From the NCBI GenBank assembly GCA_019695115.1, contig JAIBAP010000002.1, positions 1 through 64,000 of the forward strand: a stretch of 64,000 nucleotides of DNA, read 5' to 3'. Below are positions 1-64,000 of this stretch, in pieces (the first letter of the stretch is position 1; every line of letters starts with the position of its first letter). The stretch is from Caldilineales bacterium. Lineage in GTDB: Bacteria; Chloroflexota; Anaerolineae; J102. The position numbers and the translations under genes were made by a program. The notes below the pieces were generated by a model. The model searched no databases, had not been told where the DNA came from, and worked only from the letters and a program-made list of their open reading frames with translations.

Positions 1-136
1 AAGTGACTTGGCTGTAGTTGCTGCCATACGTCTATGGCCGACGCTCATTTTGCCACACGCTCAACCATTGTTCAACCAGTTTCCATGCCTACTTTACTTG
101 ACCATAAATAAACCAACGGCATCTGATCACTGATGA

Positions 137-157
137 CTGACCACTGACCACTGACCA
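137..157. repeat. Heptamer tandem repeat CTGACCA x3
   Basis: Three perfect head-to-tail copies of CTGACCA with degenerate partial copies on both sides lie just downstream of the cysK stop codon. The first ~120 bases of the window, to the left of it, contain no recognisable gene or signal. No function is claimed. Confidence 0.85.
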
Positions 158-171
158 CTGATCGTCCCCCC

Positions 172-1110
<939 letters not shown>

Positions 1111-1148
1111 GGTGTGTGAGTCCGTTTGGAGGGTGAGAGGGGGAGGTA

Positions 1149-1169
1149 CGTGTTCCGTGTTGCGTGTTC
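1149..1169. repeat. Heptamer tandem repeat CGTGTT(C/G) x3
   Basis: Three consecutive 7-bp units (CGTGTTC, CGTGTTG, CGTGTTC) lie in the 5' region of cysK. They mirror the unrelated heptamer repeat on its 3' side. Confidence 0.8.
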
Positions 1170-1181
1170 CGGGAAGCGTGG

Positions 1182-1497
1182 GGCTGCTGCCGAACCGCAA
1201 GCGTGAGCGAGCCGATGAGCGTGGGGCTGCTGCCGAACCGCAAGCGTGAGCGAGCCGGTGAAGCCTGAAACGTGGGGCTGCTGCCGAACCGCAAGCGTGA
1301 GCGAGCCGGTGAAGCCTGAAACGTAGGGCTGCTGCCGAACCGCAAGCGTGAGCGAGCCGGTGAAGCGTGAGGGCTGCTGCCGAACCGCAAGCGTGAGCGA
1401 GCCGGTGAGCGTGGGGCTGCTGCCGAACCGCAAGCGTGAGCGAGCCGGTGAAGCCTGAAACGTAGGGCTGCTGCCGAACCGCAAGCGTGAGCGAGCC
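1182..1497. repeat. Seven-copy 32-bp repeat upstream of cysK
   Basis: A 32-bp core beginning GGCTGCTGCCGAACCGC and ending GTGAGCGAGCC occurs at 1182, 1225, 1276, 1327, 1372, 1415 and 1466, with spacings of 43, 51, 51, 45, 43 and 51 bp. Within the array the cores are essentially identical. The short spacers (11-19 bp) are variants of one sequence (GGTGAAGCCTGAAACGTA and deletions of it), so this is not a CRISPR array. The core has short complementary ends (GGCTGCT / AGCGAGCC with a bulge). It lies between the cysK start and the structured region further upstream, so a cysK leader transcript could include it. Confidence 0.9.
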
Positions 1498-1543
1498 GGT
1501 GAAGCGTGAAACGTGAGGGGTGTGGGCTGGCGGGGACGGGACG

Positions 1544-1585
1544 AAAAAAGCTCATCGACGGCGGTGGGGCCGTGCGATGAGCTTT
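1544..1585 (-). terminator. Rho-independent terminator, minus strand
   Basis: An 11-bp perfect stem (AAAGCTCATCG / CGATGAGCTTT, 1547-1557 with 1575-1585) encloses a GC-rich loop. On the minus strand the stem runs straight into a U6 tract (A1544-1549 on the plus strand). No protein gene ends here, so it would stop a transcript started upstream on the minus strand, either as a small-RNA terminator or as an attenuator ahead of cysK. Confidence 0.6.
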
Positions 1586-1834
1586 GGGATCGGCGTCGGG
1601 TGGGATGCGCTCCGCACTGATCGGGCGGAGACGCACCCTGGCTGGCGCTAAGGCGCTAGGGAGACGGGACGAAGGCGGGCTTCAGGGCAAGCCGTCTCAT
1701 CGCACGCTGGAAGGGGCGAGAGTCGCCAGGCCGCGACCGGCGCTCTCGCCAACGACAGGAGCAAGTGGGACAGGTGAAGGGGTGGGGCAGAGCGATCATG
1801 ATCGTGCGATCTCCCTTCGGCGCGGCCGAAGGAT
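1544..1834 (-). ncRNA. Candidate structured RNA or cysK leader
   Basis: No protein-like frame is convincing between 1498 and 1991, but the stretch is dense in hairpins. They are CCTTCGGC/GCCGAAGG (about 1813-1833), GGCGAGAG/CTCTCGCC (about 1715-1752), GGGATGCGCTCCGC paired with GCGGAGACGCACCC (about 1601-1637), and the terminator at 1544-1585. A minus-strand TTGACA promoter sits just upstream. Together these suggest a ~290-nt transcript ending in U6, or an attenuated leader of cysK. I looked for T-box, SAM-I, RNase P, SRP and 6S hallmarks and found no convincing match, so the class is unknown. Confidence 0.35.
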
Positions 1835-1840
1835 GGCGGA

Positions 1841-1869
1841 AGGGTACGCAAGAAGGCAACGATTGTCAA
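1841..1869 (-). promoter_or_regulatory. Candidate minus-strand sigma-A promoter
   Basis: Read on the minus strand, a perfect -35 TTGACA (1869-1864) is followed after 17 bp by TACCCT (1846-1841), a weak -10. The predicted start near 1834 would feed the structured region that ends at the 1544 terminator and, beyond it, cysK. Confidence 0.4.
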
Positions 1870-1942
1870 GCAGGCCAGAGGCGACCGCGCCGCATTCTCA
1901 GCCAGGACTCAGGAATGGCACAGCGAACGCACAGTCACCCCA

Positions 1943-1951
1943 TGCTATAAT
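1943..1951 (+). promoter_or_regulatory. Extended -10 promoter of the two-component operon
   Basis: TGCTATAAT is a perfect extended -10 (TGn plus TATAAT) about 40 bp upstream of the response-regulator start. No good -35 is visible, as is common for extended -10 promoters. A palindrome CGATCATGATCG at 1793-1804 lies upstream and could be an operator, but nothing ties it to a regulator. Confidence 0.55.
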
Positions 1952-1991
1952 CAAGCAGGCGGATGTCCCGGATCGACCTCCTGCCGCGAGA

Positions 1992-2678
1992 ATGACCATG
2001 GCAACAATTTTGATCGCCGACGATGACCCCAGGCTCCTGAAGATGTTGCAGCGCACGCTATCCTATGAAGGCTTTCGCGTCTTCAGCGCCAGCGATGGCA
2101 ACGCTGCCCTGGCCGAGATGCATGCTCACCGCCCCGACCTTGTGGTGCTCGACTGGCTAATGCCGGGGCTCGATGGCCTTGGCGTGCTGGAACGAATGCG
2201 CGCGACCGGCGACAAGACCCTGGTGCTGATGCTGACGGCGCGCGATGCCGTCGAGAATCGGGTCGAGGGTCTGGAAAGCGGCGCCGACGACTATTTGATC
2301 AAACCGTTTGCGCCGGCTGAACTGCTGGCGCGCGTCCACGCCCTTCTGCGCCGGCCGGCAGTACAGGAGAGGGATTCAGCCCTGTCCTATGCCAGCCTGC
2401 GCCTCGACCCTTTGACACGTGAGACCTGGCGCGGCGAGCGTTCCTTCAATCTCACCAGCAAGGAATACGATCTCCTCCACTATCTGCTACGCCATCCGCG
2501 CCAGGTGTTGCACCGCGAGCAGATCTTGCAGGATGTCTGGGGCTATGACTTCGGCGGCGACGACAATGTGCTAGAGGTCTATATCGGCTACCTGCGCAAG
2601 AAGATCGAAGCCGGGGGTGAACCGCGCCTGATTCAGACGGTGCGCGGGGTGGGCTACGTGCTGCGTGAAGATGCATGA
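1992..2678 (+). CDS. OmpR/PhoB-family response regulator
   Basis: This is a DNA-binding response regulator. The receiver domain carries the acidic pocket ADDD near residues 7-10 (from MATIL), phospho-acceptor Asp in VVLDWLMPGLDG (about D52) and the conserved Lys of YLIKPF. It is followed by an OmpR-type winged helix (LTSKEYDLLHYLL ... TVRGVGYVLRE). The frame stays open upstream to 1584, but that part is structured non-coding sequence. ATG at 1992 or 1998 fits the receiver N-terminus (226-228 aa, normal for the family). It overlaps the downstream kinase by ATGA, so the two are translationally coupled. Confidence 0.93.
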   Translation: MTMATILIADDDPRLLKMLQRTLSYEGFRVFSASDGNAALAEMHAHRPDLVVLDWLMPGLDGLGVLERMRATGDKTLVLMLTARDAVENRVEGLESGADDYLIKPFAPAELLARVHALLRRPAVQERDSALSYASLRLDPLTRETWRGERSFNLTSKEYDLLHYLLRHPRQVLHREQILQDVWGYDFGGDDNVLEVYIGYLRKKIEAGGEPRLIQTVRGVGYVLREDA

Positions 2679-4141
2679 GACCGATCATGTCGATTCGTTT
2701 GCGGCTGACCCTGCTCTATAGCGCGATCCTGGCTGTCACCGTGATCGCATTCAGCAGCATCCTCTATGCCGCTCAAACGCAGGCAACCTATGAGGGCATC
2801 AAGACCACCCTGATTCGTCAGGCGGCTTTCTTCCCCGACAAGGGTAGGCCAGGACCGCCCGACGGCGAGCCGCGCAGCGATCAGGTGGAGCCGCCTCCCG
2901 TCGATCCACAAACCATCGTCCTGCCCAGCGGCACGCTCCCCGGCCGCTGGACGCAGACCCGAAGTCTGGATGGCGAGGTGATCGGGCAGACCCTCGACCT
3001 CAACGGCGTCACACTTCCGCTCAGCGACAAGGGGCTGCAGGCAGCCAAAAACGGCGGCTGGTTCGAGCAGGCGACAATCCAGGATGAGCCGCTGCTCATC
3101 TACAGCCAGCTTGCCAGCGAGTCCGATGGCACGGAGTTGATCGTTCAGGTGGCGTTTCCCATTGCGCAGCCGCAGCAGTACCTGAACAGCCTGCGGCTGG
3201 TGTTGATGGCAGGCAGCGCGCTGGCCATTGCGGTGGCGTTCGCTTTGGGGTGGATGCTGGCCGGCGCCGCGCTCCGCCCCATCCATCGCCTCACCCAGAC
3301 GGCGCAGACCATCGGCGCCGAGCGCGATTTTGGCCGCCGGGTCGAGCACCAGGGGCCGGCCGATGAGGTGGGCCAGCTTGCGCTCACCTTCAACGATATG
3401 TTAGCGGAGTTAGAGTCCAGCTACCGCCAGCTTGAACAGGCGCTGCAATCGCAGCGGCGCTTTGTCGCCGACGCCTCGCACGAGCTGCGCACACCTTTGA
3501 CCACGGTGCGCGGCAATATCGAGCTGTTGCAGCGACACCCACCCATCGCCGCCGACGAACGCGCCGAGATCATGGCAGACACAACGGAAGAGGTGGATCG
3601 GCTGATCCGGCTGGTCAGCCAGCTGCTGATGCTGGCTCGCGCTGATGCCGGACAGGTGCTGCGTTCTGAGCCTATCCCCGTGCAGGCGCTCATCGATGAT
3701 GTGTGCCGCCAGGCAAGGCGCCTGAGCAGCCAGAACGAACTCCACTGCAAAGTGCAGACGCCGCTGCAAAGCGCCGGCGACTTTGCCGTTCAAGGCGACC
3801 GCGATGCGCTCAAGCAGGTGCTGCTCATTCTGGTGGACAACGCCCTGGTGCATACGCCAGCCGGAACATCCGTGACCTTGACGGCTGTGGCGAATGACTC
3901 TCGGGTTGTGTTCCAGGTAGCCGATACCGGCCCTGGCATTGCCCCAGACGCCATCCCGCATATTTTCGAGCGTTTCTATCGCGGGCAGGTCTCGCGCACG
4001 GGGCGCAACACCGGCCTGGGGCTGGCCATTGCCAAAGAACTCGTTGACGGGCAGGGAGGCGCCATAACGGTGCAGAGCCAACTGGGTCTGGGCACGGTCT
4101 TCACTCTGACTTTGCCGCTGGCAGCCGGTTCTTTTGTTTGA
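2675..4141 (+). CDS. Sensor histidine kinase (HAMP, HisKA, HATPase_c)
   Basis: This 488-aa membrane kinase partners the upstream regulator. TM1 lies at about 10-32, followed by an extracytoplasmic sensor of about 140 residues rich in Pro and Asp. TM2 is at about 174-200, a HAMP linker follows, and the HisKA phospho-acceptor is H269 in FVADASHELRTPL. The ATP lid and N box contain N389 (VDNALVHTP), the G1 box is DTGPGI (about 417) and the G2 box is GLGLAIAKEL (about 447). All catalytic residues are present. The start overlaps the regulator stop; an internal ATG at 2687 (MSIRLRL) is an alternative. The ABC export operon downstream is convergent, so it may or may not be a target. Confidence 0.93.
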   Translation: MRPIMSIRLRLTLLYSAILAVTVIAFSSILYAAQTQATYEGIKTTLIRQAAFFPDKGRPGPPDGEPRSDQVEPPPVDPQTIVLPSGTLPGRWTQTRSLDGEVIGQTLDLNGVTLPLSDKGLQAAKNGGWFEQATIQDEPLLIYSQLASESDGTELIVQVAFPIAQPQQYLNSLRLVLMAGSALAIAVAFALGWMLAGAALRPIHRLTQTAQTIGAERDFGRRVEHQGPADEVGQLALTFNDMLAELESSYRQLEQALQSQRRFVADASHELRTPLTTVRGNIELLQRHPPIAADERAEIMADTTEEVDRLIRLVSQLLMLARADAGQVLRSEPIPVQALIDDVCRQARRLSSQNELHCKVQTPLQSAGDFAVQGDRDALKQVLLILVDNALVHTPAGTSVTLTAVANDSRVVFQVADTGPGIAPDAIPHIFERFYRGQVSRTGRNTGLGLAIAKELVDGQGGAITVQSQLGLGTVFTLTLPLAAGSFV

Positions 4142-4142
4142 C

Positions 4143-4158
4143 GAGGGGTGCACCCCTC
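4143..4158. terminator. Perfect 16-bp palindrome after kinase stop
   Basis: GAGGGGTGCACCCCTC is a perfect palindrome one base after the kinase stop codon. As RNA it folds into a 6-bp GC-rich stem with a UGCA loop, but no U-tract follows directly. It is a possible weak terminator or protein-binding site. Confidence 0.35.
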
Positions 4159-4193
4159 CCGATAAGCGTTTTGGCGATGCGCTTACTGCCTGA

Positions 4194-4355
4194 CAGGGTT
4201 CGGATGATGGGGCGCTTGCCCTGGCAGCCCTGAACGCCATGCTCAGCCTGACGGACGCGATCAGTGTGCTGGACACGCTCTCGCTGCTTATCAACAGCGC
4301 CTTGATCGTGCTGCTGATCGCCAATATACACTGGCAGCATTTTGCAATATCGTAG
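4194..4355 (+). pseudogene. Short hydrophobic ORF remnant
   Basis: In the 353-bp gap between the convergent kinase and permease genes, one plus-strand frame stays open without its own convincing start or Shine-Dalgarno. It reads as a mildly acidic N-part and then a hydrophobic helix (LSLLINSALIVLLIANIHW) before a TAG near 4355. It looks like the tail of a lost membrane protein. I do not recognise the family, and a chance frame cannot be excluded. Confidence 0.25.
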
Positions 4356-4434
4356 TCTCGCCAGATAGCTTAGTCCTTCGGCCGGGGCGACGATGAGTGA
4401 CCAACGACGAAGTGCATCTGGCTCCGGACGCGCA

Positions 4435-4466
4435 CGATGGGCGATGTCCGAAGACATCGCCCATCG
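4435..4466. terminator. Strong hairpin between convergent genes
   Basis: A perfect 14-bp stem (CGATGGGCGATGTC / GACATCGCCCATCG) with a CGAA tetraloop sits between the convergent histidine kinase and permease genes, 29 bp from the permease stop. It could act in both directions. Neither strand has a U-tract, so it may act as a 3'-end stabiliser rather than a classical terminator. Confidence 0.5.
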
Positions 4467-4494
4467 GTTCATGTTCGCGACAAGGGCTCCTTAC

Positions 4495-5727
4495 CTATTC
4501 GTAGCGCAGGGCTTCGATTGGGTTCAGTCCGGCGGCGCGGTTGGCAGGGTAGAGGCCAAAGAAGACGCCGATGCCCAGCGATACGGCTACGGCCAGCAGG
4601 ATGCTCTGACCTGTGACCAGCGCCTTGCTGGCGCCCAGGAGCGGGGCAATCACTTGCGCCCCGCCCACGCCCAGGATGACGCCAACCAGCCCACCCAGGA
4701 GGCTGATGACGACCGCTTCGATCAGAAACTGAACGAGGATGTCGCCTCGCCTGGCGCCCATGGCCTTGCGCAGCCCCACCTCGCGCGTACGCTCGGTCAC
4801 GCTCACCAGCATGATGTTCATGATGCCGATGCCGCCGACCAGCAGGGAGATGGCAGCGATGCTCCCCAACAGCGTCGTGAACGTGCCCGATGTCTCCTCG
4901 ACGCTGGTCAGCAGATCCGCCTGGTTGCGCACCTGAAAATCATCATCGGCGCCCGCGGCCAGGCCGTGCCGAGCGCGCAGGATGGCGGTAACCTGGGCCT
5001 GTGCCATGTCCATCATCTCTGCCGAGCGCACCTGGAGATTGATCGTGCGCACAGTGGTGGTGCCGGCCCCACCCAGCTTGAGTTGGGCCGTGTGCAACGG
5101 CATCATGATCACATCGTCCTGGTTATTGGGGCCGTTGCTGCCCTTGGTGGTCAAAACACCGATGACTTCGTAGTTCTGCCGGTTGATGCGGATCGTTTCA
5201 CCCACTGGGTTGACCGACGCACTGCCGAACAAGTCTTCGACCACCGATGTTCCCAACACCACCACCATGGCCGCCTCGTCATTGTCGGCGGTGGTGATGA
5301 AGCGCCCTCGCGAGACCGGCCGGTTGCGGACGGTTGCGTAGGCCGCAGTCACGCCACTGATGCTGCCAGAGATGGTGTTGCCGCCGTAGGTCACAGTGGC
5401 GCTGGCGCTGTATTCGGGCGCCACCAGGCTGACCGTATCAGCCAGGGCTGCGATGGCCGCCACATCGGCCATCGTCAGTTCGGACGAGCTCTGCTGCAGA
5501 CCGCTTTGCGAGAAACCAAAGCTTTGCAGGGCCGAGACCGTCACCAGGTTGACGCCCAGCGACTCGAACTGGCTAAGCACCTGGGCTTGGGCGCCTTTGC
5601 CGACTGCCACCAAGGCGATGACCGCCGCTACGCCGATAACGATGCCCAACATGGTTAGAAAGGTCCGCAGCGTGTGAATAGTGAGTGAATTCAAGGCTAC
5701 GCGTAGGACCATGAGCAGTTTTTTCAT
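4495..5727 (-). CDS. ABC transporter permease, MacB/FtsX type
   Basis: This 410-aa inner-membrane subunit of a tripartite-type exporter starts with the family signature: a cytoplasmic lead, then LRTFLTMLGIVIGVAAVIAL (TM1, about 20-44). It continues with a large extracytoplasmic MacB_PCD domain (about 45-260) and three C-terminal helices of the FtsX domain (SLLVGGIGIMNIMLVSVTERT is the hallmark helix). It has no ATPase domain of its own; the ATPase is encoded at 9230-10024. It is last in a four-gene minus-strand operon, 33 bp after the second adaptor. The substrate cannot be read from sequence; relatives export peptides, macrolides or lipoproteins. Confidence 0.92.
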   Translation of the reverse strand: MKKLLMVLRVALNSLTIHTLRTFLTMLGIVIGVAAVIALVAVGKGAQAQVLSQFESLGVNLVTVSALQSFGFSQSGLQQSSSELTMADVAAIAALADTVSLVAPEYSASATVTYGGNTISGSISGVTAAYATVRNRPVSRGRFITTADNDEAAMVVVLGTSVVEDLFGSASVNPVGETIRINRQNYEVIGVLTTKGSNGPNNQDDVIMMPLHTAQLKLGGAGTTTVRTINLQVRSAEMMDMAQAQVTAILRARHGLAAGADDDFQVRNQADLLTSVEETSGTFTTLLGSIAAISLLVGGIGIMNIMLVSVTERTREVGLRKAMGARRGDILVQFLIEAVVISLLGGLVGVILGVGGAQVIAPLLGASKALVTGQSILLAVAVSLGIGVFFGLYPANRAAGLNPIEALRYE

Positions 5728-5760
5728 GCGAAATCCTCCCTGTTGCAGAGTGCGGACGTA

Positions 5761-7416
5761 TCATCCGCCCAGTTGGCGCGAGACGCTCAAAAGGATGTTG
5801 CCGGCGTCGCCTATCCTCTGGTTGCTGTCAGAAGCAGAGGACTCAAGCTGAATGACGACGCTGTCGCCGGCGTCGAGACCCGAGGTGACTTCGGTGTAGG
5901 CGCCGTTGCTCAAGCCAACTTCGACGGTCACGGACTGAGGGGTGGCGGAAGGGTCGTCTGAGTCGGACACCAGCACCTGGTACTGGTCGCCGCTGGTCTG
6001 TAGGGCGATGGTGGGCACCAGCAGGGCTTCGTTGGCATCGCCCACATGGATCTCGACATTGGCGGTCATCCCGATCAAGAGCGGCAAATCCTCGGCGCCG
6101 GTGAGCGAGAGCGGCACCTCATAGACCATGACCCCTCCCTGGAGCGCGCCTTGCAGCGGCACGTCCAGAACCTGGCCGCTAAAAACCTGGTCGGGGAAGG
6201 CGTCGAAGGTCATGCTGGCGTTTTGCCCTTTGCTAACCTGGCGGATGGTGGTCTCATCCACCGAAGCGACCACACGTTGGGTCTCCAGATTGGCCAGTTC
6301 CAGGATCGTGGTGTTGGCCGAAATCTGGTTGCCGGTGCTGACATACGTTTCCAGGATGACGCCATCGAAGGGGGCAACCATCTGTGCATCTTCCAGGGCT
6401 GCCTGGGCTGCGCTTACGGCCAGCCGCTTCTTGTCCACGGCTGCCTGGGCCGCGGCCAGCTTGACCTCGTCGGCGCCTTCGTCCAATGCCTGGCGGGCTT
6501 CCTGCGCCGCCTGCACGCTGACTTCGGCCTGTTGAATGGCAAGCTGTGCCTGCATGAGCGCCAGCGCATCGGCGCCGGTCTGCGCCTCGGCCAGCGCTTC
6601 TTGTGCCTCGGCCAATACTACCTGCGCCTGCGACATCTGGGCGGATTGAGCCTGGCGCGTCAGCTCGCGCTGCACCTGGACCCGTGCCAAATCGGTTTGA
6701 GCAGCAGCCAGGGCTTGTTGGTCTGCTGTCAGTTCGTCGGCTTCTTCGACCGTGGGCACAGTCAGCGCCTGCAGTTGGGCGATGCGCCGCTGGTACCAGT
6801 TGACGCTGTACTGCAGGTCGCGCTCACTCTTGGCCAGCGAATCGCGGTCAGCAAATTTGTCCTGGAGGGTCAGCAGGGCCAGGCTGTCTTCTGCCTCCAG
6901 GACGGCATTCTGAAGGCTGGTAAGGTCAGGGTCGTTCAAGTCGGATAGATCGGCCTGGGCCTGGGCCAACGTCGCCTGGGCTTTGGCCAGGGCCATATCG
7001 GCCTGGGCGATCTCCAGGGCTGTGGCGGCGGCCTGCAGGTCGGCCAGGCTCTCTTCGGCGGCTTGCAGATCGCTTTCGGCCTGGTCGAGGGCCTGTTGGG
7101 AGGGGGCGGGGTCGATCGTGGCCAGAACCTGGCCCTGAGTGACGGTGTTGCCTGCCTGGACGGCCAGCGTGAGCAATTCCGTGCTGCCGTCGATCGACTC
7201 GAAGGCCAGACCGCTGCTCTGCTCGGCCTCCAACTGGCCGACGACGCTTAAGGTCGAACTCAGGTTGCCGGTTTGAACCTGAGCGATCTGGGTATAGGTT
7301 GTTTCCTCGTCCGCGGGGGCCGTGCTGGCCGAGGCGCGGTCTCGATAGTGGAGGAAACCGGCGCCGATGCCGAGGATGAGCAGGGCAGCGAGCAGGATGC
7401 GTGGGATGCGTTTCAT
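5761..7416 (-). CDS. HlyD-family membrane fusion protein (adaptor 2)
   Basis: This 551-aa periplasmic or extracellular adaptor of the ABC exporter has an N-terminal membrane anchor (IPRILLAALLILGIGAGFLHY) and a split biotinyl-lipoyl domain. Between the lipoyl halves is a very long Ala/Gln/Leu-rich coiled coil (about 120-350), after which come the second lipoyl half (VAPFDGVILETYVSTGNQI) and beta-barrel domains. ATG at 7416 was chosen because AGGAG stands about 10 bases upstream; the open frame upstream is low-quality sequence. It is a close paralogue of the adaptor directly upstream, sharing long stretches such as LELANLETQRVVASVDETTIRQV, so it arose by tandem duplication. Confidence 0.9.
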   Translation of the reverse strand: MKRIPRILLAALLILGIGAGFLHYRDRASASTAPADEETTYTQIAQVQTGNLSSTLSVVGQLEAEQSSGLAFESIDGSTELLTLAVQAGNTVTQGQVLATIDPAPSQQALDQAESDLQAAEESLADLQAAATALEIAQADMALAKAQATLAQAQADLSDLNDPDLTSLQNAVLEAEDSLALLTLQDKFADRDSLAKSERDLQYSVNWYQRRIAQLQALTVPTVEEADELTADQQALAAAQTDLARVQVQRELTRQAQSAQMSQAQVVLAEAQEALAEAQTGADALALMQAQLAIQQAEVSVQAAQEARQALDEGADEVKLAAAQAAVDKKRLAVSAAQAALEDAQMVAPFDGVILETYVSTGNQISANTTILELANLETQRVVASVDETTIRQVSKGQNASMTFDAFPDQVFSGQVLDVPLQGALQGGVMVYEVPLSLTGAEDLPLLIGMTANVEIHVGDANEALLVPTIALQTSGDQYQVLVSDSDDPSATPQSVTVEVGLSNGAYTEVTSGLDAGDSVVIQLESSASDSNQRIGDAGNILLSVSRQLGG

Positions 7417-7507
7417 CGGAGGGGTTCTCCTGGCGACCGGGGTCGCATGGCTGGGAAGGGGGATGATGTCTGGTAGGAAAGGATGGGATGGGGCAGAACG
7501 AATGCGC

Positions 7508-9187
7508 TTAACGGCTGGGAGGCGCGCCGCCGCCAGATGGGGGCGCCGGCGGTGCGCCGCCATCCAGACTGCCCGGCCCGCCCATCATGGGCATTTCGGC
7601 CTCGGCCTCGGTGGTAGTGATTTCCACCAGCACCTGGTCGCCGGCTTCGAGGCCACTCAGGATCTGGGTGAAGGCGCCGTCGCTCAGGCCGATTTCCACG
7701 GTCACGGCTTCGGGTTCGCCGTCAGGGTCGGCGGCGTTGGGCGCCAGCACCTGGTACCGGCCGTTGCTCTGCTGCAGGGCTACGGTGGGGACCAGCAGGG
7801 TTTCGCCAACCTGGCCGACCTGGATTTCCACATTGGCAGTCATACCCACCAACAGCGTCAGATCTTCGGCGCCGGAGAGCGAGACGGGCACATCGTAGAC
7901 CATCACGCCGCCCTGAAGCGTGCCTTGCAGCGGTGTCGACAGCACTGCGCCGCCAAAGCTCTGACCGGGGAAGGCGTCGAAGGTGATGATGGCGGCTTGG
8001 CCGGCGCTGACCTGGCGAATCGTGGTTTCATCGACCGAGGCCAGGACTTGGAGTGTGTCGAGATCGGCCAGCTCAAGGATGGTCGTGTTGGCCGACACCT
8101 GGTCGCCGGCGCTGACGTAGGTCTCCAGGATGACGCCGGCAAACGGGGCCGTCAGTTGGGCGCCGGTCAGGGCCGCCTCGGCCTCGCTCACGGCCAGACG
8201 CTTCTTGTCGGCATCGGCCTGGGCGGCAGCCAGTTCGGAGGCGCTGGCGCCCTCATCGAGCGCCTGCCGTTTCTCCTGGGCGGCCTGGAGCTCGACTTCG
8301 GCCTCATGGACGGCCAGCTGCGCCTGCGCCAGGGTCAAGGCGTCGCCGCCTGCTTGGGCGTTGGCGAGCGCCTCCTGGGCGTCTACCAGATTGGCCTGGG
8401 CCTTGCGCAGGGACATCTGTGCCTGCAAGGCGCCTGCCTGCTGATTGAGCTCGTACGAGATGCGCGCATCCTGGGCATCCATCATTTTGTCGTATGCCAG
8501 TTCCAGGCGGTCCTGATAGTAGTCATCCGAGTAGGTTTCGTTGGCGAGCCGGGTGTAGTCGGCGGTTGGCGCTGCTTCAGCCGTGACAAGTCTGGCCAGC
8601 TCTTCCTTGCTGCTCTGGTCTTGCTCCTGCGCCAGGGCATTGGCCTGGGCTGTGGCCAGTGCGCTTTGGGCACTGGCGACGGCCGCTTGCAGGCTGGGGA
8701 TGTCGGGGTTGACCAAGTCATCGAGGTCAGATTGGGCCTTCTGTAGTTCGACCTGGGCTTTGGCCACGGCTACATCGGCCTGAGCGATCTCTAGCGCCGT
8801 GGCCGGGGTTTGCAGGTCGCTCAGCGTGTCCTCCGCCGTTTGCAAGTCGCTCTTGGCCTGGTCGAGCGCCTGTTGGTAGGGGGCGGGATCGATGGTCGCC
8901 AGGGTTTGTCCGGCGGTCACGACAGCACCAGCCTGGACAGACAGGCTCTCGATCGCACTCGCGCCGTTCATGTGCTCAAAGGCAAGGGTGGCGCTTTGCT
9001 GAGCTTCCAACTGCCCCACCACACTGACGGTGGCATTGAGCGCGCCCTGGCGTACTTCCACGACCTGGGTGTAGGTCTCGCCGGCATCGGCCGAAGAGAC
9101 ATTTCGATTTTCATAAAACCAATACCCGCCGGCAGCCACAACCGCCAGGACGAGTACGATCAGTAGGGGGCGAAGGAATTTCTTCAT
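7508..9187 (-). CDS. HlyD-family membrane fusion protein (adaptor 1)
   Basis: This 559-aa adaptor has the same architecture as its downstream paralogue: N-terminal anchor (RPLLIVLVLAVVAAGGYWFY), lipoyl half, long alpha-helical hairpin, second lipoyl half (APFAGVILETYVSAGDQV) and C-terminal beta domains. It adds a Gly/Pro-rich tail ending GGGAPPSR that the paralogue lacks. The Shine-Dalgarno AAGGAG precedes the ATG by about 8 bases. It lies 42 bp downstream of the ATPase gene. Two non-identical adaptors in one operon could form mixed oligomers; the long coiled coil usually docks to a TolC-like channel, but none is encoded here. Confidence 0.9.
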   Translation of the reverse strand: MKKFLRPLLIVLVLAVVAAGGYWFYENRNVSSADAGETYTQVVEVRQGALNATVSVVGQLEAQQSATLAFEHMNGASAIESLSVQAGAVVTAGQTLATIDPAPYQQALDQAKSDLQTAEDTLSDLQTPATALEIAQADVAVAKAQVELQKAQSDLDDLVNPDIPSLQAAVASAQSALATAQANALAQEQDQSSKEELARLVTAEAAPTADYTRLANETYSDDYYQDRLELAYDKMMDAQDARISYELNQQAGALQAQMSLRKAQANLVDAQEALANAQAGGDALTLAQAQLAVHEAEVELQAAQEKRQALDEGASASELAAAQADADKKRLAVSEAEAALTGAQLTAPFAGVILETYVSAGDQVSANTTILELADLDTLQVLASVDETTIRQVSAGQAAIITFDAFPGQSFGGAVLSTPLQGTLQGGVMVYDVPVSLSGAEDLTLLVGMTANVEIQVGQVGETLLVPTVALQQSNGRYQVLAPNAADPDGEPEAVTVEIGLSDGAFTQILSGLEAGDQVLVEITTTEAEAEMPMMGGPGSLDGGAPPAPPSGGGAPPSR

Positions 9188-9229
9188 CTTTGTTTCTCCT
9201 TGTGAATCACCTGGCGTCGCAGCGCGAGA

Positions 9230-10024
9230 TCAGATGCCAACGGCGGCGGTCAGACGTTCGGGCTGAGGGATCGGCGCCTGCCCCGGCAGTCGACTGGCCA
9301 CAGGCGCGATCTGCCGCGTCGCTCGCCGTGTCACCGCCACAGGCGCATCGCTGACGATCAGCCCGTCTTGCAGCCGCACGATACGGCGCGTGTGTTCGGC
9401 GATGTCCGCTTCGTGCGTCACGAATACGATGGTGATCCCGTGTTTCTCGTTCAGATCTTGGAAGATGGCCATGATCTCCTCGCCCGAACGTGAGTCGAGA
9501 TTCCCGGTGGGTTCATCGGCCAGGATCAGGCTGGGCGAATTGACCAGGGCGCGAGCGATGGCTACGCGCTGCTGCTGCCCACCCGATAGCTCGTTGGGCT
9601 TGTGATGCAGCCGGTTGCCCAGCCCGACCATCTCCAGAGCGGCGACACAGCGGTCGTGCGAGCCGCTGCTGCCGGCATAGATCAGCGGCAGTTCGACATT
9701 GGCCAGCGCCGTTGTGCGGGCCAGCAGGTTGAAGCTTTGGAAGACGAAGCCGATCTTGCGGTTGCGCACGGCCGAGAGATTATCTTCTTTCATCTGGCTG
9801 ACGTCCTCGCCGCCCAGAAAGTAGGAACCAGTCGTGGGCACGTCGAGCGCGCCCAAGATGTTCATGAGCGTGGACTTGCCGGAGCCGGAAGGCCCCATGA
9901 TGGCCAGCATCTCGCCGGGTTTGACGTTCAATGACACCCCGCGCAGGGCCTCCACCGTCAGATCGCCCAGGCGATAGACTTTGGTGACATTCGATATCGA
10001 GATCAGCGTTTGTTCGTTTGACAT
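9230..10024 (-). CDS. ABC transporter ATPase, MacB/LolD type
   Basis: This 264-aa cytoplasmic ATPase energises the adjacent FtsX-type permease. It has Walker [10 protein letters not shown] (44-52, K50), Q-loop Q96, signature LSGGQQQR (146-153), Walker B LILADE (D170, E171) and H-loop H204, so all catalytic residues are present. A C-terminal extension of about 40 residues rich in Pro and Arg goes beyond the usual ~225-aa domain. It is first in the operon: ATPase, adaptor 1, adaptor 2, permease. Confidence 0.94.
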
Positions 10025-10199
10025 GTGAGACGCTACTTGAAAGGTTTTGGATGTGAGGTGTGCGCATCGAGCTTGGCTTGGCCTGTGCCCGATTCAACCT
10101 GATTCTGCGTTCGGCGTCTGAGATGGCGTTGAGTGAAATCTGAGCCGAGGCTGAGAATCGCTGCCCTTTTCAAATCGGCGACCGCCCCGTCTACCGGTC

Positions 10200-10790
10200 G
10201 CCTCCACCCCGTCGTCAGAGGGCCTGCCGCCGTGGCTTGCAGCCCCACCCAAGATGTTTTGTTGTCGCCAGTTGCGCCACTGCGGTCAGCACGGCATCCG
10301 GGCCCTTATGTTCGAGCGCATGCAACTGCGCACGCAGCCACTCCTGGACCGCACTGCTCCCCTCCCTCCAAATGGTCCGACCCACAGCGACAATAATGCT
10401 CACCGGCATGGGGAAAGTCCAGGATACGCGCAGCGTCGGGGCAGTGGTAATCGCTCACCTGCTGCGCCCATTCCATCCCATCCGCCACAAACCACACTGC
10501 AGGCACCGTCTCCACCGCGCCACGATGGGTTTCGCTAGGGCAAAACGTTTTCGGCATCCGTCAGACGCGAAAAGGAGTCGTGTTGAGCCGTGCGGATGAC
10601 CTTTTTCCCTTGACCTCTTCTGACGAACTGCACCTCCCCGATCACCATTTTCTTGACCCCGGCCCATTCCCCACCACCAACGGCATGATCGCACCATCCA
10701 CACTCACGAACAGAGGCTTTGGCTGCACGGGCGGTTCCGGCAACTCTCGCTCAATTCGCTCTCCAGCGTTGCTCTACCCTCCGTGCAGAC
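10200..10790 (-). pseudogene. Decayed ISKra4-like transposase
   Basis: The 887-bp gap between the ABC operon and the small secreted protein contains a broken transposase, readable on the minus strand through several frames. From about 10750 downward I read PLFVSVDGA, then after a frame change GGEWAGVKKMVIGEV, then after a stop and another shift ETHRGAVETVPAVWFVADG and ARILDFPHAGEHY. The last frame holds a VLTAVAQLAT-like piece. These blocks match the order of conserved blocks in ISKra4-family transposases (from memory of the family). At least three frameshifts or stops, and no complete C-terminus, mean it is dead. No terminal inverted repeats were recognised. The remainder of the gap (10025-10200 and 10790-10911) shows nothing clear. 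Confidence 0.72.
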
Positions 10791-10911
10791 AAGTGGTACT
10801 GTAACATAACCCATTCTTGCTGCCCAACTACCTCTTTTCCCAATCCGGCCATCACCTTATTTTCCTCACTTCGTGGTCTTGATAACTGGGTCGGCCTCAT
10901 GCAGCCCACGG

Positions 10912-11202
10912 CTACTCTGACGAATCCTTTGTCAGGCCCAGATAGGCGAGAGCGTAGGCTTCGATATCTGGCCAGTCGTCTCTGTTGACCAACTCGGGAT
11001 GCTCGCCCAAGAGGACATCTTTCAGGAAAACCTTGTATTCATCGGAGTGTAGACGAATAGTCAGTTGCTGTGTCTCGATATACGTTTGCAACACCTTCTC
11101 GACGGCTTGGTCTTGGGACGTTTGCTGTCGCCCCTGACAAGCGACCGGCAAGACGAGAGCCATCACTAGCACAGCCAAACAAAGAAGGTTTCGTCGATTC
11201 AT
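10912..11202 (-). CDS. Small secreted lipoprotein-like protein, amidase N-module
   Basis: This 96-aa exported protein starts MNRRNLLCLAVLVMALVLPVACQG, a signal peptide with a possible though non-ideal lipobox (PVAC). GGAGG stands 7 bases upstream of the ATG at 11202, which decides the start over a longer open frame. The rest (LQTYIETQQLTIRLHSDEYKVFLKDVLLGEHPEL ... YALAYLGLT) is homologous to residues about 37-92 of the amidase encoded next door (LTYLSDRQLAI ... YEVFLRDALMGEYPDL ... YALTQLGLT). It is therefore a free-standing copy of that N-terminal module. Function is unknown; it could be an inhibitor, chaperone or targeting partner of the amidase. Confidence 0.7.
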   Translation of the reverse strand: MNRRNLLCLAVLVMALVLPVACQGRQQTSQDQAVEKVLQTYIETQQLTIRLHSDEYKVFLKDVLLGEHPELVNRDDWPDIEAYALAYLGLTKDSSE

Positions 11203-11334
11203 CTGACGCCTCCATAACATGAGATAACTACTCAGACGAGGTGTACTCCGCAAAAGTTCCCCGAATGCGAAATCAGGCAATGGTCGACTCCGAAGTATAG
11301 CCAGTTTCGAGTCGACCATCGCCTACAATCTGTG

Positions 11335-12306
11335 TTAGAAGGTGCGCTTCATTCTGATGAGGATGAAACGCTGGTCGCTCGGCAGAGTGCGATCCAATTC
11401 GCGCAGCGACTTCCTAACGACATCGTTTCCACCCGGCCCAGTGTGATAGGTGAGATAGACGTCGTTGGCATCCCAGCTTGTGACGACCATCGTGTGGTAC
11501 GAAGTTCCACTGGCTTGAAGCTGGATGAAATCGCCTTGCCAGGCATCGTAGATGAGCTGGTTCAACTCCGCGGCAGTGCGACTGTACGCGCGACCATAGG
11601 CGTACCCCTGACCCCAGAGATAGGAACGGAATGGGTAGACCACCGACCACGGTGTTGACCAGGCCCAATCGCGCATGGTGCCGATGCACCACCAAACGCT
11701 GCGCTTGACGTACCATTCACTCGAAGTGTCTTCAGCCCGGCAGTCCCCTGTCCCACGTTGCGGAATGCCGCCTGCGAATGCAGCTTGACTAGCGAAGTTC
11801 GTGCAATCGTTGTCGAAATTGGGATAGCTTGAGTTTCGCTTCTTCTTACCATTTTCTGCCCAATTCAAGGCATAGGCCGCTGCTGCATCACGATTGTAGG
11901 TTCCCAAAGTCGCTGCTGGTGCGACGATTGCCTGAGTTCCTACCGCTCGCTCTCTTTGGTACAAGAATGGCAGAAAGATAGTGGATTTGAACGACGCCGG
12001 CCCTTCGACTTGCCAATCAGGGTTGGGGTCGGGAGTCAGACCAAGCTGGGTCAAGGCATACGCTGAGAATGCATTCTCGCCTACCTCGTTCAGCAGATCA
12101 GGGTATTCGCCCATCAGAGCGTCGCGCAAGAACACCTCGTAGGCTGAAGTATCAGGCGCAATAGCAAGCTGCCGGTCTGAAAGGTAGGTCAGTACCTCGG
12201 TTTCGACATTAGGCGATTGTGCTTGACCCAACGTTGGTGTAACAACGAGCAGAAGGCACAAAGTGCTCAGAATCAACATCAGCTTGCGTAAGTGTGAAGT
12301 TGGCAT
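11335..12306 (-). CDS. Secreted papain-like amidase (Amidase_6 type)
   Basis: This 323-aa protein has a signal peptide (about 1-29). An N-terminal module at about 35-92 is shared with the small neighbour. A short hydrophobic IFLPFL at 110-115 resembles the C-terminal tails of other secreted proteins here. The catalytic domain at about 136-320 carries NRDAAAAYALNWAENG, then YPNFDNDCTNFASQ with candidate nucleophile C168, and SYHTMVV with H271. Those blocks match the putative amidase family PF12671, whose members are thought to be NlpC/P60-like cell-wall or peptide hydrolases. The substrate is not known. It is preceded by its own promoter region and reads toward the small paralogue 132 bp downstream. 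Confidence 0.8.
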   Translation of the reverse strand: MPTSHLRKLMLILSTLCLLLVVTPTLGQAQSPNVETEVLTYLSDRQLAIAPDTSAYEVFLRDALMGEYPDLLNEVGENAFSAYALTQLGLTPDPNPDWQVEGPASFKSTIFLPFLYQRERAVGTQAIVAPAATLGTYNRDAAAAYALNWAENGKKKRNSSYPNFDNDCTNFASQAAFAGGIPQRGTGDCRAEDTSSEWYVKRSVWWCIGTMRDWAWSTPWSVVYPFRSYLWGQGYAYGRAYSRTAAELNQLIYDAWQGDFIQLQASGTSYHTMVVTSWDANDVYLTYHTGPGGNDVVRKSLRELDRTLPSDQRFILIRMKRTF

Positions 12307-12385
12307 CCTATCCTCCGGTATTTTTAGCCGATGGGGGTTCGTGCCTTACGGGGCGAACCAACAGGGAAAGTTGATAGTTAGAGGT

Positions 12386-12432
12386 ATCGCGGGGCGAACG
12401 ATCGTGTTGGCATTCTTCGCTCGCCCCGCGAT
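12386..12432. terminator. Hairpin downstream of the phosphodiester glycosidase gene
   Basis: A perfect 12-bp stem ATCGCGGGGCGA / TCGCCCCGCGAT with a ~23-nt loop lies in the 256-bp gap after the minus-strand gene at 12563. There is no long U-tract. It is most likely a transcript 3' end for that gene. Confidence 0.5.
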
Positions 12433-12562
12433 GTGATCGTGGCGTGGAAAAGATCCGGTGTCACCACCGTTTGGCTGAGCAACGTGACTTGAAAGAGGAG
12501 TGAAACATCTAGGGCGACCGTAGTATGGTATAACAACGCACCTGATTGTTACGGCGCTCTGG

Positions 12563-14533
12563 CTATTGGGAGAAAACCATCAGCGAGTTCGCAACAGGTC
12601 GCCCACCTCCAATAATGGAGCGCGGATTGGCATTCTTATACCAGACTTGGGTTGACCTACCACCGTCAAGTTTGATTGCCCGCCATGCACTTTCTGCGAT
12701 TAGCACCTCAGCGATCTGATCCATGGTTTTTGTTATGTCTGAGACGACGATGATGAGGTAACGACCATCCTGAGTAACGCCAGCGGCGGTCCATTTGATG
12801 CTGGTATTGCAGTACCAATCCCAGTCACCGTTAGGTTGTTCGTTGCGACACGGCTGGGTACTGTTCTGGTTTGAGCCTCCGATGCGCGCTCCATTCTCGA
12901 TAAACAGAGGGCCACCTCCAACCGTGTTATAGTAGGTGTCATTAGGCCACCAATCGTAGCAACCACCGGCTGACCCATTACAGGCGGTCAGCTTTCCCAT
13001 ACGCACAGCTTTTGTGCGGGAAATTGATAGCGAACTCACCTTCCACTCATTGCCATCTCTATCTGGTTCTGGTGGATCGGCATATTTACCATCAAAGCGA
13101 GAGCCATTTTTTACTGTCAAACCCTGTGGCCCATGGTGTCCTGTTCCATTTGAGTTATCGCCAAAGTAATCCGCATTGAATGCAAGAATTGGATTTCGGC
13201 TAGAATATGGTGCGCGAGCAACCATATCGCGAACATACTCGCGTGGACTAGCTGATGGTTTGCCATAGTTCACACTCGTCTTGTCCCCGGCCATAACCAT
13301 CTCGAATGATAGTTTCGAGTTCTGCATGTCTATCTTGAATACATGCACCCCTGATCGTGTGTGGTAGTCGATTCCGCTGCCACTGTCGCTGCCAGCGATG
13401 CTGAAGGTGGCGCTGCGGGAGGTAGTCTGGCCGTTGTAGGTGACGGAGAGGGTGTAGGTGTAGTTGCCGGGGCAATTGGAGGGTGTGCTGCCTTGCAGAT
13501 ACCATTCCGCCGGGCCGGCGGGGGTGTCGAGATTGCCTGACCAGAGCGTGACCGAGCCGCAGGGGCCGCTGAGCGACCAACGGAAGGCGGCGTTGCGGGT
13601 GGCGCCGGTGGTGTTGGTGACGACGCCGAGATAGCGGATGGTCTCACCGCCATTGAACGAAGTCTTGGTGTTGCTGCTGCCATCCCCGGTGCGCGCCGAG
13701 GTCACGGTCACACTGCCGCTGCCAGCGATGGTGAAGGTGGCGCTGCGGGAGGTAGTCTGGCCGTTGTAGGTGACGGAGAGGGTGTAGGTGTAGTTGCCGG
13801 GGCAGTTGGAGGGTGTGCTGCCTTGCAGATACCACTCTGCTGGGCCGGCAGGCGTGTCGAGATTGCCCGACCAGAGTGTGGTCGAGCCGCAGGGGCCGTT
13901 GAGCGTCCAGCGGAAAGCGGCGTTGCGGGTGGCGCCGGTGGTGTTGGTGACGACGCCGAGATAGCGGATGGTCTCACCGCCATTGAACGAAGTCTTGGTG
14001 TTGCTGCTGCCATCCCCGGTGCGCGCCGAGGTCACGGTCACACTGCTATCTGTAGGAGACAGGGCATCGCCTGCCTCCTGCATTGTTTCTTCAGAGGTGG
14101 ATGATCCATTGGCGCCTAATGGGACTCCAATTGGATGCGCATCTGTTGGAACCCCGAAGTCAGTGACTTCTATTTCTGATCGATGGTCAATCACAGGACC
14201 TTGCATCTCGATATCAGTCGATAGGTCCGATTGTGTTGATGTCGTATCAGATAGTGGCAGGGATCGAGGTTCAGCACTGATTATCGGACCATCCGGTGCA
14301 TCGATGTGAACGAAATCCTCGACCAGCCCACTATTCATAGGAAACGCATCTGCGTCCACCCCAGCTTCGGTCGTCATCGTCGCGAAAGGAAGCGGCACCA
14401 TCACAGGTTCTGCAAGGGACAGCGGAGGATCGGGCGGGTCCTCCCCCTGCGCCAGCGCCACCGCGCCGCCTAGGGCAAGGATGATGACACTCAAAACGAT
14501 GAGAATGCGAAGGACATGCCAAAAATGTTTCAT
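12563..14533 (-). CDS. Secreted phosphodiester glycosidase (NAGPA-like) with duplicated domain
   Basis: This 656-aa secreted protein has a signal peptide (about 1-30) and an acidic low-complexity region up to about 160. Two almost identical 110-aa beta-sandwich-like repeats follow (165-274 and 275-384; NTKTSFNGGETIRYLGVV ... TTSRSATF, each with a Cys pair). The C-terminal domain (about 388-656) has the NAGPA pattern: LAFNADYFGDN, GPQGLTVKNG, GGGPLFIENG, TAAGVTQDGRYLIIVVSD, AIKLDGGRSTQVWY and GGRPVANSLMVF (PF09992-like). Family members cleave GlcNAc-1-phosphodiester-type linkages or trim exopolysaccharide and teichoic-type polymers. GAGGAGG 7 bases upstream fixes the ATG at 14533; the longer frame would begin with TTG. 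A glycan target is inferred. Confidence 0.85.
   Translation of the reverse strand: MKHFWHVLRILIVLSVIILALGGAVALAQGEDPPDPPLSLAEPVMVPLPFATMTTEAGVDADAFPMNSGLVEDFVHIDAPDGPIISAEPRSLPLSDTTSTQSDLSTDIEMQGPVIDHRSEIEVTDFGVPTDAHPIGVPLGANGSSTSEETMQEAGDALSPTDSSVTVTSARTGDGSSNTKTSFNGGETIRYLGVVTNTTGATRNAAFRWTLNGPCGSTTLWSGNLDTPAGPAEWYLQGSTPSNCPGNYTYTLSVTYNGQTTSRSATFTIAGSGSVTVTSARTGDGSSNTKTSFNGGETIRYLGVVTNTTGATRNAAFRWSLSGPCGSVTLWSGNLDTPAGPAEWYLQGSTPSNCPGNYTYTLSVTYNGQTTSRSATFSIAGSDSGSGIDYHTRSGVHVFKIDMQNSKLSFEMVMAGDKTSVNYGKPSASPREYVRDMVARAPYSSRNPILAFNADYFGDNSNGTGHHGPQGLTVKNGSRFDGKYADPPEPDRDGNEWKVSSLSISRTKAVRMGKLTACNGSAGGCYDWWPNDTYYNTVGGGPLFIENGARIGGSNQNSTQPCRNEQPNGDWDWYCNTSIKWTAAGVTQDGRYLIIVVSDITKTMDQIAEVLIAESAWRAIKLDGGRSTQVWYKNANPRSIIGGGRPVANSLMVFSQ
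13381..14040. repeat. Two tandem 330-bp coding repeats
   Basis: Units 13381-13710 and 13711-14040 are nearly identical in DNA, differing by scattered substitutions only. Each encodes one 110-aa domain of the NAGPA-like protein. The near-identity at synonymous sites points to a recent duplication or ongoing gene conversion. Confidence 0.92.
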
Positions 14534-14601
14534 GGAAGGCCTCCTCAAGGGGCAACGAGTGTTTGGAATGGTTTTGGAATCGATCTTTCAGTTACGCAAG
14601 T

Positions 14602-14614
14602 ATGCAATTTGCAT
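14602..14614. promoter_or_regulatory. Inverted repeat in the promoter region of the 12563-14533 gene
   Basis: ATGCAATTTGCAT (6-bp arms around one T) lies about 70 bp upstream of the start codon in AT-richer sequence. It is a possible operator; no regulator is linked to it. Confidence 0.25.
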
Positions 14615-14708
14615 CGTGTTTGCTATACCGACGTATTGAAGTGCATTTTCAGCGGTTTAGCATGATAGCAGCGTTTTCTGGAGCCAAATATGTGCTGCTT
14701 TCCGTTGC

Positions 14709-14743
14709 CATGTGCGGCTCATTAGAGAGATGAGCCGCACATG
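14709..14743. terminator. Perfect 14-bp hairpin
   Basis: CATGTGCGGCTCAT / ATGAGCCGCACATG with a 7-nt loop lies 31 bp past the stop of the minus-strand gene at 14775. It is probably that gene's terminator; the plus-strand flank is T-rich (GGTTTGGTTTG) but the minus-strand flank is not. Confidence 0.5.
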
Positions 14744-14774
14744 GTTTGGTTTGTTGGCCAACTACCCCCAAACA

Positions 14775-15098
14775 TCAATTGCGGCAGACACGCCACCATG
14801 ATGCGGGATAGGGATCCCACCAGTTATAAGGCCAACTGTAGCCAGCACGAACAGTTCGGTCAGTATAGTATCCCCATACGGAAGGCCAAAGCGGACCGCT
14901 GACGCGCCAGCCAGCGTTGTTCACATCTACGCGGAATTGCACATAGTGATGCGGTTCATTATTCTCCCACTTCACTCCTTTTGAAGAACCAGCAAAGCAG
15001 GCGCCGCCAGCTTCGGCATACTGACCAATGGCAAGCAGGGTCAAGAGCAGCGTAACCAAGATAACGAGAACGAGGGTTTGATGTTTGGAAGTAATCAT
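14775..15098 (-). CDS. Small secreted aromatic-rich protein, unknown
   Basis: This 107-aa protein has a clear signal peptide (MITSKHQTLVLVILVTLLLTL ... AEA, about 1-30). The mature part of about 77 residues is rich in Trp and Tyr (SGPLWPSVWGYY, SWPYNWWDPYPASWWRVC) and contains two Cys that could form one disulfide near the ends. No family is recognised. It has its own terminator-like hairpin and a 144-bp gap to the large gene upstream, so it is probably transcribed alone. Composition suggests a small extracellular binding or structural protein. Confidence 0.6.
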   Translation of the reverse strand: MITSKHQTLVLVILVTLLLTLLAIGQYAEAGGACFAGSSKGVKWENNEPHHYVQFRVDVNNAGWRVSGPLWPSVWGYYTDRTVRAGYSWPYNWWDPYPASWWRVCRN

Positions 15099-15242
15099 GG
15101 TTCGGGTACCTTACGCAAGATAGAGAGAACGGAACAGGGAGAGAGAAAACTACGGGTGTGGAGCGTCCATCACCTCCTATTGATCTCCATTGACTTCGAT
15201 CTCCCAAAGAATCTGACAATTCATCGAACTATCTGACAATCT

Positions 15243-18200
15243 CTATCTCTCTGCTCTCCATAACCTAGGCAAGAACACCTTTTCCTGCACTGGCCAGGCC
15301 ACCACGATCTGACCTTCGCTCCAGACACCGTCCAGGCTGCCATCCTCGCCCATCTCCACCCCCTGCATTTGCGCCCATCCCGCCCCCGACCCGGACTGGC
15401 CTAGCAGCGCCGCCCCGCCAACCATCGACGCCTTCTCCCGCTCATGGTCGGGCGCTACCCAAATCTGACCCTGCGGCGCCGGACCGACGCCTGTATAGCG
15501 CACCGCATAGACCTGGCCGCCCGGCAGCCAGCCCTGCGGCAAGCCATCCGCCAGCGCCCCCAACACGCTCACGACCACGAAGGTGTCGTTTGGAACCTGC
15601 CCCGCTCGCAAGTGGAGCCAGAAGCGGCCATCGGGGGAATAGACATCGGCCGGGGCCAGCGCCGATAGCCCGCGAGCAGTGAAGGCTGCGCTCAGGTGCG
15701 GACCGGATGGCTGGCCATCGCTCGTGAGAATGGCGACCTTGCCGGTGGCGCGGAAACGGAGATCGATCGGCAACACTGCGCTTTGCACATCGCCTTCTCG
15801 GTGCAGACGGCTGCGGTCTGGTTCTTCTCCGGCCAACGCGTACTCGACCCATCCTTCCTCCTGGCCCGAGCCTGTTACCTCGACGCGTATTCCCTGCCCG
15901 TCCGTTTGCGGAGTCAACGTCATCCGCGCCGCTGTTCGAACATGGGCAGCCAACGCCGGGCGGGGATTGACCAGCGTCAGGTTGATGTCGCCTGTGGTCG
16001 AGATGGCGATCGTGGCCTCGACGCGGCGGTCGAGCGTGTGCAGAATCAAGGCCGATCCCTCGGCGACGCCGAAGAGATCGATGGAGTTGTTAACGGTCAG
16101 GCCCTGCTCGATATTCACCGTTCGCCCGTCTTGCTGCCCTACAGCGACTGTCCGCAATTGATACGACTGATTCGAATCGGTTGCGCCTTGCCAGTTGATG
16201 TACAGGGTTCGCAGCGGCGGGCCGTCTGGCGACGCCTGCCTGTCGATGACCGGCCACGGCCAGACGCGTTTCACCGGCCAGGTGTACGGCTCCGGTTGTG
16301 GCAGCACCTGGCCGCGACCGGACGGACGCCAGAGACAGTAGGAGACGTTGGGCGGAACAGGGACGCCGGGGCGGCAATCGAGCGAGGGCGCGCCATTGGC
16401 GGCGTGGAAACGGCGCAATACCGTGTCCCAATCCGATTCACCGCCGGTGCGATCCCAGTGCTCGGTGCGGGTGCAGGCTTCGCTCCACAATTCAGGTCGG
16501 AACTTGTCGGCTAACTCACTGGTATCGTATTGGTAATCCATGATCGAGGCTCGATTTGGCTCTGGTGGAGGATTGCCGGCCTGTTCCAGGTGGGTGCAGA
16601 AGGCATCTTGCGGTCCCTGACCGGCAGGGAAGCGAATATACTCATCGTAGAGGCCGAGCAGATAATGCCCCATCTCGTGGACAAGGGTGCGGTAGCCCGT
16701 GGCGCACGACCAGACGCCGGCAGGACAGTCATCGCCGTCGCCGCCTCGCCGGGAGCTATCGCCGTTCCAGAGCGGGCCAAAGCGGGCATCGAAGTCGCCC
16801 CGCGCGCCGTCTACGCCCGCCACTGCTGCACGAGGACGGATCTGGTTATTGGCGGCAATGCGAAGGTCGGCGTCGGCCCAATGCTCGCCGCGGTCGAAGA
16901 TCGTGATTCGACCTAGCGCCATCTGGCCGTCGGTCACATCGTAGAGATAAGCCGAGGCCCGGCGCAGAGCGAGTTGCAAGTCGTCCAGGTAGGTTTGGTC
17001 GGCGTCCCATTCGATAGAGACGGTCAGGTTGAACATGATGAGAGGGCTGTCGCGATAGACGACCAGGCGCCGCTCGCCGGGAGCAGAGTCATCGATCAGA
17101 CCGGGGTGCAGGGGGCCGAGGTCGGGACTTTGGCTGAGATTGGTGAGGAAGACCTGGAAGGCCCAGGGGTCGGCGGTCGCATCGCCATCCAGGTCACGGT
17201 CATGGGCGCTGCGCGCCGTGTGGCCAGAGATTGAGGCTGCGCTGAGTGGCTGTGGCGCCAGCGCGATCAACTCATCCCCTGCCGCCAACGGTGGCAAATC
17301 GAGCACGCCATCGCTGCGTGTCCGCCCCATAAACTCGCCGTTGCGGTAGACACGTGCCCCAGATTGTGGCGTTCCCCGTTCGTCCATCACCCGTGCATGA
17401 TAGTCGCCGGGCGTGGCGGTGGGAGTGGGGGTCGGCGTGGGGGTTGGTTGGATGACGACGTCGGTGACGCAGCGATAGGCGACCTGCTGATTGATATTCC
17501 AGATCACATCTAGGCAAGCGAAGTTCAACCTACTTTGCGCCAACCCAGACTGTTCAGCGCGAGTTCCCAGCAACTGCCGTGGATCCAGCCAGCCACGTTG
17601 AGCGTCACGCGGCTGTAAGCAGACGTGTGTGATATGGTTGGCGTCCAGGCAGTTCAGCACTACTACCAAATTCCCGACCGCGTCCGATTCCAATGCCGGA
17701 GAGCCGGCGCCAGTCTCACTGATGATGACACCTTGGAAGAGCGGTTCCGGCTCGCTCCACAGGCCCGTGGTCTCGCGGCGGCGATAGAATACGTCGCCTT
17801 GTGTCTGACCTGAGGCCAGGTAGGTGAGATGATAACGCCCGCGGTCATCGACTGCTCCTGCCGTCGAACCTGACCAGCGATCGTCGTTGGTCAGGCGTTC
17901 GGGCGCGGCCCAGGTGGCGCCGCCATCGCTCGAGTGCAGATAGCGCACCTCGACCCAGGTTGATGCGCAGCAAGGGTCGTTGTCATTGTAGGCGATGTGG
18001 ATGTCCCCATTTGGCCCTACATCGATATCAGGATGCCAACCGCCGCTGGCCAACTTGCGTTCTGGCCCCCAACTGCCACTCTGCGACCGCACCCGATACC
18101 AGATATCCCTAATGCTCCAGACAATATGAACGCGGTCATCCGACCCTACCGCCAGGTTGTAAGCATAGCCCCCGTTGGCGACTCGTTCGGGGGCCGACCA

Positions 18201-19235
18201 CTGGCCATCGTGGTAGCGAAAATAGAGTGCGCCGTTGATGCCGCCTGTCCCTGCCGTCGTACTGAGGTCTTGACCAATCAGCAAGTGCAAGGTGCTCCCA
18301 TCGGGATCGACGACTAAAGAGCCGCCGCCGCCTGGTTCGTCAAAGGTGTAGAAAGGGCTACGCGTCTCTATGGGCGGTTGCCAATGGGCGCCGTTGTCGT
18401 CACTCCAGGCATAGAAAAGTGAGCGATGGCCGAGATCGAAGTACACCAGATGGAGCCGTCCATTCGGCGCTCGCGCCAACGTGTGTTGTTTACTATAACC
18501 GATGATATGGCCCGGCCACAGTGCCTCAGGAACGACTTCAAGGGTAGGAGTGGCAGTTGGGCTAGGCGTGGGTGTAGGTGTAACTGTGGGCGATCCGGTT
18601 GGCGTAGCTGCGTTCGTTTCGACCCAAGCTCGTATCATGTTGTAGCCCACTGCGGACGGCGTCTGCCAGAAAGCATAGTGCTCGGACCACGTTTGGCCAG
18701 CGTTGCGGCTGTAGAAGTTCTTGCGTTCGGCGATATTACTGGTATCGTCGGTCAGGAATGATGGTGTGCTGCCCATGACTCCGCCTAAGTACTCGATGCC
18801 GGCGACGAATGTCTGAGGTTCCATCAGTAGCACTGGCTGGAGTAAGGGTAGATCGACAAATTGCGGATAGAAGGTGGTAATTGTCATGGGTACAGAGGCA
18901 GCCACGAGTTCCTGGGGATAGCCGTTAGCGTTCACGGCATACACGACGGCACGGACATAGACGGAACTGTTTGCCCCTGAAAAATTGCGATAGAACTGCG
19001 CCTGTACCTTCTGTACGCGCAACGGGTATTGATTGTCATTTGCGCGCAGCGCCGATGCCACCACATAATCATCAGCCATACTTGCCGAATAGCCTTCAGC
19101 TGTGCCGCTGTCATTTTGCAGTAGCACTGTCCCCTGCGGTTCAGCCGTTGCGCTCATCCCAAGAGCCGACAGCGCGACCAAAGCGACTATGGCGACGATG
19201 AACGCCGGCAGTGTGCGACCAAGACTATGACTCAT
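15243..19235 (-). CDS. Giant secreted protein with BNR-like propeller and HExxH metalloprotease-like domain
   Basis: This 1330-aa exported protein has a signal peptide (about 1-32) and an N-terminal beta domain (about 33-210). A Thr-Pro linker at about 212-237 leads to Asp-box/BNR-like propeller repeats (about 238-595; HLVYFDLGHRSLFYAWSDD, GGATWAAPERLTNDDRW), and a second linker is at about 600-613. Next come a carboxypeptidase-regulatory-like beta domain and then a zinc peptidase region with HEMGHYLLGLYDEY (H853, E854, H857, D864, E865). That spacing equals the HExxHxxxGxxDE motif of CLCA-type metalloproteases. The end is VFLPRLWRAER, the tail motif seen in other secreted proteins here. GGAGG 7 bases upstream supports the ATG. 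Extracellular protein degradation is inferred. Confidence 0.8.
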   Translation of the reverse strand: MSHSLGRTLPAFIVAIVALVALSALGMSATAEPQGTVLLQNDSGTAEGYSASMADDYVVASALRANDNQYPLRVQKVQAQFYRNFSGANSSVYVRAVVYAVNANGYPQELVAASVPMTITTFYPQFVDLPLLQPVLLMEPQTFVAGIEYLGGVMGSTPSFLTDDTSNIAERKNFYSRNAGQTWSEHYAFWQTPSAVGYNMIRAWVETNAATPTGSPTVTPTPTPSPTATPTLEVVPEALWPGHIIGYSKQHTLARAPNGRLHLVYFDLGHRSLFYAWSDDNGAHWQPPIETRSPFYTFDEPGGGGSLVVDPDGSTLHLLIGQDLSTTAGTGGINGALYFRYHDGQWSAPERVANGGYAYNLAVGSDDRVHIVWSIRDIWYRVRSQSGSWGPERKLASGGWHPDIDVGPNGDIHIAYNDNDPCCASTWVEVRYLHSSDGGATWAAPERLTNDDRWSGSTAGAVDDRGRYHLTYLASGQTQGDVFYRRRETTGLWSEPEPLFQGVIISETGAGSPALESDAVGNLVVVLNCLDANHITHVCLQPRDAQRGWLDPRQLLGTRAEQSGLAQSRLNFACLDVIWNINQQVAYRCVTDVVIQPTPTPTPTPTATPGDYHARVMDERGTPQSGARVYRNGEFMGRTRSDGVLDLPPLAAGDELIALAPQPLSAASISGHTARSAHDRDLDGDATADPWAFQVFLTNLSQSPDLGPLHPGLIDDSAPGERRLVVYRDSPLIMFNLTVSIEWDADQTYLDDLQLALRRASAYLYDVTDGQMALGRITIFDRGEHWADADLRIAANNQIRPRAAVAGVDGARGDFDARFGPLWNGDSSRRGGDGDDCPAGVWSCATGYRTLVHEMGHYLLGLYDEYIRFPAGQGPQDAFCTHLEQAGNPPPEPNRASIMDYQYDTSELADKFRPELWSEACTRTEHWDRTGGESDWDTVLRRFHAANGAPSLDCRPGVPVPPNVSYCLWRPSGRGQVLPQPEPYTWPVKRVWPWPVIDRQASPDGPPLRTLYINWQGATDSNQSYQLRTVAVGQQDGRTVNIEQGLTVNNSIDLFGVAEGSALILHTLDRRVEATIAISTTGDINLTLVNPRPALAAHVRTAARMTLTPQTDGQGIRVEVTGSGQEEGWVEYALAGEEPDRSRLHREGDVQSAVLPIDLRFRATGKVAILTSDGQPSGPHLSAAFTARGLSALAPADVYSPDGRFWLHLRAGQVPNDTFVVVSVLGALADGLPQGWLPGGQVYAVRYTGVGPAPQGQIWVAPDHEREKASMVGGAALLGQSGSGAGWAQMQGVEMGEDGSLDGVWSEGQIVVAWPVQEKVFLPRLWRAER

Positions 19236-19697
19236 GAAACGCCTCCATCGGCCTATCTGTTCTGAACGCCAGCGAAGATTTCGGCAAACAAAAATGCCCG
19301 CGTAGATAATTCCGCAGGCGAGAATGCGTTTGGGCCCCGTTTTGCCATTTTGGGCAGTCGTTACCGACTACAATCCTAAGTCTACCACAAACGTGCGGCA
19401 AATTACAAATCAACCGTGGTGCGAGATCGGGCCTGATTCCGCGCCGCCTCCACGGCGCCGGTCGCTCTCGCCAACGCCCGGCGCCATGGGGCAGTTGAGG
19501 GCGCTCGCCCAAGATCGATTTCGATCTTGCTCGCCATGGCGAACGCCTCATGGGAATGGTCTCCGCCGCATCAAATCGGCGTAACCACTATGATGATATG
19601 ACCCCGACTACATCGCGAATCTGACAACATTCACATCCCCTGACAGGTGTCGGGCTTAGCGCCGCCTGGCGCAACCTGTCACGGGGTGGGATGGTAG
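19236..19697. other. Intergenic region with stem-loops
   Basis: No gene is seen in this 462-bp stretch. It holds the promoter side of the giant gene, with a short dyad AGTCGTTACCGACT near 19357. Further along are CAAGATCG/CGATCTTG around an ATTT loop (19510-19529) and a 12-bp palindrome TCGCCATGGCGA (19531-19542). The terminator of the next minus-strand gene closes the region. The centre is rich in GGCG/CGCC and may be a decayed repeat. Confidence 0.4.
19641..19681 (-). terminator. Two-tier hairpin after the 19698 gene
   Basis: An outer stem TGACAGGT/ACCTGTCA encloses an inner stem GCGCC/GGCGC with a GCCT loop, 17 bp past the stop of the minus-strand gene. No U-tract follows. It is probably a transcript end. 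Confidence 0.45.
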
Positions 19698-20576
19698 TCA
19701 CTCTCCCCCTTTGTTCACCCATGGCAGCCAGAGTCTCTTGGGCTGCGGCGCAGCCAACACATAAGCCGTTAACTGGCTGATTGGCGCCCCCACCCAGTTT
19801 CGTCGCGTGCTGACCTCGCTTTTGTCCAGTGGCGCCCACACGCCTTGAGGGGGATTCCAGGCAAGCATCTTCAGAGTCGCTTCGTCATAACCGTAACCGC
19901 GCAGGATGTCGGGATCGTAGTAGATCGTTAGCGAGGCGTTTAGTTGGCCGTTGGGTCCATCCGATTCGACCACATAGACCGAGCCTGGAACCTGCCACCA
20001 GCCGGGCGGCAGGGGCGCCGGGCCTTTGGGTGGTATCAGCAAAACAACCTTATGGTCGGCATCATCATCGAACGGATCGGGCTCGAAACGTACGACAGCG
20101 GATACCAGCGCCAGGTCGGGCGCGTCATTGGTGGAGATGTTCTCGAAATCGTACATGACGCGCACCTCTTCGGTCGGTCGCAGTTGACTCGAAGCAGGCA
20201 AAAGCCTGAGACAGGCTTCGGCGGTGGGGCAGTGTTCGAACAGGGCATGCTCGGCTACCCGGCCTTCGTAAGCGCCCGTTTCGTCACTATACTCGAGCTG
20301 TGTGTGCGACCAGTCGTGCGAGGTTGAGCCGAACATGGCCGAAATCGCCACGAACGGTCTACCGATGGCGCTCGCACTGACATAGGCATCGTCGTTGTTG
20401 GCGGCTGGCACAATGGTTACGTAGGGCGGCCAGGTCTGGGCGGTCACATCAGGGGCTGATGAAGTAGCAGCTTCATCCCATCTCAGTAGCAATCCTGCCA
20501 GCAGCCCCACCGTCAGCACTGCCATCCGTCCAAGTCGTGTAAAATAGCTTTTGGATTGGCGATTTTGCTGGTTCAT
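19698..20576 (-). CDS. Secreted protein with C-terminal WLP tail, unknown
   Basis: This 292-aa protein has an N-terminal signal or anchor (RLGRMAVLTVGLLAGLLLRW). The rest is beta-rich without a recognised domain; SLTIYYDPDILRGYGYDEAT and WNPPQGVWAPL resemble beta-sandwich segments of secreted Chloroflexota proteins. It ends KRLWLPWVNKGGE, a variant of the F/W-L-P tail. The ATG at 20576 is favoured over a frame 9 codons longer because AAGGA stands 8 bases upstream and it leaves room for the divergent gene. Only 20 bp separate it from the start of the CHAT protein, so the promoters of the divergent pair must overlap the coding regions. Confidence 0.65.
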   Translation of the reverse strand: MNQQNRQSKSYFTRLGRMAVLTVGLLAGLLLRWDEAATSSAPDVTAQTWPPYVTIVPAANNDDAYVSASAIGRPFVAISAMFGSTSHDWSHTQLEYSDETGAYEGRVAEHALFEHCPTAEACLRLLPASSQLRPTEEVRVMYDFENISTNDAPDLALVSAVVRFEPDPFDDDADHKVVLLIPPKGPAPLPPGWWQVPGSVYVVESDGPNGQLNASLTIYYDPDILRGYGYDEATLKMLAWNPPQGVWAPLDKSEVSTRRNWVGAPISQLTAYVLAAPQPKRLWLPWVNKGGE

Positions 20577-20596
20577 ACTCTGTTTCCTTATGTTCG

Positions 20597-23026
20597 ATGA
20601 CAAAGATTCATAACCGAGATCACGCCGAAATCGAAGCGACGCTGATGAAGGCGGCGGTAGAAGACGACGAGGCCGTCATTTCTGCGGCCAAGATGCTTTT
20701 CTTCGACGCGCTCTCTAATCGTGATGACGGTCGAGCCAGGGCGGTTTCTGACACGCTGATACGGTTCTTGCTGCCCAAACGCACAGCGCGCGCCTGGTCT
20801 GCCTATTTTCGCGCCGTTTTGGCCTCGGTGCAGCAACGATGGGATCGGGCCGAAAGCTATGCGTTGCAGGTATTGCGTCTGGCCGACGCCGCTGAACTCC
20901 GCGGCCGCGCCTGCAACGAGCTGGGTATTCTTTACGACCATCTGGGGCGTTGGCAGGATGCCATCGGTTTCTATCAGACCGGCCTGGCCGCCTTTGCCGT
21001 GGCCGGCGATACCGAGTACATTGCCAAACTGAACAAGAATCTGGGTACGGCTTTGGTGCGCGGGGTCGAGGCGGGCGTCTTTGCTGCCGATCACCTGCAC
21101 GAAGCCGAAATCAGAATTCGCCAGGCGCTTGACTATTTTGCCCGACAGGGTCCACCTCGACAACAAGCTTCGGCCTGGAATGAGCTGGGCACGGTCTACA
21201 AGGCCCAGAGTCGATGGCAGGATGCAGCGGCCTGCTACGAGCATTATCGAGTCTACTTTGCCGATCGAGGCGAGGCGCTGGGCCAGGGACAGGCTCTGAA
21301 CAACCGCGGAGAAGTGCTGCGCTTGACCGGGCGGCTGGCTGAAGCGGAAGCCAATTTTCTGGCTGCGCTCGACCTGACTTCTGGTGACATTTGGGAAGAA
21401 ATCGATGTTTTGATCAACTTAGCCCACACTCAAGCCGACCTGGGTCGTGATCGTGAAGCGGCGCTGACGACCGATCGGGCGCTGGCCAGGGTCGAGTCCT
21501 TGCGCGCTCGCCTGCAGACTGCCTCTACTCGCACCGACTTCTTCGCCGTGCAACAACGCTCCTATGCCTGGCGCGCGCATCTGGCTTTCAAATCGAAGCA
21601 ACTCGATCAAGTTTTTTCCCTCTCCGAACGCGCTAAATCCCGCACCTTCGGCGATTTGTTGGCCGGACAGCGCCTGCAGCCGCACGGTGATGTCCCACTG
21701 CGTTGGCAGCGTGAAGAAACCAACCTGCGTCGCCGTCTCGATGATCTATTGGCCCACCCGTTGGCCGAATCCGACAGGCATGCTGAGTTGGTCGCTACGA
21801 TCGAAGCGCGCTGGCTGGAATTACGCCAACGCATCGCCCATCGCGACGCCGAATTTGGCTCGCTCGGCTTCGCGGCGCCGCTCACAGCCGAGGCCGTACA
21901 AGCCCGCTTGCCTTCTTATGCCGCCCTACTCAGCTACTTTGAAAGCGAAGGTGAGTTGCTGGCCATCCTCGTTCAACCCGACAGTATCCGTGTTTTTCCG
22001 CTCGGAGTGTCGCTAGCGGCTATCGGTGAAGCCTCTTTCGATGCCAAAGGTCGCCCGCGCGGGCTGTTGGCCCAGGGCGACCGTTTGGGCCGGCCCTGGG
22101 TGTTAGGACAACTCGGCCGGGTCTTGCTCGGACCGCTGACAGCGCATCTCGAGGAGATCGACCATGTCTGCATCGTCCCGCAGGGTGCACTTCACCACCT
22201 TCCCTTTGCAGCCTTGCGATTGGACGAATCCGGCCGGGCTTTGCGCGAAATCGTTGGGGCAGTTTCGCAAGCGCCTAGCGCCACCGTCTGGCTGGACTAT
22301 TGCCAGAGCCGTACGGTGGCTCCAGCCGACGCTATGGTGCTTGGCTTCGATGGCAAGACCCTGACGCATGCTGAAGCCGAAGCGCATGCGATCGGTAAAC
22401 TGCTTGGAGTGGACGCACTGATGGGCATCGCTGCCACCCGGCCGGCGTTGGCAAGCAGAGGAAGCAGCGCCCGTTTGCTTCATCTTGCTTGCCCCGGCCT
22501 CTACCGCCCCGACCAACCTCTGCGTTCCGGCATCCATCTGGCTGATGGCTTCCTGGATGTCACTGCAACTTGTCGTCGTTTGCGTTTGCAAGCCGAACTT
22601 GTGACCCTCAGCGGCTGCGAAACTGGCCTAGGATATATCCAAAGCGGGGACGAGATCGCTGGCCTGGTGCGAGCCTGGCTCTACGCTGGAGCGGCCGGCG
22701 TGCTGGTCAGTCTGTGGACGGTGAACGATCTCTCGACCCGTTTGTTGATGCAGGAATTCTATCCTCGGCTTGCCGAAGTCGGCCCGGCGCGGGCGTTGAT
22801 CCTGGCCCAAGTCACTCTTGCCACGATGGCTACCAGACCCCTGACCGAACGGCTGTTGGGCGAGGGCATCTCAGCGCTGGAGATCGAGTCTTATCTGGGT
22901 CAACTCAGCCGACTGTGGGATTCGCTTGACCCCGATCATCCGCTGGCTCACCCTTATTTTTGGGCCGGTTTCGTTCTCCAGGGCGGAAGATTTGCTGGAA
23001 GTGGGTCGCCTCTGGGAGGCGTCTAG
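20597..23026 (+). CDS. TPR-CHAT protein with substituted catalytic His
   Basis: This 809-aa cytoplasmic protein has TPR repeats at about 30-290 (RACNELGILYDHLGRWQDAIGFY, SAWNELGTVYKAQSRWQDAAACY, NNRGEVLRLTGRLAEAEANF). A helical linker follows, and then a C-terminal CHAT domain, a caspase-like fold (VPQGALHHLPFAALRL, VTLSGCETGLGYIQSGDE, AGAAGVLVSLWTVND, HPYFWAGFVLQG). The catalytic Cys is C674. The position where CHAT proteases have the His of the A-T-H-G motif reads HLACPGLY (P633), so the dyad appears broken. It is tail-to-tail with the anti-sigma gene and shares a CTAG that stops both. No Shine-Dalgarno is visible at the ATG. A signalling or scaffold role is inferred. Confidence 0.88.
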   Translation: MTKIHNRDHAEIEATLMKAAVEDDEAVISAAKMLFFDALSNRDDGRARAVSDTLIRFLLPKRTARAWSAYFRAVLASVQQRWDRAESYALQVLRLADAAELRGRACNELGILYDHLGRWQDAIGFYQTGLAAFAVAGDTEYIAKLNKNLGTALVRGVEAGVFAADHLHEAEIRIRQALDYFARQGPPRQQASAWNELGTVYKAQSRWQDAAACYEHYRVYFADRGEALGQGQALNNRGEVLRLTGRLAEAEANFLAALDLTSGDIWEEIDVLINLAHTQADLGRDREAALTTDRALARVESLRARLQTASTRTDFFAVQQRSYAWRAHLAFKSKQLDQVFSLSERAKSRTFGDLLAGQRLQPHGDVPLRWQREETNLRRRLDDLLAHPLAESDRHAELVATIEARWLELRQRIAHRDAEFGSLGFAAPLTAEAVQARLPSYAALLSYFESEGELLAILVQPDSIRVFPLGVSLAAIGEASFDAKGRPRGLLAQGDRLGRPWVLGQLGRVLLGPLTAHLEEIDHVCIVPQGALHHLPFAALRLDESGRALREIVGAVSQAPSATVWLDYCQSRTVAPADAMVLGFDGKTLTHAEAEAHAIGKLLGVDALMGIAATRPALASRGSSARLLHLACPGLYRPDQPLRSGIHLADGFLDVTATCRRLRLQAELVTLSGCETGLGYIQSGDEIAGLVRAWLYAGAAGVLVSLWTVNDLSTRLLMQEFYPRLAEVGPARALILAQVTLATMATRPLTERLLGEGISALEIESYLGQLSRLWDSLDPDHPLAHPYFWAGFVLQGGRFAGSGSPLGGV

Positions 23027-23730
23027 GACGGCGGCAACACCAGTGCCGTTAGCGCGGGGAGGTCGGCGCGAGAAATACCATCGAAAGCGACGATGCCTGA
23101 TCGCCCGCTGATCTGCTCAGTCTGGCGTTTGCCATCGTCCAGAACGACGCGAACGCCACTGAAATCGGGCCAGCGCGAGGGAATGCTGATCTCGAACTCC
23201 AGGCGCACGCGGTCGGCATCAAGGGGATAAGGGATTGCCGTGACCGTCGCCTCGAAATCGTACAGGTCGTCGCAATGCAGAACGACCATGGCCGGCGTTT
23301 CCTCGCTGCGATGGGCCAACGCCGGGCCGGACACAGTCCGCAAGTCTTGGAGAGCAAAGAAAACGACCTGAGTTTGTTCATGGATGCCCTGACTCAGCCC
23401 GGCTAGATAATCGCGCCCGCGCTGCCAGCGTCCCAATCGAGCGGCGGCTTGGGGGGCCTGTGTTTGTAATCGCCGCCATTCGGCGTAGTTCGGTGCGGCC
23501 GGTCGCAGATCAGCCAACACAGCCGCAGTCAGCAGATCGGGATCGTCGGCCAGCGCACGCGCCAGATCGCCAAAACGTTGCCAGCAATCAGTGCATGCCA
23601 ACAAATGTGCACGAGCCTGCTCCAATCTATCGGCCGGGATTACCCCGCCTAAACTAAAATGCAAAAGCAATTGGATGGTCTCGTCGTGGAGACCGTCAGG
23701 TGTGGTCATTTCATCACTCGCCTTACCCAT
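23023..23730 (-). CDS. Zinc-binding anti-sigma factor-like protein
   Basis: This 235-aa protein starts MGKASDEMTTPDGL. Its N-terminal part has the ZAS motif H-x3-C-x2-C (ARAHLLACTDCWQRF, about 65-72), typical of zinc anti-sigma factors. There is no obvious transmembrane helix. The C-terminal half is beta-rich (AMVVLHCDDLYDFEATVTAI, RLEFEISIPSRWPDFSGVRV) and of unknown function. The start overlaps the sigma-factor stop (ATGGGTAA), so it is translationally coupled; GGAG about 10 bases upstream favours 23730 over the ATG at 23709. Such coupling is the usual arrangement of a sigma/anti-sigma pair. It may be cytosolic and sense redox or zinc state, which is inference. Confidence 0.8.
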   Translation of the reverse strand: MGKASDEMTTPDGLHDETIQLLLHFSLGGVIPADRLEQARAHLLACTDCWQRFGDLARALADDPDLLTAAVLADLRPAAPNYAEWRRLQTQAPQAAARLGRWQRGRDYLAGLSQGIHEQTQVVFFALQDLRTVSGPALAHRSEETPAMVVLHCDDLYDFEATVTAIPYPLDADRVRLEFEISIPSRWPDFSGVRVVLDDGKRQTEQISGRSGIVAFDGISRADLPALTALVLPPS

Positions 23731-24586
23731 ACTGATCAGACTCCTGTCGGCGACCTTTTCTGACAGGGTGCGCCCGGCCCGTAAACCATTCCGGGCCAAG
23801 CAGTTGGATCATCATTTCCTTCAATTCGGGATTCTTGGCTAGACGCTGTACGATGCGCTGGCGAATCTTGGGAATACTTGCCGGCGCCAGACCTACCAAC
23901 CTGGCAATATCGGCATCATTCCAGGGTCGTGGTTGCCTTGTCTGTTCATCGAGGTATTCGGTCTCGATAAAACTATAATGCAGGATCGAGAGATCGCGGT
24001 TGGTCAGTAGCCGACTGAAAGTGGTTTCGAGAATGAGATGGCGTTCATCCTGAAGGATGGTCTCGTCCGGCTGTTCTGACAATGGCGCCGGTAGAGATTG
24101 GGTGACATCTTCTTCCTCTGTATTCTCTGCTGTTGATGGTGGGATGACAATCGCACGGCGCTTACGATCACTATGCCAGTCGTTGCAAACGTTGGCGGCG
24201 ATCCGATACAACCAGGCGTTCAAAGAACCCCTAAAGGTGTATTGCGAAAAAGCCTTCAACGCCTGTGCGATCGCTTCATTGGCAACATCTTCGCACTGAG
24301 TGAAGTCGACGCCTCTTTTCACGGCAAGTTTGACAAACCCTCGCCGATAGGATTCCCAGTAGTCATCACCCTCGCGATAACGCCGCTGACTCATGATCTC
24401 GTAGAGCGGACCATCCTGATAGTAGTTCCGCACAACTGTCTCGATCTCGGCGTCCGTCGCCCCCGCGGAGAGATAACGCCAAGTGGCGCGGGCTAACTCG
24501 GTCTGATCGACTGCGGACAGAGGCCAGTTTTCGCTTACGGTCAATCTGACTACCGATGCAAGGCAGCGGTTCTCGAGATCGTTCAT
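23723..24586 (-). CDS. ECF-like RNA polymerase sigma factor
   Basis: This 287-aa sigma-70 family protein has an N-terminal extension of about 85 residues. The region 2 helix is CEDVANEAIAQALKAFSQYTFRGSLNAWLYRIAANVCND (core recognition and -10 binding), followed by a Pro/Glu-rich linker. Region 4 is a helix-turn-helix (NDADIARLVGLAPASIPKIRQRIVQRL). At 287 aa it is longer than classical ECF factors (~180 aa). It is co-transcribed with the anti-sigma gene, and the CHAT gene lies tail-to-tail beyond. The targets cannot be read from the window. Confidence 0.88.
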   Translation of the reverse strand: MNDLENRCLASVVRLTVSENWPLSAVDQTELARATWRYLSAGATDAEIETVVRNYYQDGPLYEIMSQRRYREGDDYWESYRRGFVKLAVKRGVDFTQCEDVANEAIAQALKAFSQYTFRGSLNAWLYRIAANVCNDWHSDRKRRAIVIPPSTAENTEEEDVTQSLPAPLSEQPDETILQDERHLILETTFSRLLTNRDLSILHYSFIETEYLDEQTRQPRPWNDADIARLVGLAPASIPKIRQRIVQRLAKNPELKEMMIQLLGPEWFTGRAHPVRKGRRQESDQYG

Positions 24587-24944
24587 GGTTGTCGGCTATT
24601 CACAAGTCGCATTCCCGTCCAAGCGAGAGGCATGAGGTCGATGCATGCCGGCGCCAGAGTGGGGATTGTGCTCAGTCCAGGTTGGAACTGGCCGAGATTC
24701 TACCACAGTGTTCTTTCCTGGCTTCACTCTGTCATTGTTTCCTCTTTGCATTGCCCTGGCTTCCTGGTTGCTTTGGCCGATTTTGACGCTTGCTTGCAGA
24801 CCGTCGATACGCCTGCTGCATGACTGACAAAAGGCCACTCGCGCCCTTGTTTGCCAACACTAACAAAGGCGAGTAGAATCCGGCTTTGCTTCGCCACGAA
24901 CCATGGGGCGTTCGTGATCATAATCGCCGGAGGCATCTCTATCT
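24587..24944. other. Divergent intergenic region
   Basis: This 358-bp region lies between the sigma factor (minus) and the secreted protein (plus). No convincing gene is seen. It must hold the sigma operon promoter on the minus strand, where I found no clear consensus, and the plus-strand promoter at 24851-24879. Confidence 0.5.
24851..24879 (+). promoter_or_regulatory. Candidate sigma-A promoter
   Basis: TTGCCA (24851-24856) and TAGAAT (24874-24879) are separated by exactly 17 bp, about 65 bp upstream of the start codon of the secreted protein. This is the best -35/-10 pair on the plus strand here and would drive the two-gene secreted-protein operon. Confidence 0.5.
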
Positions 24945-27900
24945 ATGCAGAAACTCATCCATCTCGCCGTGCTGGCGTCGATCCTGACGCTCCTGATCCC
25001 TTTCCCATCCCTTGCCGCTGACCCCTGCCAGATGCTCTTGCCCGTTGGCGTGTGGGAAGGAACCACACACGCCGATCTCACCGCCATCCAAAAGATGGCG
25101 AATGGGACCGTCATCCTCGACATGCACATCCATGATACAGGTACGATCACGCTCACCATCGGCTGTACTATCACCGGCGGCGATTTCGTCTTTCAAAGCT
25201 CGCGCACGATGAAACGGCCGATCATCAACTGGGAGATCTCCTGTGACGCCAACGTGCATTTCACCCAGCCTGCGGGCAACGTCGTCGTGGGGGCCAATGG
25301 CAAGCCGCGCATCGACGTGCGCTGGGGTCACAACGTCTATGTGGGCGCGGGAACCTGCCCGGATACCGCCTTCCCCCCCGCCACCTTCCAATTCCACACC
25401 TCCGGCCCGCCCGTGAATCGGGCCATCAGCGGCGATTACGACATCGTCTACGATGACCCCAACCGCTCCGACCTGGACGAGATGGCCCAGATCTATCGCG
25501 ATGCCGGCATGGAAGTGACGTTCACCCGCGGCTACACCCTCACGCGCAAGCCGCAACCGCAGGTCGAGGGCCTGACAGCGCGGCTGCGGCAATACTTCCT
25601 GCGCAGCATCCCCGTCACCAACCGCTACACCGCCGCCATCGACTGGGACGGCGCCGATCCCGGCTCCGCCCGCTTCATTCTCGATGGCGAGCAGCCGCAA
25701 GACATGACCGTGAACGGCAATACCGCCACCTACGACCTGGCCGTGGGGTCGATCCAGCGCACCGGCGACATCCCCATCAGCATCGAAGCCGACATCGAGG
25801 GCCGCATCGACCGCGCCGATGACCTCGGCCCGTTGACCATTGTCCCCCTCCCCAACTGGGCAGGCCCGTTTAACTTCCAGGCCAGGCCGCCCGCAGGCGA
25901 CCACGTTCTGTACAAAGGCGAGTATCGCCTACCCGACCAGCCCCTCTCCGCCAACATCACGCTGCCCAGCTGGCTGCCCTATGTGGGTGGGACGTGGGGG
26001 CTGCTGCCCACCCAACTCAAGGTCGGATTGTCGGCCAACTCTTCGGGCGCCACCGAGCGCGACGGCCTGGCCGCGCAGGGCGGGTTCGGCCTGGGCAACC
26101 GGCGTTTCACTCTGGCTGCCAGCGGCAATCTCTACGGCACGCTGCAGCACGACGCCCTCGTCTTCCAGACTGACCCGCTGACTCTCTCCACCTACGGCGT
26201 CCTTTGGCAGGATCGGTGGGGCCTGATCTCACTGATCCCCGGCGCCCAGTCCTTGTTCAGTGTCCCGGTCTTGGGCGACTTGTTGCAGGCGATCGACAAC
26301 ACCGCCGGGATCACGGCCGACATCCACGGTGGGATGACGGGGACGGGGCGGCTGGGCGTGATCGGCGACAAGATGGCCCTGACCGAGGGCCGCTTCGATG
26401 CCACTCTGGGCGCGCAAGCCACGGCCAATCTCAGCCTGCTGGTGGCCTATGTGTATCTGACCGGCGGCGGCGATGGCTACCTGGCCATGCAGATCGTCCC
26501 CTCGCCCAAAGCCACCCGTTGCGAGGTGCGGCTGTACTTCCAGATGCGGGCCGGCGCCTTCGGTTATAGCACCACGCTCATCGACGCCCGCCACACCTTC
26601 GTTGCCTGCACCTCCGCTTCCGGCCAGGTGTTCCTCTACCCGCTGGCTTCATCCCCATCCTCGCCCACCCTGCGCTACGGCGGCCCGCCCCTGGCCGAGG
26701 CCGAACGCATCCTTCAGACAGGGATAACGACCAACGGCCTGACCGAGACCATCCTGGCCGAAAACGCCAACCTCCAGGCCCAGCCCCAGCTTGCGACCGG
26801 GCCGAACGGCCGCCGGGCCTTTGTCTGGAACAGCATGGGCAACGCCGGCGCTGCCGATGTCGTCAGCCTGCGCCTGTTCGACGGCGCCGCCTGGGGCAAC
26901 CCCATCGTCCTCAGCCAGGCCAACAAGCCGGCCTTCAACCCCACCGCCGCCTTCGCCGCCAATGGCAACCTCATCGTTGCCTGGACCGAAGCCCAGCTTC
27001 CTCCCAACCCCAACCAATTGACCGAGGCCTTCGTGCGCTCGTTCGAGATCGCCTGGGCCGAGATCGACGGCGCCGGGGCAATCGTCCGCCGCGGGCAATT
27101 GGCCGCGGACAACAACATGGATTTCGGCCCACGCCTGGCCGCCGCCCCCGACGGTTCGGTCTGGCTGGCCTGGCAAACCAGCCCCGGCCTCAGCCTGACT
27201 GGCACGGCCGCCAAGCCTAACCGCCTGCAAGCCGCGCGTTGGTCGGGTTCCGGCTGGGCGGCGGCCGAGACCGTTTCGCAAGACCTGACCGGCGTCCTCT
27301 TCTGGCGACTGGCCGCCGCCGACGCCAATCGCGTCTGGCTGGTCGCCGATCAGGATACCGACGGCAACCTGGGCACGGCCAACGACCGCGAAATCTATGT
27401 CTACAAGCGCACGGCTTCCGGCTGGGCGGCGCCGCAGCGGCTGACCAACGACGCCCTGCCCGACACCGCCCCCCTCCTGGCCCTCACGCCCGCCGGCCTG
27501 CCCGTCCTCGCCTGGTCGCACAATGGCGACACGGTCAAAGGACTGATCGGCGATCCCGCCGCCACGACGCCGCAGGTCTGGTTCGATCATGAAACCAACA
27601 TCGGCCCATCGCTGGGAACCGGCGAGTTGTTGGCGGCAGCCGACGGCAAACTGAGCCTGATCTGGCCGGACAACACCGAGATGGGCCAGGATGTCTGGCT
27701 GGCGCGCTTCAACCCCACCCACCAAACCTGGAGCCAGCCCGCTCCCCTATTCCACGGCGCCGAACAGCGCAGCTCGCTCTCGGCCCGGCTGCTGCCCGGC
27801 GGCGACATCTTGCTTGCCTCGACCGTCGCCCAGGTGGGCCAGCAGACGGTCACATTCGACGGCGGCGTTCAGGTCCCCGTGCCCTCGGTGGCCGAGACCG

Positions 27901-27989
27901 CCCGGCTCACGGTGGCGACTATCCCTGCCGGATACACCCCTGCCCCCATGCACCCGCTTCTCTTCCTGCCCCGCGTGGCGAGCCGTTAG
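24945..27989 (+). CDS. Giant secreted protein with C-terminal propeller-like repeats and FLP tail
   Basis: This 1014-aa protein has a clean signal peptide (MQKLIHLAVLASILTLLIPFPSLAA, cleavage about 25). The first half (about 26-590) is beta-rich with no recognised domain; an all-beta region around residues 320-500 carries Gly-rich segments. The second half (about 600-990) has repeated AWT/AWQ/AWS motifs (RRAFVWNSMGNAG, GNLIVAWTEAQLP, GSVWLAWQTSPGL, GLPVLAWSHNGD), typical of a sialidase-like beta-propeller. It ends HPLLFLPRVASR, the tail motif shared with other secreted proteins. It lies 5 bp upstream of the subtilisin gene in the same orientation, so the two are almost certainly co-transcribed. 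A substrate-binding or protease-partner role is inferred. Confidence 0.7.
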   Translation: MQKLIHLAVLASILTLLIPFPSLAADPCQMLLPVGVWEGTTHADLTAIQKMANGTVILDMHIHDTGTITLTIGCTITGGDFVFQSSRTMKRPIINWEISCDANVHFTQPAGNVVVGANGKPRIDVRWGHNVYVGAGTCPDTAFPPATFQFHTSGPPVNRAISGDYDIVYDDPNRSDLDEMAQIYRDAGMEVTFTRGYTLTRKPQPQVEGLTARLRQYFLRSIPVTNRYTAAIDWDGADPGSARFILDGEQPQDMTVNGNTATYDLAVGSIQRTGDIPISIEADIEGRIDRADDLGPLTIVPLPNWAGPFNFQARPPAGDHVLYKGEYRLPDQPLSANITLPSWLPYVGGTWGLLPTQLKVGLSANSSGATERDGLAAQGGFGLGNRRFTLAASGNLYGTLQHDALVFQTDPLTLSTYGVLWQDRWGLISLIPGAQSLFSVPVLGDLLQAIDNTAGITADIHGGMTGTGRLGVIGDKMALTEGRFDATLGAQATANLSLLVAYVYLTGGGDGYLAMQIVPSPKATRCEVRLYFQMRAGAFGYSTTLIDARHTFVACTSASGQVFLYPLASSPSSPTLRYGGPPLAEAERILQTGITTNGLTETILAENANLQAQPQLATGPNGRRAFVWNSMGNAGAADVVSLRLFDGAAWGNPIVLSQANKPAFNPTAAFAANGNLIVAWTEAQLPPNPNQLTEAFVRSFEIAWAEIDGAGAIVRRGQLAADNNMDFGPRLAAAPDGSVWLAWQTSPGLSLTGTAAKPNRLQAARWSGSGWAAAETVSQDLTGVLFWRLAAADANRVWLVADQDTDGNLGTANDREIYVYKRTASGWAAPQRLTNDALPDTAPLLALTPAGLPVLAWSHNGDTVKGLIGDPAATTPQVWFDHETNIGPSLGTGELLAAADGKLSLIWPDNTEMGQDVWLARFNPTHQTWSQPAPLFHGAEQRSSLSARLLPGGDILLASTVAQVGQQTVTFDGGVQVPVPSVAETARLTVATIPAGYTPAPMHPLLFLPRVASR

Positions 27990-27994
27990 GGGGT

Positions 27995-30900
27995 ATGATG
28001 AAGATCACCTGCTCCCTGATCATCGCCGTTGCCTTGCTACTGTTAGCCAACTCGCTGGCGACGGCGGCCGGCGTCGATAGTCCACCCTTCCCCGACAACC
28101 TCCAGACGGCGCTCACCGCCCCGGCCCGCTCTCTCTCTATCGTGCAGCTCGCGGCCCCGCCCCTGGCTCTGTACGCGGGCAGCCTGCCCGGTCTGGCCCC
28201 CACCAACCCACAGACCCTGGGCGAGACGGAATTGGCCGTCGATGCGCCTGCCAGTCGCGACTACCTGGGTTATCTGGCCGGGCAACGGGCCGCAGTCGTG
28301 GCCCAGGCCGAGGCCCTCATCGGCCGCCCGCTGGAGGTGCGCTTCAGCTACAGCTTTGCCTTTGCCGGTTTCGCCGCCGAGATGACGCCCGCCGAAGCCG
28401 ACCGCATCGCCGCCCTGCCCGGTGTGCGCCAGGTGACGCCAGACGCCAGGCGCCAATTGCACACCGATGTCGGGCCGGGCTGGATCGGCGCGCCGGGCGT
28501 GTGGGATGGGTCGGCCACAGGGTCGGCCAGCCGGGGCGAGGGTGTGATCATCGGCGTCATCGACACCGGTTTGAATCTCGACCACCCCTCCTTCGCCGAC
28601 CCCGGCCCCATCGACGGCTACAACTACGCCAATCCCTTCGGCGCCGGGGTTTACAAGGGTCTGTGCGCCACCAACCCCGCCCGATACCGCTGCAACGACA
28701 AGCTGCTTGGGTACTACATCTTCACCGGCGAGACGACCGACGACACCGATGGCCACGGCAGCCACACCGCCAGTACAGCCGGCGGCAATCGCGTCGCCGC
28801 TCTGCTGGATGTTTCGTCGACCAATGCCTTTTCTTTTGCGCCCACGATTTCGGGTGTGGCCCCGCACGCCCATCTGATCGCCTATGACGCCTGCATCGAT
28901 GGCAGCGGCTGCCCGCTGACGGCTTTGACCGCAGCCATCGACCAGGCCGTGGCCGACGGCGTCGATGTCATCAACTATTCCATCGGCGGGCCGAGCAGCA
29001 ACCCCTGGATCGACATCGACGCGCAGGCGTTCTTGGGCGCAGTGGCGGCAGGGGTCCTCCCGGCGGTCTCCGCGGGCAACAGCGGGCCGGGCGCCAGCAC
29101 AGTTGGCTCGCCCGGCGATGCGCCCTGGGTGCTCACCGTGGCCGCCAGCACCCACACCCGCTCATCGGAGGTCGCGCTCATCAACCTCAGCGGTGGGGCC
29201 AGCGCCCCGCCCGCGAATTTGCATGGCCAGGCGTTGACCGCAGCCTATGGCCCGGCCCCCATCGTCTATGCCGGAAAGTTCGGCGACCCCAAATGCCAGA
29301 CGCCCTTCCCCGCCAACACCTGGACCCACGGCGAGATCGTCGTCTGCGATCGCGGCGGCATCGCCCGTGTGGCCAAAGGAACGGCCGTCAAGAAGGGCGG
29401 GGCCAGAGGGATGGTCTTGGTCAACACGGAGCCGGGCGAATCGCTGGTGGCCGACCCTCACATTATCCCTGCCGTCCACCTGAGCAAAGCGGACGGCGAC
29501 GCCCTTAAGGCCTGGCTGGCCACGGGGAGTGGGCACACGGCTACTATTCAGGCGACGCAAATCCACATCGACCCCGCACACGCCGACGCAATGGCCGATT
29601 TCAGCTCGCGCGGGCCGCTGACGAACGCAGCCAGGGATGTGATCAAGCCCGATGTCACGGCGCCGGGCGTGGACGTTCTGGCCGCCTTCCGCAGCGGCTC
29701 TGGCCCGGCCGGCGACGCCGAGCCGTGGATGGACGAATTCAACTTCCTCAGCGGCACCTCGATGTCCAGCCCGCATACGGCCGGGGCAGCTGCCCTGCTG
29801 CACTCGCTCCACCCCGTTTGGACGCCGTCCGAAGTCAAGTCGGCGCTGATGACGACGGCCGTGGTCGCCGGGGTGCGCAAAGAGGATGGCAGCACCCCGG
29901 CCGAGCCTTTCGATAGGGGTGGAGGGCGGATCGACGTCAGCCGGGCCGCCAACGCCGGCATGGTGCTCGATGTCACCCCGGCCCAGTTCAACGCCGCCGA
30001 TCCTGCCTTCGACGGGGAACCAAAGACGCTGAATCTGCCCAGCTTGGCCGACAGCGCCTGCCCGGCCATCTGCTCGTGGACGCGCACCGTCCGCAACCCC
30101 ACCAACCGGGCCCTTACCTTCGCCGCCAGCTACGCCGGCGCCGGCAGCGCCACGATCACACCGTCGCTCCTGAGTCTGGGGCCAGGGCAGACGGCGCCCT
30201 TTCAGATCGCGCTCGATGTTTCGGCGGCGACCAAAGGCGTTTGGGCTTTCGGCCTCCTGATCTGGCATGAACAGGGGAATCATGCCCCCGACGCCCATTT
30301 CCCCGTAGCCGTGATCCCGGTGACGCCGGTGGCTCACGTGCGCGCTTTCCCAACATCGTTGCGCAGCGACCAGGCGCCGGGGAGGAAGGTGACGCGCACG
30401 CTCAGCATCGCCAACACTGGCGCCGCCGCCCTCAACTGGCAAATCAAGGAAGACGCATCCGGCCATGCGCTCGCTTTGGACACGTCGCTTGCGGATCAGG
30501 GGTCCGCTCTCGAACCCGCTGCCACCCCCCTTGTCCTCAAAGTGGATGATGGTAAGTCGGAATGGGCGCTGGGACTGCCGGGTGGCGGCCAATTCCTGTG
30601 GTTCAACCGCTTCACACCCGACCCGGCCCGCTTCCCGATCTCGTTGGAGAAAGTGCAGGTAATGTTCGAGTCGCAGGTCGATGTCGGCGCGCTGGTCGAT
30701 ATCTATGTGTACGAGGACAAAGATGGCGACGGCAACCCCGGCACCGGCGCGGTGCACCGGGCGTCGCTCAAGAATCAGGCCGTGCAGTTCGCCGATGGCA
30801 GAACCTTCTCCGAGTTCAGCTTCCCCACGCCGGTGCGATTGAACGGGCCGGGCGACATCCTCATCGGCGTCGTCAACCGCACGGCCGGCGTCGCCGTTGG

Positions 30901-32269
30901 CAAGGAGGCCGCCTCTATCGACGCCAATTCGATCAAGCGCCGCCGCTCCTGGTTTGGCAGCTACGGCGGCCCGCCCCCCGACCCGCCCGTCCTGCCCGCG
31001 CCGCAGAACTGGGGCCTCATCGACGACCTCGACCTCGGCCAGCTTTTCCAGGATGGGAACTGGTTGATCCGCGGCCTGGGCGCCGGACGCGGCCCGTGCG
31101 ACAGTCCCGCCGACGTCCCCTGGTTGAAGGATATTGCGCCTGCAAGCGGCAGCACGCCGGTCGCAGGCAGTGCATCGGTAGAGATCACGCTCGACGCCAC
31201 CGGTCTGGCCGTGGGCGATTACAAGGCATCGATCTGCATCGACAGCAATGATCCCGCCGCGCCGCGCCTGGTCGTCCCGGTGGAGATGAACGTGGCAACC
31301 ACTCCCGCTGTTCAGGTGCTTCCGGCCAGCCTCCAAACCCGGCTTGCGCCCGGCAAACAAACTGTGCAACCGCTCACCATCCGCAATATCGGCGGGCAGA
31401 ACCTGACCTGGGCGGTGTCCGAGACGAATTCGTTCGGCCAGGCGGCTGTTGGGCCAGCTTCCAGCGCCTCGGCGATCGTGCTCCACGACCAGACCGACCA
31501 GCCCGGCAGCAATATCGTCCTTTCGCAGTTCTTCCCCGATCTCCAGAAGCGTGTGCTGGGGGCCGACGATTTCGCCATTCCGGCAGCCGATGGCGGCTGG
31601 AGGGTCGAACGAGTAGTCGCTCAGGGGATGTACAGCCCTGACGATGGCCCGGCGCCGAACTTCGATGTCGTCATCTATGCCAACCGTGGCGGCCTGCCGG
31701 GAACCGAAGTCTACCGGGCGGCTGGCCTTGCGGCTGCCAGCGATCAGGGCGGGGCCGTCGCCTTCAACCTGCCGCAACCGGCCTTGCTGCAACCGGGCGT
31801 CTATTGGCTATCTATTGTGGCCAATATGACCTACAACCCCGGCTCGCAACTTTGGGCCTGGCTGACGCGGGATGTGCAGAACGGCTTCCCCTATGCCTGG
31901 GAGGACCCGGACGGCTTGTTGCAGACACCGTGCACCACCTGGAAGCCGGGCGCCAGTGTGTGCAATATTGGCGGCGGCGTCGACCCCGATCTGCTCTTCC
32001 GCCTGGAGGGTGTGAAGGGCGCGCCCGTCTGTAACAACACCGGCGACATCGGTTGGCTGAGCCTGACGCCAGCGAACGGCGCGGCGGCGCCCGGCGCCAG
32101 CAGCACCGTGCAAGCCACTTTCGATTCCACCGGCCTGACCCCCGGCCTCTACCTCAGGTCGCTGTGCATCAGCAACAACTCCCCCTCCACCCCGTTCGTC
32201 ATCGTCCCCGTGCAGATGGAGGTGACAAGCCCGCCACCGAAGGTCTTCTTGCCGCTGCTGGCGCGCTAG
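27995..32269 (+). CDS. Secreted subtilisin-family (S8) serine protease
   Basis: This 1424-aa extracellular protease has a signal peptide (about 1-26) and an I9-type propeptide (about 60-150). The S8 catalytic triad is intact: D190 in VIDTGLNLDHP, H254 in GHGSHTAS and S589 in SGTSMSSPH, with oxyanion N362 in VSAGNSGPG. A PA domain is inserted at about 415-515 (HGEIVVCDRGGIARVAKG). C-terminal fibronectin/Ig-like and choice-of-anchor-like beta domains follow, with two repeats ending in an ASPH-like DPAAPRLVVPVEMN / NNSPSTPFVIVPVQME pattern. It ends PPPKVFLPLLAR, the tail motif. AGGGGG precedes the ATG. Its TAG stop abuts the galK stop. Confidence 0.93.
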   Translation: MMKITCSLIIAVALLLLANSLATAAGVDSPPFPDNLQTALTAPARSLSIVQLAAPPLALYAGSLPGLAPTNPQTLGETELAVDAPASRDYLGYLAGQRAAVVAQAEALIGRPLEVRFSYSFAFAGFAAEMTPAEADRIAALPGVRQVTPDARRQLHTDVGPGWIGAPGVWDGSATGSASRGEGVIIGVIDTGLNLDHPSFADPGPIDGYNYANPFGAGVYKGLCATNPARYRCNDKLLGYYIFTGETTDDTDGHGSHTASTAGGNRVAALLDVSSTNAFSFAPTISGVAPHAHLIAYDACIDGSGCPLTALTAAIDQAVADGVDVINYSIGGPSSNPWIDIDAQAFLGAVAAGVLPAVSAGNSGPGASTVGSPGDAPWVLTVAASTHTRSSEVALINLSGGASAPPANLHGQALTAAYGPAPIVYAGKFGDPKCQTPFPANTWTHGEIVVCDRGGIARVAKGTAVKKGGARGMVLVNTEPGESLVADPHIIPAVHLSKADGDALKAWLATGSGHTATIQATQIHIDPAHADAMADFSSRGPLTNAARDVIKPDVTAPGVDVLAAFRSGSGPAGDAEPWMDEFNFLSGTSMSSPHTAGAAALLHSLHPVWTPSEVKSALMTTAVVAGVRKEDGSTPAEPFDRGGGRIDVSRAANAGMVLDVTPAQFNAADPAFDGEPKTLNLPSLADSACPAICSWTRTVRNPTNRALTFAASYAGAGSATITPSLLSLGPGQTAPFQIALDVSAATKGVWAFGLLIWHEQGNHAPDAHFPVAVIPVTPVAHVRAFPTSLRSDQAPGRKVTRTLSIANTGAAALNWQIKEDASGHALALDTSLADQGSALEPAATPLVLKVDDGKSEWALGLPGGGQFLWFNRFTPDPARFPISLEKVQVMFESQVDVGALVDIYVYEDKDGDGNPGTGAVHRASLKNQAVQFADGRTFSEFSFPTPVRLNGPGDILIGVVNRTAGVAVGKEAASIDANSIKRRRSWFGSYGGPPPDPPVLPAPQNWGLIDDLDLGQLFQDGNWLIRGLGAGRGPCDSPADVPWLKDIAPASGSTPVAGSASVEITLDATGLAVGDYKASICIDSNDPAAPRLVVPVEMNVATTPAVQVLPASLQTRLAPGKQTVQPLTIRNIGGQNLTWAVSETNSFGQAAVGPASSASAIVLHDQTDQPGSNIVLSQFFPDLQKRVLGADDFAIPAADGGWRVERVVAQGMYSPDDGPAPNFDVVIYANRGGLPGTEVYRAAGLAAASDQGGAVAFNLPQPALLQPGVYWLSIVANMTYNPGSQLWAWLTRDVQNGFPYAWEDPDGLLQTPCTTWKPGASVCNIGGGVDPDLLFRLEGVKGAPVCNNTGDIGWLSLTPANGAAAPGASSTVQATFDSTGLTPGLYLRSLCISNNSPSTPFVIVPVQMEVTSPPPKVFLPLLAR

Positions 32270-33421
32270 CTATGCCACCACCGATGCCCCATCAGCGGCG
32301 CGGCTGACATAGATGGCCGGGCGGAGAGTCGTCGCCGCGAAATAGTCCTCTTCCACCATGCGGGCAAATGATTCCGCCCGTTCCGCCTGCACCAGGGCCA
32401 CGGCGCAGCCGCCAAAACCCGCCCCGGTCATGCGGGCGCCCAGGCAACCAGGCTGACGCCGGGCGATTTCGACCATGACATCGAGTGCCCGGCTGGAGAC
32501 CTCGAAATCGTCGCGCAGGCTGATGTGGCTGGCATCCATCAGCCTGCCCAGGGTGGCGGCGTCGTCGGCCTGCATGGCCGCCGCTGCGGCCAGGGTGCGT
32601 TCGTTCTCGCTGACGACATGGCGGGCGCGGCGGCGGGTGGTGTCATCCAGCAGGCCGGCCTCGGCCCCGAATCGCTCGGTGCTGACATCGCGCAGAGCCG
32701 GAACCGCGAAGAAGCGGGCGGCGGCCTCACATTGGGCGCGGCGTTCGTTGTAAGCCGAGTCGACCAGGCCGCGGCGGGTGGCCGTATCGAGGATGACGAC
32801 CACGACGCCGGGGGGCAGCGGCGCCGCCTGGGTTTCCAGGCTGCGGCAGTCGATCAGCAGGGCATGGCCGGCGCGACCGGCGGCCGAGATCATCTGGTCC
32901 ATGATGCCGCAATTGACGCCAACCCACTCGTTTTCGGCCCGCTGGCCCAGCCTGGCCATGGTCGCCGGCTGCCAGGCGAAGCCCGAAACGGCCTGGAAAG
33001 CCCGCGCCGTCGCCAGTTCGATGGCGGCCGAGGAGGATAACCCGGCCCCGCGCGGCACATCGCCCCCCACCACGCCTTCCCACCCTGCCAACCCATACCC
33101 GGCGTCGGTCAAGGCCCAGGCCACCCCCTTGAGGTACTCTATCCAACTCGCCTGCTGGCGTTGCAAGTCGGAGAGGTCGAAGGCGGCCCAACGGTCGAGA
33201 TCGAGCGAATAGACCTTCACCCGACCGTCCGCCCGCGGGCGCAGGGCGATCCAGATGGCGCGCTCGATAGCCATTGGCAGGACAAAGCCGTCGTTGTAGT
33301 CAGTGTGTTCGCCGATCAGGTTGACGCGGCCCGGCGCCCGCACGACCACGGCCGGCGCGGCGCCGAAACGGGCCTGAAATGCCTCGACCACTCGGCCTTT
33401 AGGGGTGCGATTCATGGTCAT
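32270..33421 (-). CDS. galK: Galactokinase
   Basis: This 383-aa GHMP-family kinase phosphorylates alpha-D-galactose at C1. The signature PGRVNLIGEHTDYNDGF lies at about 30-46, the ATP-binding GAGLSSSAAIELA at about 125, and the C-terminal GHMP motif TGAGFGGCAVAL is present. Length is normal. It overlaps the end of galE by 23 bp, so the genes are coupled; an ATG at 33415 is an alternative start. Its stop abuts that of the convergent protease (TAGCTA). It is last in the alpha-galactoside operon. No galT (hexose-1-phosphate uridylyltransferase) lies nearby. Confidence 0.95.
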   Translation of the reverse strand: MTMNRTPKGRVVEAFQARFGAAPAVVVRAPGRVNLIGEHTDYNDGFVLPMAIERAIWIALRPRADGRVKVYSLDLDRWAAFDLSDLQRQQASWIEYLKGVAWALTDAGYGLAGWEGVVGGDVPRGAGLSSSAAIELATARAFQAVSGFAWQPATMARLGQRAENEWVGVNCGIMDQMISAAGRAGHALLIDCRSLETQAAPLPPGVVVVILDTATRRGLVDSAYNERRAQCEAAARFFAVPALRDVSTERFGAEAGLLDDTTRRRARHVVSENERTLAAAAAMQADDAATLGRLMDASHISLRDDFEVSSRALDVMVEIARRQPGCLGARMTGAGFGGCAVALVQAERAESFARMVEEDYFAATTLRPAIYVSRAADGASVVA

Positions 33422-34388
33422 AGCCTTGTGGGTGCGCCAAATGCCAGCGCCAGGCGCTGGCGATGATGTCCTCCAGGTCAGGATGCCGGGGTTGCCAGCC
33501 GAGTTCGGCCCGGATGCGGTCGCTGCTGGCCACCAGGATGGCCGAATCGCCGGGTCGGCGGGGCTTGACGACCACCGGCAGGGGATGCCCGCTGACGCGG
33601 CGGGCGGTCTCGATCACTTCGATGACCGAGTAGCCGTTGCCGCTGCCCAGGTTGTAGCGGGCGAACGGTCGCTCTGCCAACCCTGCCAGCGCCAGCCCAT
33701 GGGCAAGGGCCAGGTCGTCGATGTGGATGTAGTCGCGGATGCAGCTGCCATCAGGCGTGGGATAGTCGTCGCCGAAGATGGCGATCTCCGACCGTTGGCC
33801 CGCGGCCACCTGCAAAACAAGCGGGATGAGATGGGTTTCGGGTCGGTGCGCTTCGCCGCCAGAGCCGGTGGCGCCGGCGGCGTTGAAGTAGCGCAGGATG
33901 GCCACACGCAGGCCGTGGATGCGATGATGCCATTCCAGCGCCTGTTCGACCATGTACTTGGTGGCGCCATAGACGCTGGACGGGCCGATGGGGTCGGTTT
34001 CGACCAAAGGCGCGTCTTTGCTGGCGTAGACGCCGGCCGTGGACGAGAAGACAAAGCGTCCCACGCCGTGGGCGATGGCGGCATCGATCAGGGTCAGGCT
34101 GCCGGTGACATTGTTGCGAAAGAAGCGGCCGGGGTCGCGCATCGACTCGCCTGCCTCGATGAAGGCGGCGAAGTGCAATATGGCGTCGAATTCCTGACCA
34201 CCTAAGATGCGGTCGAGTACGCTTCGATCCAGCACATCGCCTTCGACAAAGGCGGCGTCGCCAGGGAGGGCCTGCCGATGCCCGCTGGAGAGGTTGTCGA
34301 GGATGGTGACGCTGTGCCCGCTTGCCAGCAATTGCTGGGCGACGACGCTGCCGATGTAGCCGGCGCCGCCGGTGACGAGGGTTTTCAT
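33399..34388 (-). CDS. galE: UDP-glucose 4-epimerase
   Basis: This 329-aa NAD-dependent short-chain dehydrogenase fold enzyme interconverts UDP-galactose and UDP-glucose. The Rossmann motif is GGAGYIG (7-13), with DNLSSGHR at about 31-38. The catalytic SST lies near 115-117, and Y140 and K144 are in SVYGATKYM. All family hallmarks are present and length is typical. It sits 87 bp after the GH4 gene. It can serve both galactose catabolism and UDP-galactose supply for the exopolysaccharide cluster about 3 kb away. Confidence 0.96.
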   Translation of the reverse strand: MKTLVTGGAGYIGSVVAQQLLASGHSVTILDNLSSGHRQALPGDAAFVEGDVLDRSVLDRILGGQEFDAILHFAAFIEAGESMRDPGRFFRNNVTGSLTLIDAAIAHGVGRFVFSSTAGVYASKDAPLVETDPIGPSSVYGATKYMVEQALEWHHRIHGLRVAILRYFNAAGATGSGGEAHRPETHLIPLVLQVAAGQRSEIAIFGDDYPTPDGSCIRDYIHIDDLALAHGLALAGLAERPFARYNLGSGNGYSVIEVIETARRVSGHPLPVVVKPRRPGDSAILVASSDRIRAELGWQPRHPDLEDIIASAWRWHLAHPQGYDHESHP

Positions 34389-34475
34389 GGCCTTGAGGGT
34401 TCCTCCGGGTAGGTTTTGTCGCGATCGGGCCGAGGGAAGGGCCGGCGGGTTGGCCGCGATCGTCGCCGGTTGGCG

Positions 34476-35861
34476 TTACTTGTACTCCGGCAGCCAGTCG
34501 CCGTGCGCTTCGATCAGGTCATCGACCAGGGCCGTGATCTGATCGAGATCGAGTTCGGCGGCGGTGTGCGGGTCGAGCATGGCGGCGTGATAGATGTGCT
34601 GGCGCTTGCGGGTGAGGGCGGCCTCGACCGTGAGCGCCTGGACGTTGATGTTGGTTTGCATCAGGGCGGCCAGGTGGGGCGGCAGCGAACCGATGCGTGT
34701 GGGTTGGATGCCGTGGCGGTCGACCAGGCAGGGAACTTCGACGCAGCATCCGGCCGGGAGGTTGTCGATGAGGCCGTGGTTGCCGACGTTGCCGTAGATC
34801 ACGGCCGGGCGGCCCGTCTCCATGGCGTGAATGATCTGCGAGCCGTACTCGACGCTGCGCTTGATCTGGAGCAGGTGGTCGAGCAGGCGGCTCATATCGC
34901 GCTCGCTGCCGTCGGTGCGCACTTCCTCGACTTCCTCTCCTTCTTCGATGACGCGAAAGCGAACATCTTCCTGTTCGAATACCTTGCGTAGCGCCTCCCA
35001 ACCGGCCAACTGGAACTCGCAGCGGCGGATGTACTCGTCCAGCGGGATGTTGAAGCCCTCGATCAGGTCGGGCCGGTCGCCCTTGATGAACCACGGTACG
35101 TACTCGCTGAAATGCTCGCTCGATTCGGTGACGAAATAGCCGAATTTCTCGAAGAGTTTGTAGCGCACGCGATTGGTCGGCGGCATGCGGCCTTCCTCCA
35201 TCACTTTGCGGATGGCAGGGTACAAATCCTGGCCCTGGCGCTCGAATTTGAGATAGAAGGCCATGTGGTTGATGCCCGCCACCAGGTAGTCGATCTCCTG
35301 GACGGGAACGCCGATGTCAGCGGCCAATTCGCCGGCGGTGTGGGGCACGCTGTGGCACAGGCCCACGCTGTGGATGCTGCTGGCCCGATCCAGCGCCCAC
35401 ATGTTCATGGCCATGGGGTTGACGTATTGGAGGAAGGTCACATCCGGGCACAGGTCTTCCATGTCGCCGGCCATGTCCAGGAGGACGGGGATGGTGCGCA
35501 GCCCGCGCATGATGCCGCCAATGCCGAGGGTGTCGGCGATGGTCTGGCGCAGCCCGTATTTCTTGGGGATCTCGAAGTCGATGACGGTGGAGGGGCGATA
35601 GCCGCCGACCTGGAACATAGCGATGGCGTAATCGGCCCCGGCCAACGCCTGGCGACGGTCGGTCGTGGCCACGATGGTGGGGGTGGCGCCCAGCGCTTCG
35701 GCAATCTTGCGGGCAACGATGGTAGATGTACGCAGCCGTTCGGGGTCGATGTCGTGCAGGCTGATGGTGGAATCGGCCAGATCGGGATAGCTGAGGATGT
35801 CGCCGAGCAGGTTCTTGGCAAAGACGGTGCTGCCGGCGCCAATGAAGGTGATTTTGGGCAT
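34476..35861 (-). CDS. melA: Alpha-galactosidase, glycoside hydrolase family 4
   Basis: This 461-aa NAD and Mn-dependent hydrolase has a Rossmann N-terminus ITFIGAGSTVFAKNL, dinucleotide contact HDIDPERL, and the GH4 metal ligands C169 (VGLCHSVPHT) and H199 (AGINHMAF). The intact VNPMAMNMWAL motif is that of family members acting on alpha-galactosides; other GH4 members act on alpha-glucosides or glucuronides. There is no signal peptide, so it acts on imported melibiose- or raffinose-type sugars. It is first in the operon with galE and galK, which fits release of galactose. No transporter or regulator is visible next to it. Confidence 0.9.
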   Translation of the reverse strand: MPKITFIGAGSTVFAKNLLGDILSYPDLADSTISLHDIDPERLRTSTIVARKIAEALGATPTIVATTDRRQALAGADYAIAMFQVGGYRPSTVIDFEIPKKYGLRQTIADTLGIGGIMRGLRTIPVLLDMAGDMEDLCPDVTFLQYVNPMAMNMWALDRASSIHSVGLCHSVPHTAGELAADIGVPVQEIDYLVAGINHMAFYLKFERQGQDLYPAIRKVMEEGRMPPTNRVRYKLFEKFGYFVTESSEHFSEYVPWFIKGDRPDLIEGFNIPLDEYIRRCEFQLAGWEALRKVFEQEDVRFRVIEEGEEVEEVRTDGSERDMSRLLDHLLQIKRSVEYGSQIIHAMETGRPAVIYGNVGNHGLIDNLPAGCCVEVPCLVDRHGIQPTRIGSLPPHLAALMQTNINVQALTVEAALTRKRQHIYHAAMLDPHTAAELDLDQITALVDDLIEAHGDWLPEYK

Positions 35862-35877
35862 GGGTGGTGGTCAGATG

Positions 35878-36000
35878 TCAGTCACTGGCTTCGAGATCGG
35901 CTTCGATGGCGGCGAACTGCGCCAATGCCGCCTGCAAGTCCTCGACAATCTCGCGGGCCAGCAGGTTGGGGTCAGGCAGATGGGCGCTATCAGGGATCAT
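35878..36000 (-). pseudogene. C-terminal fragment of a type I R-M methylase (HsdM)
   Basis: A 40-codon frame reads MIPDSAHLPDPNLLAREIVEDL and continues AALAQFAAIEADLEASD before a TGA. The LPDP-x(2-4)-A-x-EI-x-EDL-x-AAL pattern is what I recall for the extreme C-terminus of N6-adenine methylases of type I systems. Nothing else of the methylase remains. Its ATG overlaps the RAYT stop (TGATG). With the HsdR- and HsdS-like fragments 1.4 kb away it suggests a destroyed hsd locus. A tiny functional protein cannot be ruled out. Confidence 0.5.
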
Positions 36001-36710
36001 CACTTGCGGGTAGTTCGCGCGACATGACGCCGCACGTCATCGATATAGTCTTCGATGGTTCGGGGAGAAGGCAGGTGAAGGCTGTTGTCAGGGTTGTCGG
36101 GGTCAAGCGCCCAATTGGCGGGATTGTCGTAGATGTATTGGCGAATGGCGGCCAACGCTCGATCATTGCGCACGATTCTATCGTAGTAGTTGCGTTGCCA
36201 GACGCGGACGCCCGGCGCGCCGCGAAGTGCATTGATGCGTTTGGTGCTCTGGTATTTGAAGTAGGCCATGACTTGGCCCAAAGAGCCGGGGATCAATCGT
36301 AGGGGCGAGGTCTCCTCGCCCTCGGGTGTGGATACGGGTGTGGGGATGGGCGTGGGAACGGGTGTGGGGATGGGCGTGGAGACGGGCGTGGGGACCACGC
36401 CCCTACCGGCCTCGGATTCGTCCGCATCGGATGGCGGCTCCGTGATGCCAATGATGCCATGAAAATGGTTCGGCATCACCATGTGAGCATCCAAGACCAC
36501 AAGCGGAAATCGCTTTGTCAATTGCAGCCACTCCTCCTCCACGATCTCGCCCCATTGGTTGCGATGCATTTCCCAATCGTAAACATCGCCGAGGAGACAT
36601 TCACGGTTTTGCACGCAAATGGTGACAAAATAGGGGCCGGGTGATGTATAGTCGTAGCCGGGATGGCGGATCGACCGGCGATGGTGCCTGGTGGGATCGT
36701 ATTGAGACAT
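36000..36710 (-). CDS. REP-associated tyrosine transposase (RAYT/IS200-like)
   Basis: This 236-aa Y1-type HUH endonuclease has the metal-binding HUH motif MPNHFHGIIG (H82, H84), catalytic Tyr in IRQYIYDNPANW (Y192) and a typical N-terminus HHRRSIRHPGYDY. RAYTs nick and mobilise REP palindromes. The ATG at 36710 (MSQYDP) precedes the conserved start; the longer frame upstream is REP sequence. Residues 103-138 (VVPTPVSTPIPTPVPTPIPT and flanks) are encoded by a REP-type unit, described separately, that lies in frame inside the gene. It adjoins the REP array and sits between restriction-modification fragments. Confidence 0.9.
   Translation of the reverse strand: MSQYDPTRHHRRSIRHPGYDYTSPGPYFVTICVQNRECLLGDVYDWEMHRNQWGEIVEEEWLQLTKRFPLVVLDAHMVMPNHFHGIIGITEPPSDADESEAGRGVVPTPVSTPIPTPVPTPIPTPVSTPEGEETSPLRLIPGSLGQVMAYFKYQSTKRINALRGAPGVRVWQRNYYDRIVRNDRALAAIRQYIYDNPANWALDPDNPDNSLHLPSPRTIEDYIDDVRRHVARTTRK
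36298..36405. repeat. REP-type unit inside the RAYT coding frame
   Basis: The unit starts GTAGGGGCGAGGTCTCC with hairpin partner CTCGCCCTC, continues with GGGCGTGG-type 12-bp microrepeats and ends GTGGGGACCACGCCCCTAC. This is the same order as the array units outside the gene, in diverged form. It inserts about 36 residues without breaking the frame. Confidence 0.8.
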
Positions 36711-36715
36711 AGCAT

Positions 36716-37346
36716 GTAGGGGCGGGGTCTCCCCGCCCCGTGTGGGCGTAGAGGTCGGGAGGTGAAGGCGGGAACGCGGGCGTGGGGATGGGCGTGGGGA
36801 TGGGCGTGGGGACCACGCCCCTACGACGAGGGTAAATTGGCGGCCCGGCAAGGTCGTAGGGGCGGGGTCTCCCCGCCCCGTGTGGGCGTAGAGATGGGCG
36901 TGGGGATGGGCGTGGGGACCACGCCCCTACGACGAGGGTAATTGGCGGCCCGGCAGGGTTGTAGGGGCGGGGTCTCCCCGCCCCGTGTGGGCATAGAGAT
37001 GGGCGTGGGGATGGGCGTGGGGATGGGCGTGGGGATGGGCGTGGGGACCACGCCCCTACGACGAGGGTAAATTGGCGGCCCGGCAGGGTTGTAGGGGCGG
37101 GGTCTCCCCGCCCCGTGTGGGCGTAGAGATGGGCGTGGGGATGGGCGTGGGGATGGGCGTGGGGACCACGCCCCTACGACGAGGGTAAATTGGCGGCCCG
37201 GCAGGGTTGTAGGGGCGGGGTCTCCCCGCCCCGTGTGGGCGTAGGGATGGGCGTGGGGATGGGCGTGGGGATGGGCGTGGGGACCACGCCCCTACGACGA
37301 GGGTAATTGGCGGCCCGGCAAGGTCGTAGGGGCGGGGTCTCCCCGC
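36716..37346. repeat. REP/BIME array next to the RAYT
   Basis: Six copies of a unit starting GTAGGGGCGGGGTCTCC begin near 36716, 36857, 36961, 37091, 37209 and 37327. Each contains a 9-bp hairpin GGGGCGGGG-TCT-CCCCGCCCC, then a variable number of 12-bp GATGGGCGTGGG microrepeats, then a second hairpin GGGCGTGG-GGA-CCACGCCC and a CTACGACGAGGGTAA tail linked to GGCGGCCCGGCA. Spacings of about 104, 118 and 130 bp differ by one microrepeat. The last copy is truncated at an R-M fossil. This is a substrate-like array for the adjacent RAYT; it is not CRISPR because there are no unique spacers. Confidence 0.93.
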
Positions 37347-37378
37347 CCGTCACCCCGCCCGCCACCCCGCCCGCCACG

Positions 37379-37453
37379 CCCTTCCTTTTCCGTCCCTTGC
37401 TCTGCCCGAATCCTTGCCAACGACACGCTCGCCGGCTCATCTTGCGGGTCTTG
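37379..37453 (-). pseudogene. HsdS C-terminal fragment
   Basis: Directly after the HsdR-like start, the same frame reads QDPQDEPASVSLARIRAEQG. This resembles the C-terminal coda QDP-x-DEPAS-x-LL-x-RI-x-AE common in type I specificity subunits. It then runs into REP-derived Gly/Arg sequence. It is therefore probably the tail of an hsdS fused to the head of an hsdR by an internal deletion. Confidence 0.5.
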
Positions 37454-37609
37454 CAGATAATCAGCCGGGCCAGTCGCCAGCGGAAACTCGCGCACCGCCA
37501 CGCCCAACCCCGCCCCCAGGTTCATGGCCGCCCGATCCTGCACCACCCAGCCGGCGGCAGCGAGAAGGGCGTCGATGTGTTGGCGGGCGAGGGCTTCGGG
37601 CGAAGGCAT
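37454..37609 (-). pseudogene. HsdR/type I restriction enzyme N-terminal fragment
   Basis: The frame starts MPSPEALARQHIDALLAAAG and continues WVVQDRAAMNLGAGLGVAVR then EFPLATGPADYL. This matches the first ~52 residues of EcoEI-type HsdR proteins, which go on with a nuclease and DEAD-box helicase of about 900 more residues. Here the match stops at the conserved ADYL and changes to an HsdS-like tail, so the gene is dead. Confidence 0.65.
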
Positions 37610-37629
37610 TGTGACACGAGTCTAGCCGA

Positions 37630-39273
37630 TCACACCTCACGCGTCAACGCTGGCGTGGCGGCGGCGGCGCCATCTTGCTTGCCCTTGCGCCTCATCCGCG
37701 CCCCCAGCCCGGTCTTTTTCCCGACATCGTCGTAGCCCTCGTGACTGTAATAGTAGTAATAGCCGTTGTCCCGCACCGGCATGCGGTTCAGCACCACACC
37801 GACGATGCGGGCGTTGACATGCTTCAGTGCATCCACCGCCCGCCCCGCCATCTCGCGCCGCGTCTGCCCAGAGACTAGCACCAGCAGCACCCCATCGACC
37901 TGGGTGGAGAGGATGGCGGCATCGGAGAGGACGGTGGCGGGAGGGCTATCCACCACCACGATGTCAGCCTGCATCTCCAGCGCGGCCAGAAGCTCGGCCA
38001 TGCGGTGCGAGCCGAGCAGTTCGGCCGAGTTGGGCGGCAACGGGCCGGAGGTCAGCAGGCGCAGGCCGGGGACAACGGTTTCGCTCAGTAGCTCGGACGG
38101 GTCGGGGTGGGCGACCAGCAGCCCGGCGGTGAGGCCGGTGTTGTTGGCGAGCTTGAACAAGCGGTGTTGGCGCGGGCGATGCAGGTCGGCATCCACCAGG
38201 ATCACTTGCTGCCCGGCCTGGGCCAGGGCAATGGCCAGGTTGGCCGCCGTCATCGACTTGCCTTCCGATGGGGCCGGGCTGGTGATCATCAGACAGCGCA
38301 GAGGCTCATCGACAGAGGCAAACTGCAGGTTGGTGCGAAGCACACGGTAGGATTCTTTGGCGGGCGATTGGGCCGGGCCAAGCCCCACCAGTTCGCTTTC
38401 GCCGGCCGCCGCCTCGATAGCAGGCACCGCTCCCAGCGTCGTCAATTGCAGCGCCGACTGCACATCTTCGGGGTTTTTCAGGGTATCGTCCAGGCTTTCG
38501 AGCAGGAAAGCGGCGCCCACCCCCACCAGCAGGCCCATCGCCGCCGCCAGGAAGATGGTGAGCAGCTTGTTCGGCCCCACCGGATAGCCGGGCAGGGTGG
38601 CGGGTTCGACGATATTGAGCGAATTGACCGCCCCGCGCTCGGTGCTGGAAAGCAGCGCCGCGTAGTTGCTCTGCAACGTGGTCTGTTTGCTTTCCAGCGC
38701 CCGCAGTTGCGTCTGGGCCTCGCTGATCTGTTTGGGGTCAAGCAGGGTCGCCAGCTCCCCCTGCTTGCGCTGGATCTCGGCCTTGGTCTGCTGCAACGCC
38801 GCCTCCAACTCGTCCAGTTGGCCGGCGATGAATGTCTGTCGTTGCGCGGCTTCGGACTGGGCGCTATTCTGGGTCTGGGCCATCAATTGGTGCGCTAGTT
38901 CGTTGGCCACGGCCTGGGCGCGTTGCGGGTTGGCGTCCAGCACCTTCATTTCCACCAGTTGCGTGTCCGGCACCACGCGCACACTGTAATCGGGCAGTTC
39001 CGCCAGCCCTTGCGCAGCCAGGACTGCCTGCCGCACCGGGTTGCGCCGGGCCAGGTCGGCGTAGGTGTTGGCCAGTTTCAAGGTCAGCGAATAGTCGTTG
39101 CTGTTGGGATTGGGGTCGTTGATCGCCCGCCCGACCATCAGCGTGGCCCGGCTTTCGTACATGAACGGCTGGTTGCGAGTGACGATGACGCTGGCGAGGA
39201 TGGCGACGAAGGTCGTCGCCGCCACCAGCCACCACCAGCGGCGTAGGGGTTGGAGATAGGCTTTCAGTTCCAT
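37630..39273 (-). CDS. Polysaccharide co-polymerase / BY-type tyrosine autokinase
   Basis: This 547-aa membrane protein controls exopolysaccharide chain length and export. The N-terminal Wzz domain has TM1 at about 13-32 and a second TM near 236-258 (LLTIFLAAAMGLLVGVGAAFLL), with a coiled coil (about 140-205) between. The cytoplasmic kinase has Walker A SPAPSEGKSM (K339), Walker A' ILVDADLHRPRQH (D361) and Walker B IVVVDSPPATVLSDA. The C-terminus has a Tyr cluster (YYYYYSHEGYDD), the usual autophosphorylation site. It is transcribed last in the minus-strand EPS cluster, after a terminator-like hairpin that may lower its expression. Confidence 0.94.
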   Translation of the reverse strand: MELKAYLQPLRRWWWLVAATTFVAILASVIVTRNQPFMYESRATLMVGRAINDPNPNSNDYSLTLKLANTYADLARRNPVRQAVLAAQGLAELPDYSVRVVPDTQLVEMKVLDANPQRAQAVANELAHQLMAQTQNSAQSEAAQRQTFIAGQLDELEAALQQTKAEIQRKQGELATLLDPKQISEAQTQLRALESKQTTLQSNYAALLSSTERGAVNSLNIVEPATLPGYPVGPNKLLTIFLAAAMGLLVGVGAAFLLESLDDTLKNPEDVQSALQLTTLGAVPAIEAAAGESELVGLGPAQSPAKESYRVLRTNLQFASVDEPLRCLMITSPAPSEGKSMTAANLAIALAQAGQQVILVDADLHRPRQHRLFKLANNTGLTAGLLVAHPDPSELLSETVVPGLRLLTSGPLPPNSAELLGSHRMAELLAALEMQADIVVVDSPPATVLSDAAILSTQVDGVLLVLVSGQTRREMAGRAVDALKHVNARIVGVVLNRMPVRDNGYYYYYSHEGYDDVGKKTGLGARMRRKGKQDGAAAATPALTREV

Positions 39274-39297
39274 GGCGTCTTCTAGATCAAGGTCGAA

Positions 39298-39330
39298 AAA
39301 CCCTAAAGGTTTCCAAAACCTTTAGGGTTT
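39298..39330 (-). terminator. Rho-independent terminator with U-tract
   Basis: A 15-bp perfect stem AAACCCTAAAGGTTT / AAACCTTTAGGGTTT with a 3-nt loop is followed on the minus strand by a T run. It overlaps the stop codon of the upstream GT4 gene and lies ahead of the tyrosine-autokinase gene, so some read-through may still reach that gene. Confidence 0.7.
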
Positions 39331-40563
39331 GCTGGCAAGGGTTTGCTCGTAAACAGCATCGAGGGCGGGATAGAGCGTGCGGACGTGGTAGTTTGCTTCC
39401 ACCCAGGCCCGCCCAGCATGGCGCAGGCGTTGGCTGAGGGCCGGCTCCTCCAGCAGGCGCAGCACCGCCTGGGCGAAATCATGGGGGGCGTCGGCCAGGA
39501 GGAGGTTCTCACCCTCGCGCACGGCCAGGCCCTCGGCCCCCACCCTGGTCGAGACCATCGGCAGCCCCCACAGCCAGCCATCCAGGATCTTCACCCGCGT
39601 CCCGCTGGCCGTATGGACGGGCACGATGAAGACATCGGCCTCGGCCAGGAGGGGGGCAGGGTCGGCCACATAGCCCAGAACTTGGATGCGCGGGTCGGTG
39701 GCGAGGGCGCTGACGGTGGCGGGGGGCTGTTTGCCGGCGATCATCAGCCGAACATCGGGGCGCTGCCGGTGGATGAGGGGCAGCACCTGCCGGGCAAACC
39801 AGAGCACGCCGGCGCTGTTGGGCGGCCAGAGCAACGCCCCCAGGTGCAGGATCGTCGGCGCCGGCCCGGCTTTGTGAACCACGGCTGCGGTCGCGGCCGG
39901 ATCGACGGCGATGGGGATCGTCCGGAAGCGGCCGGACAGGCGGGCGGATTGAATGGGTGGAAAGAGTGCGAGCAAGTGGCGGCGGTCTTCGTCCGAGACG
40001 GTGAGGACGGCATCATAGCACGAGCAGCAGTCGGCCTCGAAACGGGCGAAGGCAACGGCTTCGCGCTGCATGATCCGCCGTCGCCAGGCAGATGGCTCGG
40101 CGGCGGCCAGGCGTCGCGCCAGGACATGGACGGCGTTGTGCTGGTCGAGCACGGTGGCAGGGCGCTGGCGCATCTGCGCCGCCGCCCACTGCCCCCACCC
40201 CGCCATGGCCGTCTGGTCGGCATGAACCAGGTCGAACGAGGTCTCGCGCACCCGCTGTGCCAGGCATTGGCGCATGGCGGGCATGTCGTCGCGCTCGATC
40301 ACGAACGGCCTGCCCGATACCAGCCCTCTGGCCACCGCCCGCAGGTTGTGGGCCAGCGAGCGCCGGATGGCCACCGGATGCACGGCCTGGCAAAAGCCTT
40401 GCAAATGCTCGATGGCCGCCGGTGGGTCGTCGGGCCGCACAAACGAGACCAGCGTCAGTTCGTGTTTGGCGGCCAGATGGCGCAAGACGTGATAGGCGCG
40501 CACCTTCGGCCCGGCATCGAGCGGGTAGGGCAGCACCTGGGTGAGGAAGAGAACTCGCGCCAT
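39322..40563 (-). CDS. GT4-family glycosyltransferase (EpsH/TIGR03087-like)
   Basis: This 413-aa GT-B enzyme has an acceptor-side N-terminus LTQVLPYPLDAGPKVRAYHVL and a donor-side C-terminal half with SGTRVKILDGWLWGLPMVST (GT4 E-x7-E region, here D-G-W-L-W-G-L-P). GAEGLAVREGENLLLADAP is also present. It resembles the family of putative sugar transferases often seen in EPS gene clusters. It is a paralogue of the enzyme encoded at 50035-51279 and lies 40 bp after the WbaP-type gene. Sugar donor and acceptor cannot be read. Confidence 0.87.
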   Translation of the reverse strand: MARVLFLTQVLPYPLDAGPKVRAYHVLRHLAAKHELTLVSFVRPDDPPAAIEHLQGFCQAVHPVAIRRSLAHNLRAVARGLVSGRPFVIERDDMPAMRQCLAQRVRETSFDLVHADQTAMAGWGQWAAAQMRQRPATVLDQHNAVHVLARRLAAAEPSAWRRRIMQREAVAFARFEADCCSCYDAVLTVSDEDRRHLLALFPPIQSARLSGRFRTIPIAVDPAATAAVVHKAGPAPTILHLGALLWPPNSAGVLWFARQVLPLIHRQRPDVRLMIAGKQPPATVSALATDPRIQVLGYVADPAPLLAEADVFIVPVHTASGTRVKILDGWLWGLPMVSTRVGAEGLAVREGENLLLADAPHDFAQAVLRLLEEPALSQRLRHAGRAWVEANYHVRTLYPALDAVYEQTLASKP

Positions 40564-40603
40564 TCGCTCCCAACACGCAAAACTACTTCTTATTGCGTAT
40601 TAG

Positions 40604-42109
40604 TCAGATCCCACGAAACTTAACGATTTCGGCCAGGGTTTTGACCATGATGCTCATGTCGAGCCAGAGATTGACATGAGCGACGTAGAAAAGGTCGTAT
40701 TCCAACTTGATGCGGGCGTCCTCGTGGGTGTTGGCGTAGGGGTGACGCACCTGCGCCCAACCGGTGATGCCCGGTCGCACGGCATGGCGGGCGCGGTAGA
40801 AGGGCAGGGTTTGGGCCAGCGCCTCGACGAATTCAGGTCGTTCGGGGCGTGGGCCGATCAGACTCATCTCTCCGGCCAGGACGTTGACACACTGCGGCAG
40901 TTCGTCCAGGCGCGTAGAGCGCAAGATGCGGCCGACGGGCGTCACGCGTTGGTCATCCTTCGTCGCCCACACGGCGCCGGTTTCCTTTTCGGCATCGGGC
41001 GACATGGAACGGAATTTGAGACAGATGAACGGCTTGCCACCCCGACCGATGCGCGTTTGCCGGTAGAACAGAGGGCCGGGTGAGGTCAGGCGGTTGGCGA
41101 CGAGGAGGGGCGGGATCAGCATGGCCAGCAGAACCAGGCCGACCAGGGCGCCCAACACATCCGCCGCCCGCTTGGCCCCGCGGCTCAGCCGGTCGCCGGC
41201 GGTTTCGTGCATCGGCATGACCAGATGGAGGTCCTGGCCGATGTGTTCGACCGGGACGCGGCCCAACAGCCGCTCGTAGAAAACCGGCATGGTGCTGAAG
41301 CGGATGCCCATTTCTCGGCAGCGTAAGATGGCGTCGAACAGGGCCACATCGATGGTATGGCGGTGGGTGATGGCCAGGACGATCTCATCGATGGCCAGGC
41401 TGTGGGCCAATCTCGGCAGATCGTTCCGTCCCCCCACCACTGCGATGCCGGCGACCGCCCGATCCCGCAGGGCCGGATTGTCGTCGATCAAGCCGGTGAT
41501 CTGGCAGCCGGCCTCGCGGAAGGGGTTGGCCGTGTCGCCTGCTTCCGGTTCGGTGCGCAGGGCGGCGACCAACGACCTGCCGGCATGGCCGGCCCCGACG
41601 ATCAGAACCCGCTGTTTGAACCAGGGTTGGCGGAACAAGAGGCTGTAGAAGCTGCGCCACCCTGCCATGCCCAGGGCCGACGCCGCCAGAAAGAGAAACA
41701 GCGGCTCTCGTGCGCCAAAGGCGGGCGTGAGCCAGGGGACGAGCGCATAAGTGAACACTGCTAACACGGCGGCGCTTGCGGCGGCGCGGGCGCTATTCCA
41801 ACTGTTGGCGGCCCGCGCCAGATTGTAGACGTCGAAGAAAACAGCCCAGGCGCACCAGACCACGGCCAGGGTCAGAAACCATGTCAGCGATCGCAGGGCA
41901 TGCTGTGGCAGAGTTTCCAGGCCGAAGTGAGCGACCAGGGCGAGCAGCAGCGCCCCTTCGATGACCGCGAGATCGCCCAAACAGAGCAGCAAACGGCGCT
42001 CGGAGATGCTGAGGCGCAGGCTGGGCAGGCCGACGCGACGGCGCCAACCGTGGGTTCGGGCCGGGCGCAAGAGGATTTCATCGGGTGATAGGGGACGGGG
42101 TAGGGTCAT
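40604..42109 (-). CDS. Undecaprenyl-phosphate sugar phosphotransferase (WbaP type)
   Basis: This 501-aa integral membrane enzyme starts lipid-linked repeat-unit synthesis by moving a sugar-1-phosphate onto undecaprenyl phosphate. Four to five N-terminal helices (about 35-160) lead to a CoA-binding-like regulatory domain (VLIVGAGHAGRSLVAAL) and a further helix. The C-terminal catalytic domain carries KFRSM, EMSLIGPRPERPEFVE, RHAVRPGITGWAQVR and KLEYDLFYVAHVNLWLDMSI. The ATG at 42109 overlaps the GT4 stop by ATGA. The first 150 codons are duplicated at 46370-46827. It is the likely committed step of the cluster. Confidence 0.92.
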   Translation of the reverse strand: MTLPRPLSPDEILLRPARTHGWRRRVGLPSLRLSISERRLLLCLGDLAVIEGALLLALVAHFGLETLPQHALRSLTWFLTLAVVWCAWAVFFDVYNLARAANSWNSARAAASAAVLAVFTYALVPWLTPAFGAREPLFLFLAASALGMAGWRSFYSLLFRQPWFKQRVLIVGAGHAGRSLVAALRTEPEAGDTANPFREAGCQITGLIDDNPALRDRAVAGIAVVGGRNDLPRLAHSLAIDEIVLAITHRHTIDVALFDAILRCREMGIRFSTMPVFYERLLGRVPVEHIGQDLHLVMPMHETAGDRLSRGAKRAADVLGALVGLVLLAMLIPPLLVANRLTSPGPLFYRQTRIGRGGKPFICLKFRSMSPDAEKETGAVWATKDDQRVTPVGRILRSTRLDELPQCVNVLAGEMSLIGPRPERPEFVEALAQTLPFYRARHAVRPGITGWAQVRHPYANTHEDARIKLEYDLFYVAHVNLWLDMSIMVKTLAEIVKFRGI

Positions 42110-42248
42110 GGCGTTATCCTGTCGTTCCCTTTGGCGGCAAGCCGGGTGTAGGTCTGTTGGAGGGCCTCGAATTCCAGGACGCGTTGCTGGTCGTACCAGG
42201 CTCGCCCTGCCGCACCCATTTGCGCCAGCCGGGCCGGGTCGTCGAAGG
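41652..42248. repeat. 597-bp direct repeat, copy 1
   Basis: This copy spans the C-terminus of a GT4 gene and the N-terminus of the WbaP-type gene, both intact. It matches 46370-46966 at a constant offset of 4718 bp with scattered substitutions. It is the ancestral copy. Confidence 0.93.
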
Positions 42249-43251
42249 CGGCGGCCAGCGCGGCGGCCAGCGAAGGCGCATCGCAAGGCGGTGTGACCCA
42301 GCCGGTGATCCCAGGCTGAACATATTCGGCCAGGGCGCCCGAATCGGCGACGATGACTGGTTTGCCAAAGAAATAGGCGGCGGCAACCAGGGCCGATTGG
42401 GTAGCCGAGACATAGGGCAACACGACCAGGGCGGCGCTGCCGAAGAGCATTACCGTCTCCTCGTCGTCCAGCCAGTGGTTGCGTAGTTCGACGCCCGCCG
42501 GCAGCGTCCCCTGCCAGCAGGCTTGCACGTCGCCCGCCCCGGCTACCACCAATGATGGCGGCTGATCGCCGGGGAATCGTCCCGACTCCGCCAGCCGTTG
42601 CCAGGCCGAAAGGAGCACATCCAGGCCCTTGTAGGGCAGCAGGCGGCCAAAGAAGAGGGCATACGGGCGTCTGCCGGTAGCCGCAGTGGGATCGGGTCGC
42701 TGGCCGCGCAGCCTGGACTCGACGGCCTGGCTGAACATGAGGTGGAGGAGCGGCGTGGTTGTGATCTTGGCCGGAGGGTGGCCGCTCGCCAGGAGGCGCC
42801 GGCGGTAGACCTGGCCATGGACGAGGATATGGTCGGCCGAGTGCAGCACCAGCCGATTCCAGAGGCGGACGAGAAGGGAGGAAAGCGCCCCGCCGCCCTG
42901 GTGGGGGTCGAGATCGTGCAGCGTGTGCATGGTTGCGCTTTGCAGCCGGCGCAGCAAAAGCGGGTTCCAGAGGTGGGGGGCGGTGAAATGGTTGACGTCG
43001 GCCTGGAGGCTTTCGAGGACAGCAGCCAGGCGGCGGAAGGTGCGGAGCTGCAAACCCTCGCTCGAGAAGCCGGTCGTGCGGTTGGCAAGCGGCGTGCGCT
43101 GATGAAGGCTGGCGGCATAGCGGTCGCGGGGTAAGCGTGCGCTGCTAACCAGATGGACTTCATGGCCGCGTTCGCTCATGCGGTTGGCCAGGTCGGCGGT
43201 GTATTGGTGCATGCCCAGGGTGGGGGACAGGCAGATGTAGGCGATCCGCAT
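42106..43251 (-). CDS. GT4-family glycosyltransferase
   Basis: This 381-aa GT-B enzyme has an N-terminus RIAYICLSPTLGMHQYTADL that resembles a nucleotide-sugar glycosyltransferase. The middle region PYALFFGRLLPYKGLDVLL and C-terminal block MLFGSAALVVLPYVSATQSALVAAAYFFGKPVIVADSGALAEYV (the E-x7-E region is degenerate) fit family 4. Its TGA overlaps the WbaP start. The last 47 codons are included in the 597-bp repeat. The substrate is unknown. Confidence 0.87.
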   Translation of the reverse strand: MRIAYICLSPTLGMHQYTADLANRMSERGHEVHLVSSARLPRDRYAASLHQRTPLANRTTGFSSEGLQLRTFRRLAAVLESLQADVNHFTAPHLWNPLLLRRLQSATMHTLHDLDPHQGGGALSSLLVRLWNRLVLHSADHILVHGQVYRRRLLASGHPPAKITTTPLLHLMFSQAVESRLRGQRPDPTAATGRRPYALFFGRLLPYKGLDVLLSAWQRLAESGRFPGDQPPSLVVAGAGDVQACWQGTLPAGVELRNHWLDDEETVMLFGSAALVVLPYVSATQSALVAAAYFFGKPVIVADSGALAEYVQPGITGWVTPPCDAPSLAAALAAAFDDPARLAQMGAAGRAWYDQQRVLEFEALQQTYTRLAAKGNDRITP

Positions 43252-43261
43252 TGCTTGAGGC

Positions 43262-43605
43262 TCCGGTCACTGGTGGAACGGCCTGGCCGACCAGTTTCAT
43301 CCCACCCAGTCGCTTGGCGACGCCCCGACGATGATGGAGCATTGCGACAAGTCGCTGAGAGAAATCGCTGCTATTTGGGCGGCGCGTGTGACAACATGGG
43401 CAATTCGCTCATGGTCATGGGCGGCAAGCTGGGCATGGATGTGCGCCTGTGTGCATCCTGGTCGCTGCGGTCCGAAGATGGCCTGGTGGCGATTTGCCGG
43501 CAGACCGCGGTGGAGACCGGCGACCCGTCTGACCCTGACTGAAAACGTGGCCGAAGGCGTCGCTGGCGTGGATGATATGCACACCAATGTATGGGTCTCG
43601 ATCCG
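43262..43605 (+). pseudogene. argF: Ornithine carbamoyltransferase fossil
   Basis: In the 516-bp gap between a minus-strand GT4 and a plus-strand secreted protein, broken frames spell the middle of an OTC. They read WNGLADQFHPTQ (carbamoyl-phosphate/ornithine region FHPTQ), TMMEHCDKSLREIAA, then after a frameshift CYLGGACDNMGNSLMVMGGKLG, DGLVAICRQTAVETG and, after another shift, RLTLTENVAEGVAGVDDMHT. No start and no C-terminus remain. The rest of the gap is AT-richer and leads into the next gene. Confidence 0.75.
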
Positions 43606-43688
43606 CGTGCTCGATCGAAGCTTTGCTTCAAACCGTACCTACTGAAAATAGAAGCGAGTTAGTGATCCATGTTACTATCATTTAGTAC

Positions 43689-43702
43689 GGGGGGGGTATA
43701 CT
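43689..43702 (+). promoter_or_regulatory. G8 tract next to a -10-like hexamer
   Basis: A run of eight G residues (43689-43696) abuts TATACT (43697-43702), about 66 bp upstream of the next plus-strand start codon. No good -35 at 17 bp is seen (TTACTA is 19 bp upstream). A homopolymer of this length in a promoter spacer can vary in length during replication. Confidence 0.35.
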
Positions 43703-43767
43703 TTGACTTATCAACATCTCAATTTTGCGTCCAAAGATCCCAAATAGTTTGAGGATAAAAGAAACCA

Positions 43768-44523
43768 ATGATGAAGCACCTCGTTGCTATCATAGTTAGT
43801 GTATTGCTAGCTTCTTGCATCCTTGTGCTTGGTGTGTTAGCACGGGGTAATAGCAATCAAGCTGGTGGCGGGCAACAAGCCAGGTCGAATGCTTCACAAG
43901 CCCCATTTCAAGCCAATGGTGCATTTCGCGCCAAGGCATTCATGAGCGGTAGCTATGACGGCGTCAATGGAACCCTTGAGATTGCTGATCCTGTGTTGCG
44001 ACGTCCCCCGCCCGAATTCTCAGCTTCGCAAGTGGCAATTGTATTTCCACAGTCCCAATGGATTGAAGCAGGCTGGACAAAGGATGCCGGCATCGACTGT
44101 AATCCATGGTTGTATTGGGCCACCAATCCTGGATGGGCGAACAGAGTCGCACCAGCTATCATTGGCAGGAAGTATCGTTTTGCAATTGCTCTTGCTAATC
44201 AGACATATTATCTATGGCGGGTGCGCATCACAGACGACAATACCAACCAAGTTATCTTTCTCAAAGAAGACATAACGACTTCAGTAAGATTCACGAAAGG
44301 CATTCAGATTCAAGCAAATGGTGAGGTTGGCATCACAGACACCCCAGATATGGGCATTTCAGGATTATTGAACCTTAAATACCGCCTCAAGCCTGGCCCG
44401 GATTGGCCATTCTGGGATGCAACTTCAACGCGAGCTGACAATCCGTATCGTATCGCTGCCATTACTATGTATTCCTTCCAAGTCAGTGGAAATCAAGGTA
44501 GATACGGTTTTTATTGTCAATGA
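43768..44523 (+). CDS. Secreted protein of unknown function, AT-rich
   Basis: This 251-aa protein has an N-terminal membrane or signal segment (LVAIIVSVLLASCILVLGVL, with a possible lipobox at LASC), a Gln/Ser/Ala-rich stretch and a beta-rich domain with many aromatic residues (WLYWATNPGWANRV, YRFAIALANQTYYLWRVRIT). No family is recognised. GAGGA stands 12 bases upstream; the ATGATG start leaves a choice of 43768 or 43771. Base composition and codon use are clearly more AT-rich than the surrounding EPS genes, which suggests recent transfer. It runs in the same direction as the next AT-rich gene. Confidence 0.6.
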   Translation: MMKHLVAIIVSVLLASCILVLGVLARGNSNQAGGGQQARSNASQAPFQANGAFRAKAFMSGSYDGVNGTLEIADPVLRRPPPEFSASQVAIVFPQSQWIEAGWTKDAGIDCNPWLYWATNPGWANRVAPAIIGRKYRFAIALANQTYYLWRVRITDDNTNQVIFLKEDITTSVRFTKGIQIQANGEVGITDTPDMGISGLLNLKYRLKPGPDWPFWDATSTRADNPYRIAAITMYSFQVSGNQGRYGFYCQ

Positions 44524-44566
44524 TTTTAGGTAAGTTTTCATTTTTCGTAAGTGTTCACCTTAGAGA

Positions 44567-44643
44567 TGCGACGCACTTTGCGAGCGTAAATGACTTGGGT
44601 TTCAGCGCCATGCAGGTCATGAAGTCGCTCAAAGTGCGTCGCA
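44567..44643. repeat. Long imperfect hairpin element
   Basis: Outer arms TGCGACGCACTTTG and CAAAGTGCGTCGCA flank an inner ATGAC / GTCAT pairing, giving a ~77-nt cruciform or RNA stem-loop in the 152-bp gap between the two AT-rich plus-strand genes. It could be a MITE-like element, a transcript stabiliser or an intergenic terminator. A second hairpin with related GACGCACC sequence lies at 46975-47039. Confidence 0.65.
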
Positions 44644-44675
44644 CCTGAACTGATACCATTTTTCGAGGTAATTTC

Positions 44676-46088
44676 ATGGAGAATATCTTATTCCATACCG
44701 GAAAGGCTGTCATAGCAATAAGCAGACTGGCTGTAGGTGTGACAGCCATTATTTTCCTGGCAAGTTGTGGCAGTCAAAACGATTCTAGTTTCGTGGACGC
44801 TTTTCAACCACCAGCAACGATAGAAACAGTAGTTCAGCCCACTCAGACACATCGAACAATCGAGTTGGAGTCGTGGCAGCCAACAGGTCAGGATCAAGTC
44901 AACAATGTATCGATCAGCCTAGCTTGGCATAGCATTGCCATGGGTGAAGGCTATACCGATATCGTTTACTCCTTGACTTCTACCTCACCTGATCACCAGT
45001 ATGATTCTTTGCGCCCTCAGAGCGTAACGCTAAGGATGAATCAAGATATCGATCCCGTTGCTGGCAAGATTATTCCTCTATCCGATTGGCATGGTGCTAG
45101 TATAGGTGTGCTCCGTTTTCCGGGACGCCTTGCTAATAGTGAGTTCCTGCAAGTCGAAATGAATGGCGTAGAAGTCGATGAAAAAGGCCTTCCTGGTTTG
45201 TGGCCCTTACGTCCGTTCAAGAATATCAATCCTGGCGCCGATGAGCTCCGATCTGTAGTCTTTTTCCCCCGAGCAGGTTACTTGATTGCAGGCCCGACAG
45301 CGATCTCATTCAACGGTTCGGGGGTATATTTGGGAAATATGATCGATGACGTACAACGGCTATCTCGCGGATTAGAGCGCGGGCCTTGGGAAGTCGATCG
45401 TAGCCAAGTGCCTCAGGCAACACCTACACCCATCGGTTCAACTGCTGACCATGAGTTGACATTACGATTGGCTGACAATGGTACCGGCCAAGTGCACTTC
45501 GTGTCATTCAAAATTACATCCAATGGCGCATTGATCGATGTTCGAACGTTTGACGGCATGGCACATCCCTTACTTCCAGGACTCCGAGATGAAAATACTA
45601 AAGATGTACAGGTAACAACAATGGCACAATCAACCATTGCTGAAAAACAAGTTGGTGATAGTTTTGTTACACTTGCAGAAGCCAAAGAGCGTTTCCCATT
45701 TCCCCTCAAAGTGCCAGCAACTCCCCCAATTGGCGCAAATATAAAACAGATCGACTATTTAGTGCTTGTCTCTGGCAATGAACTGGTTGATTTTGTCGGA
45801 ATAATCTATGACAATGGTTTGACGATTACTCAACGTGTAGTCCCTATTGGTGTAGATCCAAATTCTATTGTGTCACCAATTGAGAAAATCACTCATGATG
45901 TGAACATAAATGGTATTCGTGCAAAAAGTAATAATTTTGGTACATTTCATTCTGAGAGTGGCGATTATACTTATCCTTCTCAAGTATTCTGGTATGATAG
46001 TGGTGTTTTCTACCATCTCTGGGCAGATGGAATAGCTCAAGAAGAATTACTCAGAGTGGCCGAGTCATTGACGCCGGTCGAAAAATAG
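44676..46088 (+). CDS. Secreted lipoprotein of unknown function, AT-rich
   Basis: This 470-aa protein has an N-terminal signal and lipobox (GVTAIIFLASCGSQ, lipidated Cys near 31). The rest is beta-rich with three segments that could be similar domains; no family is recognised. A short frame-preserving Pro/Thr/Gln region (VPQATPTPIGST) lies in the middle. GAGG precedes the ATG by 8 bases. Composition is AT-rich like the neighbour. The last 38 bp overlap the frame of the chimeric pseudogene on the other strand, which has no independent support there. Confidence 0.65.
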   Translation: MENILFHTGKAVIAISRLAVGVTAIIFLASCGSQNDSSFVDAFQPPATIETVVQPTQTHRTIELESWQPTGQDQVNNVSISLAWHSIAMGEGYTDIVYSLTSTSPDHQYDSLRPQSVTLRMNQDIDPVAGKIIPLSDWHGASIGVLRFPGRLANSEFLQVEMNGVEVDEKGLPGLWPLRPFKNINPGADELRSVVFFPRAGYLIAGPTAISFNGSGVYLGNMIDDVQRLSRGLERGPWEVDRSQVPQATPTPIGSTADHELTLRLADNGTGQVHFVSFKITSNGALIDVRTFDGMAHPLLPGLRDENTKDVQVTTMAQSTIAEKQVGDSFVTLAEAKERFPFPLKVPATPPIGANIKQIDYLVLVSGNELVDFVGIIYDNGLTITQRVVPIGVDPNSIVSPIEKITHDVNINGIRAKSNNFGTFHSESGDYTYPSQVFWYDSGVFYHLWADGIAQEELLRVAESLTPVEK

Positions 46089-46101
46089 ATACTCGGGCGA
46101 T

Positions 46102-46369
46102 CTGCCACTCAAGACTTGATGGCAGGCGGCGAAGCCAGCCGGGGGCGGGGATGTGCGTGGCGATCAGGAGGCCGTCCTCCGACAGCGCGCGCGTGGCGAG
46201 TCTGTCTCGGCTTTGGCGCGCGGCGGCTGCATCCGACCATACTGCCGCCCAGTCGGGATGCTGGGCTTTGAGGACGTGGTGGTAGAGGTCGCCCAGGTAG
46301 TAGAGTGTGCGGCCCTGCGAATGGACGCGCACGATCTGGTGGCCGGGCGTTTCACCGGGCACGGGGAGA
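46102..46369 (-). pseudogene. MBL-fold hydrolase C-terminal fragment
   Basis: Fused in frame to the duplicated WbaP segment is a ~89-residue piece: LPVPGETPGHQIVRVHSQGR, LYYLGDLYHHVLKAQHPDWA and EDGLLIATHIPAPGWLRR. The TPGH, GD-x-x-HH and H-x-P blocks match the C-terminal part of metallo-beta-lactamase-fold hydrolases, from the third metal-binding His onward. The N-terminal HxHxDH part is absent, so it is not functional. Confidence 0.65.
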
Positions 46370-46827
46370 CTGCGCCACCCTGCCATGCCCAGGGCCGACG
46401 CCGCCAGAAAGAGAAACAGCGGCTCTCGTGCGCCAAAGGCGGGCGTGAGCCAGGGGACGAGCGCATAAGTGAACACTGCTAACACGGCAGCGCTAACGCC
46501 GGCGCGGGCGCTGTTCCAACTGTTGGCAGCCCGCGCCAGATTGTAGACGTCGAAGAATACGGCCCAGGCGCACCAGACCACGGCCAGGGTCAGAAACCAT
46601 GTCAGCGATCGCAGGGCATGCTGTGGCAGAGTTTCCAGGCCGAAGTGAGCCACCAGGGCGAGCAGCAGCGCCCCTTCGATGACCGCGAGATCGCCCAAAC
46701 AAAGCAGCAAACGGCGCTCGGAGATGCTGAGGCGTAGGCTGGGCAGGCCGACGCGCCGGCGCCAACCGTGGGTTCGGGCCGGGCGCAAGAGGATTTCATC
46801 GGGTGATAGGGGACGGGGTAGGGTCAT
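46370..46827 (-). pseudogene. Truncated duplicate of the WbaP-type gene
   Basis: The first ~150 codons of the initiating phosphoglycosyl transferase (MTLPRPLSPDEILLRPARTH onward, membrane helices only) are repeated here with a handful of substitutions. They end at GMAGWRS, where the frame enters an MBL-fold fragment. The catalytic domain is missing, so no phosphotransferase activity is possible. The predicted chimeric ORF remains open (46051-46827). Confidence 0.88.
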
Positions 46828-46966
46828 GGCGTTATCCTGTCGTTCCCTTTGGCGGCAAGCCGGGTGTAGGTCTGTTGGAGGGCCTCGAATTCAAGGATGC
46901 GTTGCTGGTCGTACCAGGCTCGCCCTGCCGTGCCCATTTGCGTCAGCCGGGCCGGGTCGGCGAAGG
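46828..46966 (-). pseudogene. GT4 C-terminal fragment in the duplicated copy
   Basis: The last ~46 codons of the GT4 gene at 42106-43251 are repeated here (QQRILEFEALQQTYTRL-like). The homology ends abruptly at CGAAGG. There is no start codon. Confidence 0.8.
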
Positions 46967-46974
46967 ACAATTTA

Positions 46975-47039
46975 GGCGGAGTCTGACGCACCTGCGGGTT
47001 CTTGGCGCAATGGGCGTATCGGGGGGTGCTGACTCCGCC
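46975..47039. repeat. Hairpin element GGCGGAGTC / GACTCCGCC
   Basis: Arms GGCGGAGTC (46975-46983) and GACTCCGCC (47031-47039), with a second pairing GCACC/GGTGC inside, lie between the duplicated fragment and the GT2 stop. It may act as a terminator of the GT2 gene or be a REP-type repeat that marks the duplication edge. Confidence 0.6.
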
Positions 47040-47048
47040 ATCGATGAC

Positions 47049-47960
47049 TCAAAATGCCGAAAGTTCGGAGAGCAACCGGCGATAGGTGGCTGTGGGCAGG
47101 ATCGGCCGGCCCAGCGACTCCGCCAGCCGGGCGGCGAAGAAACGAGGCCAGTAGGCCAGGCGGACAAGCATCTTGAATCGCTGCACTCGCGCTTCGCCGC
47201 CAAATTTGCGATAAAAGTGGACCTTGCTGCGGTAGAGCTGCATCACCATTTCGTCGGGCAATTGGTCGGCGCTGGCGCCCCCGAAGTGCGTGACCACGGC
47301 GGCAGGCTCATACCACAACTCCCACCCTGCCTGGCTGAAGCGATAGCAGAGATCGACTTCCTCAGTGTACATGAAGTAGGCGTCATCCAGCCAACCGACC
47401 TGGTGCAGGGCTTGTCGGCGCAGGAGAAGACAGGCGCCCTTGATCGCCTCCACCCGGCGCGGGGTGACGGTATCCCAGCGATGGATGGGATAGGTGGCGC
47501 GGGGGAACAGCCGGTCGAGGAAGATCAGCCGCCAGAACTCGCGTTCGGGTGTGAGCATGGGATGGCAGGATGGCTGCAACGAGCCGTCGGCGTTCAGGAG
47601 CCGGGGGCCAACGGCAGCGGCCTGCGGGTGGCTGGCGAGGAAGTCGAGCAGGGCGGCCAGGGCGCCAGGGTGGAGGATGGCGTCGGGGTTGAGCAGCAGG
47701 ATGGCGTCGCCAGATGCCTGCGCCAGGGCCTGGTTGTTGGCGCGGGCGAAGCCTACGTTTTCGCGATTGGCGATCAGCCGGACGCTGGGAAAACGCCCGG
47801 CCACCATCTCGGCGCTGCCATCGCTCGAGGCGTTGTCGACGACGAAGGTCTCGATTGCGCCTGCGCCCCGGTCGCCTCCCCCTTCTCTCTGCACCGATTC
47901 CAGGCAGCGGGCCAGCAGGTCTCTGGTGTTCCAGCTGACGATGATGATGGAAAGACGCAT
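47049..47960 (-). CDS. GT2-family glycosyltransferase (rhamnosyltransferase-like)
   Basis: This 303-aa GT-A enzyme has N-terminus LSIIIVSWNTRDLLARCL, nucleotide-binding VDNASSDGS, and a DXD-like LLLNPDAIL. The acceptor-side block AYFMYTEEVDLCYRFSQAGW is typical of rhamnosyl/galactofuranosyl-type GT2 proteins. A basic amphipathic C-terminus may contact the membrane. It is intact and is separated from the frameshifted GT4 by 57 bp. The exact sugar is unknown. Confidence 0.9.
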   Translation of the reverse strand: MRLSIIIVSWNTRDLLARCLESVQREGGGDRGAGAIETFVVDNASSDGSAEMVAGRFPSVRLIANRENVGFARANNQALAQASGDAILLLNPDAILHPGALAALLDFLASHPQAAAVGPRLLNADGSLQPSCHPMLTPEREFWRLIFLDRLFPRATYPIHRWDTVTPRRVEAIKGACLLLRRQALHQVGWLDDAYFMYTEEVDLCYRFSQAGWELWYEPAAVVTHFGGASADQLPDEMVMQLYRSKVHFYRKFGGEARVQRFKMLVRLAYWPRFFAARLAESLGRPILPTATYRRLLSELSAF

Positions 47961-48017
47961 GGGATTGGTTGGGCCGCTGGCCAGGCGTTTTGTAAAGCGG
48001 GCGCTGCGCCTGCGTTT

Positions 48018-49051
48018 CTAGCGCCCTTCGACCACCCCAGTCAGGACTTGATCGACTTGAGCCGCGAAGCTGGCCAGTGTGTGCTGTTCTTGCCAACGCC
48101 GCCGGGCATTGGCGCCTAGCTCTGCTCGCAACGATTCGTCGGTCATCAGCCGGGCGATGGCGGCGCGCAGGGCGGCGGCGTCGCCCGGGGGAACAAGGAG
48201 GGCGGTTTGACTATCGGTGACATAGTCGCGTGTGACCGGCGTATCAGAACAAACGATGGGCCTGCCCACCGACATAGCGGCCAACAGGAGCGAAAGCCCG
48301 GCGGCATGATAGACCGGGCGTAGGGGAATCGCAACCACGGTGGCGTTGGCCACCGCCGCAAAGTACGCTTCGCGGGGCATCAGGGCCTGGACAAGGACGT
48401 TGGCAGGAGCGCCCACCTTGCCCAGAGAGCGGGCCGGGGCGTTGAGCCGGGCGGGGACATCGAGACCGGCGAGCGCGGTCAGGAATGTGTCGTAGTCGCG
48501 GTCGGTTTGGCCGCCGGTGAAGACATAGGGCGCCTGCCTGTTGCCGAGGGGACGCCGGTCGATCCGGGCAAGGTGCTCCTGTACATCGTAACTGCCCAGG
48601 TGACACACCGATGTTCGAGCAGACGGCAAGCCGAAGGAGGCTGAGTAGTAAGCGGCTTCCCACGCCGATGGCACGGTGAAGGCAGCCACCGTTTGCCACC
48701 AACGGCCCAGCAAGGGCTGAAAGCGGCGCAGATAGACTTGGCAGAGAAGGTGAGGATAGCTAAAGGGGGATGGGGTCGGCGCCGCAACCAACGCAGCGCA
48801 GCCAGCGGGGCGCCGTTCTTGCTCTCCCAAGCTACTATCACATCAAAATCCTTGTGGCGTGCGATCTGCATCGCCCGAACGGCCAGTTGCAGACCTGTGC
48901 CAAAGCGCGCCCACGGCCCCAACAGTGGGGAAAGGCGAGGCGAGTCGGGGCCGAATACGTACTCCACCTCATCGTGGTTGTCTGGCAGGAGGTTCCAAAG
49001 CCAACGGTCGGTGGGGTGGACCGGCCAGTCCACGGTGCAGAGAATACGCAT
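48018..49051 (-). pseudogene. GT4-family glycosyltransferase with a frameshift
   Basis: Two overlapping frames form one GT4. The N-terminal part (from ATG 49051, RILCTVDWPVHPTDRWLWNL ... PPLAILTFSAK) breaks near 48740. The C-terminal part continues one frame over (VYLRRFQPLLGRWWQTVAAF ... VYHAAGLSLLLAAMSVGRPIVCSDTPVTRDYV, the donor-binding block). The C-terminal frame on its own has a complete donor domain of about 240 aa. It is either a recent frameshift mutation or a sequencing error; one base added or removed near 48740 would restore the enzyme. Confidence 0.75.
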
Positions 49052-49060
49052 GGGGGCTGC

Positions 49061-50038
49061 CTACTCGACCACCGTGGCAGCACCGGCCCAGTCGTCGTCG
49101 GCGTAGAACCTGGCCGCCGCCTCGCCCGCGCCTTTGCGAAGGCGTCGGATTTCGTCCGGGGTCAGGCGCTGCACCCAGGTCAGGGCGGCGCTGCGGCTAT
49201 CGCGGGGCCGAAAAAGGGCGTCGCCCGCGTTTGCTTCGGCGGGGTTGCTGACGGCGCTGTATTCCCGAATCGCCCGCATACTGCCGGGGGACCAGGCCAG
49301 GCCCAGAGCGGCGTACAGGGCCTCGAATCCAGGCAGTGGCGCGGCCGCCAGGTCTTCGTAACGGACGAACTGCCAGTCGGGGTGGGCAAGCTGGTAGTGG
49401 TGGATGGTGTGGTGGATGGCGTTCCACAAAAGGATCGCCTGGTCGATGATGTCGTACTGGCGACGACAATAGGCGTCGATGGCGGCGGCGAACGGCTGCA
49501 AGTAACGCTCCAGCAGCAGCGGCTGGTCGCGCCAGTGGCGGAAGTCGAAACGCCAGTTCAGCCGCTTGAGGCTGGAGGCGAAGGCGGCGGGGTGGCGGAT
49601 CATGACCACGACGGCAGTGCGATAACGTTCCGCCAGCCATTCGGCGGCGAAGAGGGCGAATGGGTCTTTGAGCAGGAGCCGCCGCCGCCGGATCCGGGCC
49701 ATACTGTAGCCTCCCCACTGCCGCCAGATGTTGCCCAGGCGCCGCCAATCCTGCGCCCGCCGCGCCTGCGCCAGGACCGGGTAACGCAATGCCATCAGGT
49801 TTTCGAGCATGGGGGTGAAGTCGGCGGCGTTTTCAGGGCCAATGTAGGGATAGACTGGATGGTGTTGATCAGGTTGCCAGGCCGAGGGGCGGATGGGGTC
49901 GAAGGGGTGCAGCGGCTCGAAGATGTAGCAGACCTGGCCCGACCGCTTCAGCATCTGCCCCACCCAGGTCGTGCCCGAACGATGGGCGCCGGTGACGAGG
50001 ATGGGCGGGCGCTGGGCCGAACGTGTTTCAGCCTTCAC
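49061..50038 (-). CDS. Sulfotransferase-family protein
   Basis: This 325-aa protein has a PAPS 5'-phosphosulfate-binding loop TGAHRSGTTWVGQML (about 16-30) and a second block DPFALFAAEWLAERYRTAVVVMIRHPAAFASSL (3'-phosphate-binding R-H-P region). A conserved C-terminal VRYEDL-like motif (WQFVRYEDLAAAPL) is also present. These are the hallmarks of PAPS-dependent carbohydrate sulfotransferases. The start is GTG at 50038 with GGAGG 5 bases upstream, overlapping the TGA of the previous gene (GTGA); a longer frame to 50110 is not needed. It is probably a sugar-modifying enzyme of the EPS. Confidence 0.85.
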   Translation of the reverse strand: MKAETRSAQRPPILVTGAHRSGTTWVGQMLKRSGQVCYIFEPLHPFDPIRPSAWQPDQHHPVYPYIGPENAADFTPMLENLMALRYPVLAQARRAQDWRRLGNIWRQWGGYSMARIRRRRLLLKDPFALFAAEWLAERYRTAVVVMIRHPAAFASSLKRLNWRFDFRHWRDQPLLLERYLQPFAAAIDAYCRRQYDIIDQAILLWNAIHHTIHHYQLAHPDWQFVRYEDLAAAPLPGFEALYAALGLAWSPGSMRAIREYSAVSNPAEANAGDALFRPRDSRSAALTWVQRLTPDEIRRLRKGAGEAAARFYADDDWAGAATVVE

Positions 50039-51279
50039 AGCATCCTCCGCCGCGCCCGCTCGGCGGCGCCTTCGACTAGGGCGCAAAAACGCTCGCCGAG
50101 CGCCCGCCAATCGTATCGCTCCTCCACCAGCCGCCTGGCGTTCTGGCTTAGTTGGCGGCGCAGCGATTCATCGTGCAATAATCGCAAGGTGGCCCGCGCG
50201 AAGTCTGCCGGCTCATCGGCGATGAGCAAGTGCTCACCCGCGCGGACGTCCAGCCCTTCGGCGCCTTTGCTGGTGGATACGACTGGGGTTCCCAAAGCCA
50301 TCGCTTCCAGGATCTTGAGGCGAGTGCCGCCGCCGTGCCTGAGGGGAACGATGCAGACCGCCGCCCCTGCTATCAATGGCCGCACATCCTCCACATAGCC
50401 GCTGAGCCGCACCGAATCGTCGAGCGCCAGCCCTCCCAGATCGACGCCGTCATAAGCGCCGGTGATGGTAAGGCGCACGGCTGGCGCTTCTCGTCGCAAG
50501 AGTGGCAGAATGTCGGCCAGAAAGAAGCACATGGCATCGTAGTTGGCGTGGTAGCTGAGGGCGCCGCTGTAGACAAGGCTCTGGGACGCTGGCCAGGCGA
50601 GTCCAGGCCGGTTGTGGTCGCAATCGACGCCGTTGGCAACCATCTCCACCGGCCCCTGCCGCCCCGGAAAGGCAGCCAGCATCGCCTGCTGGTCTGCTTC
50701 CGAGACGGCAGTGCAGAGATCGAAGCGGGGATAGAGGTGGGCTTCGTAACGGCGTACTTTCTGCCATCTGAGCCAGGCCTGGGCGCGGGCCATCGGCGTT
50801 GTCTGAGCATGAAGACGTTCTGCGGCCCAGCGTCGGTGTGAGTTGTGCTCCTCCAGGATGCGGGCGCCGCTCTGGCTCTGCAGGGCGTAGGCGGCGGTGA
50901 CGGTGGTGGAAGCAATCACGGCGTCGTAGCGGGTGTGGGCGAGCAACTGCTGCATCCGGCGGGTCATCGCCGGCACGGGGCGGCTGGCGGCAGGCTGCAA
51001 GAGGAAGAAGCGCAGTTTCCAGGCCAGGCCGCGCTGGAAGGGATTGTGGGGAACGATCTCGACACGGCGGCAACAGGTTTGCAGCAGGTGGTCAGGATCG
51101 GGCGGGAGAGGGCCAAAGGCAAAGGAGAGGAGGGTGAGATCATGCCGCCGCCCCAGGGCGCGCAGCAGATGATAGACCCGGTGTTTGGAACCGTTGTCGA
51201 CGGGGTGAGGAAACCAGGTGGTAATGTAGAGCAGTTTCAAGGCCAGAGGTGGTGGACGGGATGGCTGCGAAACTGGCAT
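50035..51279 (-). CDS. GT4-family glycosyltransferase (EpsH/TIGR03087-like)
   Basis: This 414-aa GT-B enzyme has N-terminus LLYITTWFPHPVDNGSKHRV and C-terminus GGGTRLKILEAMALGTPVVS with canonical E-x7-E, followed by TSKGAEGLDVRAGEHLLIAD. It is a paralogue of the enzyme at 39322-40563. The start may be internal (the first 15 residues are Pro-rich). Its stop overlaps the GTG of the sulfotransferase, so the two are coupled and may act on the same repeat unit. Confidence 0.89.
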   Translation of the reverse strand: MPVSQPSRPPPLALKLLYITTWFPHPVDNGSKHRVYHLLRALGRRHDLTLLSFAFGPLPPDPDHLLQTCCRRVEIVPHNPFQRGLAWKLRFFLLQPAASRPVPAMTRRMQQLLAHTRYDAVIASTTVTAAYALQSQSGARILEEHNSHRRWAAERLHAQTTPMARAQAWLRWQKVRRYEAHLYPRFDLCTAVSEADQQAMLAAFPGRQGPVEMVANGVDCDHNRPGLAWPASQSLVYSGALSYHANYDAMCFFLADILPLLRREAPAVRLTITGAYDGVDLGGLALDDSVRLSGYVEDVRPLIAGAAVCIVPLRHGGGTRLKILEAMALGTPVVSTSKGAEGLDVRAGEHLLIADEPADFARATLRLLHDESLRRQLSQNARRLVEERYDWRALGERFCALVEGAAERARRRML

Positions 51280-51339
51280 CGACTGATGAGCAGGCGCTCT
51301 GTCTCTCCCCGGCTTTCGGGGAGGACGACGCGTTTCGTT

Positions 51340-52104
51340 TCAGGTCCAGGCCTGGCCTTCCTGCTCATATCCTAGTCCCACCAACAGGTCATGGGCGATC
51401 TCATCGAAGCGTTGCACGTGGGCCGGCCGGAAGTGATTGCGCCAGTCGCCCGTAATCCCTTTGCGAAAGTGGGAGCTGACGTCCTCTTCGCCCGGTTGTC
51501 GTCCCCTGTGCCAGAACCGACGGCCCGCTGTGAGACGAGCGAAGCGGTTGCGTCGCACACTTTCGGCAACCTGGTCTGGCGAGGCTTCGATGCCCAGCTG
51601 ATGTAGAACTCGAGTGAACACCGGAACCGGATCTGAGGCGAGGTCTTCATAACGCACACAACAAACATCGACATCGCTGGCCAGCCAGGATAGGCTGATT
51701 TCGTACTGTTCGCGCACGTTTTCCAGCCCTGGTCTGCCCTCGATCAAAGTCATGAGCGCCTGGTCGTCATCCATGGCCGCCAGTTGTTCGCGCCAGCGGT
51801 GACTTCTATCGCGCCGGATATGGTACATGCGTGAGACGACCTGATCGCGCGGGTCGCGCAGCATGACCACCACACCAATGCCTTGTTGGGCCAGAATCTT
51901 TGCCAGTTCGGGTGTAAAGCGATCGTGGCCATGTATGATATGCCCAGACCCAACACTGCGATAGCCGGCGATCTCACCCTGGAAATTGCCCGCGCTGCGG
52001 TAGCCAGGAAGTGAGCACAAGAGCATCGCCATCCAGGTAGTGCCGGTCTTGGGTGTGCCGTTGACCAGCACCGATCTCCGTGGCGCCATCGATCCCTTCC
52101 TCAT
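51340..52104 (-). CDS. Sulfotransferase-family protein
   Basis: This 254-aa protein has the PAPS loop VLVNGTPKTGTTWMAMLL (about 12-29), GVVVMLRDPRDQVVSRMYHI (3'-phosphate-binding), VRYEDLASDP and the C-terminal GDWRNHFRPAHVQRFDE, which matches the RKGxxGDWKxxFT region of eukaryotic-type sulfotransferases. All expected motifs are present. Its ATG overlaps the stop of a truncated GT2 frame (ATGA). It is a second likely EPS-sulfating enzyme in the cluster. Confidence 0.88.
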   Translation of the reverse strand: MRKGSMAPRRSVLVNGTPKTGTTWMAMLLCSLPGYRSAGNFQGEIAGYRSVGSGHIIHGHDRFTPELAKILAQQGIGVVVMLRDPRDQVVSRMYHIRRDRSHRWREQLAAMDDDQALMTLIEGRPGLENVREQYEISLSWLASDVDVCCVRYEDLASDPVPVFTRVLHQLGIEASPDQVAESVRRNRFARLTAGRRFWHRGRQPGEEDVSSHFRKGITGDWRNHFRPAHVQRFDEIAHDLLVGLGYEQEGQAWT

Positions 52105-52277
52105 AGGCTGGTCATCGCACCGCTGGCCACCGCTTCCGTGCCATCTGAGCCGCCATCATCGACGACGATCACTTCGAATCTGTCGCAGGGGAAGGTCTGC
52201 CGGGCCAAAGAGGCCAGAGTTTGCTTCAACATCGCTTTGCGGTTGTAGGTCGGGATGATGACACTGACGTAACTCAT
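52101..52277 (-). pseudogene. Truncated GT2 glycosyltransferase
   Basis: A 58-residue frame, MSYVSVIIPTYNRKAMLKQT ... VIVVDDGGSDGTEAVASG, is the nucleotide-binding start of a GT2 enzyme. It ends at AMTSL then TGA, where an intact GT2 would have another ~200 residues. The stop still overlaps the ATG of the sulfotransferase. An in-frame deletion most likely removed the rest while keeping the coupling. Confidence 0.75.
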
Positions 52278-52300
52278 GGCTTTCATATGGCCAGCGTTTG

Positions 52301-53356
52301 TCAACTCTCGATAATGCGGGCCATTTTTCCCATCCAATCATCCAACGAGAAGGTGGCCCTCACCCATTCCTGTGCGCGTCTGCCCATTGCCTCTGCCAAT
52401 TCTGGCTTGTTCCACAAATAACCGATGGCGTCGGCCATCGCTTCAGGATTGCCGATTTCAACCAGTATCCCTGTTTCACCGTCGAGAACATAATCTGGCA
52501 TCCCAGGGGTTTTCGATGCGATAACGGGCTTTCCCATGGTCTGCGCCAACAACGCCGAAGTGCTGCCCGCGCTCCACTGTGTTGTTTTTTGTAGGGGGAT
52601 GACCACAAAACGACATTGCTCATAGCACTGGCGGAGTTCCAGCAGGGATACGAAGGGCTTTGGCGCCACATTTTCGGGCAGATATCCGCGGTCGATGTCT
52701 CCCCTCTCTGGCATCCAGGCGCTGCCCAGGCGCAGGTGACAGGCGATGGTGGGCAGCCTGCGCATGGCCTCGATCAGCGTCGGGTAATCGCGTTTCGAGA
52801 GGCCGAGGCTCAGGATGTGGTCTGTGGCCGCGGCGGGCGTCCGATTGGCGCCTGGCGCAAAGAAGCTCATATCGACGGGGAAAAGGACCTGTTCCATCTG
52901 GTTCAATCCTTGCCCCAACGAAGTCTGCAAAACACTTGCTTCTGCCCGAGTCGGAGCGACGATGACATCCCATTTCTGAAATATCTTGGCCGTTTTCACC
53001 AATTGCAACCGATGCCACAAAAGCAAATGATGTTCGATAACGATCTGCTTGACGGATTTTGGGAGAAAATGAGCGATTGGGATGGCAATTCGTTCTGACA
53101 TCATGAGAACGCGGATATAACCGCCTTTGCGCACCAATCGGGCCACCCAGATCGCCTGCCTGAAATCAAGCCGTGACTTCTGCTCGAGCCAGCGCGCCGG
53201 CGTGTTGGCCTGAAAACGATTGACATCCACATAGTCGGCTCGTAGTTGCCTGGCAAGCTCCAGATAGTCGATGCGCGGGTGTAAGCCGGCCTCGATCCTT
53301 TCTGCTATGCCGGCCGGGGTTGGGCTAGACGAGACAATCAAAGCGCGCATTCTCAC
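52301..53356 (-). CDS. GT4-family glycosyltransferase
   Basis: This 351-aa GT-B enzyme has N-terminus RALIVSSSPTPAGIAERI and donor domain ILSLGLSKRDYPTLIEAMR. The C-terminal block STSALLAQTMGKPVIASKTP with GMPDYVLDGETGILVEIGNP fits family 4. The canonical first Glu of E-x7-E is Ala-Gln in this protein. Two starts are possible (53356 or 53350). It overlaps the downstream end of the O-antigen ligase-type gene by 4 bp. Confidence 0.88.
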   Translation of the reverse strand: MRMRALIVSSSPTPAGIAERIEAGLHPRIDYLELARQLRADYVDVNRFQANTPARWLEQKSRLDFRQAIWVARLVRKGGYIRVLMMSERIAIPIAHFLPKSVKQIVIEHHLLLWHRLQLVKTAKIFQKWDVIVAPTRAEASVLQTSLGQGLNQMEQVLFPVDMSFFAPGANRTPAAATDHILSLGLSKRDYPTLIEAMRRLPTIACHLRLGSAWMPERGDIDRGYLPENVAPKPFVSLLELRQCYEQCRFVVIPLQKTTQWSAGSTSALLAQTMGKPVIASKTPGMPDYVLDGETGILVEIGNPEAMADAIGYLWNKPELAEAMGRRAQEWVRATFSLDDWMGKMARIIES

Positions 53357-54834
53357 AGGGCCGGGCGATGTTCTTCCAGATATGCATACCCATCATTTTT
53401 CGCCATGCGCGCCGCCAGAGCCACCAACCCTCCCATCAGCACCCAGCCCATCACGCTGGCGCGAAAGCCGGGGAAACCGATGTTGTAGACAAAGGGAAGG
53501 AACCAATCGCCCAACAAGCCGCTGGCCAACATGGCGATGAACCCGGCCAGGACGCCGTGCGCAAAGGCGGAGTCGAAGTCGCCGCCGTCCCGCAAGCGGC
53601 GGGCGGTGCGCCAGGCCAGCCGCCCAAAGGCGCCTGCAAACCAGAGAAAAGCAGCCAGCCCGACGATGCCGCTGAAGGCGAAAATATCGTAGTAATTGTT
53701 GTGCGTCGAGACGTTGGCACGGCGAAAGAGATAATCGGCAACCAGGTCGGGGCGCGACCAGGTGTAGTGACGATAGGCAGCCAGACCGAGGCCGAACCAG
53801 GGTCGTTCGCGCACGAATTCCCAGACGATCCGCCAGTGCGCCAACCGCCCGCCGCCACTCTTGGCGATTTCTCTATCGAACTGCAATCCCACCATCAGTT
53901 TGTCCAGGTTGAGCCAGATTGCCACGGCGCCGATCACGAACAAGAGCAGAGCCAGGCGCGGGAAGCGCAAAGCCAGGAGCACGCAGCCGACGATGAGAAC
54001 CGGGACCCAACCCGAAAGCCAAAGCACGCCGGCCACAAAAACCAGGAAATAGAGCAGCGCCGCCAGGGCTGCAGCCAGGAAGCATCGGGCCAGCGCCGGC
54101 AGATGGCGATTGAATAGCATCTGGCTCAGGGCCATGGCTGCAAACCACACCCCAAACAGACTGGTCATCGCACCGCCGCTCACTATCGACTCGACCCCAT
54201 TTTGTTGCTCCGCCAGCATCCTGGCGCCGATGGCCGCAGCGCCCACGGCCAGGAAACTGAAGGTCGTCCAGCGCAGCCATCGCTCTTTCTCTAGTAGATT
54301 GGCCGCCAGCCACATCGCCGCCAGCGAGAAGGCGTAGATCGCCCATTGGCCCAATTGCACCGCCAGCGCGTTGGCCGGCTTGGGCACGAAGGGATCCCAC
54401 ATGAGGTCGCCCAACACCCAGGCCAGCGTGATCATTGCCAAGAAAGCCAGCATCGGCAGGTTGACCGGTGTGCGGACAAAGGAGAATCGCCGGTGGCGCA
54501 CCATCGAGAGCAACCAAAGCCCGAGGAAGACCGGCACGGCCACCACAGCGACGTTCACCCGCACCACATTGCTGACCTGGAAATCAACCGGCACAAAGAG
54601 GGCGATCAGTGGCAGCGCCATCAGTCCTACGGCCGGCGCAATCAGGAACAAGGCCGCACCCAGGCCACCTACAACGGCCAGAAAAAGCAGCGGCGAGGCC
54701 CGCGCCCCGGCCAGAACGGCGACGCCGAGGGCGCCAGCAATGACCAGCAACGCTTCGGGCCGCAAACGCACTGCGCTCTGCCTGATGAAACCGCCGCGCT
54801 CATTGCCCTGCCGAGGCCATGCCGACTCGCTCAT
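53353..54834 (-). CDS. O-antigen ligase/polymerase-type membrane protein
   Basis: This 493-aa protein has about 11-12 transmembrane helices (first block LLVIAGALGVAVLAGARASPLLFLAVVGGL). A large extracytoplasmic loop near residues 320-380 contains the Wzy_C/WaaL-like pattern VRERPWFGLGLAAYRHY and HNNYYDIFAFSGIVGLAAF. Such proteins polymerise or ligate undecaprenyl-linked repeat units. The ATG at 54834 is preceded by AGGAAGG and overlaps the previous gene by ATGA; the longer frame is not supported. It pairs with a second, TPR-bearing ligase-type gene at 58227. Confidence 0.88.
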   Translation of the reverse strand: MSESAWPRQGNERGGFIRQSAVRLRPEALLVIAGALGVAVLAGARASPLLFLAVVGGLGAALFLIAPAVGLMALPLIALFVPVDFQVSNVVRVNVAVVAVPVFLGLWLLSMVRHRRFSFVRTPVNLPMLAFLAMITLAWVLGDLMWDPFVPKPANALAVQLGQWAIYAFSLAAMWLAANLLEKERWLRWTTFSFLAVGAAAIGARMLAEQQNGVESIVSGGAMTSLFGVWFAAMALSQMLFNRHLPALARCFLAAALAALLYFLVFVAGVLWLSGWVPVLIVGCVLLALRFPRLALLLFVIGAVAIWLNLDKLMVGLQFDREIAKSGGGRLAHWRIVWEFVRERPWFGLGLAAYRHYTWSRPDLVADYLFRRANVSTHNNYYDIFAFSGIVGLAAFLWFAGAFGRLAWRTARRLRDGGDFDSAFAHGVLAGFIAMLASGLLGDWFLPFVYNIGFPGFRASVMGWVLMGGLVALAARMAKNDGYAYLEEHRPAL

Positions 54835-55739
54835 GCCCGACCTTCCTCTTGCGACCAGCGTCGCGCCAAAGCCGCCCGCATCTCCGGGCTGTAGAAATGC
54901 CGGGCGTAGCGCGAATCGTAAATAGTCCGACAAAGCGACGCCGGGAGCTTGAAGGTTGTGGTCACGGTTTGATAGGCGGCGGCATAGCTTTTGTTTTCGG
55001 CCACATTGGCTTTCACCAGGCTGAGGGGGGCCGGATGCCCCACGAAGGAGCCAATACGGTCGGTGTTGCGATCGAGGTCTTCCAGGCGCAAGGCCAACAG
55101 CCGCACCCTACCCAACTCGACCAAACCATAACCCGCTTCCCGATCGAAGGGATGGTCGAAGATATCGATGCCGAAAACCTGCTTCAATTCCGACTCGAAC
55201 CACACATGGCACTTGTCCGTTCGCTCAGCATAGTTGGTGAAAGCCGCCTCCATCCTGGCCAATACCCCTTCGACGTGGACGCCGCCATCGCTTAACGTCA
55301 GTTCGGGGTAATACAGGCGGATCTGCTCGAAAAGCTCCGAAATCCGGCGGGCGACGGGGTCGCGCACCAGGGTGACGATCCACCATTGACGGTCTGGCTG
55401 GCGGTCGAGCTGCCAGCGCAGGCTTTGGCTCTCGCGCAGATGTCGTTCGATTTTTGCGCCCGCCGCTCGATAGCGATCTTCCTCGGCCCGAATGCCCGCG
55501 GGCGAGAGCCAATGGACGTGATAGATGGGATGAGGCAACTCCAGGCTCCTCAGCGTCATATAGACCGTCCGCGACCCGACCTTGCCCATTTGATAGACGA
55601 GAATGGCCGGTTGCCGGTTCTGCTGCTGCCGGTACAGCCACAGCCGTTCGCCGAACGAATACTTCGCCGCGCGGAGAAGGTGCACAGGGCCGCCGATTAA
55701 CGGCGCCGCCTGCAATCGTTCAAGGTTTGGCCTGGGCAT
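54831..55739 (-). CDS. Putative capsular polysaccharide synthesis protein (sulfotransferase-like)
   Basis: This 302-aa protein has ILVYQMGKVGSRTVYMTL (PAPS-loop-like start), HVHWLSPAGI, WIVTLVRDPVARRISELFEQ, VWFESELKQVFGIDIF and RLLALRLEDL. This combination is that of the putative capsular polysaccharide synthesis/NKWYS family, distant from sulfotransferases. A role in sulfation or another phosphosulfate-related modification is suggested but not proven. The ATG at 55739 (MPRPNLERL) is preferred; the longer frame overlaps the flippase. It overlaps the flippase end by 20 bp and the ligase start by 4 bp. Confidence 0.72.
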   Translation of the reverse strand: MPRPNLERLQAAPLIGGPVHLLRAAKYSFGERLWLYRQQQNRQPAILVYQMGKVGSRTVYMTLRSLELPHPIYHVHWLSPAGIRAEEDRYRAAGAKIERHLRESQSLRWQLDRQPDRQWWIVTLVRDPVARRISELFEQIRLYYPELTLSDGGVHVEGVLARMEAAFTNYAERTDKCHVWFESELKQVFGIDIFDHPFDREAGYGLVELGRVRLLALRLEDLDRNTDRIGSFVGHPAPLSLVKANVAENKSYAAAYQTVTTTFKLPASLCRTIYDSRYARHFYSPEMRAALARRWSQEEGRA

Positions 55740-57276
55740 GGTTGACAATTCGCCTGGCGCGAAGGAAGTAGTTGGCGCGATCCTGGGCGCTGGCGCCAAG
55801 CAGCAGATAAGTCAAGCCAAAGATAAGCGAACTGCCAGCGACATCGAAGGCGACGACGCCCCAATTCGAGATGGGTAGCCACTTTTGCGCCAGGAAGAGG
55901 AAGGCAGCCGTCGCTATCATCGGCCAAAGCACTGGCCGCAGCAACTGCCATAGCACCGCTCGATGCGAGAGGCCGAGCTCACGATTCACCAACGGCAGCA
56001 TGAGCAAGACGTTGACGAACAAGACCGATAGGGCGTTGGCCACAGCCAGCCCTGTCCCGGCCCAGCGGATGGCGAGGGCCACGCATAGGCTCAGATTGAC
56101 GACGATCTGTAGGAGGGCGATGAACATGCGCAACCTGGCCTTACCGGTGGCCACCAGCAGGTTGCCGCCGGGCCGCGTGAAGGCAAGGATGGCAAAGAAG
56201 ATGGCGAGCGGGTAGAGAATCGGCCCAGCATTCTGATACTCCGGCCCAATCCACAGCGTCAAGACATCCACGCCGACAATGAGCAGAAAGGTGAGCATCA
56301 GGCCGCAAAGCAAAGCCACGACTTTGCTTCCCTCCAGGTAGAGCTTGCGCAGACGGGCGTGATCGAGTCGCCCGTGCATTTCGGCATAGGCCGGGAAGAG
56401 CACAGCCGCAAATGGCGCCACCAACAAAGCAAGCATGTTGGCCAGCTTGTAGGGCACGGCATAGGCGGTGATGGTCTCGACCGGATAGAGGAGGCCAAGG
56501 ATAATCGTGTCGGTGCGTAGCAACACCAGCCCAGAAATCTGGATCACGAAGACGGCGGCGCTGTAGCCGAAGATCTGGCGGGCGGTGGCGCGCCGGGCGC
56601 GACGCAGCGATAGCTTGAGTTGGGGCGCCGTCCGGCGGATGAAGTAAAGCCGCCCGCCGGCCAGGACGATGGTGGAGACAATGCTGATCCCCGCCACCGC
56701 CACCAGGCCATAACCCCGCTGGAGCAAGACGACGATCAGAACTGCCTCCAGCGCCTGCGCCACCACGTTGGCGATGTTGTTGAGGTCGATGCGCTGGTAG
56801 CCCACCAGGATGGCGTTGTACAGGCTGGTGGGCAGCATGATGGCAAAATCGATCGCTTCCAGGATGAAAGTCTGTGTTGCCAGCGAGGCATCCTGCGGGG
56901 CAATGTTGAAAATAGTGGGAATCCACGGCGCCAGAACCAGCATGAGGACGCCGGCGATGGCGGCCAGCCCCAGGTAGAGGGCGAAAACCGTGCTGGCCAG
57001 CTCGCTCAACTCATTTTCACGGCCCTGGCCCGTATACTGGGCCACATAGCGGGCCAGCGAGGTGGAGAGGCCCAGGTCGAGCAGTTGGAAATAGGCGATG
57101 AACGAGCCTAACAGGATCCAGAGGCCATATTGGGCGTCGCCCAGGCTTCGCACCAGAAACGGCGTCAGCAAAAAGCCGATGCCCAGGGTGATGAAGGAGC
57201 CGGCGTAGTTGGCTGTGGTATTCCGGGCCAGCTTTTGGGTCAGGGAGGACGTCGTCGTCTGTTGCATCTGACTCAA
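55720..57276 (-). CDS. Oligosaccharide flippase (Wzx/MATE-like)
   Basis: This 518-aa membrane protein has 12-14 predicted helices (NTTANYAGSFITLGIGFLLTPFLV at the N-terminus, YGLWILLGSFIAYFQLLDLG next). It is a polysaccharide-transport protein of the MVF/PST superfamily that flips lipid-linked repeat units to the outside. The frame begins with TTG (57276, with GAGGA 7 bases upstream) overlapping the GT2 stop; an internal ATG at 57267 is an alternative. Length and helix pattern are typical. It supports a Wzx/Wzy-type pathway together with the ligase/polymerase, BY-kinase and WbaP-type gene. Confidence 0.9.
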   Translation of the reverse strand: MSQMQQTTTSSLTQKLARNTTANYAGSFITLGIGFLLTPFLVRSLGDAQYGLWILLGSFIAYFQLLDLGLSTSLARYVAQYTGQGRENELSELASTVFALYLGLAAIAGVLMLVLAPWIPTIFNIAPQDASLATQTFILEAIDFAIMLPTSLYNAILVGYQRIDLNNIANVVAQALEAVLIVVLLQRGYGLVAVAGISIVSTIVLAGGRLYFIRRTAPQLKLSLRRARRATARQIFGYSAAVFVIQISGLVLLRTDTIILGLLYPVETITAYAVPYKLANMLALLVAPFAAVLFPAYAEMHGRLDHARLRKLYLEGSKVVALLCGLMLTFLLIVGVDVLTLWIGPEYQNAGPILYPLAIFFAILAFTRPGGNLLVATGKARLRMFIALLQIVVNLSLCVALAIRWAGTGLAVANALSVLFVNVLLMLPLVNRELGLSHRAVLWQLLRPVLWPMIATAAFLFLAQKWLPISNWGVVAFDVAGSSLIFGLTYLLLGASAQDRANYFLRARRIVNHAQAKP

Positions 57277-58220
57277 GTGCGGTTCCTCAGCGCGAAAGGC
57301 GGTTCGCCGAAGCGGCCGAGCATGAAATCCACCACGGCCCGCACTTTGTAGGGGGCCAGGGGGCGGCGGCGCTGATAACGGTTGCTTAGTGACCAGACCA
57401 ACGCCTGCCGTAGGTCCTGCCCGAACGCCCGTTGCGCCAGTTGCCAGATGGTCGCGCCACGATTACGGCTGAAGAGCAAGCGGTTGCGGGTCATCAAGTA
57501 GACATACCAGGGCGATTGCTGCCGTTCCTCGACCGCGATCTTGTGCCAGACCCTGGCCTGGGGCGCCAGCCAGACCTGATAGCCGGCCTCGCGCGCTCGC
57601 GCACACCAATCGATGTCTTCGTAATAGGCAAACATGCGTTCATCCAGCAGCCCAATCTCTTCGACCACCGTTCGTTTGATCAAGAGGGCGCAGCCACTCA
57701 TCCAATCCAGCGGTCGCGGGATGAGATCACCATGCCATGAATCGAGCGATCGGCCCCGCCCCGTGTTCGCCTCCACCATCCCGCCGGCAAAGGCGATGCG
57801 TTCGGGTTCGTCGTAGAAGTAGATCATTGGCCCGACGATGCCGATGCTCGCGTCCGACTCGGCAAAATCGATCAGCAGGCCGAGCAGGTCGGGCGCGACC
57901 TCGGCATCGTTGTTCAGGAGCATGACATAGTCGGCGCCGTGGGCCAGGGCGTGGCGGATGGCGACGTTGTTGCCGCCGGCAAAACCCAGGTTTCGTTCGT
58001 TGCGCAGCAGCGTGATCTGCGGAAAGGCGGCGGTGATGAGGGCCGTGGGATCCGGGCGCGAACCGTTGTCGACGACGATGACCTGATCCGGGAGTCGTTC
58101 CAGGCGGTAGAGCGAACGCAGACAGGCCAGGGTCAGGTCAGTCCGGTTCCAGTTGAGGACGATGACGGCCACAGATAAGCTGGCCGCCTCGTTTGTTGTC
58201 GAAGGCGGTAATGAGGTCAA
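57273..58220 (-). CDS. GT2-family glycosyltransferase (rhamnosyltransferase-like)
   Basis: This 315-aa GT-A enzyme has N-terminus VAVIVLNWNRTDLTLACL, VDNGSRPDPT and the DXD-like VMLLNNDAEVAP. GCALLIKRTVVEEIGLLDERMFAYYEDIDWCARAREAGYQV is the acceptor-side block of the WcaA/rhamnosyltransferase group. It is intact. The stop overlaps the flippase start. It is 6 bp after the second ligase-type gene, so the genes form one transcription unit. Confidence 0.91.
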   Translation of the reverse strand: MTSLPPSTTNEAASLSVAVIVLNWNRTDLTLACLRSLYRLERLPDQVIVVDNGSRPDPTALITAAFPQITLLRNERNLGFAGGNNVAIRHALAHGADYVMLLNNDAEVAPDLLGLLIDFAESDASIGIVGPMIYFYDEPERIAFAGGMVEANTGRGRSLDSWHGDLIPRPLDWMSGCALLIKRTVVEEIGLLDERMFAYYEDIDWCARAREAGYQVWLAPQARVWHKIAVEERQQSPWYVYLMTRNRLLFSRNRGATIWQLAQRAFGQDLRQALVWSLSNRYQRRRPLAPYKVRAVVDFMLGRFGEPPFALRNRT

Positions 58221-58226
58221 TTCAGC

Positions 58227-59981
58227 TTATCTTCCAATCTTGAAGCCCATTTCGATGCCGGCCTGGCGGATGCCCTCGGCGCGTTTGTTCTCGCGCAGGC
58301 TGCGATACCATGCCCAGCGGAGTTGCAGCGATTGTTGTAGCAGCCAGTCGAAATCCCACCACAGCTGGTTGCTGACCGAACGCCAGAGTCGAATCGCTTC
58401 ATCGCTTTGGCCGGCGATGGCATAGCTCTCGCCCAGGCTGGCCCGTGTGGCCTGTTGGCCGGGCGCCGTCTGATAGGCCCGCTGTAAGTGCTGGCGGGCG
58501 GCTTCGTATTCGCCCAACGAGAGTTCGATCTGCCCCAGGCGGCGGTTGGCTGTGGCTTGGCCGGGGTTCAGGGCCAGGGCCGCCCGGTAGTGGGCAATGG
58601 CCGGGGCCAGGTCGGAGGCCGACTCGCGGCGCACCTGGTCGATGAAGCGAGGTTTGGGCCAGTGGTAGCGGCTGAGTTCGATGCGCGACTGTTCGACCGC
58701 GCCCAGGTTGGCCTGCCAGGCAGCGCGGGTGAAGGGCAGGAGCAAAAGGAGAGCAATGGCCGGGGACAGGGCGACGATGAGGATGGCCGGCATCAGGCGA
58801 CGTCGGGCCGGGGTCGGGTCGGGGCGGGTCAATCCCAGGCCGAAGCCGATGGGCAGGAACATCAGCGGAACCATGCGCGAGGCATAGAGGCCGGCGTCGG
58901 CCAACCCATGGACGATCATCGCTATCGCCGCCGCCGCCGCTGCCAGGGCCAGGATGCCGCCACTGCTGCGGGCGGCAAGCCATGCCCGCCAGAGGGCCAA
59001 AGCCAGGAGGATGAGAAACGCAGCCAGCCCGAAGATCCCCTGCTCGATGGCGATTTGCAGGAAAAGGTTGTGCATGTGGGGGATGAAACCGACATGGATG
59101 AGCATGACATAGACCGCATGCACCATCATCGTGCTGCCCAATCCGCTGCCGGTGAAGGGATAGTCGCGGATGAGGTCGAGTGCGTGTTGCCACAAAGCCA
59201 GACGATTGACGACGGTGTTCGAGCCGCCGCCTGCTGGCGTGAAGGCGGATGACGTGAGCGCCAGCCACAGGGCCACAGCCATACCAATGACGGCGACGGC
59301 CGCCAGCGCCCGCACCAGCCAGCGGGCCGTGGCGCTGTGCTGGCCGCGGCTCTGCCAGCGCCGATAAGCGGCTGCCAGAATGCCTGCCACCAAGCCCAAC
59401 CAGGCCCCGCGCGCCACTGTGAACACCAGCGCTAACCCTGCCGCGGCCAGCGCCAGCGCGGCCAGCGCCGCCAACAGCTTGTGCACCCACCCGCGTCGGC
59501 GCAGCCACAGCCAGATCAGTCCGCCTGCACCCAGGCAGATGAGCAGACTCAGACCCGAAGCGGCGACGTTGGGGTGCAAGTTCTCGGGGACGGGCACGGC
59601 CGGCCGCGTGGCCTGTATCCAAAGCCCCACCTGATACAACCCTGGCAGCTTTTTCACACCATTGCCGGCCCAATCGAAGCTGAGCATGAAATACGCGCCC
59701 AGCAGCCCAGCAGCCGGGGCGCAGCCCAGCGCCAGCCATGCCAAAGCCCGCTCGCCCCACACCCGCCCCACCCCCCAGATCACCACCATCAACACCATGC
59801 CGGCTGCAATCAAGGCCAGACGGCGCCAGGCGGAAGCCTGGTCGAAAGCCGTCCACACACCCATGATGCCCGTCGCCAGGAAGAGGATGGCGGCCAGTGC
59901 AGCCGCGACATCAGCCGTTCGAGACCGGGCAGAGCCAGCCCCGGCCATCTTCTGGACGCCAGCTTCGGTTGTCTCAGCCAT
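58227..59981 (-). CDS. O-antigen ligase-type protein with C-terminal TPR
   Basis: This 584-aa protein has about 10 transmembrane helices. The ligase signature is near residues 290-340 (DLIRDYPFTGSGLGSTMMVH, then HMHNLFLQIAIEQGIFGLAAF). A C-terminal soluble TPR-like tail (about 470-560; PAIAHYRAALALNPGQATANRRLGQIEL, AIAGQSDEAIRLWRSVSNQ) follows. The ATG at 59981 (MAETTEAG) has a weak GGAAG upstream; 54 further codons are open but composition is unlike coding sequence. TPR tails are common in O-antigen ligase-type proteins of this phylum. It is a second polymerase or ligase in the same cluster. Confidence 0.88.
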   Translation of the reverse strand: MAETTEAGVQKMAGAGSARSRTADVAAALAAILFLATGIMGVWTAFDQASAWRRLALIAAGMVLMVVIWGVGRVWGERALAWLALGCAPAAGLLGAYFMLSFDWAGNGVKKLPGLYQVGLWIQATRPAVPVPENLHPNVAASGLSLLICLGAGGLIWLWLRRRGWVHKLLAALAALALAAAGLALVFTVARGAWLGLVAGILAAAYRRWQSRGQHSATARWLVRALAAVAVIGMAVALWLALTSSAFTPAGGGSNTVVNRLALWQHALDLIRDYPFTGSGLGSTMMVHAVYVMLIHVGFIPHMHNLFLQIAIEQGIFGLAAFLILLALALWRAWLAARSSGGILALAAAAAAIAMIVHGLADAGLYASRMVPLMFLPIGFGLGLTRPDPTPARRRLMPAILIVALSPAIALLLLLPFTRAAWQANLGAVEQSRIELSRYHWPKPRFIDQVRRESASDLAPAIAHYRAALALNPGQATANRRLGQIELSLGEYEAARQHLQRAYQTAPGQQATRASLGESYAIAGQSDEAIRLWRSVSNQLWWDFDWLLQQSLQLRWAWYRSLRENKRAEGIRQAGIEMGFKIGR

Positions 59982-60239
59982 TCTGCTTTCTTCCGCCGGG
60001 CAAGCGCCGCCGGCTCGCGCGACCATCGAGCAAGCCGTGGGCATTGGGGTTATGGTCACAAGGCCCGGAGCTTGAGCTACAACGGGATGCTTGCTGCTTG
60101 TCAGCAGGGCGCACAAATTCTGATCGCATCGAAGGGAAGGCAATCTTACCCGGGACTCTGGCGGCTTTGCCGGCCCTGGTCAAAGTCGGGGGAATGTACT
60201 CCGCAGGCCCGGCCTTGTCAAGGCGCGGGCAAAGCAGGC

Positions 60240-61985
60240 TTAGTGCGAGTGGCGAGGTTGTTGGCGCCAGGCAGCCACGGCCAGACGGGGGAAGTAGTAG
60301 ATCGATGCCGGCGGGGTGGCGGTTGGCGAGGCCGTCGCCTCTGGCGTGGGGGTGGGCGTGGGGGCGGGCGGGCTTGCCGTTGGCGTCTCGGTGGGGGTGG
60401 CGGTGGGTGAGGCCGTGGGCGTTGGCGAAGGCGTGGCCGTGGGTGTGGGGGTGGCGCTGGGTGTCCAGGTGGGTGTGCGGGTGGGTGTGCGCGTGGGGGT
60501 GGGTGTGCGGGTGGGTGTGCGCGTGGGGCTTGGCGTGCGGGTGGGCGAGGGGGTGCGGGTGGCGGTGGGGGTGATGGTGGCGGTGGGGGTGGGCTGGCTG
60601 AGGTCCTGCACCAGGCGGGGGCTGCCATCGATCCCTATCTTCACCCAGCCATCCCGCCGTCCGTCTTTGTCACCCGCCCCACCGTCGCTGATCTGGCTGC
60701 TCGCGCCCAGCTTATCGAGCAGGCGCAGGCTGCCGCCCACTGCTGCCAGCTGCAACGACTGGTCGAGCGCCTGCGAGGTGCGGGTCCACAACACCGTTTT
60801 GCGCTGGCCGCCCACCAGCAGATCATAGCCCTCGACCGCGCTGGGCAGGTCGTGGCGCGGCTGCAACAAGGTCGCCCCACTCAGTTCTGTCACCATGGCG
60901 CGATAGGCTTGATAGGCGGGCTTGGGTGCGAAATTGGCCCGCAACAGGCCATACGTATAGCGCAGCCACGGTTCGTCGATGGCTTCGAACCAGATCACTA
61001 CCCCAATATCGGCTGCCATCGCCCGCACGTGCTCCTGCCATACATAGCGGGCCGACAGTTCATCGTTGTAGGGGATGTTGTCGCTGGCCGGGCCACTGGT
61101 GGGATGCCCGGTCTCGGTGCAGAAAATGGGTTTGTCGAGACCGGTGGCGTTTCGCACTTCCTGGCGGATGTAATTGGCCTTGAAGATGATGTCGTTGTTA
61201 TAGCGCCCGTTGTCCCACACCCAGGCCCAGGCGGGATAGTAGTGGAAGTTGGTGATGTCGAAGTACTGCCCACCGCCCGCCGCCAGCACTTCGTCCAGGA
61301 AATTGGGGTCGAACGGCCCCCGCGATCGCGGTGGATCCCACCAGTTCTCATAGGCCAGGCCGCCCAACAGCACCTGCGCCTGGGAATTGGCTGCCTTGAT
61401 CGCCGGATAGACATAAGAAAGCATGTTGGCGTAGGCGGCGCCGCCGGCGCCGGCGGCATGGTTGGGGTGGGCGCGGCCCCAACATCCGCCCAGCCAGACC
61501 AGGTTGACGGCGTCGCTGTTGTCCGGCTCGTTGTAGATGGCCCAGTGCAGGACATTGTAGGGCGGGACGCTGTAGCGCGCGACCAGGGCGGCCATGAATC
61601 GGGCGAAGTCCGGCAGGTGCTGGGGATAGATGGGACCGCAATAGGTGGCCGCCGCCCAGCTGGGGTTGCCCGAGACGGTGACGATGGTGCGGAAGCCCCA
61701 TCTGGCGCCGTCGTCGAAGGCGGCGTCGGCGGCCTGCCAGTCATAGACGCCGGGGCTGGTCTCGATCGCTGCCCAATCGAGATGCCGGTGCGCCCAGCCA
61801 ACGCCCAGTTCCGCCATCTGCTGGGCGCCGACGAGGCTGGAACTGGGATAGAAATAGACGCCGAACGGATCGGCGCCGGAGCCGGCCTGGGCTTGCACAG
61901 GCCGGCTCCGGCCACCGGCGCCAGAGAGAAGGATCAGAGCCAGGGCAAGCGGCGCCGCGGCGATGAATGCCAGCCGTCGTCGCAA
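60240..61985 (-). CDS. Secreted glycoside hydrolase (clan GH-A-like), Thr-Pro linker, FP tail
   Basis: This 581-aa extracellular enzyme has a signal peptide beginning [20 protein letters not shown] and a (beta/alpha)8 domain ([20 protein letters not shown] onward). The acid/base Glu candidate is E153 in IYNEPDNS, and the nucleophile candidate is E291 in FCTETGHPT. This is the GH-A pattern of GH39/GH5-like enzymes. A small C-terminal beta domain (about 390-460), a long (T/S)PTPT linker and [19 protein letters not shown] at the end complete it. The start is taken as TTG 61985 (AGGTG upstream), after the neighbour's stop; an ATG at 62051 would overlap that gene. It has a paralogue directly upstream. 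Confidence 0.78.
60330..60600. repeat. G-rich minisatellite encoding a Thr-Pro linker
   Basis: The plus strand is a run of GGGTG/GGGCG-type units that encode the (T/S/R)PTPT linker on the minus strand. It could form G-quadruplexes on the non-transcribed strand. The pattern is imperfect with no single unit length. Confidence 0.85.
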
Positions 61986-61993
61986 GGGCGCAC

Positions 61994-64000
61994 CTATTCG
62001 ATGCCGGCCGCCCGGCGCATCACAGCCAGACTGAATTGCTGCCACTGCCACGGCCAGAAGAGCCGATAGATCCTGTCGGCGGCTGGGGTGGCGGTCGCCA
62101 TGGCGGTGGCAGTGGGGGTGGGCGTGAGGGTGGGGGTGGCGCCATCGTCGGCCAGCTCAGACGACGGTGTCGATACGGGCGTGGCAGATAGTGACTCTGA
62201 CGTGGGCGAAGGCGTGGCCGTGGCTGTGGCCTCCAGTTCGGGTGTGGCCGTTACGGTGGGCGTGATCCCATCTGGCGTCTCCGGCGTGGCTGTTGGGGTG
62301 AGGTCGCTCGCGGAGAGGTCGCTCGCGGAGAGGTCGCTCGCGGAGAGGTCGCTCGCGGATTGGCTGGTTGGGACGGCATCCTGCAGGCCAGCGACGACGC
62401 GAGTGGGGGTGCGCGTGGGCCGGCGGGTGGGGGTGCGGGTGGGGGTGGGGGTTTTGGTCGGCCGGCGGGTGGGGGTGGCGGTGGCGCCGGGCGTGGCGGT
62501 GGGCGTCTTGGTGGGTCGGCGGGTGGGGGTGACGGTCGAGGTGGCCCCGATGGCGCGGGTGGGTGTGGCGGTCGAGGTGGCGCCAATGGTGCGGGTGGGT
62601 GTGGCGGTCGGGGTGACCAGGGTGAAGCGAACCGTGAGTATCGGGTGCTGGTCGGCAGGTGAGGCTTCGCGCGAGGCGAGGCTGTATTGCACCGCATCGG
62701 CGCTGGTGGCGGCCAGCACCACGCCGAAATTCGCCGCCGGGTTGCTCTGCCAGCCGCGCGCAGCCGCGGTCACATCGAACGTCGTCCACCCAGTCGCAGC
62801 CAGGGTGGCGGACGAAAGGGCCGTGCTCTCGCGGTCGCCCGCACCGGCAGCCAGCGGCGCCGACCACGGTTGACCCGTTTTGGCGATGTTGGCGGTCGCC
62901 TGCGTCTCCTCCCAGGCGCGCAGCAGCCGATAGGCCGCGGCTGTCAACGAGTTGGCGTTGGTGCGGCCAGCCGTGAAGACTGCCAGTTCGGCCTGGGTGA
63001 TGGCGGCATTGGCCGGCAGGGCGCTGAGATCGAAGCGGAACAGAGCCGGCATCACGCCCGGACGTAAGGCGGCGATGGTGCTGCCGCCGTAGTTGGTATC
63101 GGGGTTCCAGGAACTGAGGTAGGTGTCGGCCACCGGCGCCACGACCAGGGTCCCCGAGGTGTTGGGCGTGGCTGTGCGGGTGGCGGTGGCCGTCACCGTC
63201 ACGGTTGGCGACGGCGTCGAGGTAGGCACGATGAGCGACACGCTGACCAGGCGCGGATCGGCGTCGATGGTGATGCTCACCGAAGCGTTGCGGCTTCCGT
63301 CCAGGTCGCCGGCCCCGCCATCGGCGATGTACTGCACCCCGCCGAGCTTGTCGACCACATTCAAAGCCCCGCCGGCCGCGGGCAGAGGAAAGGCTTGCTG
63401 TTTGGAGGTCTCGGTGGTCACCCAGATGACGGTCTTGATCTGCTCGTTGACAAGGAAGTCATAGCCCATGACATCGCTGGCATAGTCGCGGCGCACCGTG
63501 CGGAATTGGGCGCCGGCCAGGTGGGTCGTCATGGCTTGAAAAGCTGTGTAGCTGAGTTTGGGCGTCAGGTCTGCGCGCAGCAGACCGTGCGAGTAAGGGA
63601 GCCAGGCCTCATCCACGGCCTGCAGCCAGATGATGGGGTAAATGTCGGTGGACATGGACTGGACGTACAGCTCCCAGACCAGGCGGGCCGTGAGATTCTC
63701 GCTCAGCTTGGCGTCTTGCTCTGGGTCATCGGCGTCGGTGGGATGGCCAAGCTCGGTGATCAGGAGCGGCTTGCTGACGCCATAGGCGGCCGCTATCTGG
63801 CGCAGACGCTCGGCTTTGCGCACGACGCCGTTGTCGTAGCGGTCCGACGTCCTCCACGACCCCTTCCAGCCTTCGAAGTAGTGGAAGTTGATCATGTCGA
63901 AGTAGGGGCCGCCGCCCGCGGCCAGGATGTCATTGAGGAAGTTGGGGTCGAAGAGACCGATAGGGGTGAACCAATCGAACGCCAGCCCGGTGAGGAGCAC
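61994..64000 (-). CDS. Secreted glycoside hydrolase paralogue with DNRLRE-type domain (partial)
   Basis: The N-terminus lies beyond the right edge; 668 residues are visible. The first ~200 residues ([76 protein letters not shown]) are homologous to the catalytic domain of the neighbour. The TELGHPT Glu is the nucleophile equivalent; the acid/base side is outside. A beta domain follows, then a DNRLRE/CBM96-like domain ([20 protein letters not shown] ... FRFDLSALP ... [17 protein letters not shown]), a Thr-Pro linker with four SASDL repeats and a C-terminus [18 protein letters not shown] tandem duplication with domain gain is likely. Confidence 0.8.
62090..62620. repeat. G-rich Thr-Pro linker repeats
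   Basis: Imperfect GGTGGGGGTG-type repeats on the plus strand encode [12 protein letters not shown] on the minus strand. This is the same composition as the linker in the neighbour, with longer reach. Confidence 0.85.
62301..62358. repeat. 15-bp tandem repeat x4 (SASDL)
   Basis: Four near-perfect copies of AGGTCGCTCGCGGAG encode LSASD-type pentapeptides in the linker. The first three are identical, so the length is probably variable between strains. Confidence 0.92.

What the first reader, a model, noticed from the sequence alone, without database searches (positions are those of the whole stretch)
15243..32269. Shared C-terminal F/W-L-P tail on secreted proteins
At least four exported proteins end with a short hydrophobic block of the form (F/W)-L-P-(R/L/W) followed by a few basic or small residues: VFLPRLWRAER at 15243, LWLPWVNKGGE at 19698, LFLPRVASR at 27989, and VFLPLLAR at 32269. 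A looser version ([11 protein letters not shown]) ends the GH protein at 60240. The amidase at 11335 has IFLPFL internally, just after its N-terminal module. The proteins are otherwise unrelated (propeller, subtilisin, beta-rich, hydrolase). Such a tail on unrelated secreted proteins is what a sorting, anchoring or export signal would look like. I know of no named system with this tail, but similar endings appear in other Chloroflexota proteins from memory.
Basis: partly seen in the sequence, partly recalled or inferred. Interest (0 to 1): 0.78.

Follow-up and report, generated by a model that had tools for sequence, protein, structure and literature searches.

The report
Short surface-sorting tag on exported proteins
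Many unrelated exported proteins of this Chloroflexota bacterium end in the same seven-residue tag ([YFW]-L-P-hydrophobic-hydrophobic-x-Arg/Lys), which looks like a surface-sorting label; NCBI has already named it the YLP-box, but nobody has shown what reads it, and a PorU-like protease that occurs almost only in tag-rich genomes is a new and testable candidate.

Summary
The tails are real. In 1.25 Mb of the window's genome, 15 of 71 exported proteins without another anchor end in [YFW]-L-P-x-h-x-[RK] within 0-5 residues of the stop. This compares with 1 of 35 lipoproteins, 0 of 26 TM-anchored exported proteins and no genuine cytosolic protein (shuffling predicts 0.1). A scan of 84,980 species genomes found the strict form (YLPLV-h-R-stop) only in Chloroflexota; four other hits look like chance. 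It caps proteins with no detectable homology and needs no transmembrane helix. It is not unnamed: NCBIfam holds two models for it ('YLP-box putative sorting motif'), which miss the window's F/W variants. I found no paper on it. Two observations appear new. (1) The same box sometimes sits just behind the signal peptide at the mature N-terminus. (2) A full-length PorU-like C25 cysteine peptidase is present in 12 of 13 genomes with at least 5 boxes and 0 of 46 with none. Sortase does not track the box, and exosortase is absent from most tagged genomes. The C25 enzymes often carry the tail themselves, and several tailed genomes lack them, so 'processing enzyme' versus 'fellow client' is open. Best reading: a short surface sorting or retention tag, with PorU-like C25 as the leading candidate reader.

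The parts
15246..15278 (-). C-terminal box VFLPRLWRAER of the BNR/propeller protein (gene 15243-19235)
   Evidence: position-specific enrichment
15243..19235 (-). exported 1330-aa protein, signal peptide, BNR_2 domain, carries the box
19701..19733 (-). C-terminal box LWLPWVNKGGE (gene 19698-20603)
19698..20603 (-). small exported protein, no Pfam family, carries the box
27960..27986 (+). C-terminal box LFLPRVASR (gene 24945-27989)
24945..27989 (+). exported 1014-aa beta-rich protein, no Pfam family, carries the box
32243..32266 (+). C-terminal box VFLPLLAR (gene 27995-32269); ortholog in a same-family genome (L217) ends LYLPVLLR after a diverged linker
27995..32269 (+). exported subtilase (S8, PA, I9, BACON-like domains), carries the box about 22 residues behind its last domain
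11953..11979 (-). internal box-like IFLPFLYQR (residues 110-118) between the N-terminal module and the Amidase_6 domain of 11335-12306; possibly the N-terminal type of box
   Evidence: compare
60243..60299 (-). degenerate tail [19 protein letters not shown] behind a Pro/Thr linker (gene 60240-62051); weak fit

Best explanation
The tail is a divergent form of the YLP-box, a very short linear sorting or retention tag on Sec-exported Chloroflexota proteins that have neither a lipid anchor nor a membrane anchor. Shown: the motif, its terminal position, its restriction to exported proteins, its near-exclusion from lipoproteins and TM-anchored proteins, its attachment to unrelated domains, and its restriction to part of one phylum. 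Inferred: after translocation the box is recognised outside the cytoplasmic membrane and keeps or attaches its carrier at the cell surface. Because the box also occurs at the mature N-terminus of some proteins, recognition of the peptide itself, rather than removal of a C-terminal piece, is probably the essential step.
For: Enrichment and position: (15/71 unanchored exported vs 1/35 lipoproteins and 0/26 TM-anchored). Unrelated carriers: 57 clusters; over 56 proteins only L and P of the box are invariant; 76 Pfam families; no family in more than 4 of 56. Choice-of-anchor Q, J and T families, which I know as families that end in other sorting signals elsewhere, are among the carriers. No hydrophobic helix before the tail in 71 of 74. 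Phylum restriction. Orthologous subtilase keeps the box while the linker diverges. PorU-like C25: 12/13 genomes with at least 5 boxes vs 0/46 with none, p = 1e-11; at family level (at least 2 boxes vs none) 9/13 vs 0/41, p = 1.3e-7. Full-length PorU match by profile and fold; His/Cys dyad kept in 17 of 18.
Against: No localisation or processing data exist for any carrier. C25 proteins often carry a (degenerate) box themselves, so they could be clients. Genomes G034, G213, G142, G147 and G205 have genuine-looking boxes but no detected C25. 80 of 96 boxes end exactly at the R/K, leaving no obvious leaving group for a cut behind the box. Species are not independent data points.
Confidence: 0.62

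Rival explanations
1. The box is a docking peptide bound without cleavage by a surface receptor or envelope polymer. The C25 peptidases are just frequent clients of the same anchoring system.
For: The box occurs at C-terminus, N-terminus and occasionally between linkers, which suits binding better than cleavage. C25 proteins carry the box. Several boxed genomes lack C25. 80 of 96 boxes end at the final R/K.
Against: No receptor candidate was found; proteins next to boxed genes show no shared dedicated partner. A mere client would not be expected in 12 of 13 box-rich genomes.
Confidence: 0.28
2. The tail is a C-terminal cap that protects exported proteins from tail-specific or other extracellular proteases, without any sorting role.
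For: It sits at the very end and terminates in a basic residue; exported proteins meet proteases (general knowledge).
Against: It avoids lipoproteins and TM-anchored exported proteins, and it also occurs N-terminally.
Confidence: 0.06
3. It is a substrate signal for a classical sortase (LPXTG type) or an exosortase.
For: The 'LP' and the final basic residue resemble a collapsed tripartite signal; the own genome has one sortase and one exosortase.
Against: No TM helix. Sortase occurs in 17/18 boxed and 15/18 unboxed genomes and is missing from boxed G165. Exosortase passes its cut-off in only 3 of 18 boxed genomes.
Confidence: 0.03
4. It is the last beta-strand of a shared C-terminal domain, or chance.
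For: The hydrophobic pattern is strand-like; many carriers are beta-rich.
Against: 57 non-homologous clusters; tails follow Pro/Thr-rich linkers in L077, L078 and L118; shuffles give about 0.1 hits. In the C25 model the last residues have pLDDT 49.
Confidence: 0.01

Closest known systems
NCBIfam NF050076 (sort_motif_YLP) and NF053834 (ultrashort_CTERM), 'YLP-box putative sorting motif-containing protein'
   Same: Same R-h-Y-L-P-L-V-h-R consensus at the extreme C-terminus of secreted proteins; hits many relatives' tails
   Different: The models miss the window's own F/W-type tails and all but one or two in this genome. The NF053834 name (ultrashort_CTERM) implies a C-terminal signal, whereas N-terminal boxes exist. 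No partner is named in the entries seen, and no paper was found
T9SS C-terminal domain plus PorU sortase (Bacteroidota)
   Same: Many unrelated exported cargos; the C25 enzyme is PorU-like over most of its length
   Different: The T9SS signal is a conserved C-terminal beta-sandwich domain (PMC4804311), not about 7 residues. PorU attaches A-LPS (PMC8545088), and Chloroflexota lack LPS genes and BamA (PMC7332563). Other T9SS parts were not tested here
MYXO-CTERM/myxosortase, GlyGly-CTERM/rhombosortase, PEP-CTERM/exosortase, LPXTG/sortase
   Same: C-terminal sorting signals on many unrelated proteins, one processing enzyme
   Different: All have motif, TM helix and basic cluster (PMC11980579); here there is no TM helix, and sortase and exosortase do not track the box

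Membership tests
NCBIfam YLP-box (NF050076 / NF053834) | score above curated cut-off (15 / 10 bits) | tested here: not met
   No hit for the window proteins; in the whole genome one real-looking site (C39) plus a short ORF
NCBIfam YLP-box (NF050076 / NF053834) | terminal [YFW]LP-h-h-x-[RK] on exported proteins of Chloroflexota | tested here: met
   the ortholog of the window subtilase has the canonical LYLPVLLR
Sortase (LPXTG) substrate | LPXTG-like motif, TM helix, basic cluster | tested here: not met
   No 19-aa hydrophobic stretch in the last 60 aa of 71/74 carriers; no TG after LP
PEP-CTERM / exosortase substrate | TM helix in the signal and exosortase in the genome | tested here: not met
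   the own genome has an exosortase, but most box-rich genomes do not
T9SS CTD cargo | conserved C-terminal beta-sandwich domain | tested here: not met
   Conserved part is only about 9 residues
T9SS CTD cargo | other T9SS machinery (PorV, PorLM, Sov) | not tested
PorU (NF033707) for the associated C25 enzymes | score above equivalog cut-off (420 bits) | tested here: not met
   169 bits, E = 9e-50 for the Roseiflexus-type protein; all 18 match
PorU (NF033707) for the associated C25 enzymes | PorU-like architecture with His/Cys dyad | tested here: met
   Foldseek top hit 6za2 over 835 columns, E = 7e-24, TM-score 0.50 by query length; dyad in 17/18
PorU (NF033707) for the associated C25 enzymes | sortase (cleave and ligate) activity on the box | not testable with these tools
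   needs biochemistry

The most novel reading that the evidence does not exclude
Chloroflexota run a type-IX-like attachment step without type IX secretion: PorU-like C25 peptidases recognise a 7-residue box that may sit at either end of an exported protein and fix its carrier to an LPS-free envelope.
Probability: 0.25. Interest if true: 0.85.

Novelty: new variant of a known kind. Interest (0 to 1): 0.62.

Why it matters
About a fifth of the unanchored exported proteins of this genome carry the tag, so it probably governs a large share of the surface proteome of a widespread phylum whose envelope is debated (monoderm, or diderm-like without LPS; PMC7332563, PMC13319060). A named but unexplained motif now has a candidate enzyme, clear exceptions to test it against, and a positional variant that constrains the chemistry. 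If PorU-like enzymes act outside Bacteroidota on such a short signal, sortase-type attachment would be more widespread and simpler than thought, and useful as a compact surface-display tag.

Tried and rejected
Classical sortase and exosortase as general partners. Conserved neighbours of boxed genes: only scattered families, no dedicated partner. Dependence on a second membrane-like layer: a Roseiflexus-type genome (G163) is box-rich although R. castenholzii shows no such layer, while Chloroflexus and Viridilinea do (PMC7332563). One YLP hit in genome G155 turned out to be a Nudix-like cytosolic frame, so some NCBIfam-based counts include chance hits. Four non-Chloroflexota hits of the species scan look like chance: three short frames and a cytochrome-P450-like C-terminus. 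Model of the subtilase C-terminus with two sequences was useless (pLDDT 37). Linker-versus-tail identity over motif-fetched pairs is biased by how the pairs were found and is not used as evidence.

Full report
OBSERVATION. Translation of the window confirms the four tails exactly where stated, at the last 8-11 residues, plus the internal IFLPFLYQR of the amidase and a degenerate tail at 60240. I could not load the whole genome, so I assembled 1.25 Mb of it and called genes with a codon-frame model. Of 994 complete genes, the strict motif [YFW][LF]P.[LIVMF].{0,1}[RKN] falls in the last 22 residues of 14/105 exported, 1/231 membrane and 1/658 other proteins (p = 9.5e-13); shuffles give 0.09. After splitting the exported set, the tail is on 15/71 unanchored proteins, 1/35 lipoproteins and 0/26 TM-anchored ones. 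The single 'membrane' hit is a 4,005-aa exported protein, and the single 'cytosolic' hit has an N-terminal hydrophobic stretch. These classes come from simple rules and are approximate.

WHAT THE MOTIF LOOKS LIKE. Over 96 tail proteins the consensus is R-h-Y-L-P-L-V-h-R-COOH: Y 81, F 10, W 5; L 95 of 96; P in all (required by the search pattern); R or K 92; the chain ends there in 80. These numbers are shaped by the search patterns used to fetch many of the proteins, but the unbiased G000 set shows the same form. The 96 proteins fall into 57 clusters without detectable homology. In an alignment of 56 carriers only L and P of the box are invariant. The carriers hit 76 Pfam families: laminin-G, DUF11, subtilase, PD40, PKD, Calx-beta, beta-helix and others. 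Choice-of-anchor Q, J and T families are among them; from general knowledge these names mark families that end in different sorting signals in different bacteria. Tails often follow Pro/Thr-rich linkers, and no transmembrane stretch precedes them in 71 of 74. An ortholog of the window subtilase, found by its body and not by its tail, ends LYLPVLLR where the window protein ends VFLPLLAR, behind a linker that has diverged.

WHERE IT OCCURS. A scan of 84,980 species genomes for YLPLV-h-R-stop gave 48 stretches: 44 in records labelled as Chloroflexota groups (Chloroflexales, Herpetosiphonaceae, Anaerolineae, Thermoflexales and others) and four elsewhere that look like chance. Inside the phylum it is patchy: rich in families f1, f4, f5, f9, f22, f23, f33 and f60, absent from most others. 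Contig lengths suggest (from memory) that G163 is Roseiflexus sp. RS-1, G115 Chloroflexus aurantiacus J-10-fl and G107 Herpetosiphon aurantiacus; a Roseiflexus locus matches G163 at about 90%.

ALREADY NAMED. NCBIfam release 20.0 (June 2026) holds NF050076 'sort_motif_YLP' and NF053834 'ultrashort_CTERM', both described as YLP-box putative sorting motif. I found no paper on it. The window's proteins match neither model, and in the whole genome only one credible site passes, so this lineage uses a divergent form that current annotation misses.

NEW OBSERVATION 1: POSITION. In genome G205, and singly in G034, G213 and G266, the box RVYLPLVxR sits 34-69 residues from the start of a signal-peptide protein, just inside the mature N-terminus. 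A few boxes lie between two linkers or domains. Over everything fetched, 103 boxes are C-terminal, 7 N-terminal behind a signal peptide and 11 elsewhere; some of the last group are chance (membrane or antisense frames). Recognition therefore probably does not require a free C-terminus. The amidase box in the window may be of this N-terminal type.

NEW OBSERVATION 2: A CANDIDATE READER. Sortase is in 17/18 boxed and 15/18 unboxed genomes and missing from boxed G165. Exosortase passes its cut-off in only 3 of 18 boxed genomes. Peptidase C25 behaves differently: present in 15/18 boxed and 0/18 unboxed genomes. On 78 other genomes scored with NF050076, C25 is in 12/13 with at least 5 boxes, 15/21 with at least 2, and 0/46 with none (p = 1.6e-10 for at least 2; family level 9/13 vs 0/41, p = 1.3e-7). 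The unboxed set includes genomes up to 7.7 Mb, so size does not explain it. The enzymes match the T9SS sortase PorU over most of their length and are closest to PorU among solved structures by sequence (6za2) and by fold (E = 7e-24 over 835 columns). The His/Cys pair is kept in 17 of 18. Most end in a degenerate box themselves (VTLPLVQR, LDVPLVQR, LYLPITRR), with low model confidence at that tail.

LIMITS. Being tailed, C25 proteins could be clients rather than readers. G034, G213, G142, G147 and G205 have real-looking boxes without detectable C25. In T9SS, PorU cuts off a C-terminal beta-sandwich domain (PMC4804311) and attaches A-LPS (PMC8545088); here most boxes end at the last residue and LPS genes are absent (PMC7332563), so chemistry and target would have to differ. 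The correlation was found while looking through families, and related genomes are not independent.

MECHANISM. I commit to a surface sorting or retention tag acting after Sec export (0.62). A non-enzymatic docking receptor is the main rival (0.28). The box cannot serve only a second membrane-like layer: a Roseiflexus-type genome is box-rich, while R. castenholzii shows no such layer (PMC7332563).

Noticed in passing
window 40604-42109 and 46051-46827 (- strand): A 597-bp stretch of a glycosyltransferase-like membrane-protein gene (apparently a polyprenyl glycosylphosphotransferase) is duplicated at 97% identity and joined to an unrelated, metallo-beta-lactamase-like sequence, giving a chimeric reading frame.
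   Followed up: partly
window 20597-23026 (+): A TPR protein with an apparent CHAT-like (caspase-like) C-terminal domain, read by eye, lies among the tailed genes.
   Followed up: no
G000:C3:7082-7819: The window's genome has a clear exosortase, rare among the Chloroflexota genomes tested; its own substrates were not looked for.
   Followed up: no
G000:C6:10001 (locus L044): An exported protein with a tail-like TYFPLIASGDAG is followed by a GRVA tandem expansion at its very end.
   Followed up: no
G000:C5:36970 (loci L040-L041): A box (WMYLPLILR) lies between two Pro/Thr linkers, joining a beta-helix-like part to a hydrolase-like part, as if a tailed protein had been fused to another.
   Followed up: partly
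G058:C1:97099-116301 and G000:C10:42796-54813: Giant exported proteins (6,411 and 4,005 aa) end in the box. A 6,596-aa DUF11 grappling-hook protein is known from Litorilinea (PMC13319060); whether it is related or has the box was not checked.
   Followed up: no
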